Origin: Cyanobacterium aponinum PCC 10605
GTDB taxonomy: Bacteria > Cyanobacteriota > Cyanobacteriia > Cyanobacteriales > Cyanobacteriaceae
Direction of reading: 5' to 3'
Assembly: GCF_000317675.1 (NCBI RefSeq)
Contig: NC_019776.1
Span: 2,418,001-2,482,000 of the forward strand
Length of the DNA: 64,000 nt
How positions within the stretch are numbered: position 1 is the first letter of the stretch; the number at the start of each line of letters is the position of its first letter. This document shows, piece after piece, positions 1-64,000 of the stretch. The notes beneath the pieces are model-generated. The model was not told where the DNA came from and did not search any database. It was given only the letters and a program-made list of their open reading frames with translations. Position numbers and translations under genes: made by a program.

Positions 1-883
1 TCCCATCTTAGGGGCGGCGGCAGAGCATTTATTCACGGCTGGTGGAAAAAGAATTCGTCCCGCTATTGTGCTATTAGTATCAAGAGCAACAATGAAAGGA
101 GATGACTTAACTCCTCGTCATCGTCGTTTAGCAGAAATAACAGAAATGATTCATACTGCCAGTTTAGTTCATGATGATGTAGTAGATGAAGCAGAGTTAA
201 GAAGACAAGTAGCAACCGTCAATAGTTTATTTGGTAATCGTGTAGCAGTATTAGCTGGGGACTTTCTTTTTGCGCAGTCTTCATGGTATTTGGCTAATTT
301 AGATAATCTACAGGTAGTCAAGCTATTGTCAGAGGTAATTAGGGATTTTGCAGAAGGGGAAATTCAACAAGGTTTAAGTTGTTTTGACACTAATGTTAGT
401 TTAGAAAAATATTTACAGAAAAGTTATTTTAAAACAGCTTCTTTGATTGCCAATAGTGCAAAAGCCGCCGCTATATTGAGTGATGCAGGAGAAGGAATTG
501 CAAATCAAATTTATAGTTACGGACGTAATATCGGTTTAGCTTTTCAAATAGTAGATGATATTCTTGACTTTACCTCTCCTACAGAAGTATTGGGTAAACC
601 AGCAGGTTCAGATTTAGCCTGTGGTAATTTAACTGCCCCTGTATTATTTGCTATGGAAGAAAAACCTTCCCTTAGTATCCTTATTGAGAGGGAATTCAGT
701 GAAGAAGGAGATTTAGATCAGGCTTTAGCTTTAGTTTACGATAGTAACGGTATTGAAAAAGCGAGAGATTTAGCACATCAGCATAGTCAGTTAGCCTTAA
801 AAGAGTTGCAATATTTACCTTCTTGCCCTGCCACTGATTCTTTAAGAGAGCTAACAGATTACGTATTAAGTCGAATTAAGTAA
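1..883 (+). CDS. sds: Solanesyl diphosphate synthase (long-chain trans-prenyltransferase), 5' end cut by window
   Basis: This is the C-terminal part of a trans-isoprenyl diphosphate synthase, which adds isopentenyl units to an allylic diphosphate to make the side chain of plastoquinone. The reading frame is open from base 2, ahead of the first possible start at 68, and reads GGKRIRP near its beginning. That is the substrate-binding motif that precedes the first aspartate-rich motif, so the gene begins outside the window. The first Asp-rich motif appears as HDDVVDEAELRR and the second as QIVDDILDF. The short first motif (DDVVD) with medium-size residues upstream fits long-chain synthases. Family and frame are certain; the exact chain length (solanesyl rather than another polyprenyl) is inferred from the usual cyanobacterial annotation. 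Confidence 0.85.
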   Translation, partial: PILGAAAEHLFTAGGKRIRPAIVLLVSRATMKGDDLTPRHRRLAEITEMIHTASLVHDDVVDEAELRRQVATVNSLFGNRVAVLAGDFLFAQSSWYLANLDNLQVVKLLSEVIRDFAEGEIQQGLSCFDTNVSLEKYLQKSYFKTASLIANSAKAAAILSDAGEGIANQIYSYGRNIGLAFQIVDDILDFTSPTEVLGKPAGSDLACGNLTAPVLFAMEEKPSLSILIEREFSEEGDLDQALALVYDSNGIEKARDLAHQHSQLALKELQYLPSCPATDSLRELTDYVLSRIK

Positions 884-904
884 TTTATCAAAAAAACTTT
901 GGAC

Positions 905-1000
905 TCTATTACTTTGAATATGTAAATTATTAGTTAGGGTAGGCTGAAAGGCAAGAGGCAATAGGCAATAGGGGATTATTAAATAATAATTTATAAACTT
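905..1000 (+). repeat. Copy of a dispersed intergenic repeat (family R2)
   Basis: This spacer sequence reads CTATTACTTTGAATATGTAA then TTATTAGTTAGGGTAGGC, a GGCAATAGG-rich middle, and TTATTAAATAATAATTTATA. The same block recurs at 10993-11110, reversed at 62702-62785, and partly reversed at 19477-19523. Its two ends contain TAAATTATTA and its complement TAATAATTTA, so it resembles a small element with short terminal inverted repeats. No coding content is visible. Confidence 0.55.
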
Positions 1001-1171
1001 TTAGTTTTTATTTTACTATAAACACTATTCAATAAAAGTTATGGGAGTTATTTTTTATTAATTTATCATAACCACACTCTGAAGAACCATAATTTATAGA
1101 CTTTTATTTTACTATGAAAACTATTCAATAAATGTTATACAAGTTATTCTCTATCAATTTATCATAACCAC
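991..1171. repeat. Imperfect tandem duplication of about 80 bp
   Basis: Bases 991-1075 and 1094-1171 are diverged copies of one sequence. Shared blocks are TTTTATTTTACTAT, CTATTCAATAAA, GTTAT and CAATTTATCATAACCAC (TTAATTTATCATAACCAC in the first copy). They fill most of the 436-base gap between sds and the binding-protein gene at 1320. I see no gene in this gap. The first copy starts at the edge of the preceding R2 repeat, so the duplication may be linked to that element. Confidence 0.6.
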
Positions 1172-1319
1172 TTTAGAACTGAAATCTTGCACAAGGATAT
1201 TAATACTATAAAGCTAAATATTTAAAATCAATGTTAATGTTTTTTTATCAATTTTTATTACTTTTCCCTGTTTTGCACCTTTATCAGTCAAGATATGAGT
1301 ATAAAAACTATTCTATTTT

Positions 1320-2294
1320 TTATTCCATTTTTTTGAATATAAAATTATCTAAATCATCTAATATTTTATGAGCGGCTAAAATACCACTTGAACTCGTCCA
1401 ATGTGCATCACTTACTTGATAAATTTGTCCATTTTTTACTACTTCTAAATTCTGCCATAAAGGATGATTTAACCACTTTTCTTCCGATGCTTTTCCTTTT
1501 TCTCCTTGAGAACTATCTGTAAAATAAAATAAGTAATCTGCATCCAATAAAGGGATATTTTCGATCGCAATTTCGTCAGCAAAATCTTTTTTTTGTTGAG
1601 CAGGAGGGCGCTTTAATCCCAATTCTGCGACAATTTGCCCGGGAAATGATTGTTCATAGTAAAGACGGGTATTTCCTGCAATAAAACGCACTAAAGATAC
1701 GGTGGGAGGATTATCTCCTAATTTCTCTTTGAATGTGGCTACTTTCTGCCCCCATTCCTGTAAAAGTTTTTCCGCTTCTGCTTCTTTGTTAACGGCTTGG
1801 GCATAGAGTTTTAAATTATCTTTCCATGTTACTCCAATAGTCTCCGAAAATACCGTAGGTGCGATCGCACTTAATTGGGGATATAATTGTTCTTGGCGCA
1901 CCTTACTACCGATAATTAAATCAGGTTTGAGGGAAACGATTAACTCTAAATTAGGCTTAAATTCATCCCCAATCACCATAACATCGGTCATTTTATTTTC
2001 AATGTAATCATAAAAGGGATCTCCCTGCCAAGATTTTACTGCACCTATGGGCTTAACTCCCAATGCTAATAATATATCTGTACCTTCATTAGTGAGAATT
2101 ATAACCCGTTGAGGATTTTCTACAACTTGGGTTACACCCATACTATGAGAGATAGACCTCATCTTTTCATCTTGGTTAATAGATGTTTTTTCGGATGACA
2201 TCGTTACCGTTAAATCTTCGGTGGGGCTATAGTTACATCCAGTGAAAGTGAGAGAAAAGAAAATAATTGTTAAATAAAAAAATAAATATTTCAT
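1320..2294 (-). CDS. Iron-siderophore ABC transporter substrate-binding lipoprotein (FecB-like)
   Basis: This is a periplasmic binding protein for ferric siderophores, of the helical-backbone metal-receptor class, handing ligand to a FecCD-type permease. The chosen start gives an N-terminus MKYLFFYLTIIFFSLTFTGC, a lipoprotein signal ending in a lipobox cysteine. A longer frame to 2354 would put about 20 uncharged residues before it and is less likely. The typical entry motif HSMGVTQVVENPQRVIILT follows, then the conserved NLELIVSLKPDLIIG segment and the C-terminal HPLWQNLEVVKNGQIYQV. About 324 residues is normal for the family. It stands alone on the minus strand, with no receptor directly beside it. 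The specific ligand cannot be read from sequence. Confidence 0.85.
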   Translation of the reverse strand: MKYLFFYLTIIFFSLTFTGCNYSPTEDLTVTMSSEKTSINQDEKMRSISHSMGVTQVVENPQRVIILTNEGTDILLALGVKPIGAVKSWQGDPFYDYIENKMTDVMVIGDEFKPNLELIVSLKPDLIIGSKVRQEQLYPQLSAIAPTVFSETIGVTWKDNLKLYAQAVNKEAEAEKLLQEWGQKVATFKEKLGDNPPTVSLVRFIAGNTRLYYEQSFPGQIVAELGLKRPPAQQKKDFADEIAIENIPLLDADYLFYFTDSSQGEKGKASEEKWLNHPLWQNLEVVKNGQIYQVSDAHWTSSSGILAAHKILDDLDNFIFKKME

Positions 2295-2404
2295 CGTTAA
2301 TGGTGGGTAAGTTGGGAAACATAAAGTGTAACCCAACAATATGGTTATTCTCAAGCTATGAAATCAAAGAAATATTAGAAAAATGAAACTCAATAGAATC
2401 TATT

Positions 2405-2488
2405 TTACCGTCTTAATGAGATTCCATAATTCGACTGGTAGGCTCTACGAAACAAATCTTCTGCACTAACGGTTTGTATTTGAGTCAT
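2405..2488 (-). CDS. Short ORF (27 aa) with a strong ribosome binding site; possible gene remnant
   Basis: A 27-residue frame begins MTQIQTVSAEDLFRRAYQ and ends at TAA. It is preceded on its strand by AAGGAAG four bases before ATG, a much better Shine-Dalgarno site than most genes in this window have. The first residues (SAEDLFRRAY) resemble from memory the start of cyanobacterial DUF3386 proteins, which would make this the stub of a truncated gene. It could also be a true small peptide. It lies between the binding-protein gene and a MITE-like repeat that begins at 2505, so insertion or deletion at that repeat could have removed the rest. Confidence 0.3.
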   Translation of the reverse strand: MTQIQTVSAEDLFRRAYQSNYGISLRR

Positions 2489-2504
2489 CAATCTTCCTTA
2501 TATT

Positions 2505-2724
2505 TAACCTGAATTCGGGATAAATTTTTATCTATGAGTGGTGGCAAAAAGGGCAAGGGGCAAGGGGCAAGGGGCAAAGGAAAAATTAAGAATTAAGAAT
2601 TAAGAACACTCATTACTTTCTTCTAAAACCTGAAATCTGAAACCTGACACCTCATCCCCTCATCCCCCCATCACCTAACTAACTCCGAACCCTTATCTGA
2701 TATTCTTAAACCGAACTGAAGTTA
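2505..2724. mobile_element. MITE-like dispersed element, copy A
   Basis: The left end reads TAACCTGAATTCGGGATAAA. The right end, read on the other strand, is TAACTTCAGTTCGGTTTAAG, so the two ends form an imperfect terminal inverted repeat. The interior holds GGCAAGGGG repeats, TTAAGAATTAAGAATTAAGA, and a run of AACCTGAAA-type hexamers. The same order of blocks occurs at 15357-15600 and, decayed, at 33722-33945. Part of it appears inverted at 27485 and 59533. About 220 bp, with no coding capacity, so any movement would need a transposase from elsewhere. Confidence 0.6.
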
Positions 2725-2782
2725 TATTTATAACTTTTATGATTTGAATTATAACTAAGTTGAAAATATTAATCAATATAAT

Positions 2783-2821
2783 TGCATATTATTTGCAATA
2801 ATTTAAAAAATCTGTTATAAC
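2783..2821 (+). promoter_or_regulatory. Sigma-70 type promoter with overlapping Fur-like palindrome
   Basis: A -35 element TTGCAA (2793-2798) and a -10 element TATAAC (2816-2821) are separated by exactly 17 bases, placing a start near 2828. The -35 box is overlapped by TGCATATTATTTGCA (2783-2797), an almost perfect palindrome similar to the TGCAAATTATTATTA site between exbB and tonB. It is read here as a possible iron-repressor site. It would drive the permease operon starting at 2994 after a leader of about 165 bases. Confidence 0.45.
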
Positions 2822-2845
2822 CTTATCTAAGGTTTTGAAAGTCTT

Positions 2846-2960
2846 GTTCAGAAATAGATGATGCCATAGAAAACTATTGGACGCACACCAGAGGGAGCTT
2901 ACAGGCTCTGCTCACTCCTAGCAGAGACAGTTCCTTTTATTTCTAAGGGATTTTCTGAAC
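2846..2960 (+). ncRNA. Structured leader or small RNA upstream of the permease gene
   Basis: GTTCAGAAA (2846-2854) pairs perfectly with TTTCTGAAC (2952-2960), closing a domain of about 115 bases. Inside are a hairpin CCATAG/CTATTGG (2864-2880) and a stem of GGAGC/GTTCC enclosing CTCTGCT/AGCAGAG (2906-2926). It lies just after a good promoter and ends 33 bases before the permease start codon. It could be a 5' leader regulator or a separate small RNA. I do not recognise it as any known riboswitch; the usual cobalamin or TPP signatures are not apparent. Confidence 0.4.
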
Positions 2961-2993
2961 CTCTTTTATTATTCACTAAACAAAACTAAATTA

Positions 2994-4019
2994 ATGGAGG
3001 CTAATTCTGTCGATTCGTCTATTCTCAAAGAAATACCTTCGGAGAATAGAAGAATATTAATAGTAATTATTTCTATTAGTTTAGGGCTACTAATTACTTT
3101 CTGCTTATCTTTGTCAATAGGCTCTGTTTCTCTCAGTTTAGAGGAAATTTATCAAGCACTATGGCATCGAGGGGCAGAGTTAAATCAAGTGATTGTCTGG
3201 GATTTACGCTTACCGCGCATCCTTGCGGCTTTTGTCGTGGGGTCTGCTTTAGGCACTTCTGGTGCGCTTTTGCAGGGAATGTTACGCAACTCTTTAGCTA
3301 CTCCTTTTTTGTTGGGGATTTCTGCTGGTGCTGGTTTAGTAGTTGTGGTTCTGATTACCTTTGACTTATTCTTATTTCTCATACCTGTAGCTTCTTGGTT
3401 AGGGGCTGTTTTGACGACTATGTTAGTTTACTTTTTAGCACGGCAGAATAATGACATAAATGTAGAGCGTCTCATTCTTGGCGGTGTAGCGGTTTCTTCC
3501 CTTTTTGGTGCTATCCAAACTACTTTATTAATACTATCGGAGGATGGCAGGATTCAAAAAGCCTTAAACTGGATTGTCGGTAGTCTTAATGGACGAGGTT
3601 GGACAGAGTTAAATACTGCTACTCCTTATATTCTCATAGCTCTCATTATCGCTTGTTTGTTAGCTCGTTTTGTTAATGTTCTCAATTTGGGAGATGAGTT
3701 AGCGGTAGGGTTAGGGATTCCGTTGGCGCGATCGCGCTTATTAATTGGAGGCACGGCAACTCTATTGGCGGCGAGTGCTGTGAGTATAGCGGGTTTAATT
3801 GGATTTGTGGGCTTACTTGTACCCCATTCTATGCGGTTTTTACTCAAAAGTAATGACTATCGATTGTTGATTCCTTTATCGGCGGTGGGGGGTGCAATCG
3901 TACTATCATGGGCGGATTTGCTTTCCCGTATCGGTGCGGTGGAGTTACCTGTCGGTGCAGTAACTGCTTTGGTGGGTTCGCCTTTATTTGTTTGGTTGTT
4001 GTATAAACGCTCTTTTTGA
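2994..4019 (+). CDS. FecCD-family iron-siderophore ABC permease
   Basis: This is the inner-membrane channel of a BtuC/FecCD-type importer, moving a ferric siderophore, haem or cobalamin into the cytoplasm. The 341 residues are strongly hydrophobic with about ten membrane segments, the first near residues 24-44. It carries family landmarks: WDLRLPRILAAFVVGSALGT, GALLQGMLRNSLATPFLLG, and the coupling-helix region IAGLIGFVGLLVPH. Only one FecCD gene is present, so the working permease is probably a homodimer. It heads an operon with the ATPase (4095), a receptor (4949) and a binding protein (7676). It is the only such permease in the window, although eight binding-protein genes are present. Confidence 0.9.
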   Translation: MEANSVDSSILKEIPSENRRILIVIISISLGLLITFCLSLSIGSVSLSLEEIYQALWHRGAELNQVIVWDLRLPRILAAFVVGSALGTSGALLQGMLRNSLATPFLLGISAGAGLVVVVLITFDLFLFLIPVASWLGAVLTTMLVYFLARQNNDINVERLILGGVAVSSLFGAIQTTLLILSEDGRIQKALNWIVGSLNGRGWTELNTATPYILIALIIACLLARFVNVLNLGDELAVGLGIPLARSRLLIGGTATLLAASAVSIAGLIGFVGLLVPHSMRFLLKSNDYRLLIPLSAVGGAIVLSWADLLSRIGAVELPVGAVTALVGSPLFVWLLYKRSF

Positions 4020-4094
4020 GATTGGGGATAGGGTGATGAGGGGAGAGGGGGAAGTTGATTAATCATTTTTCATTTTTCATTCTTAATTCCTATC

Positions 4095-4880
4095 ATGCCT
4101 TTAAATAGTTATAACCTGAGTGGTGGCTATGACAGTCGTGTTATTGTTCATCATCTCGATTTGGATTTACAACAGGGGGAATGGTTAAGTCTAGTGGGGG
4201 CGAATGGTTCGGGAAAATCTACTTTTCTCAAACTTTTGGCTCGGATTCTTCCTCCTATCACGGGGAAAGTTTTACTTGATGGTAAGGAAATTCATTGTTT
4301 GCCCCCTCAAACCGTAGCAAAACGTATCGCTATTTTACCTCAACAACAAATTATTCCCTCTGGTTTAACCGTACGACAATTAGTCAGTTTAGGGCGTACC
4401 CCCCATCAATCATGGTATCAGTGGGATTTAACAAAGTGCGATCGCATCGCTGTGAATGAAGCCTTAGCTCAAACTGAGTTAGAATCCTATGCTGATCGAC
4501 CTGTATCTCAACTGTCAGGGGGGGAAAGACAAAGGGCTTTTTTAGCCCTAGCTTTAGCCCAAAATCCCCAAGTGTTGCTATTAGATGAACCGACTACCTA
4601 TCTTGATATTCACTATCAATTACAACTGTTAGAACTGCTCAAACGACTTCATCTTGAGGGTTTAACCATCATTACCGTCTTACACGAAATTAACCTTGCC
4701 GCCCGATACAGCGATCGCATTGCTTTTATGCGACAGGGAAGATTATACACAGTGGGTGAAACTGAAGAAGTGTTAACGGAAACCAATATCGCCGAGGTTT
4801 TCAACGTAGAAGTAATGATTCTCAATACCCCCGTTGGGAAGCAAATTTGTCCTCTTACTCCTTCTTTAGCTGTTAGATGA
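4095..4880 (+). CDS. FecE-family iron-siderophore ABC transporter ATPase
   Basis: This cytoplasmic ATPase powers the FecCD permease encoded 75 bases upstream. All functional motifs are present in 261 residues: Walker A GANGSGKST (35-43), the Q-loop glutamines near 83-85, signature LSGGERQR (140-147), Walker B VLLLDEPT (160-167) and the switch histidine in VLHEIN (H197). The length is normal for FecE/FepC/BtuD proteins. The gap before it is a low-complexity stretch (GATGAGGGG, then TTTTTCATTTTTCATT) rather than a promoter, consistent with one operon. The ligand specificity is not set by this subunit. Confidence 0.92.
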   Translation: MPLNSYNLSGGYDSRVIVHHLDLDLQQGEWLSLVGANGSGKSTFLKLLARILPPITGKVLLDGKEIHCLPPQTVAKRIAILPQQQIIPSGLTVRQLVSLGRTPHQSWYQWDLTKCDRIAVNEALAQTELESYADRPVSQLSGGERQRAFLALALAQNPQVLLLDEPTTYLDIHYQLQLLELLKRLHLEGLTIITVLHEINLAARYSDRIAFMRQGRLYTVGETEEVLTETNIAEVFNVEVMILNTPVGKQICPLTPSLAVR

Positions 4881-4948
4881 TGAGGGAAAAGGGTGAGAGG
4901 GGGAGGTTAATTACTAATTATTAATTCTTCATTATTAATTTTTTAACT

Positions 4949-7573
4949 ATGTTAAAAACACAAATACAAATAATTAAATATACTTTATTAATACCTCTAA
5001 TTTTTGTTACTATTGAGCCTGTAAAAGCAGAAAATAGACTAATTTTAAATAATCATAATAATTCTGTAATAGCTCAAAACAATGAAAACTTAGAAGAAAT
5101 AACCGATATTATTTTTAATGAAGCAGAAACAGGATTAGAAATTACTATTTTAACCAAATCAGGTAAGTCATTAGTTCCCATTATTTTAACTGAAAATAAT
5201 AACCTGATTATCGAATTATTAGAAGCAAAAATAAATTATGAATTAAACGAAATAAACCCCACAGCAAATATTACTCAAATTACCGCCACAACCGTTAACG
5301 ATTCCTTCGTGAGAATGGTAATTACAGGTAAAAATAACACCATACCCCAAGCAGAGATTATTCCCACAGATAATAATTTAACCTTTGCCATAAGGGAAAC
5401 TGATGCCACTACTGCTCAAAATTTCCCGGATATTAGTGACTTAACTATTACCATTACAGGCACTCGCACTCCCAGAAGATTACTTGATTCTAGTAGTTCC
5501 ATCACCATAATTGATTCTCAACAGATAGAAAGACAATTAGTCCAAGATATTCGAGATTTAGTTCGATATGAGCCGGGGGTATCTGTGGGGAGAAACGCCA
5601 ATCGCTTTGGTAATCAAGATTTCAACATTAGGGGAATTGACGGTAATCGGGTTTTACTGCAAGTTGATGGTATTCGTGTACCAGATAACTATGTCGGTAG
5701 AGGTAGAGATTATTTCAACTTAGAGACTATCAAAAGAGTGGAAATTATTAAAGGTCCTGCTTCCGCTTTATACGGTAGTGATGCCATTGGGGGTGTGGTT
5801 TCTTTTATCACAAAAGACCCTCAAGACTATTTAGATACTTTCGGTAATTCTTTTTATACCAGTGGACAAGTTACCTATGATACTGCGGATGAAAGCGTAT
5901 CGGTGACAGGGGTTATTGCTGGAGAAGATGAGGAGGGTAAATTACAATTTTCTACCGTTGCCACCTATTCAGGAGGTTCAGCATTAAAGACTGCTTCAGG
6001 GGTGCAAGTTAATCCCCAAGATATTACTGATTATAGTATTACCAGTAAGTTAGTTTATAATTTTGATGACAATAATAGCTTAAAACTAACAGGGGAATTT
6101 TTACAAGGAACAACGGACACTATTATCTTAAATGAAATTGGCACAACTCCTTTTAATGTTCGTCCTCCTAATCTAGTATTTTTCGATCGCCAAAATGTCA
6201 CTGCTACTGATACTCGTAATCGTAACCGTTTTAGCTTAGATTATAACTATGAAAATGAAACGGGATGGTTACAAAATCTCAACGCTAAATTTTACTATCA
6301 AAATGCGGAGATTAAAGAAGAAAAAATCTCGGAGGGTATTCAACAAAGTTTCGGGAGAGGCAGACCTAGTTTTATTCCTGTGGTACGAGACGAAGTAAAT
6401 AAATTTGAGCAGGATGTCATCGGCGGTGAGGTACAATTACAAAGTGATTTTATGACGGGTAGTGCTTCCCATCGCCTAGTTTATGGTTTAGAGGTGTTTA
6501 ACACTAGCACTTCTCGCCCTAGAGATAATACTTTAATTTTTCCTGATGGTAGTATTAGTAAGTTTGTGATAGGAGAAGAGTTTCCCAATAAAACTTTTCC
6601 TGATACGGATACTTTAAGATTAGGGTTATATGTACAAGATGAGATTGAAATAGGTCAGTTTTCTATTATTCCGGGGATTCGTTGGGATTATTTCAGTTTA
6701 AATGCTAATGAAGATGATGATTTTCGCCGTATCAATGTGGATAACTTTAAGGTAGAAAATCGTAATGATTCGGCATTTTCTCCCAAAATTGGGATTGTTT
6801 ATAAGCCTACTCCTGAATTAGCTTTATATGGGCAGTATGCAAGGGGTTTTCGCAGTCCTCCTTATGATGACGCTAATATCGGTTTTACTAATTTTGCCTT
6901 TGGTTATGCAGTGTTACCCAATGCTAATTTAAAGCCTGAGACAAGCAATAGTTTTGAAATAGGTATTCGAGGCGCTTATCCTTCTATTGATTTTAGTCTG
7001 GCTGGATTTTACAACGATTATCAAGATTTTATTGATAATGTTAGTGTTGGCACTCGTGAAAGTGATGGTTTTTCTCTTTTTCAAAGTCAAAATATCGACA
7101 GTGCAGAAATTTATGGTGTGGAAGCAAAAGCGGAATATTTCTTTAACCCCACTAGAGAAGATGGTGTCAGTATTATTGCTAGTTTAGCTTGGGCTGAGGG
7201 AAATAATGATTCAGGCAGTGGCTCAGTACCTTTGAACTCTGTTAATCCTTTTGAGGCGGTATTGGGGTTGCGTTATAAAGCTCCTGAAGATAGATGGGGT
7301 ACTGATTTAATTGGTACTTTTGTCTCGGCAAAAAATAGGAGTCGCATTGATGGGGATGATTTATTTGCGCCCAATGGTTATTTTTTATTGGATTTGTTGG
7401 GTTATTACAATTTCTCTAAAAATGCTTCTTTGAATGTGGGTTTATTCAATCTCTTTAACTCAGAATACTACGTTTGGTCAGATGTTCGGGGTTTAACTAA
7501 TGATGATCCTAATTTAAAGCGTTTTGCTCCTCCGGGGTTTAATGCGGCTGTTAATTTTGTTTTCCGTTTTTGA
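4949..7573 (+). CDS. TonB-dependent receptor, haem/transferrin-receptor-like, with AMIN domain
   Basis: An outer-membrane beta-barrel of 874 residues importing a large iron ligand with TonB energy. It has a signal peptide (about 1-27, ending PVKA), an AMIN domain (about 45-150), a TonB-box-like LTITITGTR, a plug and a barrel ending in the aromatic FRF. The plug reads DFNIRGIDGNRVLLQVDG and RVEIIKGPASALYGSDAIGG, typical of the haemoglobin/transferrin/lactoferrin receptor group. This differs from the ferrichrome-like and aerobactin-like receptors elsewhere in the window. It sits in an operon with FecCD, FecE and a binding protein, a complete import route for one ligand. Haem or a haem-like ligand is an inference from family resemblance. 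Confidence 0.88.
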   Translation: MLKTQIQIIKYTLLIPLIFVTIEPVKAENRLILNNHNNSVIAQNNENLEEITDIIFNEAETGLEITILTKSGKSLVPIILTENNNLIIELLEAKINYELNEINPTANITQITATTVNDSFVRMVITGKNNTIPQAEIIPTDNNLTFAIRETDATTAQNFPDISDLTITITGTRTPRRLLDSSSSITIIDSQQIERQLVQDIRDLVRYEPGVSVGRNANRFGNQDFNIRGIDGNRVLLQVDGIRVPDNYVGRGRDYFNLETIKRVEIIKGPASALYGSDAIGGVVSFITKDPQDYLDTFGNSFYTSGQVTYDTADESVSVTGVIAGEDEEGKLQFSTVATYSGGSALKTASGVQVNPQDITDYSITSKLVYNFDDNNSLKLTGEFLQGTTDTIILNEIGTTPFNVRPPNLVFFDRQNVTATDTRNRNRFSLDYNYENETGWLQNLNAKFYYQNAEIKEEKISEGIQQSFGRGRPSFIPVVRDEVNKFEQDVIGGEVQLQSDFMTGSASHRLVYGLEVFNTSTSRPRDNTLIFPDGSISKFVIGEEFPNKTFPDTDTLRLGLYVQDEIEIGQFSIIPGIRWDYFSLNANEDDDFRRINVDNFKVENRNDSAFSPKIGIVYKPTPELALYGQYARGFRSPPYDDANIGFTNFAFGYAVLPNANLKPETSNSFEIGIRGAYPSIDFSLAGFYNDYQDFIDNVSVGTRESDGFSLFQSQNIDSAEIYGVEAKAEYFFNPTREDGVSIIASLAWAEGNNDSGSGSVPLNSVNPFEAVLGLRYKAPEDRWGTDLIGTFVSAKNRSRIDGDDLFAPNGYFLLDLLGYYNFSKNASLNVGLFNLFNSEYYVWSDVRGLTNDDPNLKRFAPPGFNAAVNFVFRF

Positions 7574-7675
7574 CTGGTTTAATAGACATCGACTGAGTTA
7601 CAAGCAAGATGCCTGTTTCACCATAGGAAGATGATAATTGTTTATTTTTTAATTTTTAATTTTTTGGTTTTTATT

Positions 7676-8587
7676 ATGAAAAATTCAATCGCATCTCAAT
7701 TAATTTTAAAATTATCTCTAGTGTTTCTCTTCGGTTTAAGTATCAATGGTTGCACTAATCCGACTAATACTACAACTAATAATAATTCCCAAGAGATAAT
7801 TAGTAAGCAAGAGCCAATTAGTCAAGCGGAGCGAGTGGTTGCCCTTACTTCCCTTAGTGCGGATATAATTCATCAGTTAGATGCTTCTAAGTTGGTGGGG
7901 GTTGCAGGTAGCAGTTTAATTAAACAAGATCCCCGTTTTCAAGATATTACAACTGTAAGTGAAGGGCGATCGCAGCCTGATTTGGAAAAGATAATGGAGC
8001 TGAAGCCTGATTTGGTAGTGGGTGCAGATGGTTTTAGTGATCAAACTTTGGCTAAATTAGAGGAGTTGGGAGTTAATACTGTTTCCACAAAAGTTGATAG
8101 TTGGTTGGCTCTACAGGATACCATTAAAATCTTAGCAGGTGCGATCGATGCTGATCCACAACCGTTATTAGATAGTTATCAAAGTTTATTACCCGCAAAG
8201 TTAGAGTCAAATATTTCCACGTTGGTTTTAGTGAGTCGTCAGCCGATTTTAGCTCCGAATAAAAATAGTTGGACGGGAGATTTATTAACTCAATTTAAGG
8301 TTAATAATGTGGTAGCAGATTTACAGGGAAGTGGTCAATTTAGTGGATATGTGACCCTTTCTCCTGAAAAAATCTTAGAGACAAATCCCGAGGTAATTAT
8401 TATAGTTGATCCTGCTAGAGAAGGAATTTTAGAACAGTTGAAACAAGAGGATTTTTGGAGTGAATTAAATGCAGTAAAGCGCGATCGTATTTATACTTTT
8501 GACTATTATGGCTTAGTTAATCCGGGCAGTATGGCAAAAGTGAAAGATACCTTAACACAATTGGCACAATTAACACAAAATGATTAA
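7676..8587 (+). CDS. Periplasmic binding lipoprotein of the BtuF/HmuT/FecB type
   Basis: The binding protein of the operon starting at 2994. The chosen start gives MKNSIASQLILKLSLVFLFG with lipobox LSINGC; an upstream ATG at 7631 would add a hydrophobic extension before the signal and is less likely. The mature part carries RVVALTSLSADIIHQLDASK, then LEKIMELKPDLVVGADG and an ending INPxVIIIVD-like stretch (NPEVIIIVDPAREG). It lacks the HxxGxTxVPxxPxRV entry motif found in the other binding proteins here, so it is a different subgroup, closer to BtuF or HmuT. That agrees with the haem-type receptor next to it. About 303 residues. Confidence 0.82.
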   Translation: MKNSIASQLILKLSLVFLFGLSINGCTNPTNTTTNNNSQEIISKQEPISQAERVVALTSLSADIIHQLDASKLVGVAGSSLIKQDPRFQDITTVSEGRSQPDLEKIMELKPDLVVGADGFSDQTLAKLEELGVNTVSTKVDSWLALQDTIKILAGAIDADPQPLLDSYQSLLPAKLESNISTLVLVSRQPILAPNKNSWTGDLLTQFKVNNVVADLQGSGQFSGYVTLSPEKILETNPEVIIIVDPAREGILEQLKQEDFWSELNAVKRDRIYTFDYYGLVNPGSMAKVKDTLTQLAQLTQND

Positions 8588-8649
8588 GGAGAGAAAGAAA
8601 GCAGGGTTTTTTCAAAGTCAGGGCAAAATTATCTTGCCCTCACCCCCAA

Positions 8650-8682
8650 CCCCTCTCCCGCAGTAGAGGGGAGCGTTTTTTC
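8650..8682. terminator. Rho-independent terminator
   Basis: CCCCTC (8650-8655) pairs with GAGGGG (8666-8671) and is followed by GCGTTTTTTCTT. It lies between two converging genes, 63 bases after the stop at 8587, so it closes the uptake operon. Confidence 0.7.
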
Positions 8683-8739
8683 TTAATAATTGATTAATTA
8701 ATATTTAAAAACTCCTGTATCTGTTGCTATTTATTAGTT

Positions 8740-9738
8740 TCAAAAATTGACATTAAGTTGATATTGTTTAACAGGAAATAACTCATTGTTACCCGATTTA
8801 GCCAATGTCAATATTTCTTTTTTGGCTTCTAATTTTCCTTTACGAGTAATTACTTTTTGAGTTTCTAATTCTAAATAACTTATTTCAATTTCAGCCCAAT
8901 TTGGCTCTTCTTCTTCTTCGTTTTCTACTTTTTCTTGTGCAATAACTCTACCTGTTTTTGGATAAGTTAACCATTTTTTGCCTATTTCTTGCCACAATTT
9001 AGCTTCAAAAATTTGTTCTAAATATGATACCCCACTCCAGCCTCGATAATAAGGACGCAATTTGTTAATATCTTCTGGGGAATTAATTAATGTTTCTAAT
9101 ATTTCTAAGTTTAAATGTCCCCAATATCTACCACTGGGAAAGTCAATTAAAGTTGGTGCAAAACGATGGCCGCCAATATGACTACAACGCCATACTCTCA
9201 AATTTTCATCGCTATATTCTTTTCTCAATTTTTCATAAATAGGATAACCAAAACGACTACAGGCTACATCTACATTGCCATGAGTACAAACTAAAATTTC
9301 TCTGATATTATCTGAATTTTTTCTATATGTTTCAAATTCATCCAGATTTGATGATGTAATTAAGCTAATAGCTAAGTCGTTGATTTTATCAAGGGGTAAG
9401 AGATATTCTCTTTTTTCTAGGTTAGTAAATAATTCCCCCGGGCGATAATAATAAATTACACGGGTTAAGCCTTTTTCTGAGTATATTTTATCAGGTGCGA
9501 TCGCGCTTAGACGAAATTTATTTAATTTTCCCTGAGAGATTAATTCAGACATGAGAGAAACGAAGGGTTTTAATTCTTCTCTGCTAGTCCAGAATTTGGC
9601 TTCCCATGGTTGAGGTAATTCCATCATTAACCATTGATCATAGCATCCAGCACTCCCTAATGGGTCTTCGCCATTATTTTGGGAGACAAGGTTACAAAAT
9701 TGGCACTCATCTAGGGTTAAAGGTGATTCTAACAACAT
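8740..9738 (-). CDS. Sucrase-ferredoxin-like protein (thioredoxin-fold [2Fe-2S] ferredoxin)
   Basis: A 332-residue soluble protein of the Suc_Fer-like family, with the signature segments LVCTHGNVDVACSRFGYP and VWRCSHIGGHRFAPTL, followed by FPSGRYWGHL. The cysteines in these segments are the expected ligands of a [2Fe-2S] cluster on a thioredoxin-like fold. Further cysteines stand near the N-terminus (ECQFCN). The function of the family is not settled. Placed convergent to a complete iron-uptake operon, a role in electron transfer for iron release is possible, but that is inference. The stop is close to the terminator at 8650-8682, and the gene has its own upstream spacer of about 250 bases. 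Confidence 0.8.
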   Translation of the reverse strand: MLLESPLTLDECQFCNLVSQNNGEDPLGSAGCYDQWLMMELPQPWEAKFWTSREELKPFVSLMSELISQGKLNKFRLSAIAPDKIYSEKGLTRVIYYYRPGELFTNLEKREYLLPLDKINDLAISLITSSNLDEFETYRKNSDNIREILVCTHGNVDVACSRFGYPIYEKLRKEYSDENLRVWRCSHIGGHRFAPTLIDFPSGRYWGHLNLEILETLINSPEDINKLRPYYRGWSGVSYLEQIFEAKLWQEIGKKWLTYPKTGRVIAQEKVENEEEEEPNWAEIEISYLELETQKVITRKGKLEAKKEILTLAKSGNNELFPVKQYQLNVNF

Positions 9739-9991
9739 AAACTACTTCCCTTATTTTTCGATCGCATCTTTAATGATGCACTTTTTAGTAAAATTTTGCA
9801 ATAACTATATTATATATAGCAATCAGAAATTATTTATGAAAAGATGAGAGAAGCAGAGTATATTTTTATGCTTTAGGAAAAATTATGAGGGAGGAGAATA
9901 ACATTTACAAGTCGGATAGTATCCAATATTCTAAATTTAATTTATAATTACTAGCAATTAAAGATAGTGGTAATAATAGAAATTATCGATA

Positions 9992-10984
9992 ATGACCATC
10001 AAGTTTGACAATCATGAGTTAAAAAAGTTATCTCAACAATATACTTCCACCATCAACCCTAATTTAATTAAGGATAAGTGCGATCGCACTTATTTAGCCC
10101 CTGAATGGCTAGGAAAAGGATATAAAAGAGAGATTGTATTACGTAACGGAATTTCATTAATTATTCATAATTACCAACTATTTGAAAATGTCATCATTGA
10201 TAATCGAGAAAATATAGATGAAACTTTAGAGATTGCTTTTAAATTGAGTTTGCCCCAGTACATTCCACCCAATATTAATATTAGTGTAAAAGACGGATTT
10301 TGCTATGTAATTGGCAAAAATAATGAAGGAGATATATGGCAGGAATTAGCAAATATTCCTTCTAAAGCAGTAGATATTCACTTAAACGAATCTTTAGTAG
10401 AATCGTTAATTAATGATTATGATGACAGTTTACCCCAAAGTTTAAAACCTTTTTTTCTTGGTAATAATAATCTACCTGTTTCCTTACCGCAAATTATTTC
10501 ACCTCAAATGAAAATGGTAATTTCACAAATTATAAATTGTTCTTTTCAAGGTATAACAAAACAAATATATTTAGAAGCAAAAACGCTGGAATTATTAGCT
10601 TTAAAAATTAATAGTTTAAGACAAATTGAACAGGTAAAACAAATCAAAATTAAACTAAAAAAAGAGGATATAGAAGCAATATATCATGCTGAAAAAATTA
10701 TAGTTGATAACTATAACAATCCACCATCTTTAATAGAATTATCTCGTCAAGTGGGCATTAACACTCGTAAATTAAAAGAGGGTTTTCGACAAATATTTCA
10801 TACTACGGTATTTGATTATTTATATCATTATCGAATGAATTTAGCTCAGAATTTGCTCAAAAAACAGAAAAATGTAGGGGTTGTTGCTCAAACAATTGGT
10901 TATGCCAGTGCCACCTCATTTAATGCCGCTTTTCAAAAACAATTCGGCGTTACTCCTAAACTTTTTCAATTAGCTCATCGTTAA
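9992..10984 (+). CDS. AraC-family transcriptional regulator (PchR-like)
   Basis: A 330-residue regulator. The first 220 residues form an effector-binding region with the block KGYKREIVLRNGISLIIHNY, shared with the other AraC proteins of the window. The C-terminal 100 residues carry two helix-turn-helix units: PSLIELSRQVGINTRKLKEG and VVAQTIGYASATSFNAAFQK, ending FGVTPKLFQ. PchR-like proteins bind an iron-siderophore complex and turn on the matching receptor gene. A second, related AraC gene follows at 11331 and then a receptor at 12670, so this one may act on that receptor or on another unit. No Fur box of good quality was seen in front of it. Confidence 0.87.
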   Translation: MTIKFDNHELKKLSQQYTSTINPNLIKDKCDRTYLAPEWLGKGYKREIVLRNGISLIIHNYQLFENVIIDNRENIDETLEIAFKLSLPQYIPPNINISVKDGFCYVIGKNNEGDIWQELANIPSKAVDIHLNESLVESLINDYDDSLPQSLKPFFLGNNNLPVSLPQIISPQMKMVISQIINCSFQGITKQIYLEAKTLELLALKINSLRQIEQVKQIKIKLKKEDIEAIYHAEKIIVDNYNNPPSLIELSRQVGINTRKLKEGFRQIFHTTVFDYLYHYRMNLAQNLLKKQKNVGVVAQTIGYASATSFNAAFQKQFGVTPKLFQLAHR

Positions 10985-10992
10985 ACAATGAA

Positions 10993-11110
10993 TTTTAGCT
11001 CTATCACTTCTCGTCGTGTAAATTATTAGTGTTTGGTAGGCAAACCCCTCTGTGTCTCCCCTTAAAAGGGGAGAAGGGCAAGAGGGGATTATTAAATAAG
11101 AATTAATGGA
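10993..11110 (+). repeat. R2-family repeat copy interrupted by a G/C-rich palindrome
   Basis: The block CTATCACTTCTCGTCGTGTA, AATTATTAGT and GGATTATTAAATAA matches the R2 copies at 905 and 62702 (reversed). The middle contains CTCCCCTTAAAAGGGGAG, a palindrome of a second repeat family, so one repeat sits within another. The rest of the 346-base gap between the two AraC genes holds AT-rich sequence with no evident gene. Confidence 0.5.
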
Positions 11111-11330
11111 AAACATTAGTCTATGAATTTTAGCTAATTTTTAACTAAATCCAATTATTATTTCAGCTTTCTGGGAATAGATTTTAAATCTAAACATAAT
11201 CAATTTATCTACTCTTTTTGTCTATAATTAGCTATTTTAACGCTAATATCAGAGTCTTCAACTCAGGTGAGTTAATACAAAAAATGGTATTTCGATAATT
11301 TTTTATACTTTAATTTTAAATTTTTGAATC

Positions 11331-12329
11331 ATGACAATTAATCTTTCTAGCCTAGATTTTTGGGATTTATTAGAAAACTACACCCTTGCTGAAAATCCGC
11401 AATCATTTAATGATGAAAATACAGAAATAACAATGTTATATCCTCCTTTATTAGGTGAGGGTTATAAACAACATATTTGGTTAAATAGCGGAATAAAATT
11501 AACCATTCATAGTTATCAATTAAATCAAGATTTAATTATAGATAATAGCAATGAAGAAACGGATTGTATTGAATTTGCTTTTAAATTAAAGTCTGATTGT
11601 CAGATTAATAACCATTATTTTAATTTTAATAAATATTCTTATATTATTGGCAAACATCGTCAAGGTGCGATCGTAAAATATCAAGGAAATAGTGTAAATA
11701 AAGGAGTTGATATTCATTTAGATATGAATAAGTTTTCTGATTTTTTAGAAAATAGTTACGAACAAAATTTTCCTCCTTGTCTCAAGTCAATTTTATCACA
11801 AGAACAAAAAAACTTTTCCTTAAGTTATCCTTTAAAATTCAGTTCCGCTATAGAATTAGTGATCAAACAAATTATTAATTGCCCTTATCAAGGATTAATT
11901 AAAAATATTTATTTAGAAGGTAAATCTTTAGAATTAATTGCTTTATATTTTGATTTATTAACTAAGTGCGATCGCCCTTATTTTTCTCAAACATCTTCAT
12001 TTAATTCTAGTGATGTGGAGGCAATTTATCAAGCAAAAGAAATCATCGAAAAAAATTTTGATAATCCTCCTACTTTATCTGATTTAGCACAACAGGTAAG
12101 ATTAAGTAATCGTAAATTAGAACAAGGTTTTCATCAAGTATTTAACACCACAGTATTCGGTTATTTACGTCAATATCGTTTAAAAATAGCTGGAGAATTA
12201 CTAAGAGAAAAAAAGACGAATATTTCTCTAATTTCTTCTCTTGTGGGTTATAGTAGTCATAGTGCATTCACAAAGGCTTTTCAGAAACAATTTGGTGTGA
12301 CACCGAAAATTTATCAGCTACTATCCTAA
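11331..12329 (+). CDS. AraC-family transcriptional regulator (PchR-like), second of a tandem pair
   Basis: A 332-residue AraC/PchR-like regulator clearly related to its neighbour at 9992, sharing GEGYKQHIWLNSGIKLTIHS in the ligand domain. The C-terminal DNA-binding part has PTLSDLAQQVRLSNRKLEQG and SLVGYSSHSAFTKAFQKQFG. The gene lies directly ahead of a receptor (12670) with a tandem-repeat operator candidate between them, so it is the best candidate activator of that receptor. The tandem arrangement suggests a past duplication. Divergence in the N-terminal half suggests the two respond to different ligands. Confidence 0.87.
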   Translation: MTINLSSLDFWDLLENYTLAENPQSFNDENTEITMLYPPLLGEGYKQHIWLNSGIKLTIHSYQLNQDLIIDNSNEETDCIEFAFKLKSDCQINNHYFNFNKYSYIIGKHRQGAIVKYQGNSVNKGVDIHLDMNKFSDFLENSYEQNFPPCLKSILSQEQKNFSLSYPLKFSSAIELVIKQIINCPYQGLIKNIYLEGKSLELIALYFDLLTKCDRPYFSQTSSFNSSDVEAIYQAKEIIEKNFDNPPTLSDLAQQVRLSNRKLEQGFHQVFNTTVFGYLRQYRLKIAGELLREKKTNISLISSLVGYSSHSAFTKAFQKQFGVTPKIYQLLS

Positions 12330-12425
12330 TTAATCAGATGGATTAACCAGAAACAATACTTGAAATTTAGATCAAAATTGATGTTTAGCTATAATTCACC
12401 AACTCAATTTAATCCGCTTTTAATT

Positions 12426-12508
12426 AATGGCTAAAGCCATCACTACAAACCTCATGAGTAAAGATAATCAATGGCTAAAGGTATCACTACAAGCCTCATG
12501 AGCAAAGA
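12426..12508. repeat. Tandem REP-like repeat, two 39-bp units
   Basis: Units 12426-12464 and 12470-12508 each start AATGGCTAAAG and continue ATCACTACAA then CCTCATGAG. The unit resembles AGGGCTAAAGCCCTCACTAC at 22203, so it belongs to a dispersed palindromic family. It lies just upstream of the operator candidate of the receptor at 12670. Confidence 0.65.
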
Positions 12509-12553
12509 AAAGTTCCTCTACAGCAAAAAAAAGTAATTTTCGAGCAAAAAAAG
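12509..12553 (+). promoter_or_regulatory. Tandem direct-repeat operator candidate ahead of the receptor at 12670
   Basis: Two copies in the same direction with a 21-base period: AAAGTTCCTCTACAGCAAAA and AAAGTAATTTTCGAGCAAAA. The A-rich flank, the AGT start and the AGCAAAA end match between copies; the middle is less conserved. Position (about 120-160 bases before the start codon) and arrangement match the operator candidates of five other receptors. An AraC protein binding two sites one or two helical turns apart would fit. Confidence 0.5.
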
Positions 12554-12669
12554 CCTATCAAAATTCTTTATCCTGTGATTTAAGAGTTATTGAGAACATT
12601 TTTTATTTACTCTGGTTTTATAAATATCGAAGATTGCGATATATTTCTTTAAAATTTTGGTGTGAAGGA

Positions 12670-15225
12670 ATGAAAAAACAATTTTACTTTTTATCTTTGA
12701 CAGGCTTAATGATTTTGGGTGCAAATCCCATGATAGTAAGAGCGGAAACTATTGATTCTGATTTGCGATCGAACCTTTTACTAGCTCAAGAAACGAAAAT
12801 TATTACTATTAACAACATTTTTTTTGAACCCACAGAAACAGGATTACAAATTTTAGTCGAAAATGATTCTTCAGAACCCTTGCAACCGTTAATTTTTCCT
12901 AATGAGAATAACTTAGTTATTGAATTTTTAGAGACTCAACTAGGATTTGAGGGATTGCAACAGGAAAATATCAGCGAAGAAATTACCGCCATTACGGTAG
13001 AGCCTTTGGAGGGAAATGTAGTCAGAATGACCATTAAAGGCAAAAATCAAGCCCCTTCTGCTCAAATTATCCCTGCCGATGACAATAGTTTTATCTTATC
13101 TGTCACTCCAGTATCTGATTCCGATATTGCCACCAATCCAGAGGAAGAAGAAGAAACCATCGAATTAGTGGTAACAGCTAACCGTAGTGAAGAAGAAGTG
13201 GAAAATATACCTCGTTCTGTGACAATAATTAATCGTCCTCAAATTGAAGAACAAACAAATATTACCAACGATTTAAGAACTATTTTAGGGAATTTAGTCC
13301 CCGGTTTTGGCCCTCCTCCTAGTGAAAGCACTCCTCGCTCTATAATTCAAAATTTACGGGGAAGAAGTCCTTTAATTTTAATTGATGGTGTGCCGTTAAC
13401 CTCCAATTATGGCTTAGATCGGGAATTAAGAACCATTGATCCTGATGTTATTGAGCGAATCGAAGTTGTACGAGGTCCGACAGCGATTTATGGCGGACAA
13501 GCCACAGGAGGTTTAATTAATATTATTACTCGTTTTCCCTCCCCTGAAACTTTGGAAACGGAATTATCCGCAGGTTTGGGTTTGTCTTTAACTCACCCCG
13601 GCGATAGTTTTTATAATCGGGTTGGGGGTTTGGTTTCTGGTACTTCTAAATCTGGAGAGGTAGATTATCTCTTATTTGTTAAACGGGAAGATAACGGTGC
13701 TTTTTTTGACGCTGAGGGCGATCGCATTCCTGAAACTAGCGGAGGAGGAGTTATCGATGCCACTGCTTACAGCATTCTTGCCAAAAGTGCCTTTTATTTT
13801 GATGAAAACCAAAAATTACAGTTAACTTTCAATTTCTATGATGGGAGGCAAGATACTAACTATATTTCAGACCCTGCCATTAGGAATATTGACGGCATTC
13901 AAAAAGCGAGGGCATTAAGAGTTAACTCTGACACAAAGGGAACAGATTTAGCCGGAGATCAAAATATTTTCGTTTCTGCTACCTACACCCATGATGATTT
14001 AATGGGTAGTAAAGCCCTAGCCCAAGTTTATTATCGTGATTATACCTCTATTGTAGGGGCGGGAGATTTTCGGGGAGGTTTCTTTGATGCGATCGTCCGT
14101 CAGAGAGCAACAGGTGACAAATGGGGGACAAGATTACAAATAGATACCCCTTTAACATTTATGGGAGGAGAATCTAACGTTGTTTGGGGTTTGGATTATG
14201 TGAAAGAGGACAATCAAGCACCCTTTGAAGTATTTGATCCCGTTTCTTTTGATAATAACGGCACTTTACGGAAAATTGATGAGCGAACTTTTGTACCACT
14301 GCATACTTTAGGACAATTAGGACTATTTGGACAAGTGCGCTGGGATGTTAACCCAAACTGGTTAATCAGTGGCGGATTGCGTCATGAGAGAATCGGTTTA
14401 GAAGTAGATGATTATACTACTTTTTCTGGTACAGCCATTAAGGGAGGAAACCTTGATTTTAACGCCACCGTATTTAATCTTGGTACTGTATATAAAATTA
14501 CTGAACAATTCAATATCTTTGCTAGTTTTGCTCAAGGTTTTTCTGTACCTGCCTTTGGTGGTGTATTGCGTACTCCTCCCCCAGATTTCACCAATATTAA
14601 TCAAAACTTACAGCTAACTGAACCTATCAAAGTCAATAACTATGAAATCGGTTTGCGAGGGCAATGGAATAATATTCAAGCCTCCATTTCAGGATTTTAC
14701 AATACATCAGATTTAGGAGAAGACTATGCTTTTAATGATGGTGTTTCCCAATTAGTAAGAGCGCCTGAACGTATTTACGGCATAGAAGCCACCCTCGACA
14801 CGCAACTTAACGATTATTGGTCATTGGGTGGTACATTTAGTTGGACTGAGGGAGAAAATGACGAAGATGATAACGGTAGTTATTTACCTATCTCTACTTT
14901 TCGCATTCAACCAATCAAATTAACGGGATATATTGAGCATCAAACTACCCCCAGTTGGAATAATCGCTTACAATTTCTTTATGTAGCAAACCGCGATCGA
15001 GCTTTTAAAGATGGCGTGGATGCAGTACCGGTTACAGATTATTTCACTGTAGATTATATTAGTAATGTCAAATTAGGACAAGGTACATTACAAATAGGTA
15101 TTCAAAACTTATTCAATAATCAATATGCACCTGTGCAATCACAATTTTTAAGTGGTTTCAACGAAATCTTCAACGCCGCCGCTAGTGGTATTAATTTAAG
15201 GGTAGGTTACAAAATTAACTTTTAA
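12670..15225 (+). CDS. TonB-dependent receptor, IutA/SchT-like, with AMIN domain
   Basis: An outer-membrane receptor for a ferric siderophore. The ATG at 12670 is chosen because it starts the signal peptide MKKQFYFLSLTGLMILGANP and follows a GTGTGAAGGA leader; an upstream TTG frame adds 12 unlikely residues. An AMIN domain follows (about 40-150), then the TonB box TIELVVTANR and a plug with NLRGRSPLILIDGVPL and RIEVVRGPTAIYGGQATGG. That plug pattern is closest to aerobactin/schizokinen receptors of the IutA type. The barrel ends NLRVGYKINF with the usual terminal phenylalanine. Two AraC genes lie upstream and a binding protein downstream at 15618. The hydroxamate ligand class is inferred. Confidence 0.88.
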   Translation: MKKQFYFLSLTGLMILGANPMIVRAETIDSDLRSNLLLAQETKIITINNIFFEPTETGLQILVENDSSEPLQPLIFPNENNLVIEFLETQLGFEGLQQENISEEITAITVEPLEGNVVRMTIKGKNQAPSAQIIPADDNSFILSVTPVSDSDIATNPEEEEETIELVVTANRSEEEVENIPRSVTIINRPQIEEQTNITNDLRTILGNLVPGFGPPPSESTPRSIIQNLRGRSPLILIDGVPLTSNYGLDRELRTIDPDVIERIEVVRGPTAIYGGQATGGLINIITRFPSPETLETELSAGLGLSLTHPGDSFYNRVGGLVSGTSKSGEVDYLLFVKREDNGAFFDAEGDRIPETSGGGVIDATAYSILAKSAFYFDENQKLQLTFNFYDGRQDTNYISDPAIRNIDGIQKARALRVNSDTKGTDLAGDQNIFVSATYTHDDLMGSKALAQVYYRDYTSIVGAGDFRGGFFDAIVRQRATGDKWGTRLQIDTPLTFMGGESNVVWGLDYVKEDNQAPFEVFDPVSFDNNGTLRKIDERTFVPLHTLGQLGLFGQVRWDVNPNWLISGGLRHERIGLEVDDYTTFSGTAIKGGNLDFNATVFNLGTVYKITEQFNIFASFAQGFSVPAFGGVLRTPPPDFTNINQNLQLTEPIKVNNYEIGLRGQWNNIQASISGFYNTSDLGEDYAFNDGVSQLVRAPERIYGIEATLDTQLNDYWSLGGTFSWTEGENDEDDNGSYLPISTFRIQPIKLTGYIEHQTTPSWNNRLQFLYVANRDRAFKDGVDAVPVTDYFTVDYISNVKLGQGTLQIGIQNLFNNQYAPVQSQFLSGFNEIFNAAASGINLRVGYKINF

Positions 15226-15356
15226 AGTAGTATGATGGGGAATGAAGAGAAGGGGGGATGAGGGGATGAGAGGAAGGGGGGATAAGGGGAAGGAGGAAGG
15301 AGAGCTAGTTAGTATTTTTGAGATTTTTCCTAATCATTAATTTTTTACACAATATT

Positions 15357-15600
15357 TAACCTGAGTTCGGGATAAATTTTCATCTATGAATGATGGAGAA
15401 AAAAGGCAAGAGGCAAGAGGCAAACCCCCCTTATATCCCCCCTCGAGAGGGGGGAGGGCAAAGGAAAAATTAAGAATTAGGAATTAAAAACCCCGAACAC
15501 TCATTATTTGTTACTCATTACTTTCTCTCAACACCTGCAACCTGCAACCTGAAACCTGACACCTACCCTTATCCAATATTCTTAAACCGAACTGAGGTTA
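15357..15600. mobile_element. MITE-like dispersed element, copy B
   Basis: The left end is TAACCTGAGTTCGGGATAAA and the right end, on the other strand, is TAACCTCAGTTCGGTTTAAG, so 13 of the first 14 terminal bases match. The interior blocks follow the same order as copy A (2505-2724) but include an extra insert with the 20-bp palindrome at 15436-15455. It separates a receptor gene from the binding-protein gene that would normally follow in the same operon. Bases 15226-15356 hold GGGATGAGGGGATGAG low-complexity sequence and no gene. Confidence 0.65.
15436..15455. repeat. Perfect 20-bp C/G-rich palindrome
   Basis: TCCCCCCTCGAGAGGGGGGA is a perfect palindrome inside MITE-like copy B. A near-identical palindrome with CAAG at the centre is at 61695-61714, and weaker relatives are at 11059-11076 and 62541-62560. 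It is a repeat nested in another repeat. Confidence 0.7.
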
Positions 15601-15617
15601 TTTAAGATTACTAGATC

Positions 15618-16562
15618 ATGATAAAACTATTCTCTTTTCTCCTCTTTTTTAGCTTAATAATTCCCTTAAACAGTTGTCAAAAACAATCTTTAACTGTTGA
15701 GAATAATATAATCAATAATGATTACTTAATATCTGTTACTGATGCGTCTAATCATGAGCTCAAATTTAGTAAAATTCCTGAAAAAATAGTTTGTTTACAT
15801 CTTAGTTGTATTGATATTTTAGCAGAATTAAATCATCCTCCCATCGCTGTGCATAATATGTTATTAAATTTAGCAAAAAGTGATATTTATTTCGGAGAAA
15901 AAGGTAAAAATATAATACCCATTTCGGGCTATGGAGAACCAAATTTAGAGCAGTTATTAAAACTTAAACCAGATTTAATTGTTGGACATCTAGCAGGATA
16001 TAGTAGTCAAAGGAATACCTTAGATGCGATCGCACCTGTATTTTTAATTGAAATAGAAACCTACGAAGATGCGATCGATAATTTAGAAAAATTTGCTAAT
16101 TTACTCAATAAAGATGAAGAATTTAAAGTTGCTAAAAATAAATTTACTGCTAAATTAGATAATTATAAAAAACAAGCTAATAATGAGAAAATTGTTTTGG
16201 TGACTAATGGATATAAAGGAAACTTTTTTATTGCCACTAAAGAATCATTATTAGGCTCAGTGCTAGACGAATTAACGAACTATCCTTGGTCAATTTCTGG
16301 GAATAATCCCAGTGCCATTAATTGGGTTAGTTTATCTTCAGAAGAAATTTTAACGATAAATCCTGATATTATTTTTGTTTTAGTAAAATCCCCTTCTTCA
16401 AATTTATTAGGAGATTTAAGAAAAGATAGTTTTTGGCAGGAATTAAAAGCAGTAAAAAATAATCAAGTTTATCCTTTAGAGGAAGAAAAAGTAGGAGGTT
16501 TAACTACAGGTACAAAATCATTATCTGCTTTTTTAGATCAAATTATGCCCCTGATTTATTAA
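15618..16562 (+). CDS. FecB-like siderophore-binding lipoprotein
   Basis: A 314-residue periplasmic binding protein with a lipoprotein signal MIKLFSFLLFFSLIIPLNSC. The mature protein has the family pattern FSKIPEKIVCLHLSCIDILA, then LEQLLKLKPDLIVGHLAG and a closing WQELKAVKNNQVYPL. It follows the IutA-like receptor at 12670 in the same direction and is probably its partner, although a 244-bp MITE-like element now lies between them. The entry motif lacks the usual HxxG residues (it reads TDASNHELKFSKIPEKIV), so it is a diverged member. It must use a permease encoded elsewhere, since none is adjacent. Confidence 0.82.
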   Translation: MIKLFSFLLFFSLIIPLNSCQKQSLTVENNIINNDYLISVTDASNHELKFSKIPEKIVCLHLSCIDILAELNHPPIAVHNMLLNLAKSDIYFGEKGKNIIPISGYGEPNLEQLLKLKPDLIVGHLAGYSSQRNTLDAIAPVFLIEIETYEDAIDNLEKFANLLNKDEEFKVAKNKFTAKLDNYKKQANNEKIVLVTNGYKGNFFIATKESLLGSVLDELTNYPWSISGNNPSAINWVSLSSEEILTINPDIIFVLVKSPSSNLLGDLRKDSFWQELKAVKNNQVYPLEEEKVGGLTTGTKSLSAFLDQIMPLIY

Positions 16563-16688
16563 TTTTTTATTCTTTTTAGCTTGAATATTACTTATACAAG
16601 ACAAAATATAACTATTAGTTTAAGTTATGGTCTAAAATTCTAATAGGGTGATGAGGTGATATGTGTTAATTCTTAATTCTTAAATTTT

Positions 16689-17036
16689 ATGGAAAATTTG
16701 GATTTTCAAATAGCTAATGAATTTCGTTGTCGTCTCGAATCTATAACTCCTGTTGTCGATATGCGTATTTTTGGCTCACGTGCTAGGGGTGATGCACAAC
16801 CTGATTCTGATTTAGATGTCTTTATTAAAGTTAATTTTTTAGATCGATCATTGCGAGAAATGATTTATGATTTAGCTTGGGAAATAGGATTTCAACATGA
16901 TCGAATCATATCTACTTTTGTAGTTACAGAAGAACAAATTAAATATGGAGCAGTAGGGGCAAATCCCCTATTATCTCAAGTGATGAAAGAAAAGCCCATG
17001 ATTACGGAGAAATGTTGCAGCCTGATTTACCTGTAA
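16689..17036 (+). CDS. MNT-type nucleotidyltransferase (antitoxin-like), C-terminus altered
   Basis: A minimal nucleotidyltransferase of 115 residues with the active-site pattern FGSRARGDAQPDSDLDVF (G29, S30, D41, D43). In MNT-HEPN toxin-antitoxin pairs this protein neutralises the HEPN ribonuclease, in several systems by adenylylating it. The last ten residues (TEKCCSLIYL) are read from what was the partner gene in another frame, so the original C-terminus has been lost or changed by a deletion. The HEPN gene is reduced to a stub (see 17000). The protein may still fold, but it now has no toxin encoded beside it. Confidence 0.75.
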   Translation: MENLDFQIANEFRCRLESITPVVDMRIFGSRARGDAQPDSDLDVFIKVNFLDRSLREMIYDLAWEIGFQHDRIISTFVVTEEQIKYGAVGANPLLSQVMKEKPMITEKCCSLIYL

Positions 17037-17104
17037 CAGAAGAATTATTTAAACAGGCTGAAATTTTTGTAGGGGAAATAAAAATGTACTTAGAAAGAAA
17101 GTAG
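17000..17104 (+). pseudogene. Remnant of a HEPN-domain toxin gene (C-terminal end)
   Basis: In the frame shifted from the nucleotidyltransferase, bases 17000-17104 read DYGEMLQPDLPVTEELFK and continue to EIKMYLERK and a stop. This looks like the C-terminal helix of a HEPN protein, the normal partner of an MNT nucleotidyltransferase. The N-terminal part, with the RxxxxH active site, is absent. A deletion of roughly 300 bases that joined the end of the nucleotidyltransferase to the end of the HEPN gene explains both frames. Confidence 0.55.
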
Positions 17105-17121
17105 AAGGTTTAACCATATGA

Positions 17122-18426
17122 TTATTTCGTCATTTTTAATTTAGCTATTTCTTGAGAACAAAGTTCATAAGAATCTTGATCTTGTTGTAACTCATAAACA
17201 TAAGCTAAACTTGCTAATATATCTAAAACTTCGTCATGATTATGACCTAAAATTTTACCTTTAATCTGTAAAGCTCTTAAAAATAAAGTTTCAACTTCAT
17301 TTAATAAAAATAATTCGGATTTTCTTAAATTTTCATAAGCTGAATTTTCCAAAGAATTAGCGACATAAAAATTATCTTGAGATAAATATTCTCGTTGTTT
17401 TTCTATCATTTTTTGGTACTCATTAGCAAAATCAAAATCTAACTCTTGATCTTCTTCTGTTAAAATATCTTCGATAGGATATAAGGTGGTATCAACATCA
17501 GGAACACTAAATACAATTCCTTTGATTCTTTTTTCGTGATATTCTCGATAATTATCTTGTATTTTTTTTAATTCTACCAATTCTTCGTGTTTGCTCTGCA
17601 TTTGCAAATTAACTATTAAATTGTAACGTAAGTTGAATATTTGTGGATGAAAAGGATAGAACCTTTTTTCATATTCAGCAAGACTTTTTCTTAGTAATTT
17701 TTCGGCAGATTCATAATGAGTTAAATGATGTTTAGCTTCGGCTAAATTAATCATACAAGAAATAAATAAAGGATGAGACTCAGGCAGGTATTTTTGGCAA
17801 ATTTCTAAGGATTCTGTTAAAACAACTTCTATATATTCTAACTCGGAAGATTCAGCACCAAAAAAATAACATTTATCAAATAAAGCTGAACCTATTTGCC
17901 ATAAAAAATAAGCCAATTCTATGTCATTATCTGTTAAAGTACTATCACATATATGAAGAGCTTGAGCAAGAAATGCTGGAGCTTCTTGCTGAGTGCTAAT
18001 AACACCTATTACTATCAAAGTTTGAACTATTTTGAGGCTATTTTGACCATATAATTGTTTTTGAATTGCTAATAACTTAAGATATAATTTTTTTGCTTCT
18101 GTAGCGTCTTGAAAAAAAGGATAATAAGTTTCTAAATAAGTAATAAAAGCTAAATTTTCTAAAATAAAAACTACTTCATGATTTTCCTCTCCTAATAGTG
18201 TTATTTTCGCTTCTAGTATCGAGTTAATAAGTTGTTTTGCTTCGTCATATTTTCTTTGATATAAATAAATTTTTGTTAAAGTATGGAGATTATTTTTTGT
18301 TTCATCCTGAGTAAAATCGGATAAGTTATTTGAGTTAGTAAAATAGTTTTGTAATTGATTTTCTAAGTTGATCAAATTACCCGTTAATTTAGCTTGAAAT
18401 AAATCTTTTTTACTGATACTGACCAT
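17122..18426 (-). CDS. Tetratricopeptide-repeat protein, function unknown
   Basis: A 434-residue protein without signal peptide or membrane segment. Helical repeats of the TPR kind are visible, for example LTKIYLYQRKYDEAKQLINS followed by GEENHEVVFILENLAFI, then ESHPLFISCMINLAEAKHHL and near the end HNHDEVLDILASLAYVYELQ. The pattern resembles the kinesin-light-chain-like TPR_12 type, a protein-binding scaffold. It lies 72 bases after the leucine-rich-repeat gene on the same strand, and the two probably form one transcript. Nothing links it directly to iron uptake. I do not recognise a specific function. Confidence 0.7.
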   Translation of the reverse strand: MVSISKKDLFQAKLTGNLINLENQLQNYFTNSNNLSDFTQDETKNNLHTLTKIYLYQRKYDEAKQLINSILEAKITLLGEENHEVVFILENLAFITYLETYYPFFQDATEAKKLYLKLLAIQKQLYGQNSLKIVQTLIVIGVISTQQEAPAFLAQALHICDSTLTDNDIELAYFLWQIGSALFDKCYFFGAESSELEYIEVVLTESLEICQKYLPESHPLFISCMINLAEAKHHLTHYESAEKLLRKSLAEYEKRFYPFHPQIFNLRYNLIVNLQMQSKHEELVELKKIQDNYREYHEKRIKGIVFSVPDVDTTLYPIEDILTEEDQELDFDFANEYQKMIEKQREYLSQDNFYVANSLENSAYENLRKSELFLLNEVETLFLRALQIKGKILGHNHDEVLDILASLAYVYELQQDQDSYELCSQEIAKLKMTK

Positions 18427-18498
18427 AGTTTTATTTGGAGTTTAACCATAGTTAATCTTTTCTCAGCATTTTACTTTATGAATTAGAAAACAAACACC

Positions 18499-19284
18499 TT
18501 ATCTTAAAGAATCAAAATATTTTCTAATATCCTCAAATCCTATTTCTCTTGACAAATTTTTCGGTAAAGGATTATCCCATAATTCCATATATTCTAAATT
18601 AGTCATGTTAATCATAGAAGTTGGTAAAGTTTTTATTTGATTATTCAATAAACCTAAATCTCTTAACTCAGATAATTGATCAATATTTTCTGGCAGGCTG
18701 GTTAGTTGATTCACGGACAAATCTAAGTAAGTTAATTTTTTTAAAGAGGTTATAAATTCGGGAAATCTAACAAATTTGTTTTTAGATAAATCTAAATGGT
18801 TAAGATTACTTAATTTGATAATCGATTCTGGCAGGCTATAAAGACGATTTACTGCAAAAGATAAATATTTTAAACTAGCAATTTCTCCTAAAAATTCAGG
18901 AAATTCTGAAAACTGATTAATAGATAAATCAAGATAAATCAGACTATTTAAATTAACAAAAGTAGTAGGTAAACAAAATAATTGATTCCTTGATAAGTCT
19001 AAATGTTCTAAGGAAATAAGACTCCCCATTTCTGATGGTATCTCATCTAATTGATTTGATGATAAATCCAGATATTGCAAATTAATAAGATTATTAATTT
19101 CTTGGGGAATTTTCTTTAAACTATGACCCCTTAAAGAGAGATATTCTAATTGTTTTAAGTCAAAAATTTCTGGGGGTATTTTCTCTAATTTTTGTTCTTC
19201 TCGATCGCAATCATAACTTAAGTCTAATACTTTTAATTTTTTTTCTTTTACTTGCTTAATTTTTTCCTGTATTTGAATAAACAT
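18499..19284 (-). CDS. Leucine-rich-repeat protein, function unknown
   Basis: A 261-residue protein made almost wholly of about nine repeats of 23 residues with the pattern LxxLxxLDLSxNxLxxLPxxI, for example LISLEHLDLSRNQLFCLPTT. There is no signal peptide and no attached GTPase or kinase domain, so it is probably a cytoplasmic binding protein. The N-terminal cap contains KKLKVLDLSYDCDREEQKLE. It is paired with the TPR gene downstream. The repeats share much sequence at DNA level, which makes slippage in copy number likely. Its partner is unknown. Confidence 0.75.
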   Translation of the reverse strand: MFIQIQEKIKQVKEKKLKVLDLSYDCDREEQKLEKIPPEIFDLKQLEYLSLRGHSLKKIPQEINNLINLQYLDLSSNQLDEIPSEMGSLISLEHLDLSRNQLFCLPTTFVNLNSLIYLDLSINQFSEFPEFLGEIASLKYLSFAVNRLYSLPESIIKLSNLNHLDLSKNKFVRFPEFITSLKKLTYLDLSVNQLTSLPENIDQLSELRDLGLLNNQIKTLPTSMINMTNLEYMELWDNPLPKNLSREIGFEDIRKYFDSLR

Positions 19285-19411
19285 AAATTTTCAATATTAT
19301 TTCTCTGAAATTTTAGTAGCATAATCACAATAAATAAAGTATGGCTCTCATACGATAGTTATAACAAATTAATTCTAAAGGTTAATAATATTTTTTACTT
19401 TAGATATTTTA

Positions 19412-19523
19412 TAAGCTAAGACACAATTAATTTCGGTTTTTATTAGTTTTTAAAAATGACTCAAACGCTTACCTCTTGCCTACCCTAACCAATAATTCGC
19501 ATACTCAAGGTAATAGAGCCAAT
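19412..19523. repeat. Two dispersed-repeat fragments (R3, and R2 reversed)
   Basis: Bases 19412-19484 (TAAGCTAAGACACAATTAAT, then AAAATGACTCAAACGCTTA) match 60978-61050. Bases 19477-19523 (TTGCCTACCCTAACCAATAA and on) match the reversed R2 family. They fill the first part of the 367-base gap ahead of the receptor at 19652; the operator candidate fills the rest. Confidence 0.5.
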
Positions 19524-19543
19524 TTTTATTCCCTTCTTTTTTG

Positions 19544-19589
19544 AAAAAGTACCTTTCCAAGAGAAAAAAAGTACCTCTGCAAGAGAAAT
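19544..19589 (+). promoter_or_regulatory. Tandem direct-repeat operator candidate ahead of the receptor at 19652
   Basis: AAAAAGTACCTTTCCAAGAG and AAAAAGTACCTCTGCAAGAG occur in the same direction with a 22-base period, only two differences between them. An almost identical pair precedes the MFS gene at 29547, about 10 kb away. The strong conservation over the whole 20 bases makes this the clearest operator of the set. Confidence 0.65.
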
Positions 19590-19651
19590 TCGATCGCACC
19601 TCAGGTTATCTTTAATTTTTAGTTGAGAAAATATATTAATAGTGTGGGGAG

Positions 19652-22156
19652 ATGAAAACAAACAAACTGCTATTTTTCATGACTTTAATAGGATTAATTC
19701 CTTTAATTAATCAACATAATGTTAAAGCTGAGAATTTAATAATTAATAAAGATAATCATTTATTTGCTCAGGTTACTATTGATTCTATCATTACTAATAT
19801 TGAGTTAAGAGAGACTGATAATAAATTAAAATTGATTTTACAAGGAAACAATCTTAACAGTTTACAACCGCTTATTTTTCCTGATAAAAACAACTTAATC
19901 ATTGAATTTATAGACACTCAATTAAGCCTTAGTCAAGAAGAAGAATTTTTACAATTAAATCCCACCGATGATATTCAGGAGATTCAGGCGATTAACGTTG
20001 AGGGCGGTGTGCGTATTACCATCGCAGGAAATAATCAATTGCCTACCGTTGAGGTGACATCAATCAATGATAACTTAGTTTTTGGAATCACCATCGCAGA
20101 CATAACCCAAACTGAAGAACAAATCGAAATTGTCGCTACTCAAGAAGTACAAGAAGAAGATTATTTCATCCCTGATGCCACCACCGCAACTCTTACTGAT
20201 ACTCCTATTCGAGATGTACCCCAATCTATTCAAGTTATACCTGAACAAATCATCAGAGATCAACAATTACTTGATTTAGGAGATGCGTTACGCAATGTGA
20301 GCGGAGTACAACAAACTTCGGCTGATCCCCGTGGGCAAAGGTTTCAAATTAGGGGTTTCAGCGATGCCTCTGTGTTAAGGGATGGATTTCGTCAAACCTT
20401 CGGTAGATTTGGTAATATTGGTTTTCCTGACTTAGGTAATTTAGAGCGAATTGAGGTGTTAAAAGGTCCTGCATCCATTCTATTCGGGGTAGTTGAGCCG
20501 GGAGGTGTTATCAATTTAGTCACCAAAAAACCCTTAAAGCAACCCTTTTACGAGGCACAATTGCAAGTAGGTAATCGAGGTTTAATTCGTCCGAGTTTTG
20601 ATATTTCAGGACCATTTAATCCTGATGGTGAGGGTAACTTATTCTATCGTGTTAATGCGTCCTATCAAAGTGAAGCCTCTTTTCGAGATTTTGACACGGA
20701 TATTCGACGATTTTTCATTAGCCCTGTTTTTAGTTGGGAAACGGAAAAAGTCAACTTACTGGTGAATGTGGAATATTTGAATGATGAGCGCCCCAATGAT
20801 TTTGGTTTAACCGCCCTCGGTGATAAAGTTGCTAATATACCCAGAGAGCGTAATTTAGGTGAACCTAATGATATTGCTAGAATTGAGCAACTAAGACTAG
20901 GCTATCGTTTTGAGTATAATTTCAGTGATAATTGGAAAATTCGTCATGCTTTTAACTATCTTTCTTATGATTCCTATTTTGAGACAGCAAATGCTGGAAG
21001 TTTGAACGAAGAAACAGGCATATTGAGCCGTAATTTTATCTCTTTAGATCAACCTAGCGAAACCTATGAAATTAGATTGGACACTGTGGGTAAATTTAAC
21101 ACAGGTGCGATCGAACATCAACTATTAGCAGGAATTGACTTTTTTAAAAGACAGGATTTGAATAACATTGGTAGAGGAGACTTTTTTACCAATATACCCA
21201 TCAATATTTTTAACCCCATTTACAATACTGTACCTCGTCCTAATTTTCAAGAAGAGCCTGTTTTCTTTGATGGAGATACCACTGTTGACGCTTTTGGCTT
21301 CTTTTTACAAGATCAAATCGCTTTTACTGATAACCTTAAATTATTAGCCGGATTTCGCTATGATAGTATCGATCAAAGTAACACCAATCGCCCTTCAGTA
21401 TTTAGCCCAGAAGGCTCAACTGATAGTCAAAACAATGATGCGTTTACTCCTCGTATTGGTTTAGTTTATCAACCCATAGAGCCTATTTCCTTATACGGTA
21501 GTTATAGTCGCTCATTTGTACCTAATAGTGCCATTACAGTCAATGGTAACTTACTTGATCCCGAAGAAGGAGAACAATTTGAGTTCGGTATTAAAACAGA
21601 ATTACTAGACAAAAAACTATCTTTTACCGCATCTTATTTTAATCTTACCAAGAGAAATGTAGCCACTCCTGATCCTGATTTTCCTAACTTTTCCGTTGCC
21701 ACAGGGGAGCAAAAAAGCGAAGGCTTCGAGTTAGACTTAATCGGAGAGATTCTCCCGGGTTGGAATATGGTTGCTAACTATGCCTATATTGATGCCAAAA
21801 TAACCCAAGATAATCAAGGTTTAGAAGGAAATAAACTTTATAGTGTGCCACCCAATAGCTTTAATTTTTGGACAAGTTACGAAATTCAACAGGGAGATTT
21901 ACAAGGTTTAGGCTTTGGTTTAGGTTTCAATTATGTTGATCAACGTTTTGGAGATAATGCCAATAGTTTTACCCTTGATAGTTATTTTCTCACTAATGCA
22001 GGTATTTTCTATAATCGAGATAATTGGCGTGTTGCTCTTAATTTTAGAAATATTTTTGATGTTAATTATATTCGAGCTTCAGAAAATAGAAGGGTAAATG
22101 AAATCTATCCGGGCGAACCTTTTACGGTTATTGGTTCAATTTCCGTCAAATTTTAA
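19652..22156 (+). CDS. TonB-dependent siderophore receptor, FhuA-like, with AMIN domain
   Basis: An 834-residue outer-membrane receptor of the ferrichrome/FhuA type. The signal peptide ends near VKAEN. An AMIN domain follows (about 35-140), then a TonB box EEQIEIVATQ and the linker YFIPDATTATLTDTPIRDVP found in all FhuA-like receptors of this window. The plug has DALRNVSGVQQ, RFQIRGFSDASVLRDGFR and RIEVLKGPASILFGVVEPGG. The barrel ends TVIGSISVKF. The start follows AGTGTGGGGAG, a version of the shared leader motif. A binding protein follows 80 bases downstream. The tandem operator in front is shared with a distant MFS gene, so the two are probably induced together. Confidence 0.9.
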   Translation: MKTNKLLFFMTLIGLIPLINQHNVKAENLIINKDNHLFAQVTIDSIITNIELRETDNKLKLILQGNNLNSLQPLIFPDKNNLIIEFIDTQLSLSQEEEFLQLNPTDDIQEIQAINVEGGVRITIAGNNQLPTVEVTSINDNLVFGITIADITQTEEQIEIVATQEVQEEDYFIPDATTATLTDTPIRDVPQSIQVIPEQIIRDQQLLDLGDALRNVSGVQQTSADPRGQRFQIRGFSDASVLRDGFRQTFGRFGNIGFPDLGNLERIEVLKGPASILFGVVEPGGVINLVTKKPLKQPFYEAQLQVGNRGLIRPSFDISGPFNPDGEGNLFYRVNASYQSEASFRDFDTDIRRFFISPVFSWETEKVNLLVNVEYLNDERPNDFGLTALGDKVANIPRERNLGEPNDIARIEQLRLGYRFEYNFSDNWKIRHAFNYLSYDSYFETANAGSLNEETGILSRNFISLDQPSETYEIRLDTVGKFNTGAIEHQLLAGIDFFKRQDLNNIGRGDFFTNIPINIFNPIYNTVPRPNFQEEPVFFDGDTTVDAFGFFLQDQIAFTDNLKLLAGFRYDSIDQSNTNRPSVFSPEGSTDSQNNDAFTPRIGLVYQPIEPISLYGSYSRSFVPNSAITVNGNLLDPEEGEQFEFGIKTELLDKKLSFTASYFNLTKRNVATPDPDFPNFSVATGEQKSEGFELDLIGEILPGWNMVANYAYIDAKITQDNQGLEGNKLYSVPPNSFNFWTSYEIQQGDLQGLGFGLGFNYVDQRFGDNANSFTLDSYFLTNAGIFYNRDNWRVALNFRNIFDVNYIRASENRRVNEIYPGEPFTVIGSISVKF

Positions 22157-22169
22157 ATAGGTTTGTAGT

Positions 22170-22225
22170 AAACCCTTTAGGGTTTTAAATATTCTGAAAA
22201 TAAGGGCTAAAGCCCTCACTACTAA
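22170..22225. repeat. REP-like palindromes between receptor and binding-protein genes
   Basis: AAACCCTTTAGGGTTT (22170-22185) and AGGGCTAAAGCCCT (22203-22216) are perfect hairpins, the second followed by CACTACTAAC. The same AGGGCTnnAGCCCT unit recurs at 51754 and in altered form at 12426. In this position they may also stabilise or attenuate the upstream receptor transcript. Confidence 0.6.
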
Positions 22226-22236
22226 CTAAATATATT

Positions 22237-23262
22237 ATGAGAAAAATCTCAATTAAATTTATCCTTTTTTTTTGCACAATATTCCTCATTATTGCCTGTC
22301 AAAATGGTAATAATCAATCAGCTAATGATACCAATAATTGTCAAAATATTAGCCATGATTTTGGTATAACTGAAATATGTCAAAAAATAGAGAAAATCGC
22401 TGTGCTAGGTAGTTATAATCTTGCTCAAATTCTTTCTTTAGGTTATCAACCCTATGGCTTTGGTGGTTATTTTGGATTTGAAAAAGGGGAAAAAATTACT
22501 AACGTCAAAGAAATTGATCCCATTTTAGGAAATTTAATCACCACTGAGCCTTATAATTTAGGTAATGCCAATAATCCTTCTTTAGAAGTGTTATCTAAAA
22601 TTAAACCAGACTTAATTTTGGGAGAAACTCGGAATCAAACTCAGTATAATTTTTTGTCACAAATTGCTCCTAATTTATTATTTAAAGATCGTACCATTAA
22701 GGGAAAATGGCAACAAGATTTAACAACATTAGCAACAGCTTTAAATGAAACGGAAAAAGCTCAAACAATTATCAATAACTATGAAAATCAATTAAATCAA
22801 ACTAAGGCAGATTTTACCGAAATTATTAATAATAAAAATCAAGTTTTATTTTTAGCAGGAAATGGTTTAAATGATAGTTTATTTATGCTTAGTAAAAATA
22901 GTGATTTAGGTAATATTTTTAGTCAATTAGGTTTTGAAATAATTACTATTTCTAATGATAATTCTAGTGTTACCATGCCCATTTCCTTGGAATCTTTACC
23001 TGATATTGGTAAACAAGCGGACTGGATTTTTATTTTAGGTTATAATACCGACGTAAAAAATAAAAGTAATTCAGAAATTTTAGCTAATCAAACCGCAACG
23101 ATAAAACAAGATTGGCAAGAAAATTCTCTCACAAAATCTCTACCTGCTACTCTTAATAATCAAGTTTATTTTGCTAGTTATGCTTTGTGGAATGGTTTAA
23201 ATGGCGCGATCGCATCTGAGTATATTTTAGAGCAATTAAGAGAGTTTTTGTTAAATTATTAA
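22237..23262 (+). CDS. FecB-like siderophore-binding lipoprotein
   Basis: A 341-residue periplasmic binding protein, probable partner of the FhuA-like receptor just upstream. It has a lipoprotein signal MRKISIKFILFFCTIFLIIAC, then the entry segment ISHDFGITEICQKIEKIAVL, LEVLSKIKPDLILGETRN, and the C-terminal ATLNNQVYFASYALWNGLNG. It is most like the protein at 46275, which shares the longer central region (LFLAGNGLNDS against LLYAKGLQELIS) and the WNGLNGA/CLGLTGA ending. This suggests a subtype that goes with FhuA-like receptors. No permease is adjacent. Confidence 0.85.
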   Translation: MRKISIKFILFFCTIFLIIACQNGNNQSANDTNNCQNISHDFGITEICQKIEKIAVLGSYNLAQILSLGYQPYGFGGYFGFEKGEKITNVKEIDPILGNLITTEPYNLGNANNPSLEVLSKIKPDLILGETRNQTQYNFLSQIAPNLLFKDRTIKGKWQQDLTTLATALNETEKAQTIINNYENQLNQTKADFTEIINNKNQVLFLAGNGLNDSLFMLSKNSDLGNIFSQLGFEIITISNDNSSVTMPISLESLPDIGKQADWIFILGYNTDVKNKSNSEILANQTATIKQDWQENSLTKSLPATLNNQVYFASYALWNGLNGAIASEYILEQLREFLLNY

Positions 23263-23405
23263 TCAAAATATATCCAAATAGATCAAGATTTTTAATATAA
23301 AATAAAGCTAAGAAAAAGTCCCTCATTTTGTTCTTTATTTTTATTTAATAAACTTAAAAAAAATCATCAATTAGAATAGTAGAATTTTCATGAATAGTAA
23401 AAATT

Positions 23406-24254
23406 ATGATAAAAACAAAAAAATTGGGTATCTTAACAATTCATGGTATGGGAGAAACTGAATCTACATTTTCTTGTGAATTGGAAAATCTACTAAAAAT
23501 AAGACTAAAAAAACTTTCTGTTGATGTAGAGAAGGAAATTCATTTTGAATCAATTTATTATCAACCAGTTTTACAAGATAATCAGTACAATATTTGGAAT
23601 AAGATGCAGTGTGAACCTTCTGAGAAACTTCGTTGGCTTCAACTGAGAAAATTTTTCTTGTTTGCTTTTTCCGATGCCGTAAGTCTTGAACATAAACCCA
23701 AAGAAGAAAATAGTGTATATAAACAAACTCAAAAAATTATCGTGGAGAGTTTACGTTCCACAAAAAATAATCTTCAAAATAGCCAATGCCCTTTAATTGT
23801 TATTGCTCAATCTCTTGGCTGTCAAGTCATTTCAAATTATATTTGGGACTCTCAAAAAGAAGATAAGGATGAAACTATTTGGGATGAGAATTCTTCTGAT
23901 TATATAAATCCCCACGACGATGAGATTGATTTTTTGAAGTTGAAAACAATGAAATTTTTATTCACTTCAGGATGTAATATTCCGATTTTTGTAGCAGGTT
24001 TTGATAGTATTCAAGCATTTAAAAAACCTAATTCAGAATTCCAATGGAAAAATTATTACGACAAAGACGATTGTTTAGGTTGGCCTTTGCAACCTCTTTC
24101 CGAAGACTATAATAAATTAGTGGAAGATTTTGAAATTGATACAGGAAATGTCTTCTCCAGTTGGACTCCTTTAAGTCATGGACAGTATTGGACAGATCGA
24201 GATTTTGTTAATCCTATAGTTGACGCTATAAACGAAATTTTAAAATCTTCATAA
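23406..24254 (+). CDS. Alpha/beta-hydrolase-like protein, function unknown
   Basis: A 282-residue cytoplasmic protein. The start LGILTIHGMGETES has the HGMG oxyanion-hole pattern of lipases. CPLIVIAQSLGCQVISNYIW holds a serine in a degenerate nucleophile elbow (AQSLG in place of GHSLG). A late LSHGQYWTDRDFVNPIVDAI could supply the histidine. No signal peptide is visible. It follows the receptor and binding-protein genes by 143 bases. Esterases that cut siderophores after import are known in other systems, but nothing in the sequence proves that role. It could equally be an unrelated cargo gene. Confidence 0.55.
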   Translation: MIKTKKLGILTIHGMGETESTFSCELENLLKIRLKKLSVDVEKEIHFESIYYQPVLQDNQYNIWNKMQCEPSEKLRWLQLRKFFLFAFSDAVSLEHKPKEENSVYKQTQKIIVESLRSTKNNLQNSQCPLIVIAQSLGCQVISNYIWDSQKEDKDETIWDENSSDYINPHDDEIDFLKLKTMKFLFTSGCNIPIFVAGFDSIQAFKKPNSEFQWKNYYDKDDCLGWPLQPLSEDYNKLVEDFEIDTGNVFSSWTPLSHGQYWTDRDFVNPIVDAINEILKSS

Positions 24255-24285
24255 ATTGAGATCTTACATCAGTATATTATTACTA

Positions 24286-24338
24286 AAAGGCGAAACCCTT
24301 TAAATCAATTTTAGTCTGAGTTCGGAGAGTTCGCCTTT
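24286..24338. terminator. Long hairpin, possible terminator
   Basis: AAAGGCGAA (24286-24294) is complementary to TTCGCCTTT (24330-24338) with a 35-base loop. It lies 30 bases after the hydrolase-like gene. The loop contains TCTGAGTTCGG, reminiscent of the MITE-like end, so it may instead be a decayed repeat. There is no long T tract. The remainder of the 309-base gap contains AT-rich sequence, the palindrome TTGAATATATTCAA at 24401-24414, and the Fur-like box listed separately. Confidence 0.4.
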
Positions 24339-24522
24339 ATCTCTTACACTCCCTTTGGTCGTGAACGAAGTTAAGATAAAAAAGAAATTTCCCATAAGAA
24401 TTGAATATATTCAACCCCACCACCCCAACATATTAAGAGCTTAATTTACCAACACCAAAAAATCAATAATCGAGTTTTGGATAACTATTTTTATCAATCT
24501 TGTTTATTAATATAATTTCTAA

Positions 24523-24541
24523 TATAATGCTAATTATTATC
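24523..24541. promoter_or_regulatory. Fur-box-like site ahead of an AraC gene
   Basis: TATAATGCTAATTATTATC matches the classical 19-base iron box GATAATGATAATCATTATC at 16 of 19 positions. It ends 22 bases before the GTG start of the AraC gene at 24564, where a bound Fur protein would block transcription or translation start. This supports iron repression of the regulator. Confidence 0.6.
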
Positions 24542-24563
24542 AATAAGTAGCAAGCTGAAAATA

Positions 24564-25565
24564 GTGACTATTTCTATTTCCACAGAAGAATTTAAAGCAA
24601 TATGGCAAGAAAGCATTGAGAAAGGAGAAATCAAAGAATATAGAAGTAAGACTGAAACGATTACTCCTTTTCCCCCCTATTTAGGGACAGGTTTTTGGCG
24701 GGAAATAGAATTAAGAAATGGCTTGACAGTTTTAATACAAGATTATTGTTACCATCAAAAAATTATTGAAATAGATAAAGTTGAATCCTCGTCTCAGTTA
24801 GTGTCTAGTTTTTATCTTAAAGGTGGTTATACTTCTACTGTAGATAATTTATTTTTATCCCGTGAAGTTACTCCAAAAAACAATCAATTATTTTTAATTA
24901 AAGATACGATCGAAAAGGACGAAATACCAGCAAACAAACCTATTTTAGCGATCAAATTAATTATCGATAAAGAATTTTTGAATCATCTATGCTTTGAATC
25001 AAATCATCCTCTTTTTCAGCATTTAGAAAGATGGAGAAAAGACCAAGAAATAGAACCTTTTTTATATAACTGTCAAACCTCTGCTCACTTAGAAACACTT
25101 TTAAAACAGATTATTGATTGTCCCTATCAAGGCTGTTTAGCTCAAATGTATTTAGAAAGTAAAATAATGGATTTATTAAGGCTTCAGTTTGAACAAATTT
25201 TGACATTAGAAATAGAACAAAAATTATCTTTTAATCGTGATGATATAGAAAGGATTTATCAAGCAAAAAATATTCTGATTAATAATTATAAAGATCCACC
25301 TTCTTTAATCAATTTAGCACGACAAGTGGGCTTAAATGATTATAAATTAAAAAAAGGTTTTCTACATTGTTTTCAAATGACGGTTTTCGGTTATTTGCGT
25401 CATTATCGTTTATTAGAAGCCCAAAGATTAATTAAAGATTACAATTATAATATTGCTGGGGTTGCTTCCCAAGTTGGTTATAAAAGTTTGGGCAGTTTTT
25501 CTTCGGCTTTTAAGGCGGAATTTGGGGTTTCCCCGAAACAATATCAAAAGCAAAGCAGTTTGTGA
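24564..25565 (+). CDS. AraC-family transcriptional regulator (PchR-like)
   Basis: A 333-residue AraC/PchR-like activator starting at GTG; the first residues MTISISTEEFKAIW align with the MTI-type starts of its relatives. The ligand domain has GTGFWREIELRNGLTVLIQD. The DNA-binding part has PSLINLARQVGLNDYKLKKG and VASQVGYKSLGSFSSAFKAE and ends FGVSPKQYQ. A good Fur-like box lies just before the start. The next gene, an IutA-like receptor, is now broken, so this regulator may have lost its main target. The MFS gene downstream or other units could still depend on it. Confidence 0.88.
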   Translation: MTISISTEEFKAIWQESIEKGEIKEYRSKTETITPFPPYLGTGFWREIELRNGLTVLIQDYCYHQKIIEIDKVESSSQLVSSFYLKGGYTSTVDNLFLSREVTPKNNQLFLIKDTIEKDEIPANKPILAIKLIIDKEFLNHLCFESNHPLFQHLERWRKDQEIEPFLYNCQTSAHLETLLKQIIDCPYQGCLAQMYLESKIMDLLRLQFEQILTLEIEQKLSFNRDDIERIYQAKNILINNYKDPPSLINLARQVGLNDYKLKKGFLHCFQMTVFGYLRHYRLLEAQRLIKDYNYNIAGVASQVGYKSLGSFSSAFKAEFGVSPKQYQKQSSL

Positions 25566-25647
25566 TGAGGTGATGAGGGGATAGAGTGATGAGGGTGATT
25601 TTTAAAATTGTTACTTTTTAATTTTTAATTCTTAATTCTTAATTCTA

Positions 25648-25690
25648 AAAAAATCCGTTTGAGAGAAAAAATAATCCGTTACTAAGAAAT
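25648..25690 (+). promoter_or_regulatory. Tandem direct-repeat operator candidate ahead of the broken receptor at 25785
   Basis: AAAAATCCGTTTGAGAGAAA and ATAATCCGTTACTAAGAAAT are in the same direction with a 21-base period; the AATCCGTT core and the AGAAA end are shared. The sequence differs from the GTACCTCT type found at 19544 and 29439. Confidence 0.55.
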
Positions 25691-25784
25691 TTTCTTTTTA
25701 CTTTACCTCTACCATATTATTTCAAAGTCTTTTTAAGAAAATTTATCAATTACTTTTTAACGATTAATGGTGTGAGGACAAATA

Positions 25785-27478
25785 ATGCAACGTTTTATAA
25801 ATTCCACTTGTTTAATGGCAGGTTTATTGCCGATCGCATTTATACAATTAGTTCAAGCTCAAGAGGTAGTCAATTTAATTTTTGATATTCAAGCCCAAGC
25901 AACAACAACGGGGGTAGATGTACAAATGAAAAGTTTGACAGATGAGCCATTACTTATTCAAGAATACAGAGAAGGAAATACCATTATTATTGAAATTTTA
26001 GATGTAGATTTAGGTTTGCCCAACGATAATAATGTGATTTTATCTACTCCTGATGAGGCAATTACAACGGTAGAAGCAGAAAAAGTCGATCGCAATGTGC
26101 AAATTAGAATTACAGGAAAAGATAATCTACCCAAAGTAAATATTATTCAGGGAGACAAAATATTAACCTTGAAAGCAGAGGCAGTATCAGATTTTTCTCA
26201 GGCACAAAAATATCAAGAAATTCCCGAAACCATTGATTTAATTGTCACTGCCACAAGAAAACCTGACGAATTAAGACGTATTCCCCGTTCTGTAACAGTG
26301 ATTAATCGTCAACAAATAGAAGAGCAAACGGCTTTAACAGAGGATTTAGGCACGATTTTAGGGAAGTTAGTACCGGGGTTTGGTCCTCCATCCGATCGCG
26401 CTTTTACGGCTTCTTCTTTGCGGGGTAGAAATGCCTCTATTTTAATTGATGGTGTACCTTTAAACGTCAATAACCGAGACTTCGATCGAGAATTACAAAC
26501 CATTTCCCCCAATGCCATTGAACGGATTGAAGTATTAAGAGGACCTTCGGCTTTATATGGTGGGGAAGCAACAGGAGGAATTATTAACATCATTACTCGT
26601 CGCCCAACGGAAGAAAGTTTTGTTTCTACGGCGGAAATAGGTATAGATGCCACACTAGGCGAATTGCAGGGAGAAAGTTTTGGGAATTTTCTTCGCTATG
26701 GTATTTCAGGGAAGAAAGACGATTTTGATTTTCTCATTGATTTATCTCGTAAAGATTCTGGGGCTTCTTTTGATGCACAGGGCGATCGCATTCCCACTAT
26801 TCAAGGAACAGATGAAAGCGAAACCTTCAACCTTTTAGGTAAATTAGGGGTTCAATTTGACGAAAATCAAAGACTCCAATTCACTGCTAACTATTTTTAT
26901 GATCGCCGAGAAAGTCCATTTATTTCAGATCCTGCTGTAGATTATATAGAAGGAAGAAGGAAAGCAAGAGCCTTACGGGTTGGTACTTTAGAATTTCCTA
27001 ATGGCGGTGGTCCTCAAATGGATCAAAATATTCTCCTCAACTTAAGTTACAGTCATAACGATTTATGGGGGAGCAGTCTGGATACTCAAATTTACTATCG
27101 GGATAACGTCAGTCGTAGTGATCCGCGCGATCGCCGCCCCGGTACCTTCGGTATCTTTCAAGGGGAATTAAACTCCCAAAATTGGGGAACTAGGTTCAGT
27201 GTTGATACTCCTGTTAGCCCTCAATTTAATATTTTATGGGGTATCGCAGTTCTGCGTTTGATGAAGGAGTCGATCCTAGTCCCGTTTATAGTTACTTTCT
27301 CTTAGACTTAATTAGTAGCATAAAATTAGGACAAGGTACATTACAAATTGGCATTGAAAACCTATTAGATACCTTTTATTTTGCCCTTTACTCCCAAAGG
27401 ACTCAAGGCTTTTCTAACACCTTTTACAGTGCAGGAAGTGGGCGAACCATTAGTGTTAAGTATGGTATTTCTTGGTAA
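25785..27478 (+). pseudogene. TonB-dependent receptor, IutA-like, disabled by an internal deletion
   Basis: The first 485 or so residues are a normal receptor: signal peptide ending VQAQE, AMIN domain, TonB box TIDLIVTATR, plug with SSLRGRNASILIDGVPLNVN and RIEVLRGPSALYGGEATGG, and the first barrel strands up to FNILWG. There the frame jumps to IAVLRLMKESILVP and stops at 27305. The true C-terminus continues in another frame: AFDEGVDPSPVYSYFLLDLI to VKYGISW, ending at 27478. Compared with the intact relative at 12670, about 800 bases of barrel are missing, and the junction is out of frame. The leader GGTGTGAGGACAAATAATG and the operator pair are intact, so decay is recent. Confidence 0.85.
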
Positions 27479-27484
27479 TCAATT

Positions 27485-27570
27485 TAACCTCAGTTCGGTT
27501 TAAGAATATCCGATAAGGTTAGGTGTCAGGTTTGACGGTTGCAGGTGTTAGGGAGATAAGGAGATGAGGG
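27485..27570 (-). mobile_element. Partial MITE-like element, copy C (reversed, one end)
   Basis: TAACCTCAGTTCGGTTTAAG at 27485 is the right end of the MITE-like family read in reverse, followed by the family's GATAAGGTTAGGTGTCAGGT block. The other end is missing. It lies exactly between the deleted receptor gene and the 5'-truncated binding-protein gene, suggesting that a deletion ran from this element into its neighbour. Confidence 0.55.
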
Positions 27571-27619
27571 GGAAACAAATGGAGAATGGCAGAAAAACCT
27601 TCTTTTTTACGGAAAAGTT

Positions 27620-28116
27620 TTGGGAAAACAGGAGGAAATAAAACAGTTATTGCAAAAATATCAAGGGCGATTAGTCGAATTTAAACAGAAAATGGGGTCA
27701 AAATTATCTCAAACGCAAGTATCTTTAGTAAGAGTTTATCCTCAACAAATAAGCCTTTATCTAAATAACTCTTTTGCAGGGAGTATTTTAGAGGATACAG
27801 GTTTATCTCGTCCAGCCTTTCAAAATCAGGGGATAAAAGGTAAATCTCCGTTTCAAATTATAATTAGTCGAGAACAAATGTCCTTAGCCGATGGGGATGT
27901 TATTTTTTATGGACTTATGGAGTTAGTGAACAGACGGAAAACTCTGCCATAGCACAATTAGAAAAATTAAAAAAAGATCCTCTCTGGCAACAACTCGAAG
28001 CAGTTAAAACAAATCAAGCATATCAAATTCCCCCCTATTGGAATGTACCTAGTTTAATCGCCGCCCATGCAGTAATTGATGATTTATTTCGTTATTTAGT
28101 GGATGAAAAACAATAG
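27620..28116 (+). pseudogene. FecB-like binding-protein gene, 5'-truncated and frameshifted
   Basis: The first frame reads GKQEEIKQLLQKYQGRLVEF and VYPQQISLYLNNSFAGSILE, then DGDVIFYG. From about 27915 the homology moves to another frame: NSAIAQLEKLKKDPLWQQLE and VPSLIAAHAVIDDLFRYLVD, ending at 28116. Both parts match the C-terminal half of the binding proteins at 1320 and 38169. The signal peptide and first 150 or so residues are gone. The end overlaps the first 14 bases of the MFS gene at 28103, which preserves the original operon spacing. Confidence 0.8.
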
Positions 28117-29419
28117 TATTTATTCTTTTATTATTCTTTGGCTTGGTCAAAGTTTTTCTTTAATTGGCAGTCGTATCACTACTTTTGCCCTTATTTTCTG
28201 GACATGGGATTCTACTTCTCAAGCCTCTAGCCTTTCTTTACTCTGGTTTTTTCAACAATTACCGCAAATTTTTGTTGCTCCCTTAGCAGGTTACTTAGTA
28301 GATAGGTGCGATGTTAAAGGCACACTACGCACACGCAAATTATTAATGATTTTAGGGGATCTTGTTGCCGTTTTAAGTACTATTTTTCTGCTTTTTCAGC
28401 AATTAAATCAACAATTAACCATCACAGATTTATATATCACCACTTTTATTAATAATTGTTTTGGTTCAATTCAAGAATTAGCCTATACAACAACTATTCC
28501 CTTAATGATACCTTCTCATCAGTTCGATCGAGCCAACAGTTTAGAGTTTTTATCTGGCTATGGCTCTCGTATTATCGCCCCTGCAATGGCAGGAATATTA
28601 TATCCTTTAATTAATTTACAAGGAATTTTAATGGTGGATATAGGTACTTTTTTTCTTGCCTTAATAACTATTTATTTTGTTCAAATACCATCTTCTAATA
28701 ACCATAAAAATCGAGAAAATTTAGTTACATCTAATTATCATAAAAATGCTATTTTATTTACAGAAATAAAAAGTAGTTATCAGTATATAAAAAATAATAA
28801 GCTCTTAAAAAATCTCCTAATAATAACTTGTCTTTTCCAGTTTTTTCATGACTTGGGAGATTCTATTTATGCACCTTTAATTTTAGCTCGAACCAATAAT
28901 GATCAAATAATTTACTCTCATATCGCTACTTCTGCTGGTATTGGCGGAGTAATAGGTGCTTTATTTATTGTCACTAAAGGGGGTTTTTCTCACCCGATGA
29001 AGGGAGTTTTTATTGGTATGATTGGAGCAGGAGTAAGTAAAATAGTTTTTGGATTTAGTAATGTATATTTTATTTGGATAATAGCCCAATTTTTTTCTTC
29101 TTTTCATTTTCCTATTTTAGGAAGTGCAGAAACCACTATTTGGTTAAGAGAAACTCCTTTAAATAGTCAAGGTAAAATTTTAGCTTTTCAACGAATGGGT
29201 ATTTTAATTTTTTCTTTGATTGCCTACAGTTTAGGTGGTTTTTTAGCTGATTATTTTTTTGTCCCTTTAATGACTCAAGAAAATATATTTAGCTTTGTTT
29301 TTGGTATGGGGAAAAGTGCAGGAATAAGTTTATTATATACCCTAAGTGCGATCGCACTTTTTTTAATTGGTTTATGGAGTTGGTATTTATCAACCAAGAA
29401 TAATCAACTATCCCAGTAA
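28103..29419 (+). CDS. Major facilitator transporter, EntS-like
   Basis: A 438-residue inner-membrane protein with about twelve membrane segments, beginning SFIILWLGQSFSLIGSRITT. It has the MFS loop motif AGYLVDRCDVKGTLRTRKLL between the second and third segments. It is related to the EntS/MFS_3 group, some of whose members export siderophores while others carry siderophores or their parts inward. It overlaps the end of the broken binding-protein gene by 14 bases, so it was part of an AraC-regulated receptor, binding-protein and MFS unit. Since no siderophore synthesis gene is present, recycling of used siderophore or import are alternative roles to export. It appears intact. Confidence 0.82.
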   Translation: MKNNSIYSFIILWLGQSFSLIGSRITTFALIFWTWDSTSQASSLSLLWFFQQLPQIFVAPLAGYLVDRCDVKGTLRTRKLLMILGDLVAVLSTIFLLFQQLNQQLTITDLYITTFINNCFGSIQELAYTTTIPLMIPSHQFDRANSLEFLSGYGSRIIAPAMAGILYPLINLQGILMVDIGTFFLALITIYFVQIPSSNNHKNRENLVTSNYHKNAILFTEIKSSYQYIKNNKLLKNLLIITCLFQFFHDLGDSIYAPLILARTNNDQIIYSHIATSAGIGGVIGALFIVTKGGFSHPMKGVFIGMIGAGVSKIVFGFSNVYFIWIIAQFFSSFHFPILGSAETTIWLRETPLNSQGKILAFQRMGILIFSLIAYSLGGFLADYFFVPLMTQENIFSFVFGMGKSAGISLLYTLSAIALFLIGLWSWYLSTKNNQLSQ

Positions 29420-29438
29420 ACTATCTGAGAGAGTAAAT

Positions 29439-29483
29439 AAAAAGTACCTCTACAAGAGAAAAAAGTACATCTACAAGAGAAAT
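29439..29483 (+). promoter_or_regulatory. Tandem direct-repeat operator candidate ahead of the MFS gene at 29547
   Basis: AAAAAGTACCTCTACAAGAG and AAAAAGTACATCTACAAGAG with a 21-base period. They are almost the same as the pair at 19544-19589 in front of a FhuA-like receptor and unlike the pair of the nearest receptor (25648), which links this transporter to the distant receptor. Confidence 0.65.
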
Positions 29484-29546
29484 ATGGAGTAGATTTGAGT
29501 TATTTTAAGATATTAAGAAAAAGAAAAAAATTTTAGTAAATTAATT

Positions 29547-30785
29547 GTGAGGAAATTTTTAATTATTTGGAGTGGTCAATTATTATCAACTATTGGTAGT
29601 AATATGACTAATTTTGCCTTAACTATTTGGGCATGGGAAAAAACAGGCACTGCCACTGCACTAGCTTTTATTTCTTTTGCTTTTCTTGCCCCAACTTTAA
29701 TTACAGGATTATTTATGGGTGTTATTGTTGATAGATTTGAGCGAAAATTGTTAATGATTTTAGGAGATATAATAACGGGAACAGTTAGTGTTATTTTATT
29801 ATTAATTTACACTTTTTCTAGTTTAGAAATTTGGCATATTTATCTATTAATTGCGATAACTTCTCCCTTTTCTCAACTGCAATCCTTAGCCAGTGAAAGC
29901 ATTACGGCTGATTTAGTTACCCCAGAAAATTATATCCGTGCAGGTAGTTTAACCTCAATTCTAAATTACGGTTCACAAATTGTTGCTCCGGCATTAGCAG
30001 GTTTTTTATATCCCATAATTAGTTTAACAGGTATTTTATTTATAGATTTATTTACCTTAATTTTGGCTATTTTTACAGTTATTATTACTCCTATTAAAGA
30101 AAAAAAGATAAAATTGCATTCTAATAAAATTACAGATAATTTAACAGAAATATTTATTTATTTAAAAGAAAACAAATACTTTTTGACAATAATAACAATC
30201 GAGATTTTATTCTGGTTTATCCACGATATTGGAGGAAGTATTTTTAAACCATTAATTCTTTCTCGCACCGATGGAAATACATTTATTTTGGGTAGCATAA
30301 GTGCATCGGCAGGAATTGGGGGAGTAATGGGGGGATTAATTATTACTTTTTGGGGAAAAATAAAAAATAGATTTAAGGGTTTTATTATAGGAATAATGGG
30401 AGCTAGTATCTGTAAATTAATCTTTGGTTTTGGTCAATCTATATTAATTTGGCTACCATTACAGTTTTGCTCTAGTTTAAATTTTCCTTTAATTTATAGT
30501 ACCCGTCAAGGTCTTTATTTAGATCTCATTCCATCTAATTTACAAGGAAGAATTTTTGCTTTTAGTAGTTGGTTAAGATTGGGAGTTGGTGCTATTTCGG
30601 CTTTATTAGGAGGTATTTTAGCCGATCGCATTTTTGAGCCTTGGATGATGACGGATAATATTTTTAGCCCTCTTTTCGGTACGCAAAAGGGTGCGGGAAT
30701 GAATTTGTTGTACGTTTTATGTTCTGTAGGAATGTTTTTTGTAGGTTTGTGGGGATGGTACTCTAGGAAAAGAATGAGGAATTAG
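29547..30785 (+). CDS. Major facilitator transporter, EntS-like
   Basis: A 412-residue membrane protein with about twelve hydrophobic segments, starting at GTG with MRKFLIIWSGQLLSTIGSNM, which aligns with the starts of the other two MFS proteins here. The start codon sits within AATTGTGAGGAAA, which resembles the leader found before several receptor genes, so a slightly later start cannot be excluded. The loop motif is MGVIVDRFERKLLMILGDII. It has its own tandem-repeat operator, unlike the MFS gene at 28103, and ends 68 bases before a convergent receptor gene. The role is siderophore export, recycling or import; direction is not readable from sequence. Confidence 0.82.
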   Translation: MRKFLIIWSGQLLSTIGSNMTNFALTIWAWEKTGTATALAFISFAFLAPTLITGLFMGVIVDRFERKLLMILGDIITGTVSVILLLIYTFSSLEIWHIYLLIAITSPFSQLQSLASESITADLVTPENYIRAGSLTSILNYGSQIVAPALAGFLYPIISLTGILFIDLFTLILAIFTVIITPIKEKKIKLHSNKITDNLTEIFIYLKENKYFLTIITIEILFWFIHDIGGSIFKPLILSRTDGNTFILGSISASAGIGGVMGGLIITFWGKIKNRFKGFIIGIMGASICKLIFGFGQSILIWLPLQFCSSLNFPLIYSTRQGLYLDLIPSNLQGRIFAFSSWLRLGVGAISALLGGILADRIFEPWMMTDNIFSPLFGTQKGAGMNLLYVLCSVGMFFVGLWGWYSRKRMRN

Positions 30786-30852
30786 CAATAAAAAAACTTC
30801 TTCCATTTTCCCTTTTTCTTATCCCCTCAATACTCTCAAATCCTACAGGAAG

Positions 30853-33414
30853 TTACCATTCAAAGCGATAACCCACCGTTAAGCTCATACCCTTGGCCGC
30901 ACTCTGACTTCTGCCGCCATAAATTTGAGCAATATTAGGATAGTAAAACGTATTAAATAAGTTCTCAATGCCGACGCTTAATTCCCCGTTACCGAGTTTT
31001 AAACTACTAATGAAATCCGCAGTAAAATAGCTATATACAGGATCGAGATCAAAACCTTCCCCTGACGGATTGCGATCGCCAGAATACAAGAATTGTAAAC
31101 GATTACGCCATGTATCAGTAGTTTGATTTTCAACATAAGCTGTTAGCTTCACAGGAGGAATTAGGGTATTACCCAAAGGAGTATCAAAATCTCCATTACC
31201 TTCAGGATCGCGCCATCCAGTCGTCCATGTCAATGTTCCGCCAATACTCCAATCCTCATTAATATCATAGTTAATATCTCCTTCAATACCTTGTATTCTT
31301 TGAGGATCTCGGATAATATCAAAATCAGCATCAAAAGTTGTACCCAAATCAGAGTAACTGTAAAAATAAGCTAAAGAGGCTTGAACATTATCCCAATTAC
31401 CTCTAATTCCTACCTCATAGGTATCTACTTTTTGGGCGGCAGGATTTAATTGTGTAACCCTTGAAGCATTAGGAGCAGTACGCAAAGCCCTCGCCACATC
31501 AGCAATGGAAAAACCTTGAGCAAAGTTAGCAAAGACATTGATATTATCATTGAAAGCATAAACTCCACCGATATTAAAGAGAGTCGCATCATAATTCAAA
31601 TTACCCCCTTGTACTCGATTACCTCCCAAAGTAGTGAAACTATTAACGCTCACATCAACAAATTCTTGACGAATACCACCACTAAGGGAAAATTGCTCGA
31701 TGGGTTGCCATCTTAATTGTGCAAATAAACCAATATTATCTTGTCCTGTAGGAGGGGATAAAAAGCCAGAACCAGTTTTTTGGAATACTAAACCATCACT
31801 GCGGGCAAAAACTTGGGAATCAAATATATCAGCAGGTTGGGATGAGTCTTCGTGAAAATAGTCTAAACCCCAAAGAATATTTAGTTGATCATCGGGCAAA
31901 ATAGGACTGTCAATGTCGAATCTAGTACCAATTTTTTCTGACTGTACTTCTGATTGTAAGACATTGTTGCCGAAGGCGGCACTACTGCGTAAATCAAATG
32001 GGAAAAAACGGGTTGAGTAATCCCGATAATATAGCTGAGAAGAAAGGCGACTTCCCCAAAGGGATTGATTATTATAGCTAAGGTTTAAAACCAAGTTTTC
32101 TGTATTCGGCTGATTTGGCAATCTTAAACCCCTTCTCGCTTCTGCTTTACGTCCTGAAGGAGTGGGATCTAATGTATATTTACTATTTTGTTGATCATCA
32201 TAGTAACTGATACTAAACTGTATTTTTTGGTTTTCATCAATGTCATAACCGATTTTACCCAAAATATTAAAGGTGTTCAAATCCGCTAAACCCCCTTGCC
32301 CTTGAGGATCTGGAGGGATGCGATCGTTCTCACTGTCAAAAAATCCTCCCGTAGTGCTATAGGAGGTGTTGAAAACGTAACTCAAGCCCTCACTTTTACC
32401 ACCAAAATACTGCTCCACATTAAAGCCAAAACTGTCAGCAAAATTAGTTAAAATACTGTCAAAACCAATATTAGTTCTAGCAACAAAAGGCTGATCTTCT
32501 GCTTGACGAGTAATAATATTAATCAAACCCCCTGTTGCACCATCCCCATAGATAGCACTAGGCCCACGCAAAATTTCAATTCTTTCAATGGAACTAGGAT
32601 CAATATTGCGTAAATCCCTTTGAGCATTACGATTAGTACTTTGAGGTACACCATCAATTAAAACCCCAACATTTCTTCCTCGTAAAGGTTGACCAAAAAT
32701 ACTTGATGTTTGGGTAGAAGGAGCTAACCCCGGCACTAATTTAGGCAAAATTTCCCCTAAATCTCTGCTTATTTTACTTTGTTGTTCAATTTCTTGACGA
32801 TTGATTACTGTAATCGAGCGAGGAACTTTTTGCTCTTCCTCTTGCGCTCTATTTGCCGTTACCACTAATTCTATGGTTTGGGCTTCTTCTTCTCCTTCTT
32901 CACTTGCTACACTACTTTCAGGGGTAACAGATAATACTAAATTACTATCAGAAGGGATAATTTGAGCGGAGGGAGGGTTATTTTTACCCGTAACAGTGAT
33001 TCTTACGCCTCCATTTTCTAAATTCACCCCTTCAATGGCGGTAATTTCCTCGCTAATATCCGTCTCTCGAAAATCTGTCTCTAATCTCGCTTCGATAAAT
33101 TCTACAATTAGAGTATTTTCAAAGGGGAAAATCAAGGGTTGTAATTCAGAGGTGCGATCGCCTTCTATGATTAATTGTAATCCAGAATCTGTATCGTTTA
33201 TTTCAATATCTGTAATGGTAATAATATTATTTTGTACTAACCATTTGGCTTCTGTTTTTTCTTGACTTAAATCTTTAACAGTAAGTGATAGTTGTTGAGA
33301 ATTATTATAGTATTTATCAGTGGATGTTTGAGCCTGAGCTTGAGGGTTAGATAACAGAATTAAACCCCATGCAAGGGCTGAACTACCTAGCAATAATCTA
33401 TGATTCATTTTCAT
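30853..33414 (-). CDS. TonB-dependent receptor, IutA/SchT-like, with AMIN domain
   Basis: An 853-residue outer-membrane receptor. It has a signal peptide ending AQAQT, an AMIN domain (about 65-155), and a TonB box TIELVVTANR. The plug contains GQPLRGRNVGVLIDGVPQST and RIEILRGPSAIYGDGATGGL, the pattern of aerobactin/schizokinen receptors. The barrel ends SLTVGYRFEW with a tryptophan in place of the usual phenylalanine. It stands alone: no AraC or binding protein is adjacent, and no clear tandem operator is seen. Its leader instead contains a duplicated 24-base segment and the palindrome GCAAATATTTGC, so it may be under direct iron control. Confidence 0.88.
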   Translation of the reverse strand: MKMNHRLLLGSSALAWGLILLSNPQAQAQTSTDKYYNNSQQLSLTVKDLSQEKTEAKWLVQNNIITITDIEINDTDSGLQLIIEGDRTSELQPLIFPFENTLIVEFIEARLETDFRETDISEEITAIEGVNLENGGVRITVTGKNNPPSAQIIPSDSNLVLSVTPESSVASEEGEEEAQTIELVVTANRAQEEEQKVPRSITVINRQEIEQQSKISRDLGEILPKLVPGLAPSTQTSSIFGQPLRGRNVGVLIDGVPQSTNRNAQRDLRNIDPSSIERIEILRGPSAIYGDGATGGLINIITRQAEDQPFVARTNIGFDSILTNFADSFGFNVEQYFGGKSEGLSYVFNTSYSTTGGFFDSENDRIPPDPQGQGGLADLNTFNILGKIGYDIDENQKIQFSISYYDDQQNSKYTLDPTPSGRKAEARRGLRLPNQPNTENLVLNLSYNNQSLWGSRLSSQLYYRDYSTRFFPFDLRSSAAFGNNVLQSEVQSEKIGTRFDIDSPILPDDQLNILWGLDYFHEDSSQPADIFDSQVFARSDGLVFQKTGSGFLSPPTGQDNIGLFAQLRWQPIEQFSLSGGIRQEFVDVSVNSFTTLGGNRVQGGNLNYDATLFNIGGVYAFNDNINVFANFAQGFSIADVARALRTAPNASRVTQLNPAAQKVDTYEVGIRGNWDNVQASLAYFYSYSDLGTTFDADFDIIRDPQRIQGIEGDINYDINEDWSIGGTLTWTTGWRDPEGNGDFDTPLGNTLIPPVKLTAYVENQTTDTWRNRLQFLYSGDRNPSGEGFDLDPVYSYFTADFISSLKLGNGELSVGIENLFNTFYYPNIAQIYGGRSQSAAKGMSLTVGYRFEW

Positions 33415-33574
33415 ATATTATTTGTATTTGTGTTTTGTTTAGAATATCTATATTAAAATAACAGTTATTGCAAATATTTGCTAGTATAAGTGGAAAAAAA
33501 TCTGGCAAGTCTCGAATCTAACAGTAGAAGTCAAATCATGTACACTAAGAATATTATTTGTATTTGTGTTTTGT
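33415..33574. repeat. Duplicated 24-bp leader segment and palindrome upstream of a receptor
   Basis: ATATTATTTGTATTTGTGTT plus TTGT occurs perfectly at 33415-33438, touching the start codon of the minus-strand receptor, and again at 33551-33574. Between them lies GCAAATATTTGC (33470-33481), a perfect 12-base palindrome that could bind a repressor such as Fur. The rest of the 657-base gap (to 34071) is the decayed MITE-like copy and a purine/pyrimidine low-complexity stretch; no gene is seen. Confidence 0.55.
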
Positions 33575-33721
33575 GCCGTATAGCGGTTAGTGAGCGTTTA
33601 TCCTACAGCTAACTCAAAAACGGCTTTTTATTCCACAATAACTATCTAGGCTTTACTGTTGGCAATCGAAACCCTTTTCAAACAAGGATTTTAAGCGCAA
33701 TAAAATCCTAAAAATCTATAT

Positions 33722-33945
33722 TTACCTGAGTTAAGGATAAATTTTCGTCTATGAGTGATAACAAAAAGGGCAATGTGCAAAGTAAAAGGGCAAAGGAAAA
33801 ATTAAGAATTAAGAATTAAAAACTCCGAACTCTGAACTCTGAACTAATTACTTGTTTCCCCCTCTCCCCTCATCTCCTCATCCCCCTATCCCTAACACCT
33901 GCAACCTGAAACCTGAAACCTGAAATCTACCCTTATCTGCATCAA
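33722..33945. mobile_element. MITE-like dispersed element, decayed copy E
   Basis: The blocks TTACCTGAGTTAAGGATAAA, TATGAGTGATAACAAAAAGG, TTAAGAATTAAGAATTAAAA and AACCTGAAACCTGAAACCTG follow the order of copies A and B. The left end has lost part of its terminal sequence, and the right end stops at CCCTTATCTGCATC without the AACCGAACTGAGGTTA terminus. Confidence 0.5.
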
Positions 33946-34071
33946 AATAATTGATAAAAATAGCAATTTATGAAAAATCATTATCCTTGCTAAAGTCTCT
34001 GATTCATAGATATTTTGGACTGTAGCTTAAACTCTTTACACCACTTTCTCATCAACCCCTATTTAAAAGCC

Positions 34072-34473
34072 TTATTTTTTCTTTGCAGAAATAGCTAAAC
34101 CAACCCCTTTAATTTGTCTTAATTCATCCATCACCGATACAACTATTCCATGAGATACTTTTTCATCGGCGTTAATAATTACCATGCTCTGCTCACTGTT
34201 GGGGATTAGTTTTGTAACTGCCCCTTGCAAACCATTAACTTCTATCGGTTGCTTGTTTAAAAAAACTTTGCCATCAGGCTGAATAGTAACATTGATTTGA
34301 GCAACTTTTTGAGATTCCGTTGTTTTTGCGGAAGGTAAATTAACGGGCAAACCTTCTGATCTAATTAAAGAAATACTAGATATAATGAAGAACGCCAAAA
34401 TTGAGAAAATAGCATCAATCATTGGTACTATATTAATTTCCCCTTGCACATCTTGCTCATCAGGTATTCGCAT
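34072..34473 (-). CDS. exbD: ExbD, proton-channel subunit of the TonB energising complex
   Basis: A 133-residue membrane protein with a short cytoplasmic start, one membrane segment (about 22-42) and a periplasmic domain. The membrane segment begins VPMIDAIFSILAFFIISSIS. Its aspartate (D20) corresponds to the proton-carrying residue of ExbD. The periplasmic part has VNLPSAKTTESQKVAQINVT and DEKVSHGIVVSVMDELRQIK. It overlaps the upstream exbB by 14 bases and is translated with it. With ExbB it passes the proton gradient's energy to TonB, encoded divergently at 35296. It must serve all receptors of the island, as no second copy is present in the window. Confidence 0.93.
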   Translation of the reverse strand: MRIPDEQDVQGEINIVPMIDAIFSILAFFIISSISLIRSEGLPVNLPSAKTTESQKVAQINVTIQPDGKVFLNKQPIEVNGLQGAVTKLIPNSEQSMVIINADEKVSHGIVVSVMDELRQIKGVGLAISAKKK

Positions 34474-35113
34474 AGGCTTTCTCTTCTCCTCCTTTTTCGT
34501 AGAAACGACGATACAAAAGTTCTAATTGTCCACCATATTCTTGAATTAAAGCGATTTGGCGTAAATAAAAAGAGCGAAAGACGTTAGCAAACATCAAAGT
34601 AACAATAGCTACCACTAAGCCCATTACGGTAGAAACTAATGCTTCACTGATACCCCCTGTAACTCCGGCGGTGTTTGTGCCTCCTGTATTGCCCAAATCT
34701 AGGGAAGCAAAAGATTGAATTAAACCTAATATTGTGCCGAGTAATCCTAGCAATGGTGCAACAGTAATGACTGTTTGAAAAAAAGTGTTAAATCTTTTCA
34801 ATAAGGGTAACTCTGCTTGGGTAGCAGTCTCTAAAGCTAAACGAAACTCAGTAGCATTAGCATTTTCTAATTCAAGAGATTCTAAAAAGATTCTGGCAAT
34901 GGGTAAATCAAGATTTTTTCTTAATTTATTAATCACTGTTACACAATCTGAGGGATAAATTTTTAATACTTCTTTCACTAAAACTCTTTCTCTCGACTTT
35001 ATCCTCAGCCAAAACCAAAAACGTTCTATGATCAAAGCTATTGTGATCACAGAAAAGACCAATAGAGGAATTGAAACAATACCCCCTGCTTTTAATAGTT
35101 CAATTGTGGACAT
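34460..35113 (-). CDS. exbB: ExbB, proton-channel subunit of the TonB energising complex (MotA/TolQ/ExbB family)
   Basis: A 217-residue inner-membrane protein with three membrane segments, near residues 11-33, 105-128 and 150-180. It contains the family blocks ITVAPLLGLLGTILGLIQSF and GISEALVSTVMGLVVAIVTL, which line the channel with ExbD. The order is exbB then exbD, with overlapping reading frames. The gene is divergent from tonB, with 182 bases between the two starts holding a Fur-like box and a tandem-repeat candidate. This arrangement suggests joint control by iron. Confidence 0.94.
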   Translation of the reverse strand: MSTIELLKAGGIVSIPLLVFSVITIALIIERFWFWLRIKSRERVLVKEVLKIYPSDCVTVINKLRKNLDLPIARIFLESLELENANATEFRLALETATQAELPLLKRFNTFFQTVITVAPLLGLLGTILGLIQSFASLDLGNTGGTNTAGVTGGISEALVSTVMGLVVAIVTLMFANVFRSFYLRQIALIQEYGGQLELLYRRFYEKGGEEKAYANT

Positions 35114-35131
35114 TGACTTGCTTTAAATAGT

Positions 35132-35146
35132 TGCAAATTATTATTA
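35132..35146. promoter_or_regulatory. Fur-box-like site between exbB and tonB
   Basis: TGCAAATTATTATTA matches the 7-1-7 form TGATAATnATTATCA at most positions (about 12 of 15). It is 19 bases from the exbB start codon, so it would act mainly on exbBD. Confidence 0.45.
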
Positions 35147-35237
35147 ATTAATTTAATATTTTACTATAACAAAGTTTAGATTTTAACGCAAAGATATATC
35201 GATAAAGTTAAAAAAGATTAGCAAAATGAGGGTTAGT

Positions 35238-35282
35238 AAAAAAAGCCTTCTTCGTCATAAAACAGCCTGATTCACTTTAAAA
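35238..35282 (+). promoter_or_regulatory. Possible tandem-repeat operator ahead of tonB
   Basis: AAAAAAAGCCTTCTTCGTCA and TAAAACAGCCTGATTCACTT share AGCCTnnTTC with a 20-base period, located 15-60 bases before the tonB start. The match is weaker than in the receptor operators. Confidence 0.35.
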
Positions 35283-35295
35283 TAATTAATTCATC

Positions 35296-36723
35296 ATGAC
35301 TTATTCAGTAACTTGTATTGAGCAACGTCAACAGGAAATAAAAAAAACAAGAAAACTTCTTGCCATTGGGGTTTTAGGTTCGATCGCACTTCATGGTATT
35401 ATGTTTAGAGTTCTAAACTCGATCGAAAAACCCTTAACGGAAGAAACTAAGCCTATTGAATTTATCGTTGTACAAGAGCCTGAAGTTAAGCCAGAAGAAA
35501 AACCCCAGCCAGAAGAAAAACCTCAACCAAAATTAGAAACTGTAAAACCCCCCTTACCTCAAACAAGAGAAGTACCACCGCAACCAACGGTGAATAAGAG
35601 AGAAACAAAACCAAATCCTCCTATGCAAGAAGTTGCTAGAGTAAATCCTACTCCGCAACCTCAAAAAACATCAGAAGCAATTGAAAATAACCCAAAACCA
35701 GAGCAGATTACGGAAACAACTCCTCAACCTTCAATCACTCCATCGCCTGAATCCCCTATTTCTCCATCTCAAGAGGTTTTAACCAGTAATGCACCAGTCA
35801 AAAATAATATTCCCCGTGCAGTAAAACCCATCAACGATAATAGTAATTCTTTAAGTAGTAGTTTAAACTCATCCCCAAGGGCAGAAAGTCGTAATAATGG
35901 TCAGTCTTCCACCGTTGCCCGTGTTACCCAAGACACCCCCGTTTCCAGTGGAAGATTATCTCGTAGTAGTAACAATACTCCCAGTGCCGTTAGTAGTAGT
36001 CAAGGAGAAGAAGTCGGTAATTTAAGAAATAGTTTAAGTCGTGGCAGTAGTCAAACCAGCAATAATAACTCCCAAAATACTGTATCTGGCATTCCCAGTA
36101 ATATTGCCGCTACTAGTCAATCCGTACCATCACGCCCCCAAGCAAAACCGACTCCTCCCCCGCCTGAAAGTATTAAATGTATTAGTAATTGTAATCCTGA
36201 GTATCCTTCTGCATTACAAGGGGTGGAGGGTAAAGCAACTGTTAAAGTTAACCTTGATAGCAATGGTAATGTTTTAGGGGTTAGTGTGGTTGGTTCTCAT
36301 AGTAACGGAGAGGTTAATCGACAGGCATTGCTAGCGGCGAGAAAAATGCGTTTTTCTTCTCCCGGTGTGAATAATGCTTCGGTGCAGGTTAGTATTAACT
36401 TTACCGTAGCGGGTTCAGAATTCGATCGCATCGCTCGTCAGAAAAAAGAAGCGGCAGAAAGACAAGCGAGATTAGAACAAGAAAAAGAGCGTCAAGCAAG
36501 ACAAGCACAGCTTGAAAAAGAAAGATTAGAGCGTCAAAGACAGCTTGAAAAAGAGCGACAGGAAAGGGAAGCACAAGCAAGAATTGAAAGAGAAAAAAGA
36601 GAGGAAGAATTGAGAAAACAGCAGGAATTAGAACAAAATCAACAGGAAACATTACCTTCTGAAACACCAACAAAAGAGACTAATCTTGAGGAAAATGATT
36701 CCGATAATCCCCCGTTACAATAA
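35296..36723 (+). CDS. tonB: TonB energy-transducing protein with an extra charged C-terminal tail
   Basis: TonB links the ExbB-ExbD motor to outer-membrane receptors. The N-terminal membrane segment (about 21-40) contains S29-I-A-L-H33, the SxxxH motif essential in other TonBs. A long Pro/Lys/Glu-rich spacer follows (about 55-160), then a Ser/Asn-rich region. The TonB domain (about 292-375) reads NCNPEYPSALQGVEGKATVK, QALLAARKMRFSSPGV and VSINFTV. Unusually, about 100 residues follow it: a highly charged helix of the type ARLEQEKERQARQAQLEKER, then an acidic end. TonB domains normally end the protein. At 475 residues it is about twice the size of the E. coli protein. An AraC gene follows 23 bases downstream. 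Confidence 0.92.
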   Translation: MTYSVTCIEQRQQEIKKTRKLLAIGVLGSIALHGIMFRVLNSIEKPLTEETKPIEFIVVQEPEVKPEEKPQPEEKPQPKLETVKPPLPQTREVPPQPTVNKRETKPNPPMQEVARVNPTPQPQKTSEAIENNPKPEQITETTPQPSITPSPESPISPSQEVLTSNAPVKNNIPRAVKPINDNSNSLSSSLNSSPRAESRNNGQSSTVARVTQDTPVSSGRLSRSSNNTPSAVSSSQGEEVGNLRNSLSRGSSQTSNNNSQNTVSGIPSNIAATSQSVPSRPQAKPTPPPPESIKCISNCNPEYPSALQGVEGKATVKVNLDSNGNVLGVSVVGSHSNGEVNRQALLAARKMRFSSPGVNNASVQVSINFTVAGSEFDRIARQKKEAAERQARLEQEKERQARQAQLEKERLERQRQLEKERQEREAQARIEREKREEELRKQQELEQNQQETLPSETPTKETNLEENDSDNPPLQ

Positions 36724-36746
36724 TTAGGAATATTCTTGTATATGAC

Positions 36747-37772
36747 ATGGATGATTCTTTTCAATTTGACCCCAATACAATTATCTTTTTGCCTAATTAT
36801 TCTCAAAAGAGCGAGAGAGTAGTGAATTGGAATGAATTTTCTTTTGAAAATAATAATGAAGAGACAATTATTCATCTTCCCCCTAGAGTTGGAAAAGGAT
36901 ATAACCGCCAGATTAATTTAAGAGGGGGATTAACAATTGAAATTATTAAAGTACAATTAAAAGATACAATGTATCTGGAAAGAAGACATGAAAGTGCTTT
37001 TCCTTTGACAGCTCATTTTTATCTATCTGGAATGTCTATGGTGGAAACACTAAATACTTCTGAAATTAAGTCTGAATACACAGAATCGAAGGGAGAAAAT
37101 TATCTTTACCATCTACCTGATTTAACGGAAATAGAAAAATGGTCTTGCAAGACAGAAATTAGAATAATTAGTATTTATGCACCTATACATTATTTTCATA
37201 GTTTTTGTACAGAAGAAAAAACAACCTCTTTACAAAAGTTAATAAGAGGCGATCGCACTTCTAAATTTCATCTATCTTTAGGAAAAAACAGCCCAGAAAT
37301 AGTCAGAGCCTTACATCAAATTTATCAATGTCCTTATCATGGTTTAACAAGGCAAGTATATTTAGAAAGTAAAGCCTTAGAATTATTTTCCCTGCAATTT
37401 AATAGTTGTGATTTATCCAGTGTTTCTTCTCAAAAATTAAGTATTAAAAAAGAAGATCTCGATCGAGTAGAATATGCCAAAGATATTTTAATTAAATCTT
37501 ATCTTAATCCCCCTTCATTAAAAGAATTATCCCAAAAAGTAGGCTTAAACGATCGCACCTTAAAACAAGGATTTAAACAACTTTTCGGCACAACGGTATT
37601 CGGTTATTTGTATAATTATCGCATGGAACAAGCCCAAGAATTATTAAGAAATTCTAACTTAACTATTGCCCAAATTGCCCATAGCGTAGGCTATTCCAAC
37701 CCTGAAGCCTTTAGCACAGCATTTAGACGCAAATTCGCCCAAAGTCCAAAAAGTTATCAATTAAGCAAGTGA
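36747..37772 (+). CDS. AraC-family transcriptional regulator (PchR-like), in operon with tonB
   Basis: A 341-residue AraC/PchR-like regulator starting 23 bases after the tonB stop, so the two are probably co-transcribed. The ligand domain has GKGYNRQINLRGGLTIEIIK. The DNA-binding part has PSLKELSQKVGLNDRTLKQG and IAHSVGYSNPEAFSTAFRRK, ending FAQSPKSYQ. No receptor gene follows it; instead there is an ABC-exporter fragment and other debris. It may have lost its own receptor, or it may control shared components such as tonB or the boxes at 19544 and 29439, which have no regulator beside them. Confidence 0.87.
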   Translation: MDDSFQFDPNTIIFLPNYSQKSERVVNWNEFSFENNNEETIIHLPPRVGKGYNRQINLRGGLTIEIIKVQLKDTMYLERRHESAFPLTAHFYLSGMSMVETLNTSEIKSEYTESKGENYLYHLPDLTEIEKWSCKTEIRIISIYAPIHYFHSFCTEEKTTSLQKLIRGDRTSKFHLSLGKNSPEIVRALHQIYQCPYHGLTRQVYLESKALELFSLQFNSCDLSSVSSQKLSIKKEDLDRVEYAKDILIKSYLNPPSLKELSQKVGLNDRTLKQGFKQLFGTTVFGYLYNYRMEQAQELLRNSNLTIAQIAHSVGYSNPEAFSTAFRRKFAQSPKSYQLSK

Positions 37773-37837
37773 AAAATTAATAGAAAATGAGAATACTATT
37801 ACCGCACTTTTAATATTAATAAGTCATATTTTTTTGT

Positions 37838-37900
37838 CTCACGGAAAGGCACTCATGACGCAAAGAAGTTCGCTAAGTTTTTTACAATTTTTAAGAAAGT
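37838..37900. repeat. Dispersed repeat with CGCAAAG motifs
   Basis: CTCACGGAAAGGCACTCATG, then ACGCAAAGAAGTTCGCTAAG, matches 39172-39235 (CTCACGCAAAGGCGCAAAGG and AAAGAAGTTCGCTAAGTT). A short reversed piece (TTTGCGCCTTTGCGTGAGA) lies at 47304-47322. All three lie just after or between siderophore genes. Confidence 0.5.
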
Positions 37901-37918
37901 TAAAAGATTTCTGATTTA

Positions 37919-38123
37919 CTATTCATTAGTTGTTCTATCTTTAGTAATTACCTGTAACGATTTTTGGATAGCGGCTTCGGTTTCGTTATCCACCGCCGAG
38001 GTAGCCTCATCTAAGATTAAAATAGGTGGATTCTTCAGGATAGCACGAGCGATCGCAATCCGTTGTCTTTGTCCTCCTGAGAGTTTTTGCCCCCTTTCCC
38101 CCACGATGGTATCGTATCCTTTT
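37919..38123 (-). pseudogene. Fragment of an ABC exporter gene
   Basis: This 205-base piece encodes [20 protein letters not shown] and [20 protein letters not shown], which match residues of about 479-537 of the intact exporter at 49009-50775. The DNA is about 90 percent identical to 49167-49360. Only the part from the ABC signature to just past Walker B is present; both sides are unrelated sequence. It is a leftover of a second exporter copy that once stood between the AraC gene and the binding protein. Confidence 0.85.
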
Positions 38124-38168
38124 TGACAACAAACCTAGGAATGCTATACAGTAATCTGGTTTTTAAGA

Positions 38169-39106
38169 TCAGGAAGGAATATTTCCTAGATATTTAAAAA
38201 GATCATCAATAACTCCATCTGTACCTAAAATATGACTTGCTCCCCATGCCATAAAATTAACATAATAAACTCGATCGAACTTAACCGCCTTCAGATTTTG
38301 CCATAGGGGATTATTTTTAATTTCTTCTAAAATTTTAGTACCATCATCGGAATAAGTTGTGACAAATAAAATATCTCCATCTGCTTTATTTAACTCCTCT
38401 AAAGATATAGGTAATGCACCATAGGGAGCATCTTGATTTTGTGAATCAGGGCGTTTTAAACCAGCATCTTCTAAAATTAAACCAGCAAAGGAATTTTTAG
38501 CATCAATATGGATTTTATCTCGTCCAAAATAAATAAATGATACCGTTTTATCTTGATAGCGATCGCCTAATGCTAATTTTAATCCTTTATCCGTTGGTTA
38601 TAATTAGCCCAAAGAGCTTTTTCCGCTTCTTGTTTCCCCAATGCTTCAGCAATAAAACTTAAATGCCTATCCCAATGAGTGTAATTTAATTCCCCTAAAA
38701 CCGTTGGTGCAATTTGAGATAGTTGAGGATAAATCCCTTTATACCAATCTGCCCCGATGATTAAATCTGGTTTAAGTTGAGATAATATCTCTAAATTAGG
38801 CTCTTTCAGCCCAATAAGTTTGACTCCTTCAGGGTTTCCTGATACAAATGTTACAGATGGGTTGCCTTGATGAACTTCATTAGTGGTGGCAATGGGTTTT
38901 ACTCCAAGGGAGATCGTATTTCCTAAAGTCGCTAAGGATAAAGTAACCACCTGTTGAGGATTTTGGGGAACACAAGTTTCTCCCATGCTATGCTGTATTA
39001 TGCGACAATCTCCCGTTAGTGGTGAGGAAGGGGATGTATGATGACAGGCGGTAACGAGAATAAATCCAATTAAGCCCAATATTAACCAACGGCAAAAATA
39101 TCTCAT
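38169..39106 (-). pseudogene. FecB-like binding-protein gene with a one-base frameshift
   Basis: The first frame gives a lipoprotein signal (MRYFCRWLILGLIGFILVTAC), HSMGETCVPQNPQQVVTLSL and LEILSQLKPDLIIGADWYKG, and stops at 38579 after NYNQRIKD. The C-terminal half continues in another frame: GLKLALGDRYQDKTVSFIYF, then NSFAGLILEDAGLKRPDSQN and LKAVKFDRVYYVNFMAWGAS, ending at 38169. Restoring one base in the AAAGG run near 38580 gives a full-length protein of about 312 residues. It may therefore be a recent loss or a sequencing error. It follows the FhuA-like receptor at 39217. Parts of a related gene are found at 57707. Confidence 0.85.
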
Positions 39107-39216
39107 AATTATTTTCAAAATCAATACCCGTAAAACAGAGATCTTGGTTGCGATTTATTAAATTGTGAATAATCTCACGCAAAGGCGCAAAGGCGCAAAG
39201 AAGTTCGCTAAGTTTA

Positions 39217-41820
39217 TTAAAATTTCCAAGAAAGGCTACCTAAGACGGTAAAGGGTTGTCCGTATTGAACACGGGTTGAATTTACTCCATATTCAAAGTA
39301 TTCTATGTCGAATAAGTTACGGAAATTAAGGGCAACTCTAAATTGATCTCGATTATAGAAAATGGCGGCATCCGTGCGAAAATAAATCGGTACAGTATAA
39401 GTGTTGCTTAAATCTCCTTGGCGATCGCCCATATAAAAGAAGCCTAAACCAAAGCCTAACCCCTGTAAATCACCTTCTTGCAGTTCGTAGGTTGTCCATA
39501 AGTTAAAGGAATTGTAAGGCGTATTCGGTAATTGATTACCTACGGGATAAGTATTGTCTTGAGTAATTTTAGCATTGGTATAAGCATAACCTGCAATAAT
39601 ATTCCATCCCGGCAAGATTTCCCCCGTTAAGCTAAATTCAAATCCCTGACTGTTTTGCTCTCCTGTTTGAATTTGAAAGCCCGGATTATTAGGATCTTCC
39701 GTTAAAACATTACGAAGGATTATATCATAAAATGCGAGAGTTGCAGAAAGTTGATCGCTAAAATCGGTTTTTACCCCAATCTCAAACTGTCCACCCTGTT
39801 GAGGTTCAAAAGAATTATTTAAAGCTCCATCAAAGAGAAATGCACCATAAGCAGGAGCAAAAGAACTTATATAACTACCGTAAATAGAAACTGTGGGAAT
39901 GGGTTGATAAATAATACCAAAACGAGGACTAAAAGCACTATCAGAACTACTACTTTCTGTATTGGCTGTAAAATTTTCGTAGGTTTGATCAAAAGTGTCA
40001 AAACGAACCCCTAAGACAAATTTTAATTGCTCAGTGAAAGTAATTTGATCTTGTAGATAAATCCCTAATGATTTTGTTATGGTTGTATCACTAAAATTGT
40101 CACCTGTAAGCACGGGAATTGGTTGCCCATAAACAGGGTTAAATATATCAATGGGTGAACCTGCTGTACCTCTAAAACTGGGGGTTTTATTTTCAAAACG
40201 GTTTATATCTATTCCCATTAACAACTCATGCTTAGTTAAACCCATGGAAAACTTACCAATGGCATTGGTTGTCAAACTATAAGCCGTGCTATCAAATTCA
40301 TACTCACGATAAAAACGATTCAAAGTTCTACCATCCGCCTCTAAACCACTAGGCAAATGTAATTTATCGTAATAGTCACGATAGTTATAAGCAAAAGCGT
40401 TGCGTAATAACCAATTATCGCTGAATTTATGTTCTAGTCTATAGCCGATTCTCGTTACCTTTTGCTCAGTTATATCATTTGGTTCAGCTAGGTTACGATT
40501 ACGGGGGACTTTTCCATTAGGATTAGATAACACAGTACCCACTGTCGGCACTCCGGGAGGACGAAAATAGTCTGTCGCAATCAAATAATCTCCTTCTACT
40601 GTTAGGCTAGTATTATTGCCTATCTTTACATCAATCACAGGAGAGATGCCAAAAAATTCGCTAGTATAATCATCAATAAAACTTCCTGAGTTACGATAAG
40701 CCGTATTGAAACGATATAGTAACGTTTTTGAGTCATTTAAGGGGCCAGAAAAGTCGATCGCACCTCGATAAAAATTCTCACTGCCAAAACTAGCATCAAC
40801 CTGATAAAAAGGATCAGATAAAGGGCTTTTGGTGATTAAATTAATTGTACCTCCGGGATTCCCAAAACCGAATAATACCGATGCTGGCCCTTTTAACACT
40901 TCAACCTGCTCTATACTCGAAAGTTCTACTAATTCCCCCGCCCCCGGATCAGGTAATCCATTTCTGAGAAAATTATTATCTAAGGCTTCAAAACCCCTAA
41001 TTCTATAGTAAACAGCAGAACCAGGTCCAAAATTTTGAGTTACCCCCGGCACATTTCTCAGGGCATCATCTAAACGAGTGATTTGTTGATCTCGCAATAC
41101 TTGTTGTGGTACTACCTGAACCGATTGAGGAACATCAAGTAAGGGTGTATCTGTTCTTGTAGCAGTAGAGGAGTTGGGAACAAAATAGCCTGTTTCTTGT
41201 TGCCCTTCTTGGGTTGCCACAATTTCAATTTCTGTCTCAGAGGCGGTTTGACTATCAGCCGTTACACTCAAAACTAAATTATTGTCTGAGGGTATAACCT
41301 GAGCAGTGGGAATCCCTGTTTTACCCGTTATGGTAATTCTTATGGCATTAGAATTTAAGGGTGTTACCCGAATTGTAGTAATGTCATTGGTAGGATTTTC
41401 AACATTGAACTCATCACCATCAGCAAGGGCTAAAACTGCTTCTAAAATGTCGATAATGAGAGTATTTTCTTGACTATATATCAAAGGTTGTAGATTTGAT
41501 CGAGATTCTGTGTCAAGGATAATTTGTAATCCTGTCTCAGAGGGTTCTATTTTCACTCCTGTTACTTGTACTATATCTTGTGCTAAAAGTTGCTCTGCTT
41601 TTTGAGAAATAGAAGGTAAATCACCTACTCTTAAAATATCAGACTGTTTTAAATTATTATCAATAAATGATGACTGCTTAACATTAGTTTTAATCTCAGA
41701 AATTAATAAACTATTCTCATTAGCTTTCGTTGGAGGAGAATCAAATATAGAGAAAATAGTGATAACGAAGGTGATTAAGAGCGATCGCTTCGGGAAGTAT
41801 TTAGGGGGTTGTTGTGTCAT
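39217..41820 (-). CDS. TonB-dependent siderophore receptor, FhuA-like, with AMIN domain
   Basis: A receptor of about 867 residues. The ATG at 41820 is chosen because it begins the export signal and follows GGTGTGAGAAAA, the shared leader; the longer frame to 41853 would place that leader inside the protein. It has an AMIN domain (about 95-190), a TonB box EIEIVATQEG and the linker GYFVPNSSTATRTDTPLLDV. The plug has DALRNVPGVTQN, YRIRGFEALDNNFLRNGLPD and QVEVLKGPASVLFGFGNPGG. The barrel ends TVLGSLSWKF. It is most like the receptor at 53175, suggesting duplication. Upstream on the same strand is an AraC gene (42007), and downstream the frameshifted binding protein. Confidence 0.9.
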   Translation of the reverse strand: MTQQPPKYFPKRSLLITFVITIFSIFDSPPTKANENSLLISEIKTNVKQSSFIDNNLKQSDILRVGDLPSISQKAEQLLAQDIVQVTGVKIEPSETGLQIILDTESRSNLQPLIYSQENTLIIDILEAVLALADGDEFNVENPTNDITTIRVTPLNSNAIRITITGKTGIPTAQVIPSDNNLVLSVTADSQTASETEIEIVATQEGQQETGYFVPNSSTATRTDTPLLDVPQSVQVVPQQVLRDQQITRLDDALRNVPGVTQNFGPGSAVYYRIRGFEALDNNFLRNGLPDPGAGELVELSSIEQVEVLKGPASVLFGFGNPGGTINLITKSPLSDPFYQVDASFGSENFYRGAIDFSGPLNDSKTLLYRFNTAYRNSGSFIDDYTSEFFGISPVIDVKIGNNTSLTVEGDYLIATDYFRPPGVPTVGTVLSNPNGKVPRNRNLAEPNDITEQKVTRIGYRLEHKFSDNWLLRNAFAYNYRDYYDKLHLPSGLEADGRTLNRFYREYEFDSTAYSLTTNAIGKFSMGLTKHELLMGIDINRFENKTPSFRGTAGSPIDIFNPVYGQPIPVLTGDNFSDTTITKSLGIYLQDQITFTEQLKFVLGVRFDTFDQTYENFTANTESSSSDSAFSPRFGIIYQPIPTVSIYGSYISSFAPAYGAFLFDGALNNSFEPQQGGQFEIGVKTDFSDQLSATLAFYDIILRNVLTEDPNNPGFQIQTGEQNSQGFEFSLTGEILPGWNIIAGYAYTNAKITQDNTYPVGNQLPNTPYNSFNLWTTYELQEGDLQGLGFGLGFFYMGDRQGDLSNTYTVPIYFRTDAAIFYNRDQFRVALNFRNLFDIEYFEYGVNSTRVQYGQPFTVLGSLSWKF

Positions 41821-41892
41821 TTTTCTCACACCAATATTTAGAATAATTTGCAATAAACAATAGGTTACTGATTACCCTATGACAATGCAAGA

Positions 41893-41937
41893 GACTTTGG
41901 TGGGGTAGAGGGAATTTTTTTGGTGGGGAAAATTGAG
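41893..41937 (-). promoter_or_regulatory. Tandem direct-repeat operator candidate ahead of the receptor at 39217-41820
   Basis: On the minus strand, AATTTTCCCCACCAAAAAAA and CCTCTACCCCACCAAAGTCT share CCCCACCAAA with a 23-base period. The sequence is different from the operators of the other receptors, but the layout and the distance to the start codon are the same. Confidence 0.5.
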
Positions 41938-42006
41938 TATCACCTTAGATGACAAAAAAACTTTGTACCTTTCTTTGCGTCTTTGCAAGAGAAATTACCT
42001 TTACAG

Positions 42007-43005
42007 CTAGAATCGATAACCCTTTAAATAATCTCTTGGATTGACATTAAATTTCTTCCGAAAAGCCATAGCAAAATGATGTCGATCACAATATCCTACC
42101 GCATTCATCACCTCTTTTACTCCCATTTGTCCTGTTTCCAATAACTGCTTTGCCTGTTGTAGTCTATAGTTGCGTAAGTAGTCAAAAATAGTAGTCTTAA
42201 AAACTTCTTTAAAACCCTGCTTTAGAGTATATTCGTTTAACTGCACTTGTCGGGCTAATTCTGCGATGGATGGGGGTTGATGCAGATTTGCAAGGAGTAT
42301 GCTTTTTGCTGAATGAATACGGGCGATCGTACAACGGCACTGCTCGATCGAACTTTTAGGATAACAAGATTCTTGAGATAATGCTTCTATTTGTTCAGCT
42401 ATGACTAAACCAATTAATTCTAAGGCTTTTGCCTCAAGATATATACGCTTTGTGATACCCTGAAAAGGACAACGTAATATTTGCCATAAAATCCCTTCTA
42501 ACATAGGGGTAACTTTCCCTACACAGGCATAACTTTGTCTCGTAAGGGGTTTAATAAAGTTATGTAACGGTTTTGGTAATTCTCCATCTTTACTCCCAAT
42601 ATAAGAGATTAATCTTTCCGTATCAACGTGAATATTCACTTCTAAAACCTTTTGAGGAGGCACTTCATTAATTTGTTGAGGTACAAAACCAGTGCCATAT
42701 AAAGCAAATTCTTGATTATTAACGATCGTATCTAAGTCTTGATGATAGCCAAAAAGATGAAAATGAAATATGATATTGTCTCTTGCCGTCTCATTATTTT
42801 TAAGTAAATAGTGTTGAGTAATATCACAATTGAGAATCTCTATAGTTAATCCCCTTGTCAATTTTATTTCTCTGCTGTAACCATCCCCCATTATGGATGA
42901 AAAAGGATAGGTAATATCGTTACAGTCTAAAGAATCCACATAAGTATTTTTGAGCGTTTCTTCCCATAGAATTTGATTATCTTCAGGAGTAATAATAATA
43001 GTCAT
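42007..43005 (-). CDS. AraC-family transcriptional regulator (PchR-like)
   Basis: A 332-residue AraC/PchR-like regulator. The ligand domain has GDGYSREIKLTRGLTIEILN. The DNA-binding part has PSIAELARQVQLNEYTLKQG and VMNAVGYCDRHHFAMAFRKK, ending FNVNPRDYL. It lies between two receptors: it reads toward the one at 39217-41820 and away from the one at 43251. Each receptor has its own, different operator pair, so this regulator may control only one of them. A Fur-like box 67 bases before its start suggests iron repression of the regulator itself. Confidence 0.88.
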   Translation of the reverse strand: MTIIITPEDNQILWEETLKNTYVDSLDCNDITYPFSSIMGDGYSREIKLTRGLTIEILNCDITQHYLLKNNETARDNIIFHFHLFGYHQDLDTIVNNQEFALYGTGFVPQQINEVPPQKVLEVNIHVDTERLISYIGSKDGELPKPLHNFIKPLTRQSYACVGKVTPMLEGILWQILRCPFQGITKRIYLEAKALELIGLVIAEQIEALSQESCYPKSSIEQCRCTIARIHSAKSILLANLHQPPSIAELARQVQLNEYTLKQGFKEVFKTTIFDYLRNYRLQQAKQLLETGQMGVKEVMNAVGYCDRHHFAMAFRKKFNVNPRDYLKGYRF

Positions 43006-43071
43006 AATTGATAGATAATGACTCAGTGAAGAAAATAACGTTATTCATTGTAAACGAAATTTCAAGTTTAT

Positions 43072-43086
43072 TGATAATAATTTTTA
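43072..43086. promoter_or_regulatory. Fur-box-like site between divergent AraC and receptor genes
   Basis: TGATAATAATTTTTA matches the 7-1-7 Fur pattern TGATAATnATTATCA at 13 of 15 positions. It stands 67 bases before the AraC gene and about 165 before the receptor at 43251. Confidence 0.5.
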
Positions 43087-43125
43087 ATTAAATCGGTTCA
43101 ACTATAAATTTTTTGACTAATTGCT

Positions 43126-43170
43126 AAAAAAGTCTGTTTCACAAAGAAAAAAGTCCGTTTCACAAAGATT
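43126..43170 (+). promoter_or_regulatory. Tandem direct-repeat operator candidate ahead of the receptor at 43251
   Basis: AAAAGTCTGTTTCACAAAGA and AAAAGTCCGTTTCACAAAGA occur in the same direction with a 21-base period and differ at a single base in 20. With the pair at 19544 it is the best-preserved operator in the window. Confidence 0.65.
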
Positions 43171-43250
43171 AGTCTTGCTTAAATCCCCTATCATTTACTG
43201 ACTAATAATAAATATTTGCATTAATTAGGGTAAGTGAGGCAAAAAATAAA

Positions 43251-45758
43251 ATGAAGAAAATTGGGCAAAATCTTTCAATGACAGTACTTACAGTCAGTTT
43301 ATTCTGTCCATCGGTGTTGGCACAGGAAACTAATATTATCGAGCAAAATATTATCAATAACTCTCCAGCAGAAACGACACAGAATAACATTATTGAAATT
43401 AACAATATTGAAGTAACACAAACAGAAGAAGGTATTAACCTTTTATTACAAACTAATGAGCAATTATCATCTCCTGAGATTACCATTACAGAAAATGCTC
43501 TTATTGCGGATATTCCTAACGTCGTGCTTAATCTGGCAACGGGAGAAGAATTTTTACTTAGTAATCCAGTGGAAGGTATTGCTTTAATTAATGTGGTCAA
43601 TCTGCCCGATAATCGAGTCAGAGTAAGTATTACAGGTACAAACGCTCCCCCCGTTGTGGACATTCAAACAAGCCTATCAGAGACGATTTTAACTGCTAAA
43701 CAAGGCACATCTACAGGGGAAACAGAGAGTTCGATCGAAATCATCGCTACCGCAGAAGCACAGCAGGAAAATAATTATTTTGTACCCTCAGCAAGTACCG
43801 CAACTCGCACAGATACGCCAATTCTTGATACACCTCAATCAATTCAAGTTGTACCTCAACAAGTATTAAGAGATCAACAGGTGATTCGGGTGGACGATGC
43901 TTTGCGCAATGTTAGTAACGTGATTGGACGTTTAAGTCCTTTCGGTGCTAGTACAAGCCTTACCATTAGGGGATTTACTAGCGATAACTTTACGGGAGGG
44001 CCAATTTTGCGGGATGGTTTTCGAGTAAATGATAATCTTGGCACTCAAGAAACCGCTAACGTGGAAAGAGTAGAGGTATTAAAGGGGCCTTCTTCCGTAC
44101 TTTATGGACAAAACGATCCAGGGGGTATTATTAATTTAGTCACCAAAAGACCGTTATTTGAGCCGTTTTATGAGGTAGGTTTACAGGTAGGAAGTTATAC
44201 TCTTATTCGTCCGACGATCGACATTTCAGGCCCTTTAACGGAAGACAAATCATTGCGTTATCGTTTAAACTTTGCCTACTTTAATGATGCAGGTTTCCGA
44301 GATTTTACGGTGGATACTCAAAGACTTTTTATTGCTCCTGTATTAACGTGGGATATTGGTGACAAAACCAGTTTTACGGTGCTTTTAGAATATACTGATG
44401 AGCAAAACCCCTTTGACTTAGGTATTCCGGCAAGAGGAAAAGGAGTATTTAATGTGCCATCTAGTCGAGTTGTCGGTGAGCTTGATGATACATTAAAAAA
44501 TACCACTATCAACGTTGGCTATGATTTTAAACATGAATTTAACGATGACTGGACTTTTAATCATGGTTTTCGTTACATTAATCAGAATTATAATGTGTTC
44601 CCCTTATTGCCATTTTTTGTGGATGAAAAGACGGGTAATATTAGTTTATTTTATGCTGATCGCTCTTATCGTTCCGATGATTATACCATTCAAACCAATG
44701 TGGTAGGGAATTTTAAGACAGGTTCGGTGAAACATACTCTTTTAGCGGGATTAGACTTAAATTTTAATCGTTTTGATGAGCAATATACGAGAGTTGATTT
44801 TAGTACTCCAGTTTTATTTAATATTTTTGATCCTGTTTATGGGGCTATTCCTCGCCCTGATTTAAGTGAGTTAGAACCTTTCGCACCCTTTGATACTCAG
44901 TACGATCGCTATGGAGTATTTCTGCAAGACCAGGTTAATTTCGGAGATAAATTTATTTTAGTCGGTAGTATTCGTTATGATGTGATCGATTTTCGTATTA
45001 ATCCGAACTATGACGCAACCTCAGTAAACAGATCAGACAATAAATGGAGTCCAAGGGTGGGATTTATTTATAAGCCCATAGAAACCGTATCAATTTATGG
45101 TAATTATTCCCAATCCTTTAAGCCTAATTTTGGTTCAGATTCTAAGGGTAACGCCTTTGAGCCAGAGACGGCAGAAGGTTTTGAGGTAGGGGTAAAAGCA
45201 GAATTTTTAGAAGGAAAAATGTTTACTACTTTAGCTTATTTTGATATTACTAAGCAAAATGTGGTAACGGCAGATCCAGTGAATCCTCTGTTTTCCGTAC
45301 TTTCAGGGGAACAGCGCTCTCAGGGGTTTGAGCTTGATATAGCAGGGGAAATCTTACCCGGTTGGAGAATTATTGCAAACTATGCTTATACCGATGCCAG
45401 AGTTACTAAAGACAATACTATCCCTGTAGGTAATCGTTTATTTAATGCCCCTTATAACAGTGCTGGATTATGGACTACTTATGAGTTTCAAGAAGGCGAT
45501 GTGAAAGGTTTAGGATTTGGTTTAGGTTTTAACTATGTGGGCGATCGCTACGGTGATTTAGCTAACAGTTACAAAGTAGGGGATTATTTTGTGACGAATA
45601 TGGCTGTTTTTTATAATCAGGAAGATTGGCGTATTGCCCTTAATGTTAATAATCTTTTTGATGTTAAGTATATCAGTAGTACTTTTAATTCTCGAAATTT
45701 TGGTAATGCTTTTGGGCAACCTTTGACAGTGATTGGTTCGGTGTCGATTAAGTTTTAA
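43251..45758 (+). CDS. TonB-dependent siderophore receptor, FhuA-like, with AMIN domain
   Basis: An 835-residue receptor with a signal peptide ending VLAQE, an AMIN domain (about 45-140), a TonB box SSIEIIATAEA and the linker YFVPSASTATRTDTPILDTP. The plug has DALRNVSNVIGR, LTIRGFTSDNFTGGPILRDG and RVEVLKGPSSVLYGQNDPGG. The barrel ends TVIGSVSIKF. The start lies after AAGTGAGGCAAAAAATAAA, a version of the shared leader. It overlaps the stop codon of a small convergent gene. The binding protein and MFS genes that would complete the unit follow at 46275 and 47334, after two small genes on the other strand. Confidence 0.9.
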   Translation: MKKIGQNLSMTVLTVSLFCPSVLAQETNIIEQNIINNSPAETTQNNIIEINNIEVTQTEEGINLLLQTNEQLSSPEITITENALIADIPNVVLNLATGEEFLLSNPVEGIALINVVNLPDNRVRVSITGTNAPPVVDIQTSLSETILTAKQGTSTGETESSIEIIATAEAQQENNYFVPSASTATRTDTPILDTPQSIQVVPQQVLRDQQVIRVDDALRNVSNVIGRLSPFGASTSLTIRGFTSDNFTGGPILRDGFRVNDNLGTQETANVERVEVLKGPSSVLYGQNDPGGIINLVTKRPLFEPFYEVGLQVGSYTLIRPTIDISGPLTEDKSLRYRLNFAYFNDAGFRDFTVDTQRLFIAPVLTWDIGDKTSFTVLLEYTDEQNPFDLGIPARGKGVFNVPSSRVVGELDDTLKNTTINVGYDFKHEFNDDWTFNHGFRYINQNYNVFPLLPFFVDEKTGNISLFYADRSYRSDDYTIQTNVVGNFKTGSVKHTLLAGLDLNFNRFDEQYTRVDFSTPVLFNIFDPVYGAIPRPDLSELEPFAPFDTQYDRYGVFLQDQVNFGDKFILVGSIRYDVIDFRINPNYDATSVNRSDNKWSPRVGFIYKPIETVSIYGNYSQSFKPNFGSDSKGNAFEPETAEGFEVGVKAEFLEGKMFTTLAYFDITKQNVVTADPVNPLFSVLSGEQRSQGFELDIAGEILPGWRIIANYAYTDARVTKDNTIPVGNRLFNAPYNSAGLWTTYEFQEGDVKGLGFGLGFNYVGDRYGDLANSYKVGDYFVTNMAVFYNQEDWRIALNVNNLFDVKYISSTFNSRNFGNAFGQPLTVIGSVSIKF

Positions 45759-45976
45759 GCTACTACTAAGAGGGATTTTTGGACATCGATGGGTAACTCA
45801 ATTAGTGAGAAATAAGTGGCAGGATATAAGTAATCTTCTCCACTTTCATCAATGATTCTTAAATCTCCATCGAGTTGTGCTTCTTCATCAGGAATAACAC
45901 GATAAATTTTATGTAATTCTAAGGAGGCAGGATAATTTTGATTGTTTAAACAGACTGCAAATTGATAATTTTTCAT
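45755..45976 (-). CDS. Small conserved-looking protein (73 aa), possible toxin-antitoxin partner
   Basis: A 73-residue protein starting MKNYQFAVCLNNQNYPASLE with the acidic middle DEEAQLDGDLRIIDESGEDY and no membrane segment. It follows the 78-residue gene at 45981 by only four bases on the same strand, so the two are one operon. Small paired genes of this kind are frequent in cyanobacterial genomes. A basic and an acidic partner would suit a toxin-antitoxin pair, but I do not recognise either family with certainty. The pair splits a receptor from its binding-protein gene. Its stop codon overlaps that of the receptor on the opposite strand. Confidence 0.55.
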   Translation of the reverse strand: MKNYQFAVCLNNQNYPASLELHKIYRVIPDEEAQLDGDLRIIDESGEDYLYPATYFSLIELPIDVQKSLLVVA

Positions 45977-45980
45977 AGTC

Positions 45981-46217
45981 TTAATCTAAATAACGTTTTC
46001 TTTTTATTTCTCTTTTGCCAATGCCATGTGCTTCGTACCAATGTATTTCTGCTTTTCTAATTTTACCATTCGTTAAACGAATTGTTGCTATGCCCTTGAG
46101 TTTACGCCAACGCTTTCCACCATAAATCTTACGAAGACGATCGAGATCTCGAATTGAATTACCAACAGCTATGTTTTCAATTTCAGTAATATTGCTGATA
46201 ATTTCAAAGTCCATCAA
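45981..46217 (-). CDS. Small basic protein (78 aa), first gene of a two-gene operon
   Basis: A 78-residue protein with a Lys/Arg-rich second half: RKIYGGKRWRKLKGIATIRL, then KAEIHWYEAHGIGKREIKRK. A start one codon later (MDFEIIS) is also possible. The basic charge and the size suit an RNA- or DNA-binding toxin-like protein paired with the acidic protein downstream, but this is only an inference from charge and arrangement. Similar small proteins are common in cyanobacteria without known function. Confidence 0.5.
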   Translation of the reverse strand: MMDFEIISNITEIENIAVGNSIRDLDRLRKIYGGKRWRKLKGIATIRLTNGKIRKAEIHWYEAHGIGKREIKRKRYLD

Positions 46218-46274
46218 TTTATTTTTGTCAAAGTAATTGGTTTAATTTTATGGTCAATATTAAGAATTATTTAT

Positions 46275-47300
46275 ATGAGAAACTTTAACTATTTTTTTCG
46301 GCTAATTATTGGTTTTTTCTTAATTTCTTGTACTAGGAATACTTCTACTTCTATCTCTAATAATAATGATGATAATTGTCGTTCGATTAGCCATCAAATG
46401 GGGGAAGCGAAGATATGTGATGAACCAAAAAGAATTGTAGCATTGGGGCCTAATGTTTTAGAACCTCTTTTAGCTTTACAAGTTCAAGCCATTGCTTTTG
46501 CTGATCATATCGGTTTTTATACCAAAGATTATACCAATCCTTTAGAACAAATCCCCTATTTAGGAAAGTATATCAATGAGTCCATGACTAATGTGGGTAT
46601 TGCTTATACTCCCAATATTGAACAGATTTTAAAGGTTAAACCAGACTTGATTTTAGGGGTTGAAATCAATAACGCTAGTCAATACGAAATGTTATCAAAA
46701 ATCGCTCCTACTCTCATTTTAGATTGGGATAAACCAATGGAAAATATGAAGACGATCGCCCAAGCAGTTAACCGTGAAACTCAAGCGGAAGAACTATTAC
46801 AAACAACTCAAGCTCAAATAGCAAAGGCAAAAACAGAATTTGCTCCCGTAGTCAAGAAACATCCGAAAGTGCTTTTACTCTATGCGAAAGGATTACAAGA
46901 ATTAATTTCTGATAATTCAAGGGGGCTTTGTAGTTCATTGGTGAAGGATTTAGGGTTTCAACTGGTATCGCCACCGAAATCGAACCCTTCTCAGCCTGAT
47001 ACTCGCACCCCTATTTCCCTTGAAATTTTACCTCAATTAGAAAAAGCGGACTCCATCATCTTGTTAGGGTATAACTTCAGCCAACCAGAAACCCTCAAGG
47101 ATATAGACAATTTTGCACAACATCAACTGACTGAGACACAACAAGCATGGGCAAAAAACGAAATCGCCCAATCTTTAGAAGCTAGTAAAGAAGGGAGAGT
47201 TTATTATATTCCTGCTTATATGTGTCTTGGTTTAACAGGTGCGATCGGCACAGAATTATACCTTAACGAGCTTAAAACACAACTACTACCAAAATTATAA
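46275..47300 (+). CDS. FecB-like siderophore-binding lipoprotein
   Basis: A 341-residue periplasmic binding protein. It has a lipoprotein signal MRNFNYFFRLIIGFFLISC, the entry motif SISHQMGEAKICDEPKRIVA, IEQILKVKPDLILGVEINNA, and the C-terminal ASKEGRVYYIPAYMCLGLTG. It is closest in build to the protein at 22237, both with a longer central part and a partner FhuA-like receptor. It precedes the MFS gene at 47334 and belongs functionally with the receptor at 43251. No dedicated permease is nearby. Confidence 0.86.
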   Translation: MRNFNYFFRLIIGFFLISCTRNTSTSISNNNDDNCRSISHQMGEAKICDEPKRIVALGPNVLEPLLALQVQAIAFADHIGFYTKDYTNPLEQIPYLGKYINESMTNVGIAYTPNIEQILKVKPDLILGVEINNASQYEMLSKIAPTLILDWDKPMENMKTIAQAVNRETQAEELLQTTQAQIAKAKTEFAPVVKKHPKVLLLYAKGLQELISDNSRGLCSSLVKDLGFQLVSPPKSNPSQPDTRTPISLEILPQLEKADSIILLGYNFSQPETLKDIDNFAQHQLTETQQAWAKNEIAQSLEASKEGRVYYIPAYMCLGLTGAIGTELYLNELKTQLLPKL

Positions 47301-47333
47301 CCCTTTGCGCCTTTGCGTGAGATATTTTTTAAT

Positions 47334-48545
47334 GTGAAAACCTTTATTATTCTTTGGTTAGGGCAATTATTTTCCGCCGTGGGTAGTGCCATGACTTACT
47401 TTACCCTCACTCTATGGGTGTGGCAAAAAACCGAATCTGCCACTGCGATCGCACTTATCCTTGTATTTTATCAATTACCCCAAGTGATCATTACTCCTTT
47501 AACGGGTATTTTAATCGATCGAACCTCTCGCAAACAATTATTAATTATCAGCGATACAGGTTCGGCATTTTGTACTATTTCCGTAGGGATTCTCGCCTTT
47601 TTGGGGACTCTGCAAGTATGGCATATTTATCTCATTGCTTCGGTTATTGGTTGCTTTGGTAATATTCAATCTCTTACCTACTCTACCCTTATCCCCCTGA
47701 TTTTGCCCGAAAAACATCACACTCGTGCTAGTAGTATGGGAGCGATGGTGGTTTACGGTGCGGGGATTATTTCCCCAGCTTTGGCTGGTGTTTTATTTCC
47801 CCTGATAGGTTTATTCGGTATTACCTTAATTGATATGGGAACATTTGCGATCGCATTTTGTTTTATCCTGATGATCCATATTCCTCATACTATCAAACAA
47901 GATCAAGAAAAAGTTAATCACCTCTCCAATTTAACCTTTGGATTTCGTTATATTTACTCCCATCCTGAATTGTTATCAATGGTGATAATGGTATCTTTAT
48001 TTAGCTTTTTCAATGATATTAGCGAAACTCTATATCAACCGATGATATTAGCCAAAACTGACAGTAATAGCCAAATTTTGGGCATAGTGGTAGCTGGAGG
48101 AGGTTTGGGTGGAGTAGTGGGGGGATTAATAGTTAGTGTGTGGGGAGGATTCAAAAAACTTAGACGAGGTATTTTTACGGGTTTTTTAGGCACTGGAATA
48201 AGTATCTTAATTTTGGCTTTAGCTTCTTTACCTAGTTTTTGGATTATAGCAAGATTTGCATGGTCGTTTCATCACCCTTTGATGATGAGTTCTTATATGG
48301 CTATATGGTATGCTAAAATTCCTCATCATTTACAAGGTAGGGTTTTTGGTGCTGATTATCTCATTGGTATTCTAGTTACAACTTGCTCTAGTTTAACCGC
48401 AGGAGTATTGAGCGATCGCATTTTTGAACCTTTGCTACAATCACAATATTCCTTACCTTCAGGTAGTGGTATGGCTTTCTTGATCGCAATAAGTGCCACT
48501 ATAATTATTTTAGTTAGCAGTAAAGTGGCAAATATTCTTGATTAG
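47334..48545 (+). CDS. Major facilitator transporter, EntS-like
   Basis: A membrane protein of about 403 residues with twelve hydrophobic segments. The GTG at 47334 gives MKTFIILWLGQLFSAVGSAM, aligning with the other MFS proteins. The longer frame from a TTG at 47313 starts inside a dispersed CGCAAAG repeat and is less likely. The loop motif is TGILIDRTSRKQLLIISDTG. It follows the binding protein by 33 bases. A heavily deleted second copy of the same gene is at 57949-58294. Its pairing with receptor and binding protein, repeated at 25785-29419, suggests that the MFS protein is part of the uptake cycle for that siderophore. Confidence 0.85.
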   Translation: MKTFIILWLGQLFSAVGSAMTYFTLTLWVWQKTESATAIALILVFYQLPQVIITPLTGILIDRTSRKQLLIISDTGSAFCTISVGILAFLGTLQVWHIYLIASVIGCFGNIQSLTYSTLIPLILPEKHHTRASSMGAMVVYGAGIISPALAGVLFPLIGLFGITLIDMGTFAIAFCFILMIHIPHTIKQDQEKVNHLSNLTFGFRYIYSHPELLSMVIMVSLFSFFNDISETLYQPMILAKTDSNSQILGIVVAGGGLGGVVGGLIVSVWGGFKKLRRGIFTGFLGTGISILILALASLPSFWIIARFAWSFHHPLMMSSYMAIWYAKIPHHLQGRVFGADYLIGILVTTCSSLTAGVLSDRIFEPLLQSQYSLPSGSGMAFLIAISATIIILVSSKVANILD

Positions 48546-49008
48546 TGCAAGATTAACTCTCAGAATTCGGGGCTAAGAGTTAAAGCTGAAGGAGGGATAA
48601 TAACTCTAAAAACCTTATAGGTAGCAGGTAGCAGGTGTTAGGTGTTAGATTTTGTATCCACTAATATTTATCATTATCTCTATTTACTCAATGGTTCAAA
48701 TAATAGGCAAAACTATTGTATTATCAACATTTTGAGATAATATGTAATATGTCTGGCTATTTATTTCGTAAAGACAAAATACTATTCATGTACTTGAAAC
48801 CTGAAACCTGAAACCTGAAACCTAAAACCTACCCTTCGCTACCCTCTTAAATGGTTATTGTCGCCCTAGGGATTTTATTTTAGTCGAAGAATTGTCGATC
48901 GCACTGCGGTTTTATTGAGTTGGAAACGATTATAACCCATTTTGAAGAACACCTGTTATGATGTTAATCTTTTGGTAGGTAAGAGTTTGAGACCTATTCA
49001 GTAAACCC
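48546..49008. repeat. Gene-free spacer with low-complexity repeats
   Basis: This 463-base gap between converging genes has AGGTAGCAGGTAGCAGGTGT (near 48619) and a run of AACCTGAAACCTGAAACCTG (near 48795-48830), the same units found inside the MITE-like elements. It contains no convincing reading frame or terminator. Confidence 0.45.
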
Positions 49009-50775
49009 CTAATTAATTCCCGACTGCACCGCCCAAAGGCTATGATAAATTCCTTCTAATGCTAATAATTCTTCATGTTTTCCTTGCTCGACTATTTGCC
49101 CTTTATCCATGACATAAATGCGATCGCAATTCCTTATAGTTGAAAGACGATGGGCGATGGCAATAGTTGTTCTATCTTTAGTAATCACTTGCAACGATTT
49201 TTGGATAGCGGCTTCGGTTTCGTTATCCACTGCGGAGGTAGCCTCATCTAAGATTAAAATAGGGGGATTTTTTAGGATGCCCCTGGCGATCGCAATGCGT
49301 TGTCTTTGTCCTCCTGAAAGTTTTTGCCCTCTTTCTCCTACGATGGTATCGTATCCTTGGGGTAATTGTTGAATAAAGTCATCACATTCTGCTAATTTGG
49401 CCGCTTGGATGATTTCTGTTAAAGTAGCGTCAAAGTTACCATAAGCGATATTTTCAGCTACCGTGCCATGAAATAAAAACACATCCTGACTTACCCATGC
49501 GATCGCCTTTCTGAGATCATGTAAATATAATTCTTGGATATTAACACCATCAATGGTAATTTCTCCGTGATCAATTTCATAAAATCTTAGTAATAATTTA
49601 ACTAAAGTGCTTTTTCCTGAACCTGTTGCCCCGACAATACCGATATTACTCTTAGCTCGAATGTCCATGGATAAATTTTTTAGCACTTTTACCCCATTGT
49701 CATAAGCAAAATTCACATTGACGATGGAAATTTCCCCCTTTATTGGTGTGGAGAAGGTTTTATTTCCTGAATGAATCCTAATAGGAGTATCAAGTAAACC
49801 CATGACTCGCCGAATAGAAGCCATTGCCCTTTGATATTGATCCATCAATTCGCTTAAAGTAGCAAAAGGCCATAAAAGATATTGAACGATAAACACCATA
49901 AAGCCGTAAGTGCCTACGGTTAATTGATTCTGACTGACAGCAACCCCCCCAAAAAATAAGGTTGCGATAAACCCCATGACGATGATTAAACGAATAGCAG
50001 GAATAAAAACAGAAGAAAGGGCGATCGCACTTCGGTTACTACGGCGATAGGCTTCGCTTTCATTTTTTACCCTCGATTGTTCATAAATTTCGGCGGTAAA
50101 ACTTTTGATGGTTGCAATGCCCGAAATATTGTTAGCTAGACGAGTATTAATCAATCCTGCTTTATCCCTTACATCTGCATAAAGAGGGGCAAGTCGTTTT
50201 TGAAATGCCAATGATCCCCATAAAATAAAAGGAATAGGTAAAATAGCTAACCATGCCACTTGGGGAGCAATTAGTATAAAAGAACCACCTACAAAAATTA
50301 TGGTGGTGATAAAGCGAATAATACTTTCCGCACCCGAATCCAAAAACCTTTCCAGTTGGTTAATATCGTCATTTAAGATAGATAATAGCGTACCCGTTGA
50401 TCGTTCTTCAAAATAGCTTAATTCTAATTCTTGTAAATGACTATAGGCATCAAATCTTAATTCATGTTGCAAAGTTTGAGCTAAATTACGCCACAGACGC
50501 TCATAAATAAACTCTGACAGTGACTCTAAACTCCATACCAATAGAGTAATCAAAGAGAGAATGGCTAATTGAGTAATGGTATTAGTGAAACCCCATTGAG
50601 CAATAAATGAATCTTCTTTTAACACCACAATATCTACTGCTACACCAATCAAGTAGGAAGGGGCAAGATCGAATATAGTATTTAAAATAGTGGCAATAGT
50701 TGCGATCGAGATTTGAGTTTGATAGTTTTTACTGTATTTTAATAGTCTGAAAAGGGGATGATTTTTTGATGACAT
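49009..50775 (-). CDS. ABC exporter (membrane and ATPase domains fused), MsbA-like
   Basis: A 588-residue half-transporter working as a homodimer. The membrane domain (about 15-310) has six segments. The ATPase domain has Walker A GATGSGKST (382-390), signature LSGGQRQR (486-493), Walker [13 protein letters not shown] (506-517) and the switch histidine in IAHRLS (H542). The substrate is unknown. Exporters of this type in siderophore loci either expel siderophores or, as in YbtPQ and IrtAB, import them; this is family knowledge, not seen here. It stands alone but a fragment of a second copy lies at 37919, next to another receptor unit, which ties the gene to the island. Confidence 0.87.
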   Translation of the reverse strand: MSSKNHPLFRLLKYSKNYQTQISIATIATILNTIFDLAPSYLIGVAVDIVVLKEDSFIAQWGFTNTITQLAILSLITLLVWSLESLSEFIYERLWRNLAQTLQHELRFDAYSHLQELELSYFEERSTGTLLSILNDDINQLERFLDSGAESIIRFITTIIFVGGSFILIAPQVAWLAILPIPFILWGSLAFQKRLAPLYADVRDKAGLINTRLANNISGIATIKSFTAEIYEQSRVKNESEAYRRSNRSAIALSSVFIPAIRLIIVMGFIATLFFGGVAVSQNQLTVGTYGFMVFIVQYLLWPFATLSELMDQYQRAMASIRRVMGLLDTPIRIHSGNKTFSTPIKGEISIVNVNFAYDNGVKVLKNLSMDIRAKSNIGIVGATGSGKSTLVKLLLRFYEIDHGEITIDGVNIQELYLHDLRKAIAWVSQDVFLFHGTVAENIAYGNFDATLTEIIQAAKLAECDDFIQQLPQGYDTIVGERGQKLSGGQRQRIAIARGILKNPPILILDEATSAVDNETEAAIQKSLQVITKDRTTIAIAHRLSTIRNCDRIYVMDKGQIVEQGKHEELLALEGIYHSLWAVQSGIN

Positions 50776-50968
50776 AGTTAGATAAATTAATAGTGATGTT
50801 TAATGAAGTTGTTTTAAAAGTTTGAAATCCTCCTAAATCTTTCTTAATAAACAAGGGATTTTCATTGTATTTTCGCCTTTTTCAAGGGGATAGAGGGGAT
50901 CAATATTCAAAATCAAGTCAAAATTACCACTTTTCAAACCGGTTCTAAAACCCTAGTTTTCGCCATAA

Positions 50969-51433
50969 TTAGTTGATACTCTCAAAATACTTATTAACAA
51001 ATTCAGAAGGGGTTAAACATTCAAAATCTGCAATAGCCTTAATTAAGCCTCGATTTGATGAAACAAAACAATCACATAAGCCTAATTTAGCCGTTAAGTA
51101 TATTTCCACATCTTCTGTAGGGATAACTCCTTGAGAAACAATTTTGGAAGACAATTCACGCCACCTAAAATCAACATCAACGTAATGAAAATTCAATCTT
51201 GACCAAATTAAACTAATAGCAAAACCCGTTTTATCCTTATTCCATAAATATTTACCCACACGTCTAATTTGGTCTATTACTTCATGGGATAAAATAATTT
51301 CAGCATCAATGGTAGTGTTGTCTTTGCCAAAATATCCGATGGCTTTCAGTATTTTAGCCTCTGGAGAATCTACATCCTCAATGCCAATAATATAAACATT
51401 TGTATCAAGACATAAACGCTGAAGATTAAACAT
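50969..51433 (-). CDS. PIN-domain toxin (VapC-like ribonuclease)
   Basis: A 154-residue PIN-fold protein. The first acidic residue is in LCLDTNVYIIG (D10), and later acids are in SHEVIDQI and PTEDVEIYLTAKLGLCDCFV, followed by SSNRGL. PIN toxins are Mg-dependent ribonucleases that stop growth when their antitoxin is lost. The start codon overlaps the stop of the antitoxin gene by one base (TAATG), the usual coupling of such pairs. Insertion of this stabilising module between the ABC exporter and the DUF1636 unit is in keeping with a mobile or recombining island. Confidence 0.75.
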   Translation of the reverse strand: MFNLQRLCLDTNVYIIGIEDVDSPEAKILKAIGYFGKDNTTIDAEIILSHEVIDQIRRVGKYLWNKDKTGFAISLIWSRLNFHYVDVDFRWRELSSKIVSQGVIPTEDVEIYLTAKLGLCDCFVSSNRGLIKAIADFECLTPSEFVNKYFESIN

Positions 51434-51672
51434 TATTTAGTTCTACCTTTTTCTTCGAGCATTTCTAACTTAACTTGATGAATTAAGTCCATAATTTTTT
51501 CCCTAGAATCATAACCGTTTTCTTTGGCTAACTGACGCATAGTTTGAAACTCCTCAGCTTCTTGACTTTGTTTGAAGATAATTAAATCAACTTCTCCATC
51601 ACTCATTTCTAGTGGAGTTTTTATCTTTAATTCACCTTGTTTAATCTCGCCTTTTACTTGGATCATTTTCAT
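51433..51672 (-). CDS. Antitoxin of the PIN-domain toxin
   Basis: A 79-residue protein in front of the PIN gene, overlapping it by one base. It starts MKMIQVKGEIKQGELKIKTP, a beta-rich pattern like the DNA-binding start of small antitoxins, and continues with a charged helix (QLAKENGYDSREKIMDLIHQ) that could wrap the toxin. It presumably neutralises the toxin and represses the pair. The family was not recognised with certainty; the assignment rests mainly on position and size. Confidence 0.65.
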   Translation of the reverse strand: MKMIQVKGEIKQGELKIKTPLEMSDGEVDLIIFKQSQEAEEFQTMRQLAKENGYDSREKIMDLIHQVKLEMLEEKGRTK

Positions 51673-51753
51673 AATTTTCTTACATTGATTATCTTATTTC
51701 TATCTATCATACTATTTCTACCTTGGGGAAATATTTTTAAAGCTTTCGTAGTA

Positions 51754-51767
51754 AGGGCTTTAGCCCT
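51754..51767. repeat. REP-like palindrome AGGGCTTTAGCCCT
   Basis: A perfect 14-base palindrome preceded by CGTAGTA, the reversed form of the AGGGCTAAAGCCCTCACTAC unit at 22203. It sits between the toxin-antitoxin pair and the DUF1636 gene. Confidence 0.55.
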
Positions 51768-51854
51768 AATCAGAATGTGAAATTTTCCTTAACTCAACCC
51801 AAGAGGAGGAATTTGGGCGAAAATCCCAGACTGCAAATGTTCAGGTAATTTTTT

Positions 51855-52169
51855 CTACGGGATATTACCTTTTTTACTATGGAGATATAATTGCAGAAAT
51901 TCCATTAAGGGGAGACTGCTTTCTTCTGGGGTAAGATTGACAAATAAATAAGTAGGTTTATCAACACTTCCAACGGAGACAACACAACCACGATCGCAAG
52001 CCCATAAACAGCCTATAGATCGAATTTCTATCTCATCATCGAGGAATTGTTCACTGCATAAAGCGTTTAATTTATCAAGGAAAATGTCATCATCAAAAGG
52101 GGGATTTTCGGGACGCTCTTGGGAGGCGCGATGACAGGATTTACAGACAAATAAAGTATGTTTAGCCAT
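51855..52169 (-). CDS. DUF1636-type thioredoxin-like [2Fe-2S] protein
   Basis: A 104-residue protein with a cysteine pattern FVCKSCHRAS near the start and SIGCLWACDRGCVVSVGS in the middle, as expected for a small thioredoxin-fold [2Fe-2S] ferredoxin. DUF1636 proteins are annotated as putative metal-binding. It follows the binding-protein gene by four bases and is therefore the last gene of the receptor, binding-protein and DUF1636 operon (55664 to 51855). Together with the Suc_Fer-like protein at 8740 it is the second ferredoxin-like protein attached to an uptake unit. A part in reducing the imported iron complex is possible but not shown by the sequence. Confidence 0.78.
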   Translation of the reverse strand: MAKHTLFVCKSCHRASQERPENPPFDDDIFLDKLNALCSEQFLDDEIEIRSIGCLWACDRGCVVSVGSVDKPTYLFVNLTPEESSLPLMEFLQLYLHSKKGNIP

Positions 52170-52173
52170 AATT

Positions 52174-53187
52174 TTAAGGAGTATTTACAAGATATTTTTC
52201 AAGATCATTAAGCACTTCATGGGCGGCAAAAATATTAAGCCCACGCCACACGGAAAAATCCACGACATATACTTGATTATTTTGTACTGCTTTGACTTTT
52301 GACCATAAAGGCTTTTGTTGTAGTTTTTCAATCACCGATCGATCATCCTTTTTCAATGGTGCGACAAAAAGAATATCACTATCAATAGTAGGTAATATTT
52401 CCTCAGAAATGGGCAAGTCATTATCCCCAGAGTCAGTAAAGAGGGGATTTAAAAATCCTAACTCATGTAAAATACCACCAGCAAAGGATTTTTGACGAGT
52501 AATGACGATTTGCCCATCAGCAACAAACATAAATGAGATTTTCGGGGGGCGATCGCCCATTAAACCTTTCAATTCTTGAATACGATTATCATAATCATCC
52601 ATTAATTGATTCGCCTTTTCCGTTTGATCAAAAACCCTTCCAGCCTCCTGAAGATGTTGTTTCCAATCTCCTTTGATTTCCTCCCAAGGCAAAATTACAG
52701 TGGGTGCAATTTGTGACAATTTATCATAGATTGGCTCAAACCATGAATGAGAAATAACGAGAATTAAATCGGGTTTAAGAGATAAAAGTTTTTCCAAATT
52801 AGGCTGACCTGATGAATTACGCAAAACTTCTATGTCATCGGTTTTATTTTGAAAATAGGGAAAATCGTCTTCGATTTCAGTAGTTATCCAAGTGGCGATC
52901 GGTTTTACATCCAAAGCCAAAATAACCGCAAGAGAGTTAAAATCGAGAGTGACAATTCGTTGAGGATTAAGAGGGATACAAGTCTCACCCCTAGCGTGTT
53001 GCACGACTCGACAATCTTGATTTGATACTTGAGAATCTTTAAGACTGTTATTAACACCACAAGATAACACAGAAAATATCAAAATTCCCGATAAAAATAG
53101 TAGAAAAAAAAGGTGTTTAACCCCCCTCAATCCCCCCTTGTAAAGGTGGGAAGTTTGGCGAAGGTGGGATTGGCTTAAAACTTCCAT
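52174..53187 (-). CDS. FecB-like siderophore-binding lipoprotein
   Basis: A binding protein of up to 337 residues. The lipoprotein signal is VKHLFFLLFLSGILIFSVLSC. Translation could start at the ATG at 53187, which overlaps the receptor stop by 13 bases and adds residues encoded by a C-rich repeat, or at a TTG near 53130. Typical motifs follow: VVQHARGETCIPLNPQRIVT, LEKLLSLKPDLILVISHSWF and KAVQNNQVYVVDFSVWRGLN. It lies in an operon with the FhuA-like receptor upstream and the DUF1636 gene downstream. The entry motif HARGETCIPLNPQR is close to that of the frameshifted protein at 38169, so the two units are probably duplicates. Confidence 0.84.
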   Translation of the reverse strand: MEVLSQSHLRQTSHLYKGGLRGVKHLFFLLFLSGILIFSVLSCGVNNSLKDSQVSNQDCRVVQHARGETCIPLNPQRIVTLDFNSLAVILALDVKPIATWITTEIEDDFPYFQNKTDDIEVLRNSSGQPNLEKLLSLKPDLILVISHSWFEPIYDKLSQIAPTVILPWEEIKGDWKQHLQEAGRVFDQTEKANQLMDDYDNRIQELKGLMGDRPPKISFMFVADGQIVITRQKSFAGGILHELGFLNPLFTDSGDNDLPISEEILPTIDSDILFVAPLKKDDRSVIEKLQQKPLWSKVKAVQNNQVYVVDFSVWRGLNIFAAHEVLNDLEKYLVNTP

Positions 53188-55664
53188 GAAATAGTCCCCT
53201 GAACAGTAAATGGTGCGCCATAAGAAACCCTTAAGTTATTGAAAGCATTTTCAAAATAGTCTGTGTCAAAGAGGTTTTTAATATTGATTGCGGCACTAAA
53301 ATTATTACGCCTATAAAAAATAGCCGCATCAGTTCTTAAATAATTAGGAACTTCAAATGTATTGCCCGTATCTCCAGCGCGATCGCCCACATAAAACAAC
53401 CCCAAACCAAAACCCAAACCTTGTAAATCTCCTTCTTGAATTTCGTAAGTTGTCCATAAACTAGCCGCATTAGCTGTTGTTCCTTGTATTCGGTTGCCTA
53501 CAGGGATACTGTTATCTTGAGTTACACGACCGTCATTATAGGCATAACTAGCAATAATATTCCACCCTGACAAAATTTCACCTGCAACACTAAGTTCTAT
53601 TCCTTGACTATTTTGTTCTCCTGTTTGAATAGAAAAGCCTATATTATTGGGATCGCTAGTTAAAACGTTTGATTGAGTAATATCATAAAATGCCAAGGTA
53701 GCTGAAAGTCTCTCATTCAAATTTGCTTTTACTCCAACTTCATATTGTGTACCTCTAGTGGGTTCAAAGTTACTGCCATCAAAAGCCGTACCGATCGCAG
53801 GCTCGAATGAGCGACTAAAATTAAAATAAAGGGAAATAGGTTTAATTGGCTGATAAACAATACCCACACGAGGACTAAAAGCACTTCCTGATTGACTTGT
53901 CTCCGTATCTGCCAGAAAATCTTTATTAGTTTGCATGAAAGTATCAAATCTACCACTGATGAGTAACTTTAAGTTTTCTGTAATTGTTACCTGATCTTGT
54001 AATAAGATACCAAGTTCATCTGTGACGGTATTGGTATCAAGTTCAAATGTAACAACTCCTGCCGGTTGACCGTAAATAGGATTAAATAAATCTATAGGCG
54101 CGCCTGATCTCCCCGTGAATTTGAGACTATTATTTAATCTTCCCAAATCAATACCAAAGAGTAATTGATGTGCGATCGAACCAGTTAAAAATTTTCCTGC
54201 CAAGTTGGTTGTAAATCTATAGTCACGATAACGATCATTGAGATCATTAGCTGTTCTTAGTAATGTGCGATTATCACTTAGAAGTTGAGAACCAATATTA
54301 ATACCAATACCATCATAGTTAAGGTATCCGTATCGAAAAACGTTGTTAAGTGATAAATTCTCATTAAATTTATGTTCTAACCTATATCCAATCCTAGCAG
54401 TAGTAACATCAAGATCACCCTCATTCGTAATGCGGGTATTGGGTATTTGCCCGTTGGGATTAGAAAATATTGTCCCAATGGCGGGTAAACCTAAATTGTA
54501 GTCTTCTTGTTCTAAATACTTATAAATTCCCTCAACAGTCAGATTTGTATTTTCTCCCAGTTCCAGACTTAAAACCGGTGCAATTACTAGATTTCTTGTT
54601 TGACTCCGTTCAGTGAAAAATCCTTGATCTCGATAAGATGCGTTAAGTCGATATAATACTTTTTCCTCCTCATCTAATGGACCAGATAAGTCCACTTCAC
54701 CACGATAAAAGTCAAAACTACCAAAGGTTGCCTCTACAAAATAATAGGGATCCCTTAAAGGTTGTTTTGTGACAAAATTAACCGTACCACCTGGGGAAGT
54801 TGCACCCAAAATAACAGAGTTTGGCCCTCCAATAACTTCAATTCTTTCAATTCCTGTTAAATCAGGTCCAACATTGGATGATAAGCCGTTCGTCTCCTTT
54901 ATTCCATTCAGAGTAGGTTGACTAAAAAATCCCCTAACTCGCAGTCGCAACGAATCGAAATTAGAAGGTGCAGAGTTACGAACACTAGGTGCATTAAGAA
55001 GTGCATCAGAAACATCTGATCGTTGATCTCTTATTACCTGTTGGGGAATAACCTGAATAGATTGAGGAATATCCTGTAAGGATGTTTCCGTGCGAGTTGC
55101 GGTGGAAGTATCTGGCACAAAATAACCTGTATCCTCCTGCCCTTCTTGAGTTGCCACAACTTCAATTTCTGTTTCGGATGTTGCCGTATCTCCTGCCGTC
55201 AAACTCAAAACTAAATTACTTTCAGAGGGTACAACTTGAGCCGTGGGAATCCCTGTTTTACCAGTGACAATAATTCTGATAGCGTTATTATCCAAAGGAG
55301 TTGCCCTAATTTCTGAAATCTGATCACTCGGATTTTCTGCCCTAAACTCCTCACCATCGGAAAGGGCTAACACGACATCTAAAACATCAATAATTAGAGT
55401 ATTTTCCTGAGTGTAAATTAGGGGTTGTAATTTTGATAAGGATTCGGTTTCAAGAATAATTTGTAATCCAGTCTCCGAAGGTTCGAGCTTAATACCTCTA
55501 ATTTCTACTATTTCTTGAGCTAAAAGTAACTCTGCTTTCTGAGCAATGGGTTCAATTTTACTCAGTCTAAGTACTTTTGATTCTTCCGCTTTAACGGAAA
55601 TATCAATCAATAAAGTAATAGTGACTATAGGCAACAGATAAAGAAAAAACCGATTTAATTGCAT
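53175..55664 (-). CDS. TonB-dependent siderophore receptor, FhuA-like, with AMIN domain
   Basis: An 829-residue receptor with a signal peptide ending SVKAEE, an AMIN domain (about 50-145), a TonB box EIEVVATQEG and the linker GYFVPDTSTATRTETSLQDI. The plug has DALLNAPSVRNS, LRVRGFFSQPTLNGIKETNG and RIEVIGGPNSVILGATSPGG. The barrel ends TVQGTISWKF. It is clearly related to the receptor at 39217 (shared AMIN and barrel segments such as AFYDI and GEQNSQG). The leader TTTAGTGTGAGGAAG lies 20 bases before the start codon. The binding protein and DUF1636 gene follow in the same transcript. Confidence 0.9.
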   Translation of the reverse strand: MQLNRFFLYLLPIVTITLLIDISVKAEESKVLRLSKIEPIAQKAELLLAQEIVEIRGIKLEPSETGLQIILETESLSKLQPLIYTQENTLIIDVLDVVLALSDGEEFRAENPSDQISEIRATPLDNNAIRIIVTGKTGIPTAQVVPSESNLVLSLTAGDTATSETEIEVVATQEGQEDTGYFVPDTSTATRTETSLQDIPQSIQVIPQQVIRDQRSDVSDALLNAPSVRNSAPSNFDSLRLRVRGFFSQPTLNGIKETNGLSSNVGPDLTGIERIEVIGGPNSVILGATSPGGTVNFVTKQPLRDPYYFVEATFGSFDFYRGEVDLSGPLDEEEKVLYRLNASYRDQGFFTERSQTRNLVIAPVLSLELGENTNLTVEGIYKYLEQEDYNLGLPAIGTIFSNPNGQIPNTRITNEGDLDVTTARIGYRLEHKFNENLSLNNVFRYGYLNYDGIGINIGSQLLSDNRTLLRTANDLNDRYRDYRFTTNLAGKFLTGSIAHQLLFGIDLGRLNNSLKFTGRSGAPIDLFNPIYGQPAGVVTFELDTNTVTDELGILLQDQVTITENLKLLISGRFDTFMQTNKDFLADTETSQSGSAFSPRVGIVYQPIKPISLYFNFSRSFEPAIGTAFDGSNFEPTRGTQYEVGVKANLNERLSATLAFYDITQSNVLTSDPNNIGFSIQTGEQNSQGIELSVAGEILSGWNIIASYAYNDGRVTQDNSIPVGNRIQGTTANAASLWTTYEIQEGDLQGLGFGLGLFYVGDRAGDTGNTFEVPNYLRTDAAIFYRRNNFSAAINIKNLFDTDYFENAFNNLRVSYGAPFTVQGTISWKF

Positions 55665-55749
55665 TGATTTAATTATACTTCCTCACACTAAACTAGAATT
55701 ATTAAGAAAAATTGTTAATTAGATGATAAGGAATATATAATTTTAATTT

Positions 55750-55789
55750 GAACGCCAGACGGATTTTTTTTTGAACGGTACAGGGATTA
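55750..55789 (-). promoter_or_regulatory. Tandem direct-repeat operator candidate ahead of the receptor at 53175-55664
   Basis: On the minus strand, AATCCCTGTACCGTTCAAA and AATCCGTCTGGCGTTCAAA share 15 of 19 bases with a 23-base period. They lie about 85-125 bases before the start codon. The AATCCGT start resembles the operator at 25648. Confidence 0.6.
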
Positions 55790-55803
55790 AAAGCTCACTT
55801 TAG

Positions 55804-56136
55804 TTAATTTAAGGTTTCTTTAATAATTTTTTCTATTTCCTGAACTGTAATATTAGCAGTATCCGACTTGGCGTAAATGAGTAAAAGTAAGACAATTTCA
55901 CCAGAAATTACCTGATAAATTATTCTATATCCTCCACTTTTTCCTGTGGGAATATCTGTATTTTTAGCTCTTACTTTGAAAATTGTTTGCTGTACACCTT
56001 TAATTTGATTCCCAACAAAATTTCCTTTTTGTAACTCTTTAACAGTAGGTTGAATATCGTTTTTGATGTTGCGATAACGTTTTGCTAATTGTTTAAGCTG
56101 ACGTTGAAAAGGAAGAGTGTAACGAATTTCTGTCAT
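55804..56136 (-). CDS. RelE/ParE-family toxin
   Basis: A 110-residue protein with the RelE/ParE build: YTLPFQRQLKQLAKRYRNIK at the start, then QTIFKVRAKNTDIPTGKSGG and YRIIYQVISGEIVLLLLIYA. RelE-type members cut mRNA on the ribosome and ParE-type members poison gyrase; the sequence does not separate them with certainty. The gene follows the antitoxin by three bases. The pair separates the AraC regulator from its receptor, so it was inserted into an existing unit without breaking either gene. Confidence 0.8.
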   Translation of the reverse strand: MTEIRYTLPFQRQLKQLAKRYRNIKNDIQPTVKELQKGNFVGNQIKGVQQTIFKVRAKNTDIPTGKSGGYRIIYQVISGEIVLLLLIYAKSDTANITVQEIEKIIKETLN

Positions 56137-56139
56137 TTT

Positions 56140-56376
56140 CTATTCTATTCCTTCCCAAAGTTCTTCTAAGGGAAAAGTTTTACCTTCTTGTGCATCTAAT
56201 AGACTTTGTTTTAATTCAGCAATTAATTCTGCTTTTGTATTACTATTTTCCGATAATTTTTCGTTTAATAAGCTGATAAGTTTTTCCCAAACTATTAAGG
56301 GTATTAAAACATCAGTTTTTTGTCCTTTTTCATTAGTTAAAAAACGAACTTTATGTTCTAAGTATTTAATATTCAT
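56140..56376 (-). CDS. Antitoxin of the RelE/ParE-family toxin
   Basis: A 78-residue protein starting MNIKYLEHKVRFLTNEKGQK, then DVLIPLIVWEKLISLL and an acidic end FPLEELWEGIE. The ATG at 56376 is chosen since a longer frame to 56493 would overlap the end of the AraC gene with a sequence of no recognisable type. It fits the small antitoxins found in front of RelE toxins in cyanobacteria. The upstream spacer is only about 50 bases long, so the promoter is short or lies in the end of the AraC gene. Confidence 0.7.
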   Translation of the reverse strand: MNIKYLEHKVRFLTNEKGQKTDVLIPLIVWEKLISLLNEKLSENSNTKAELIAELKQSLLDAQEGKTFPLEELWEGIE

Positions 56377-56428
56377 AGATAGATATTTATAAAAAATTTT
56401 ATATGATTCAGGGTTATGTATTTTATTA

Positions 56429-57442
56429 TTAATTATATATCTTTTGAAACTGTTTAGGGTTAACTCCATATTTTTGACGAAACGCAGAAGCAAAATAACT
56501 ACGACTATTAAAACCTACTTTCAATGCCACATCTTCAACTTTCATTTCTCCTGATGTTAGTAACTGTTTAGCTTGTTCGAGTCGATAATCGTGTAAATAT
56601 TTGAAGGTTGATGTGCCGAATAGTTCCCTAAATCCTCGCTTTAATTTAAAATCATTTAATCCTACTCGTCTTGATAATTCCATTAAAGTGGGAGGGTTTT
56701 CTAAGTTTTTTAATAAAATTTCTTTTGCTTGATATATTCTGTCAATATCACTTAAATTTCCTGTTTGTAAACGGCAATCTTGAAGCTGATTTTGCTGAAA
56801 TTGTTGACAATGAAGGGCTATTAACTCTACTGATTTGCTTTCCAAATATATCTGTTTCATAAAACCCTGGTAAGGGCAATTTAAGATTTGTCGTAATATT
56901 TTTTGCATCTCCCTTGTAATGTTACCTTGATCATAATAAGGTTGCGTTTGTTTTTCTACTAAAGTTTGACGCAAAAAAGGGGGGATTTGAGATAAATCTT
57001 CTTGGGAAAAACTATTAAAAAACTTTTGTGGCTCAATTTCTATATAAATGCGACTGAACTTTTCTCCTTTTGTCCACCATTCTGTTTCTTTGACATCACA
57101 ATTACAATCTGAGTAATATCTACCGATAGATTCCTCACTTTTACCTGTTAAACCATGACGCTCAATTCTGACTTTTCCCGACAAGAAAAAACTTAACCCG
57201 AATAGAGGTTGATTTAATTTATCTCTTAGAATAACTAGATCATCGCTAAATTCTACTTCATTGTATTCGATCGATAATCCATTGCGTAAATCAATGCCAT
57301 AACAACGATTTCTACCTAAATAGGGATGTTTTCCCTGAATGATATACCCGTATTTATTCCTTGAATAAGAAATATATGTACCATTATCATGACTTTCTGC
57401 CCAAATTTCCTCCCAGTCGTTTGATGTTATGATTTTTGCCAT
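56429..57442 (-). CDS. AraC-family transcriptional regulator (PchR-like)
   Basis: A 337-residue AraC/PchR-like regulator. The ligand domain has GRNRCYGIDLRNGLSIEYNE. The DNA-binding part has PTLMELSRRVGLNDFKLKRG and VALKVGFNSRSYFASAFRQK, ending YGVNPKQFQ. It reads toward the toxin-antitoxin pair and the receptor at 53175-55664, whose operator it most likely binds. The spacer of about 90 bases before its start holds a Fur-like box. Together with the receptor, binding protein and DUF1636 gene it forms the last complete unit of the island. Confidence 0.88.
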   Translation of the reverse strand: MAKIITSNDWEEIWAESHDNGTYISYSRNKYGYIIQGKHPYLGRNRCYGIDLRNGLSIEYNEVEFSDDLVILRDKLNQPLFGLSFFLSGKVRIERHGLTGKSEESIGRYYSDCNCDVKETEWWTKGEKFSRIYIEIEPQKFFNSFSQEDLSQIPPFLRQTLVEKQTQPYYDQGNITREMQKILRQILNCPYQGFMKQIYLESKSVELIALHCQQFQQNQLQDCRLQTGNLSDIDRIYQAKEILLKNLENPPTLMELSRRVGLNDFKLKRGFRELFGTSTFKYLHDYRLEQAKQLLTSGEMKVEDVALKVGFNSRSYFASAFRQKYGVNPKQFQKIYN

Positions 57443-57529
57443 AGTTTAATAATTACTTCTTATATTAAGCTCATCAATAGACCATAAAGCACATTACTGA
57501 TCATATATCATTAAATAGAATAACATAAG

Positions 57530-57544
57530 TAAAAATAATTCTCA
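57530..57544. promoter_or_regulatory. Fur-box-like site upstream of an AraC gene
   Basis: Read on the minus strand, TGAGAATTATTTTTA agrees with the Fur pattern TGATAATnATTATCA at about 12 positions. It lies about 90 bases before the AraC start at 57442. Confidence 0.45.
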
Positions 57545-57706
57545 TTAAAATAAAGCAAAAGTCTTAAGATAAACTTTCATCATCATCTTTTCTCATGATT
57601 TACGTACATCGAATAAAACATCGTCATTTTGAAAGTAGCAAAGATAAAAAATCTCAAAACCCTTATTTTTATTAAAAATGCGTAAGCCCAGATAAAATCT
57701 TAATGA

Positions 57707-57956
57707 TCAAGAAGGAAGATTTGCTGGATATTTAAAAAGATAATCTATTACTCCATCTGTACCTAAAATATGACTTACCCCTATGCCATAAAATTAACAT
57801 AGTAAACTCGATCGAACTTAACCGCCTTCAGACTTTTCCATAGAGAATTATTTTTAATTTCCTCAATTAAACCAGCAAAAGAATTTTTAGTATTAATATG
57901 GATTTTATCTCGTCCAAGATAGGTAAAAGATATTATTTTATCCTGATAGCGATCGC
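57707..57956 (-). pseudogene. Remnant of a FecB-like binding-protein gene
   Basis: This piece matches the C-terminal end of the frameshifted gene at 38169-38580: the stop region, the GTDGVIDDL-like stretch and the segment encoding FGRDKIHIDAKNSFAGLI. A base is missing near 57783, and about 140 bases are deleted between TTTAATTTCCTC and AATTAAACCAGC, where the intact copy has two TTCTAAAATT direct repeats. The upstream end stops exactly at a HIP1 octamer (57949-57956), beyond which the sequence is MFS gene. Confidence 0.85.
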
Positions 57957-58294
57957 ACTTATCCTTGTGTTTTATCGATTACTCCAAATTATCATTACCC
58001 CGTTAACGGGTATTTTAATCGATCGCACCTCCTATAAACAAATTATTAATTGTAATGATGCTGGTTCGGGATTTTGCATTATTTCTACAACCTTAGCGAG
58101 TGTTTGATTTCCCTAGGTAGGTTTATCTTGGTATTACCTTAATTGATATAGCCACAAAATGCGATCGCATTTTTGAATCCTTACTACAATCACAATATTC
58201 CTTACCTTCAGGTAGTGGTATGGCTTTCTTAATGGCAATAAGTGCTGTAATGATTAGTTTAATTAGCAATAAAGTTACAAAAGTTCTTAATTAA
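57949..58294 (+). pseudogene. Remnant of an EntS-like MFS gene with several deletions
   Basis: From the HIP1 octamer onward, the sequence matches the intact MFS gene at 47334: LIDRTSYKQIINCNDAGSGF against LIDRTSRKQLLIISDTGSAF. It then jumps to a part matching about 47800 (GITLIDM region) and, at a second GCGATCGCA (near 58160), to the last 130 bases of the gene (IFEPLLQSQYSLPSGSGMAF). The three pieces are in gene order, so successive internal deletions produced it. The end, at 58294, corresponds to the stop codon of the intact gene. Confidence 0.88.
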
Positions 58295-58475
58295 TCAGAA
58301 ATTAATTCAACTATAAACTAACTTTCAAATTCTAAAACCCCTTATTTTCGATTTTTTTTGGCTATTACTTGCTAATAATTATTAATTAATATAAGATATT
58401 AAGTTGATAATTAAATCAATAAATCATCTCTGCATTAGTCTTAAAAATCACATCAAAAAAGCAGAAATCATTACA

Positions 58476-59528
58476 ATGAAAGCGAAAAATCTCTTATTAA
58501 TATCCCTATTAAGTGCTATTCTCAACAACATGACGATGACATCATCGCCTGTTTTTGCTAATACTATTACTCTTCCCGATGGCGGTAAATGCGAAGGTGA
58601 GGTTTCAGGGGGTAATCTTAACGGTGAAGCCAAATGTACTTTTAGTAATGGCGATCGCTACGAGGGTAATTTTGTCGATGGGGAAAAGCAAGGTAAAGGA
58701 AAATATACTTTTGCCAATGGTGGTTACTATGAAGGTGAATTTCAAAATAGCCAATTTGAGGGGCAAGGTGTAAGAGTTTTTCCCGAAGGGGATAAGTATG
58801 AGGGAGAGTTTAAAGAAGGTAAGCCAGAAGGGAAAGGGGTTTATACCTCTACTGATGGTAGTCGCTATGAGGGAAATTTTGTCAATGGTTTGCCCCAAGG
58901 GGAAGGTACATTTATCTATAGTAATGGGGACAGTTGTACTGGAATGGTAACTGACGGTAAAATTAATGGCCAAGGTATTTGTACTTATGAAAATGGCGAT
59001 CGCTATGAAGGATTATTAGTGGATAGTCAACCTCAAGGAGAAGGAATCTATACTTTTGCTGATGGCGGTATTTATCAAGGTACTTTTCAAGAAGGAAGAA
59101 TCAGTGGTAAAGGTGAGCGTAAATATGCTGATGGAGATAGTTATGAGGGGGAAATAAAAAATGGTATTCCTCATGGTAAGGGTATTTATAAATTTGCAGA
59201 TGGCGGAGTATATGAGGGAGATTTTGAAAACGGCAAACAAGTTGGTAAGGGTATATATAAATTTGCCAATGGTAATCGTTACGACGGCGAATTTGTGAAT
59301 GGACAATTTGAGGGAGAAGGAATTTTTACTTTTGCGAATGGGGATGTCTGTCAAGGCACATTTAAAAATAATCAATTAAATGGCGATGTCATTTGCGATT
59401 ATGCCAATGGAGACACCTATAAAGGAGAGTTTGTTAATGGGAAGAAAAATGGCAGAGGAGTTTATAATTTTGCTGATGGCACGGTCATTGATGGCAATTG
59501 GAAAGATGACCAACCGATAAATAATTAA
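58476..59528 (+). CDS. Secreted MORN-repeat protein
   Basis: A protein of about 350 residues. The ATG at 58476 gives the signal peptide MKAKNLLLISLLSAILNNMT, cut after PVFANT; a TTG at 58404 would add 24 residues. The rest is about thirteen MORN units of about 23 residues, of the type GDRYEGNFVDGEKQGKGKYT. Some units carry cysteine (GDSCTGMVTDGKINGQGICT). MORN repeats form elongated beta sheets that bind lipids or proteins. The export signal places it in the periplasm or outside. It lies beyond the remnants, at the edge of the island, with no visible link to iron uptake. Confidence 0.85.
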   Translation: MKAKNLLLISLLSAILNNMTMTSSPVFANTITLPDGGKCEGEVSGGNLNGEAKCTFSNGDRYEGNFVDGEKQGKGKYTFANGGYYEGEFQNSQFEGQGVRVFPEGDKYEGEFKEGKPEGKGVYTSTDGSRYEGNFVNGLPQGEGTFIYSNGDSCTGMVTDGKINGQGICTYENGDRYEGLLVDSQPQGEGIYTFADGGIYQGTFQEGRISGKGERKYADGDSYEGEIKNGIPHGKGIYKFADGGVYEGDFENGKQVGKGIYKFANGNRYDGEFVNGQFEGEGIFTFANGDVCQGTFKNNQLNGDVICDYANGDTYKGEFVNGKKNGRGVYNFADGTVIDGNWKDDQPINN

Positions 59529-59532
59529 TAAT

Positions 59533-59660
59533 TAACCTCAGTTCGGTTTAAGAATATTCGATAAGGTTAGGTGTCAGGTTGCAGGTGTTAGGGGTTGAAT
59601 ATATTCAACCCTTACGGTGATGAGGAGATGAGGGGAGACTTCTGACTCCCGACTTCTGCT
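59533..59660 (-). mobile_element. Partial MITE-like element, copy D (reversed), with a perfect palindrome
   Basis: TAACCTCAGTTCGGTTTAAG at 59533, then GATAAGGTTAGGTGTCAGGT, match the reversed right end of copies A and B. The 20-base palindrome GGGTTGAATATATTCAACCC lies at 59592-59611; its core TTGAATATATTCAA also occurs at 24401. The far terminus is missing. Confidence 0.55.
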
Positions 59661-59667
59661 TATTAAC

Positions 59668-60633
59668 TTATTCAACTTCTAAAAGGAATTTAATCGTTTC
59701 TTGTCCTAAATTAACATGGTCTAAACGGTCTATTTCCCTAATACCAGTCGGACTGGTAACATTGATTTCCGTGAGATAACCGCCAATTACATCTATACCA
59801 ACAAAAATTAAACCATCATCAAGAAGAGTAGGTGCGATCGCATCACAAATTTCCAATTCCCTCGGAGTTATTTCTGTTTGAGCTACTCTGCCACCTACAG
59901 CCATATTACCTCTAAATTCTTTACCCGTAGGAATACGATTAACTGCTCCAATGGGTTTACCCCCCAAGAGAATAATTCTTTTATCCCCTTCTTTTGCCGA
60001 TGGTAAGTATTCTTGAACCATAATTGGTTCTTGTCCTTGTTTGGTGCTAATTTCAATTAAGGAGTTAAAATTGCGATCGCCTTCTTGCATAAATAAGATG
60101 CCTTCTCCCGCTTTGCCCCCCAAGGGTTTAAGGATTAAGGCTTGTTTTTCTTGTAAAAAGTCGGCAATTACTTTCTTACTTTGAGTAACAATGGTTTCAG
60201 GAATAACGTCGGTAAATTGTAGAGCGTACATTTTTTCGTTAGCCCCACGAATTCCTTGAGGAGAATTAACAACCTTTGTTTTTTGAGAATCAACTAAATC
60301 TAGGATGTAAGTAGCATAAAGATAAGCAGTTGTAACAGGCGGATCTTTACGCATTAACACTACATCACAAAATTCCAGAGGAGAAAAAAAAGCATCTCCT
60401 ACTTGATACCATTCTTTTTCAGCAATCCACTTTCCTTCAATTAATTGTACAGGTTTTAAGGTGACAGGAGAAATATGACCATAGGCTTTACCACCTACAA
60501 CGCTTAATTTATCAATGGTAGTAATATAAACCTCATGCCCTAAAACTTGGGCAGATTCCATCATTGCCACACTACTATCATGAGTAGGATCTAATTGTGC
60601 GATCGGATCTATAATAAAAAGAAACTTTTTCAT
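59668..60633 (-). CDS. gshB: Glutathione synthetase
   Basis: GshB joins gamma-glutamylcysteine and glycine using ATP, the last step of glutathione synthesis in the cytoplasm. The 321-residue sequence opens with FLFIIDPIAQLDPTHDSSVA and has the ATP-grasp pieces KPLGGKAGEGILFM, NRIPTGKEFRGNMAVGGRVA and the end YLTEINVTSPTGIREIDRL, all diagnostic of bacterial GshB. It follows the glutaredoxin gene by one base, so the two form an operon making glutathione and the enzyme that uses it. It is a core gene outside the island. Confidence 0.95.
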   Translation of the reverse strand: MKKFLFIIDPIAQLDPTHDSSVAMMESAQVLGHEVYITTIDKLSVVGGKAYGHISPVTLKPVQLIEGKWIAEKEWYQVGDAFFSPLEFCDVVLMRKDPPVTTAYLYATYILDLVDSQKTKVVNSPQGIRGANEKMYALQFTDVIPETIVTQSKKVIADFLQEKQALILKPLGGKAGEGILFMQEGDRNFNSLIEISTKQGQEPIMVQEYLPSAKEGDKRIILLGGKPIGAVNRIPTGKEFRGNMAVGGRVAQTEITPRELEICDAIAPTLLDDGLIFVGIDVIGGYLTEINVTSPTGIREIDRLDHVNLGQETIKFLLEVE

Positions 60634-60634
60634 T

Positions 60635-60895
60635 TTAACTATACAAAATTTGGTCTAACTTTCCAGCGCGATCGAGGGCATAAATATCATCACAACCACC
60701 AATATGTTGATCATCAATGAAAATTTGAGGTAAGCTACTACGCCCATTTGCTCTTTCCGTCATTGCCATTCTAGCGGCGTTATCTCCATCAATACAATAT
60801 TCGGTAAATTCTATCTGTTTTTCTCTTAGTAAAGCCTTTGCACGGAGACAAAAAGGACAACTACTCCAAGTATAAATCTCTACTTTTGCACTCAT
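60635..60895 (-). CDS. grxC: Glutaredoxin 3 (GrxC)
   Basis: A small glutathione-dependent disulfide reductase. The chosen start gives MSAKVEIYTWSSCPFCLRAK with the dithiol active site C13-P-F-C16; a start ten codons earlier is possible. Other family parts are the cis-proline in RSSLPQIFID and the glutathione-binding GGCDDIYAL near the end. It is 86 residues long, normal for the family. It precedes gshB directly and is co-transcribed with it. Confidence 0.92.
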   Translation of the reverse strand: MSAKVEIYTWSSCPFCLRAKALLREKQIEFTEYCIDGDNAARMAMTERANGRSSLPQIFIDDQHIGGCDDIYALDRAGKLDQILYS

Positions 60896-60974
60896 GATTA
60901 CTCGATTTTGATTAACGGTCAACATTAAGTATTGTAAAGTATATTGCTCTCATTAATCTCAGTCGTTCAGTAAT

Positions 60975-61050
60975 AATAAGCTAAGACGCATTTAACTTAC
61001 ATTTTTTATTAATTTGTGAAAATGACTCAAAGTCTTAACTCTTCCCCCTT
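60975..61050. repeat. R3 dispersed repeat
   Basis: TAAGCTAAGACGCATTTAAC, then AAAATGACTCAAAGTCTTA, match 19412-19484 with about 75 percent identity. It occupies part of the 434-base gap between grxC and the gene at 61330; the rest holds a C/T-rich stretch and the hairpin listed separately. Confidence 0.5.
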
Positions 61051-61118
61051 CTCCTCCCTCTTCTCGAGGGCTTACAAGGGTAGGTTTTTAAGATTTGAGT
61101 GAAGCCAAGACAGGGAAA

Positions 61119-61204
61119 CAATAGACATCTCCATAAAATATTAATATAGGCTCGTAGTTAGGGCTTGGTTCCCTTATTTTGAGAATTGTTGGAGACGTCT
61201 AATG
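61119..61204. ncRNA. Long stem with internal hairpins; candidate small RNA or foldback element
   Basis: CAATAGACATCTCCA (61119-61133) and TGGAGACGTCTAATG (61190-61204) are complementary at 13 of 15 positions. The 56-base interior contains AAAATA/TATTTT and the hairpin AGGGCTTGGTTCCCT. The region is free of reading frames and lies 126 bases upstream of a small membrane protein gene. It could be a structured RNA or a small element with terminal inverted repeats. Strand cannot be decided. Confidence 0.35.
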
Positions 61205-61329
61205 AATACTAAAAATCAAATAAGTAAATATACTTATAACTTTTAATATTAAATTTGATAAAGAAAATGATCTCTTAAAAAAAAGATTTGATAAGGTGAA
61301 ATCATTTGTAGAAAAGATAAATTTCAGGG

Positions 61330-61644
61330 ATGATGAAGCATTTTTGTGATGATTGGATTCAAGAGTGGTGTGATCATAATGGTTGGACAGACTGGTTTTT
61401 GGAGTGTCGTGATTATTGGGCTTTTCCCCCCCACAGTGTAATGCCTTTACCCATTCCCAAAGAAACTTTAATGGAAATTAAGGCAGAAAAAGGTTTTTCC
61501 CCAGAGGAAAAAATATGGTTGTCAATTAGTGTTGCGATTAGTATTGCGGGAGGAGTTTTCAGTTATTTTTTAAATTGTCCCATGCCTGTAGTCTTAGCCT
61601 TTGCTTTTACAGCGATTATCATCGCTAATTTTGAGTTAGATTAA
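61330..61644 (+). CDS. Small membrane protein of unknown function
   Basis: A 104-residue protein with a soluble, Trp/Cys-rich start (FCDDWIQEWCDHNGWTDWFL, then RDYWAFPPHSVMPLPIP) and two closely spaced membrane segments in the C-terminal half (about 63-80 and 83-100: LSISVAISIAGGVFSYF and MPVVLAFAFTAIIIANF). Translation may start at either of two adjacent ATGs. The length and layout look like the small conserved hypothetical proteins of cyanobacteria; I do not recognise a named family. It has no partner on the same strand. Confidence 0.65.
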   Translation: MMKHFCDDWIQEWCDHNGWTDWFLECRDYWAFPPHSVMPLPIPKETLMEIKAEKGFSPEEKIWLSISVAISIAGGVFSYFLNCPMPVVLAFAFTAIIIANFELD

Positions 61645-61694
61645 CTCTAGGGTTAAGGTATTTTAAGGTAGGGCAAAGGGTAAACCCCCCTTTA

Positions 61695-61714
61695 TCCCCC
61701 CTCAAGAGGGGGGA
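61695..61714. repeat. C/G-rich palindrome, second copy
   Basis: TCCCCCCTCAAGAGGGGGGA differs from 15436-15455 only at the centre and lies in the same setting (AACCCCCC before, GGGCAA after). It could act as a terminator for the gene at 61330, but it has no T tract. It is followed by AACCTGAAACC-type low-complexity sequence up to sodB. Confidence 0.6.
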
Positions 61715-61840
61715 GGGCAAAAGTGTTTAATTAACACGCTTCCCTAACACCCCAATACCCAAATCCCCCAACACCCTGAAACCTTACACCTGCAACCTGA
61801 AACCTCTTTCATAACTCAGAACTCTAAACCCCAAACTCAA

Positions 61841-62443
61841 CTAAAGTGCCTCAGAGAAATTTTGTGCAACGAAATCCCAATTAACTAATTTTTCTATAAA
61901 ATCATTGATGTAGTCAGGACGGCGATTTTGATAATCTAAATAGTAAGCGTGTTCCCAAACATCCATTGTTAAAAGAGGAATTTGATTTTTAGTAAAAGGA
62001 TTATCAGCATTTGGTGTTTTTGTAACTTTTAAAGTGTCTCCATCTAACACTAACCATGCCCAACCACTACCGAATTGAGTAGCACCGGCATTTTTAAAGG
62101 CTTCTATAAATTTTTCAAAAGAACCAAAATCTGTGTTGATTTTATCTGCCAAAACACCAGTGGGATTACCTCCACCATTAGGTTTCATACATTGCCAATA
62201 AAAACTGTGATTCCATGCTTGGGCGGCATTATTAAAAATTCCTTGTTTGGAAGTGTCTTCAGCAAATTTTTTGATAATAGTTTCTATGGGTTGGTTGTCT
62301 AATTCTGTACCAGCAACGGCATCATTAAATTTATTCACATAGGCGGCATGGTGTTTATCATGATGGAATTCTAAGGTACTTTTAGAAATATAGGGTTCTA
62401 AAGCATTGTATTCATAGGGGAGATTTGGTAATTGATATGCCAT
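61841..62443 (-). CDS. sodB: Iron superoxide dismutase
   Basis: SodB converts superoxide to oxygen and hydrogen peroxide in the cytoplasm. The 200-residue protein has the four metal ligands H27 (in EFHHDKHHAAYV), H79 (in AWNHSFYWQ), D161 and H165 (in MDVWEHAYYLDYQ). The surroundings AQAWNHSFYWQCM and ATQFGSGWAWL point to the iron rather than the manganese type. It has no signal peptide. It is a single gene with its own spacer. Its need for iron gives a loose link to the uptake island but no operon connection is seen. Confidence 0.95.
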   Translation of the reverse strand: MAYQLPNLPYEYNALEPYISKSTLEFHHDKHHAAYVNKFNDAVAGTELDNQPIETIIKKFAEDTSKQGIFNNAAQAWNHSFYWQCMKPNGGGNPTGVLADKINTDFGSFEKFIEAFKNAGATQFGSGWAWLVLDGDTLKVTKTPNADNPFTKNQIPLLTMDVWEHAYYLDYQNRRPDYINDFIEKLVNWDFVAQNFSEAL

Positions 62444-62701
62444 AATTATTTATTTATCTTTATCGGTTACAGCATTGATCCTACCTAAATGATTTTTCTC
62501 TCACAATGCTTATCGGTGGTTGGGGGATATAGTTTTTTATTTCTCCTTTTAAGGGGAGAAGGGGAAAATCATACATAATAATTTACAGGAAATTTGTGTT
62601 AATTGATTTTCTGGCTTTTCTACAATGGTGATATTAAATTAATAGAAAAGAATTTCCGTAATGCCTACTAAATAGTATTCATCGCAAAATACAAGCTAAA
62701 A

Positions 62702-62785
62702 ATTTATAGATTATTATTTAATAATTGCCTATCGCCTATTGCCTACCCTAACCAATAATTTACACGACGAGAAATGATCGAGCCT
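62702..62785 (-). repeat. R2-family repeat copy (reversed)
   Basis: AATTTATAGATTATTATTTA, then GCCTACCCTAACCAATAATT and TACACGACGAGAAATGATCG, are the reverse of the R2 copies at 905 and 10993. It occupies the middle of the 532-base gap between sodB and the M48 protease gene. The rest of the gap includes a weak form of the C/G-rich palindrome (62541-62560) and AT-rich sequence without a gene. Confidence 0.55.
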
Positions 62786-62975
62786 TTTATTTTAATGGTT
62801 AATTTTGATCTGAAAAATTATGGGGAAACTTATTAAAGAAAATTCCGTCTAATAAAATATAAGAGTTATGACAGATTCTACTTGAAAGTTTATCATTTAT
62901 CGAAATATTTATGATTGATTTAATTAACTCTCAAAATCAAAAATTTATTGTTGTTTAATTATATTAATTATTGCC

Positions 62976-63806
62976 GTGTTTAAATATTATCGAAAGTTAG
63001 TTTATCTACTCACATCCATCTTTGTTGCTTCTAGTTTAATTATCACTGATGTGCAACCTAGTAATGCTATTCCTTGGCAGGAATTAATTTTTAGAGGTAT
63101 TCAGCTTATTCAGATCAATAATATCAGTGATCAACAAGAGAGAGAAATTGGTGGTCAAATTCGCCAACAACTAATATCTCAAGGCAAAGTTAAGTTGTAC
63201 AGAGATGAAAATTTATCCGCTTACGTTAATCAAATTGGACGCAGATTAGTGGCTGTCAGTGGCAGACCAAATATACCTTATCGTTTTGAAATAGTTGATA
63301 ATCCTCAAGTTAATGCTTTTGCCACTATGGGAGGCTATATTTATTTACATACAGGCTTAATTACCGCCGCAGATAATGAAGCAGAATTAGCCAGTGTCAT
63401 TGCCCATGAAATTGGTCATGTTGTCGCTCGTCACTCTCAAAAACAAATGCAACAACAAGCAGTAACTCAGGGTTTATTAAGTGTAGCAGGTTTAGATCGC
63501 ACTCAGGTAGTACAGTTAGGGGTAGCATTAGCTGTCGATTTGCCCTATTCTCGTCAAGACGAATATGAGGCGGATACTTTGGGGTTAGAAATGTTGAAAG
63601 GGGCAGGTTATGCTCCTCAAGCTATGGTTGATTTTATGCGTAAGTTAGCCAAAACAGGGGGGCGAACTCCTACTTTACTTAGTACACACCCTGCTTCTGG
63701 AGATCGTGCGATCGCGCTTGAACAAAAAATTCCTGCTTCGAGGGGTTATCAAGGAGATGGTTTAGACGAACAAGCCTACCGCTATCAAATTCGCTCTTTA
63801 CTCTAA
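62976..63806 (+). CDS. M48-family zinc metalloprotease, exported
   Basis: A 276-residue protein starting at GTG with an export signal (KLVYLLTSIFVASSLIITDV). The catalytic motif HEIGH is at residues 144-148 and the third zinc ligand is in RQDEYEADTLGLEML. The upstream block NAFATMGGYIYLHTGLI and the end LLSTHPASGDRAIALEQ are typical of M48C/BepA-like periplasmic proteases, which control the quality of outer-membrane proteins. It has no TPR extension, so it is the short cyanobacterial form. A link with the many barrel receptors nearby is only a thought; the gene is common in cyanobacteria. Confidence 0.9.
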   Translation: MFKYYRKLVYLLTSIFVASSLIITDVQPSNAIPWQELIFRGIQLIQINNISDQQEREIGGQIRQQLISQGKVKLYRDENLSAYVNQIGRRLVAVSGRPNIPYRFEIVDNPQVNAFATMGGYIYLHTGLITAADNEAELASVIAHEIGHVVARHSQKQMQQQAVTQGLLSVAGLDRTQVVQLGVALAVDLPYSRQDEYEADTLGLEMLKGAGYAPQAMVDFMRKLAKTGGRTPTLLSTHPASGDRAIALEQKIPASRGYQGDGLDEQAYRYQIRSLL

Positions 63807-63864
63807 CTTCGGTTAATATTAAGAATATTTGATTTGGGTAGGTTTTAGGTTTCAGGTGTCAGGT

Positions 63865-64000
63865 TTAAGAAAGTTTCTTCAAGAGATTTTGTGTTACTTC
63901 TTTGGGGTTATCAGCAACCATAATCGCCCTAACTACGGCAACATTTGTCGCGCCTGCCCTCACAACGTCTTCAATATTCGTTTCATCGATGCCACCAATG
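63865..64000 (-). CDS. thiE: Thiamine-phosphate synthase, C-terminal end (cut by window)
   Basis: The frame entering from the right edge reads IGGIDETNIEDVVRAGATNV, then AVVRAIMVADNPKEVTQNLL, and stops at 63865. The segment GGI followed by AGA and VAVVRAI is the phosphate-binding end of ThiE, which joins the thiazole and pyrimidine parts of vitamin B1. Only the last 45 residues are in the window. The stop lies in a decayed TTCAGGTGTCAGG repeat block. Confidence 0.8.
   Translation of the reverse strand, partial: IGGIDETNIEDVVRAGATNVAVVRAIMVADNPKEVTQNLLKKLS

Follow-up and report, generated by a model that had tools for sequence, protein, structure and literature searches.

Deletion between short direct repeats as the probable origin of a trimmed transporter-cluster remnant in a cyanobacterial genome: HIP1 at one of four junctions, and plausibly at two

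Bacteria in general can lose the DNA between short direct repeats through slippage or annealing. The octamer HIP1 (GCGATCGC), common in cyanobacteria and of still debated function, has been linked to such events, and a HIP1 deletion in cadmium-tolerant cells was reportedly read as HIP1 promoting gene rearrangement. Among the closest described systems, a deletion at the metallothionein locus which involved HIP1 is attributed to Gupta 1993 (cited in PMC6331805), the promotion of excision by HIP1, similarly frequent in E. coli and Synechococcus PCC 7942, to Robinson 1997 (cited in PMC4390886), and site-specific recombination at HIP1 in Synechococcus PCC 7002 to Akiyama 1998 (cited in PMC4390886). 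A 188.6-kb inversion in S. elongatus PCC 7942 lies between somB and somB2, with HIP1 ahead of the inversion in both (PMC9239245). As these works are cited, the use of HIP1 as short homology was already reported for deletion in 1993 and for recombination in 1997 and 1998, and it is not a new phenomenon. The accessible text of PMC5101192, PMC4730716, PMC6604393 and PMC3025956 adds no junction data, and no survey of HIP1 at pseudogene junctions appears among the literature titles and abstract openings listed, which are mostly non-subscription.

The locus compared here with these systems lies in a window of 64,000 nucleotides, the whole stretch of DNA that was analysed (G000:C1:2418001-2482000), in a 4.18-Mb cyanobacterial genome, G000. 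Base-level comparison within the window identifies 57700-58308 as a collinear, shrunken copy of 38163-48559, composed of five pieces in the same order and on the plus strand, where the source span runs from a minus-strand binding-protein gene through a plus-strand MFS transporter gene, both of the iron-uptake type. Two of the pieces (A and B) come from the 3' half of the periplasmic binding-protein gene and three (C to E) from the MFS gene, and the DNA missing relative to the source copy amounts to about 147, 8886, 190 and 565 bp, in four pieces. The remnant carries HIP1 at 57949 and 58161, and the source genes carry it at 38559, 47445, 47847 and 48412, so that the sites which a preliminary description of this DNA had reported in the binding-protein and MFS genes are recovered; its “intact” binding-protein copy at 38169-39106, by contrast, has a broken reading frame. 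The segments and the genes that bear on them are as follows.

Segment A, 57700-57864, minus strand: 3' part of the binding-protein (Peripla_BP_2-type) remnant; equals 38163-38327, 90%.
Segment B, 57865-57956, minus strand: middle part of the binding-protein remnant; equals 38475-38566, 88%.
Segment C, 57949-58085, plus strand: MFS transporter remnant; equals 47445-47581, 84%.
Segment D, 58078-58173, plus strand: MFS remnant; equals 47766-47859, 80%.
Segment E, 58161-58308, plus strand: 3' end of the MFS remnant; equals 48412-48559, 84%.
Source-type binding-protein gene, 38163-39106, minus strand: itself a pseudogene, with its frame broken at about 38582-38588; HIP1 at 38559.
Source-type MFS transporter gene (MFS_1), 47313-48545, plus strand: open; HIP1 at 47445, 47847 and 48412.
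MORN-repeat gene, 58404-59528, plus strand: neighbour of the remnant; in genomes G005 and G008 it comes immediately after the MFS gene.

A separate 198-bp fragment at 37924-38121, which adjoins the broken binding-protein gene, is 90% identical to part of an ABC exporter gene (49161-49358).

The remnant is probably a decaying second copy of the transporter cluster which was trimmed by deletion between short direct repeats, HIP1 being used as a frequent and stable repeat. Under this account, a second copy of the cluster, the first of which still stands at 38.2-48.6 kb, would have decayed to ~0.6 kb, from what was presumably ~10.4 kb, through deletions between short direct repeats, by replication slippage or by single-strand annealing or end joining over roughly 7-13 bp, and HIP1 would have served as the repeat at the junction designated J2 and plausibly, as the core of a 13-bp repeat, at the junction designated J4. 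It would have been used at these places because it is a very frequent and stable short repeat in an AT-rich genome. The five collinear segments point to the loss of intervening DNA with collinear flanks, provided that the ancestor shared the 10.4-kb layout of the source copy, as it presumably did; the events would then have been deletions, rather than inversions or translocations.

Like the remnant, the metallothionein locus lost DNA in a deletion involving HIP1, but that locus was reportedly functional and the cells cadmium-tolerant, whereas the present case is an old remnant in which HIP1 is certain at one junction and involved at no more than two of four. The excision of 1997 resembles the remnant as illegitimate short-homology recombination between HIP1 copies for which no cyanobacterial factor is evidently needed, although it was assayed on cloned sequences, while the remnant records natural genome decay. 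The inversion in S. elongatus PCC 7942 is likewise a natural rearrangement with HIP1 near its breakpoints, but it is an inversion between two porin genes and the remnant reads as a deletion. With general short-repeat deletion the remnant shares short repeats at or beside three of its junctions (J1, J2 and J4) and the single copy left at J2, and it differs in the identity of the repeat, which is HIP1 at J2 and plausibly also at J4. The remnant is thus a real and tidy natural example, with a HIP1 repeat at one of its junctions and plausibly at another, of a mechanism class that is known, and it shows that HIP1 can be the homology for gene trimming in nature.

The junctions were placed by scoring every possible break, with small gaps allowed, under five gap penalties, and J4 was further tested with 16 combinations of parents taken from G000, G005, G008 and Geminocystis sp. 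GBBB08. Where two junctions had been claimed, the count is four; J1 and J3 had been overlooked, and neither is at HIP1.

Junction J1, 57861-57866, unstranded: break after 57864; 147 bp missing relative to 38163-39106; not HIP1.
Junction J2, 57949-57956, unstranded: GCGATCGC (HIP1); 38559-38566 joined to 47445-47452; 8886 bp missing.
Junction J3, 58074-58087, unstranded: ~190 bp missing (about 47573 to 47766); weak similarity TATTTCC; not HIP1.
Junction J4, 58156-58173, unstranded: ~565 bp missing (47847 to 48412); HIP1 at 58161-58168.

The fusion of the binding-protein fragment to the MFS fragment had been assigned to HIP1 at 57949-57956, and base-level scoring puts J2 exactly there: whichever of the five gap penalties is applied, the optimal break zone is the octamer and nothing else (break after 57948 to 57956), and the junction keeps one copy of the repeat. 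The second join that had been placed on HIP1, inside the MFS remnant near 58160, is confirmed only in part. At mild penalties the J4 zone (break after 58155/58156 to 58173) includes the octamer, but at the two strongest penalties the break falls after 58155 to 58160, just left of it; with the 16 parent combinations the placement shifts within 58155-58174, and the highest-scoring parents (left G005, right G000) put the break after 58155, again left of HIP1. The zone contains the 13-bp repeat GCGATCGCATTTT (HIP1+ATTTT), which is common to 47847 and 48412, and J4 is compatible with this repeat, the placement being neither exact nor proven. J1 adjoins the 12-bp repeat TCTTCTAAAATT (38323 and 38467; spacing 144), and at J3, where the break falls after 58075-58078, the similarity extends over only ~7 bp and the placement is unstable at strong gap penalties. 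An exact repeat is therefore present at J2 and compatible with J4, while J1 lies beside one and J3 has a weak one; the little homology at J3, the 3 bp lost at J1 beyond the repeat spacing and the possible position of J4 to the left of HIP1 are points against short-repeat deletion. The octamer at J4 is also the centre of an 18-bp perfect palindrome AAAATGCGATCGCATTTT (window 58156-58173), the left arm of which fits neither parent well. Templated palindrome correction at J4 was considered and rejected, since extended HIP1 palindromes occur near the shuffled rate (8/871 against 8.4 in G000 stretches, 3/667 against 6.0 in G001).

The octamers could in principle have arisen at or near the junctions after the event, as HIP1 spread by base substitution, in which case their presence would be coincidental and not causal. 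The HIP1 sites of the MFS gene do vary among relatives (GCGATTGC, GCCATCGT and similar), and a G005-like left parent without HIP1 scores best for J4; the full GCGATCGC, however, is present in this genome's own source genes at both parental breakpoints of J2 (38559/47445) and of J4 (47847/48412), and the J2 zone consists of exactly those eight bases. We regard a later origin of the octamers as extremely improbable.

If homology had played no part, the chance of a junction falling on HIP1 would be ~4x10^-7 per junction (hand arithmetic, from 21 in-register HIP1 pairs among ~5x10^7 position pairs in 10.4 kb), and because such a coincidence is so rare, homology mattered at J2. HIP1 evidently supplied it there, and plausibly at J4. 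The significance of HIP1 as such depends on the repeats with which it is compared. HIP1 pairs make up 21 of the 1411 direct repeat pairs of at least 8 bp in the locus, and against all such repeats the chance that two or more of four junctions fall at HIP1 is ~0.001 (hand arithmetic, for a comparison chosen post hoc). Among the locus repeat pairs at least as stable as HIP1, on the other hand, HIP1 pairs are 21 of 52, and against these equally stable repeats two or more of four is about an even chance, again by hand arithmetic. Over 600 kb of G000, HIP1 accounts for 140/739 stable pairs at spacings of 20-1000 and for 1788/5770 at spacings of 20-10000. The repeat at J4 is both the longest and the most stable of the 91 direct repeats of at least 7 bp in the MFS gene, and that at J1 is the longest in the binding-protein gene, yet 86 locus pairs are as stable or more so. 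Among the 121 repeats shared between the binding-protein and MFS genes, HIP1 pairs rank first, third and fourth by stability, the pair of J2 being joint third; by length, nine of the 121 exceed 8 bp and the J2 octamer is not outstanding. J1, J2 and J4 each lie at or next to a repeat which is either unsurpassed in length within its gene or in the top ranks of those available for stability. Nothing specific to HIP1 is therefore needed, and the simplest view is that the deletions made use of strong short repeats, HIP1 often being among the strongest. The stability ranking (21/52 in the locus) is a simple null for any claim of special HIP1 recombination to beat, and there is no good evidence here for a special role of HIP1. 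The earlier conclusion that HIP1 acted as short homology holds at J2 and, plausibly, also at J4; the other two junctions, however, lie elsewhere, no HIP1-specific role is called for, and the use itself is not new.

The comparison with relatives bears on the ancestral layout that deletion presupposes. DNA matches to the remnant are found in five of 60 genomes, G000 included, and the matches listed include no intermediate of the remnant. Of the named relatives found for the MFS gene, Geminocystis sp. GBBB08 is the closest (82% of residues); the MFS pieces of the remnant share 85% identity with the G000 copy and 79-82% with those of G005, G008 and GBBB08. The MORN gene comes immediately after the MFS gene in G005 and G008, just as it follows the remnant in G000, and the remnant therefore sits in an arrangement common to another genus. 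The whole genome of the congener G001 contains no DNA match to the remnant, and in the 400 kb of G001 around the syntenic place no match to window 1-59641 exceeds 150 bp. Of the nine site-by-relative comparisons at the parental MFS sites (three sites, each in G005, G008 and GBBB08), only one has the full octamer, so the ancestral state rests mainly on the G000 copy.

It is conceivable, if rather unlikely, that the pieces were united by recombination between distant HIP1 sites, through translocation or through inversion via the palindrome, and not by deletion within one 10-kb copy. HIP1 is palindromic and can pair in either orientation, and the synteny of G000 and G001 is broken into short blocks despite ~93.5% identity. 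Moreover, the 20-kb stretches of G008 and G005 have the MFS gene beside the MORN gene, and the matches listed for them include none to the minus-strand binding-protein gene 38169-39106; the ancestor of the remnant may therefore have had another layout. The orientation and order of all five segments nevertheless match 38163-48559, and deletion alone explains them.

Among the matches listed outside G000, the only one that spans J2 is a 34-bp match in G005 (L018). It was rejected as a shared fusion: the match sits where an unrelated open reading frame, presumably for a diacylglycerol-kinase-like protein, ends, and it reflects chance similarity around HIP1. The J4 region is also identical over 23 bp to another place (L007), which was set aside as an unrelated HIP1 context. 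An ortholog of the MFS gene in G008 (L099:13200-13340) has its own internal loss of ~170 bp, with only a T-rich join and not at HIP1. The observation that points most clearly beyond the remnant is a binding-protein-family fragment in G014, from another genus (L098:12089-12262), which ends at the octamer position of J2, there decayed to GCGGTCGC (L098:12254-12261). To its left is a putative gene which we take to be transposase-like, and further right lies repeated sequence. The edge of this fragment may be an independent event or a shared ancestral edge.

Short-direct-repeat deletion treats HIP1 as one strong repeat among others, and the contrary reading is that HIP1 is a specific recombination or breakage site, nicked or marked for example via its methylated CGATCG core, which steered the decay. 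This we consider unlikely. The site-specific recombination in Synechococcus PCC 7002 (Akiyama 1998, cited in PMC4390886) lends it a precedent, but the title of Robinson 1997 (cited in PMC4390886/PMC6331805) gives similar excision frequencies in E. coli and Synechococcus PCC 7942. Within the locus, it can appeal to one to two of four junctions at so small a share of the repeats of at least 8 bp, an argument against which stands the roughly even chance among repeats at least as stable. Outside the locus, it can appeal to the G014 edge and to some of the breakpoints in a survey of 1.604 Mb of G000 and 1.2 Mb of G001, of which 425 kb were aligned at 93.5% identity.

That survey bears directly on the suggestion that junctions at HIP1 might be more frequent than its density predicts, and it reveals no overall excess: 6 of 8640 distinct alignment ends (from 18,925 alignments within and between G000 and G001) lie at a shared HIP1, where 7.4 are expected from internal density, and the present remnant supplies three of the six. 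For all low-copy sets together the count is 5/1212 against 3.28 expected, and for low-copy matches between G000 and G001 it is 1/616 against 1.95. Low-copy intragenomic ends do show an excess that would favour a specific site (4/596 against 0.71 expected; 4/254 against 0.36 for matches of 60-700 bp), but three of these four belong to the remnant, of which the excess is almost wholly made. In addition, 25 common control octamers occur at low-copy ends 8 times against 2.1 expected, and alignment ends therefore favour any shared octamer.

The fourth intragenomic match, which also counts towards a specific site, is a 157-bp fragment at G000:C1:2576403-2576559 (L082:14403-14559) that starts exactly at HIP1; its source gene is presumably oxidoreductase-like. 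An open copy of that gene stands at L108:15660-16760, and the fragment adjoins a small repeat of the form HIP1-like-13 bp-HIP1. The hit between G000 and G001, near G000:C1:2617995 (L084), which likewise favours a specific site, is a 21-bp indel (length counted by hand) bordered by HIP1 and the HIP1-like GTGATTGC. Its insert resembles a HIP1-13 bp-HIP1 small repeat, and this repeat, present near both breakpoints, is rare, with three copies in the G000 stretches and one in the G001 stretches for the one pattern counted.

Indels between the two genomes weigh on the other side, with little power. A first pass over 247 kb of G000/G001 yielded 12 clean indels from 80 candidates, with none at HIP1, and a larger pass placed none of 24 clean indels of at least 20 bp at HIP1 (120 candidates, 96 of which were dropped for score or flank identity below the set limits). 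The power of this count for true deletions is low because, of the seven clean indels with a repeat of at least 8 bp, six resemble insertions of mobile elements with target duplications, judging by their inverted ends or copy number, a reading drawn from the sequence of the ends, for which 13 of the 24 indels were inspected. The 21-bp HIP1-bordered indel was missed by the indel survey, being at the end of an aligned block. Among small indels, HIP1 is in the repeat in none of 37 rows (25 of them listed, at least three double entries), and the 10 rows with repeats of at least 8 bp are mostly tandem-repeat slippage. The survey gives no support to HIP1 as a general breakpoint hotspot, although its results would be compatible with a preference. 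A broader proposal is that HIP1 octamers are favoured places for breakage or annealing, perhaps because methylation directs nicking to them, and so guide how cyanobacteria shed redundant genes, with pseudogenes trimmed from HIP1 to HIP1. This is in our estimation very improbable; if it were true, the binding-protein octamer as a fragment edge in two genera would be the first sign of such trimming.

Three of the 13 larger indels inspected have 24-34 copies (at least 60% of the length) across the G000 stretches and no copy in those of G001, a pattern such as recently spread small elements would produce.
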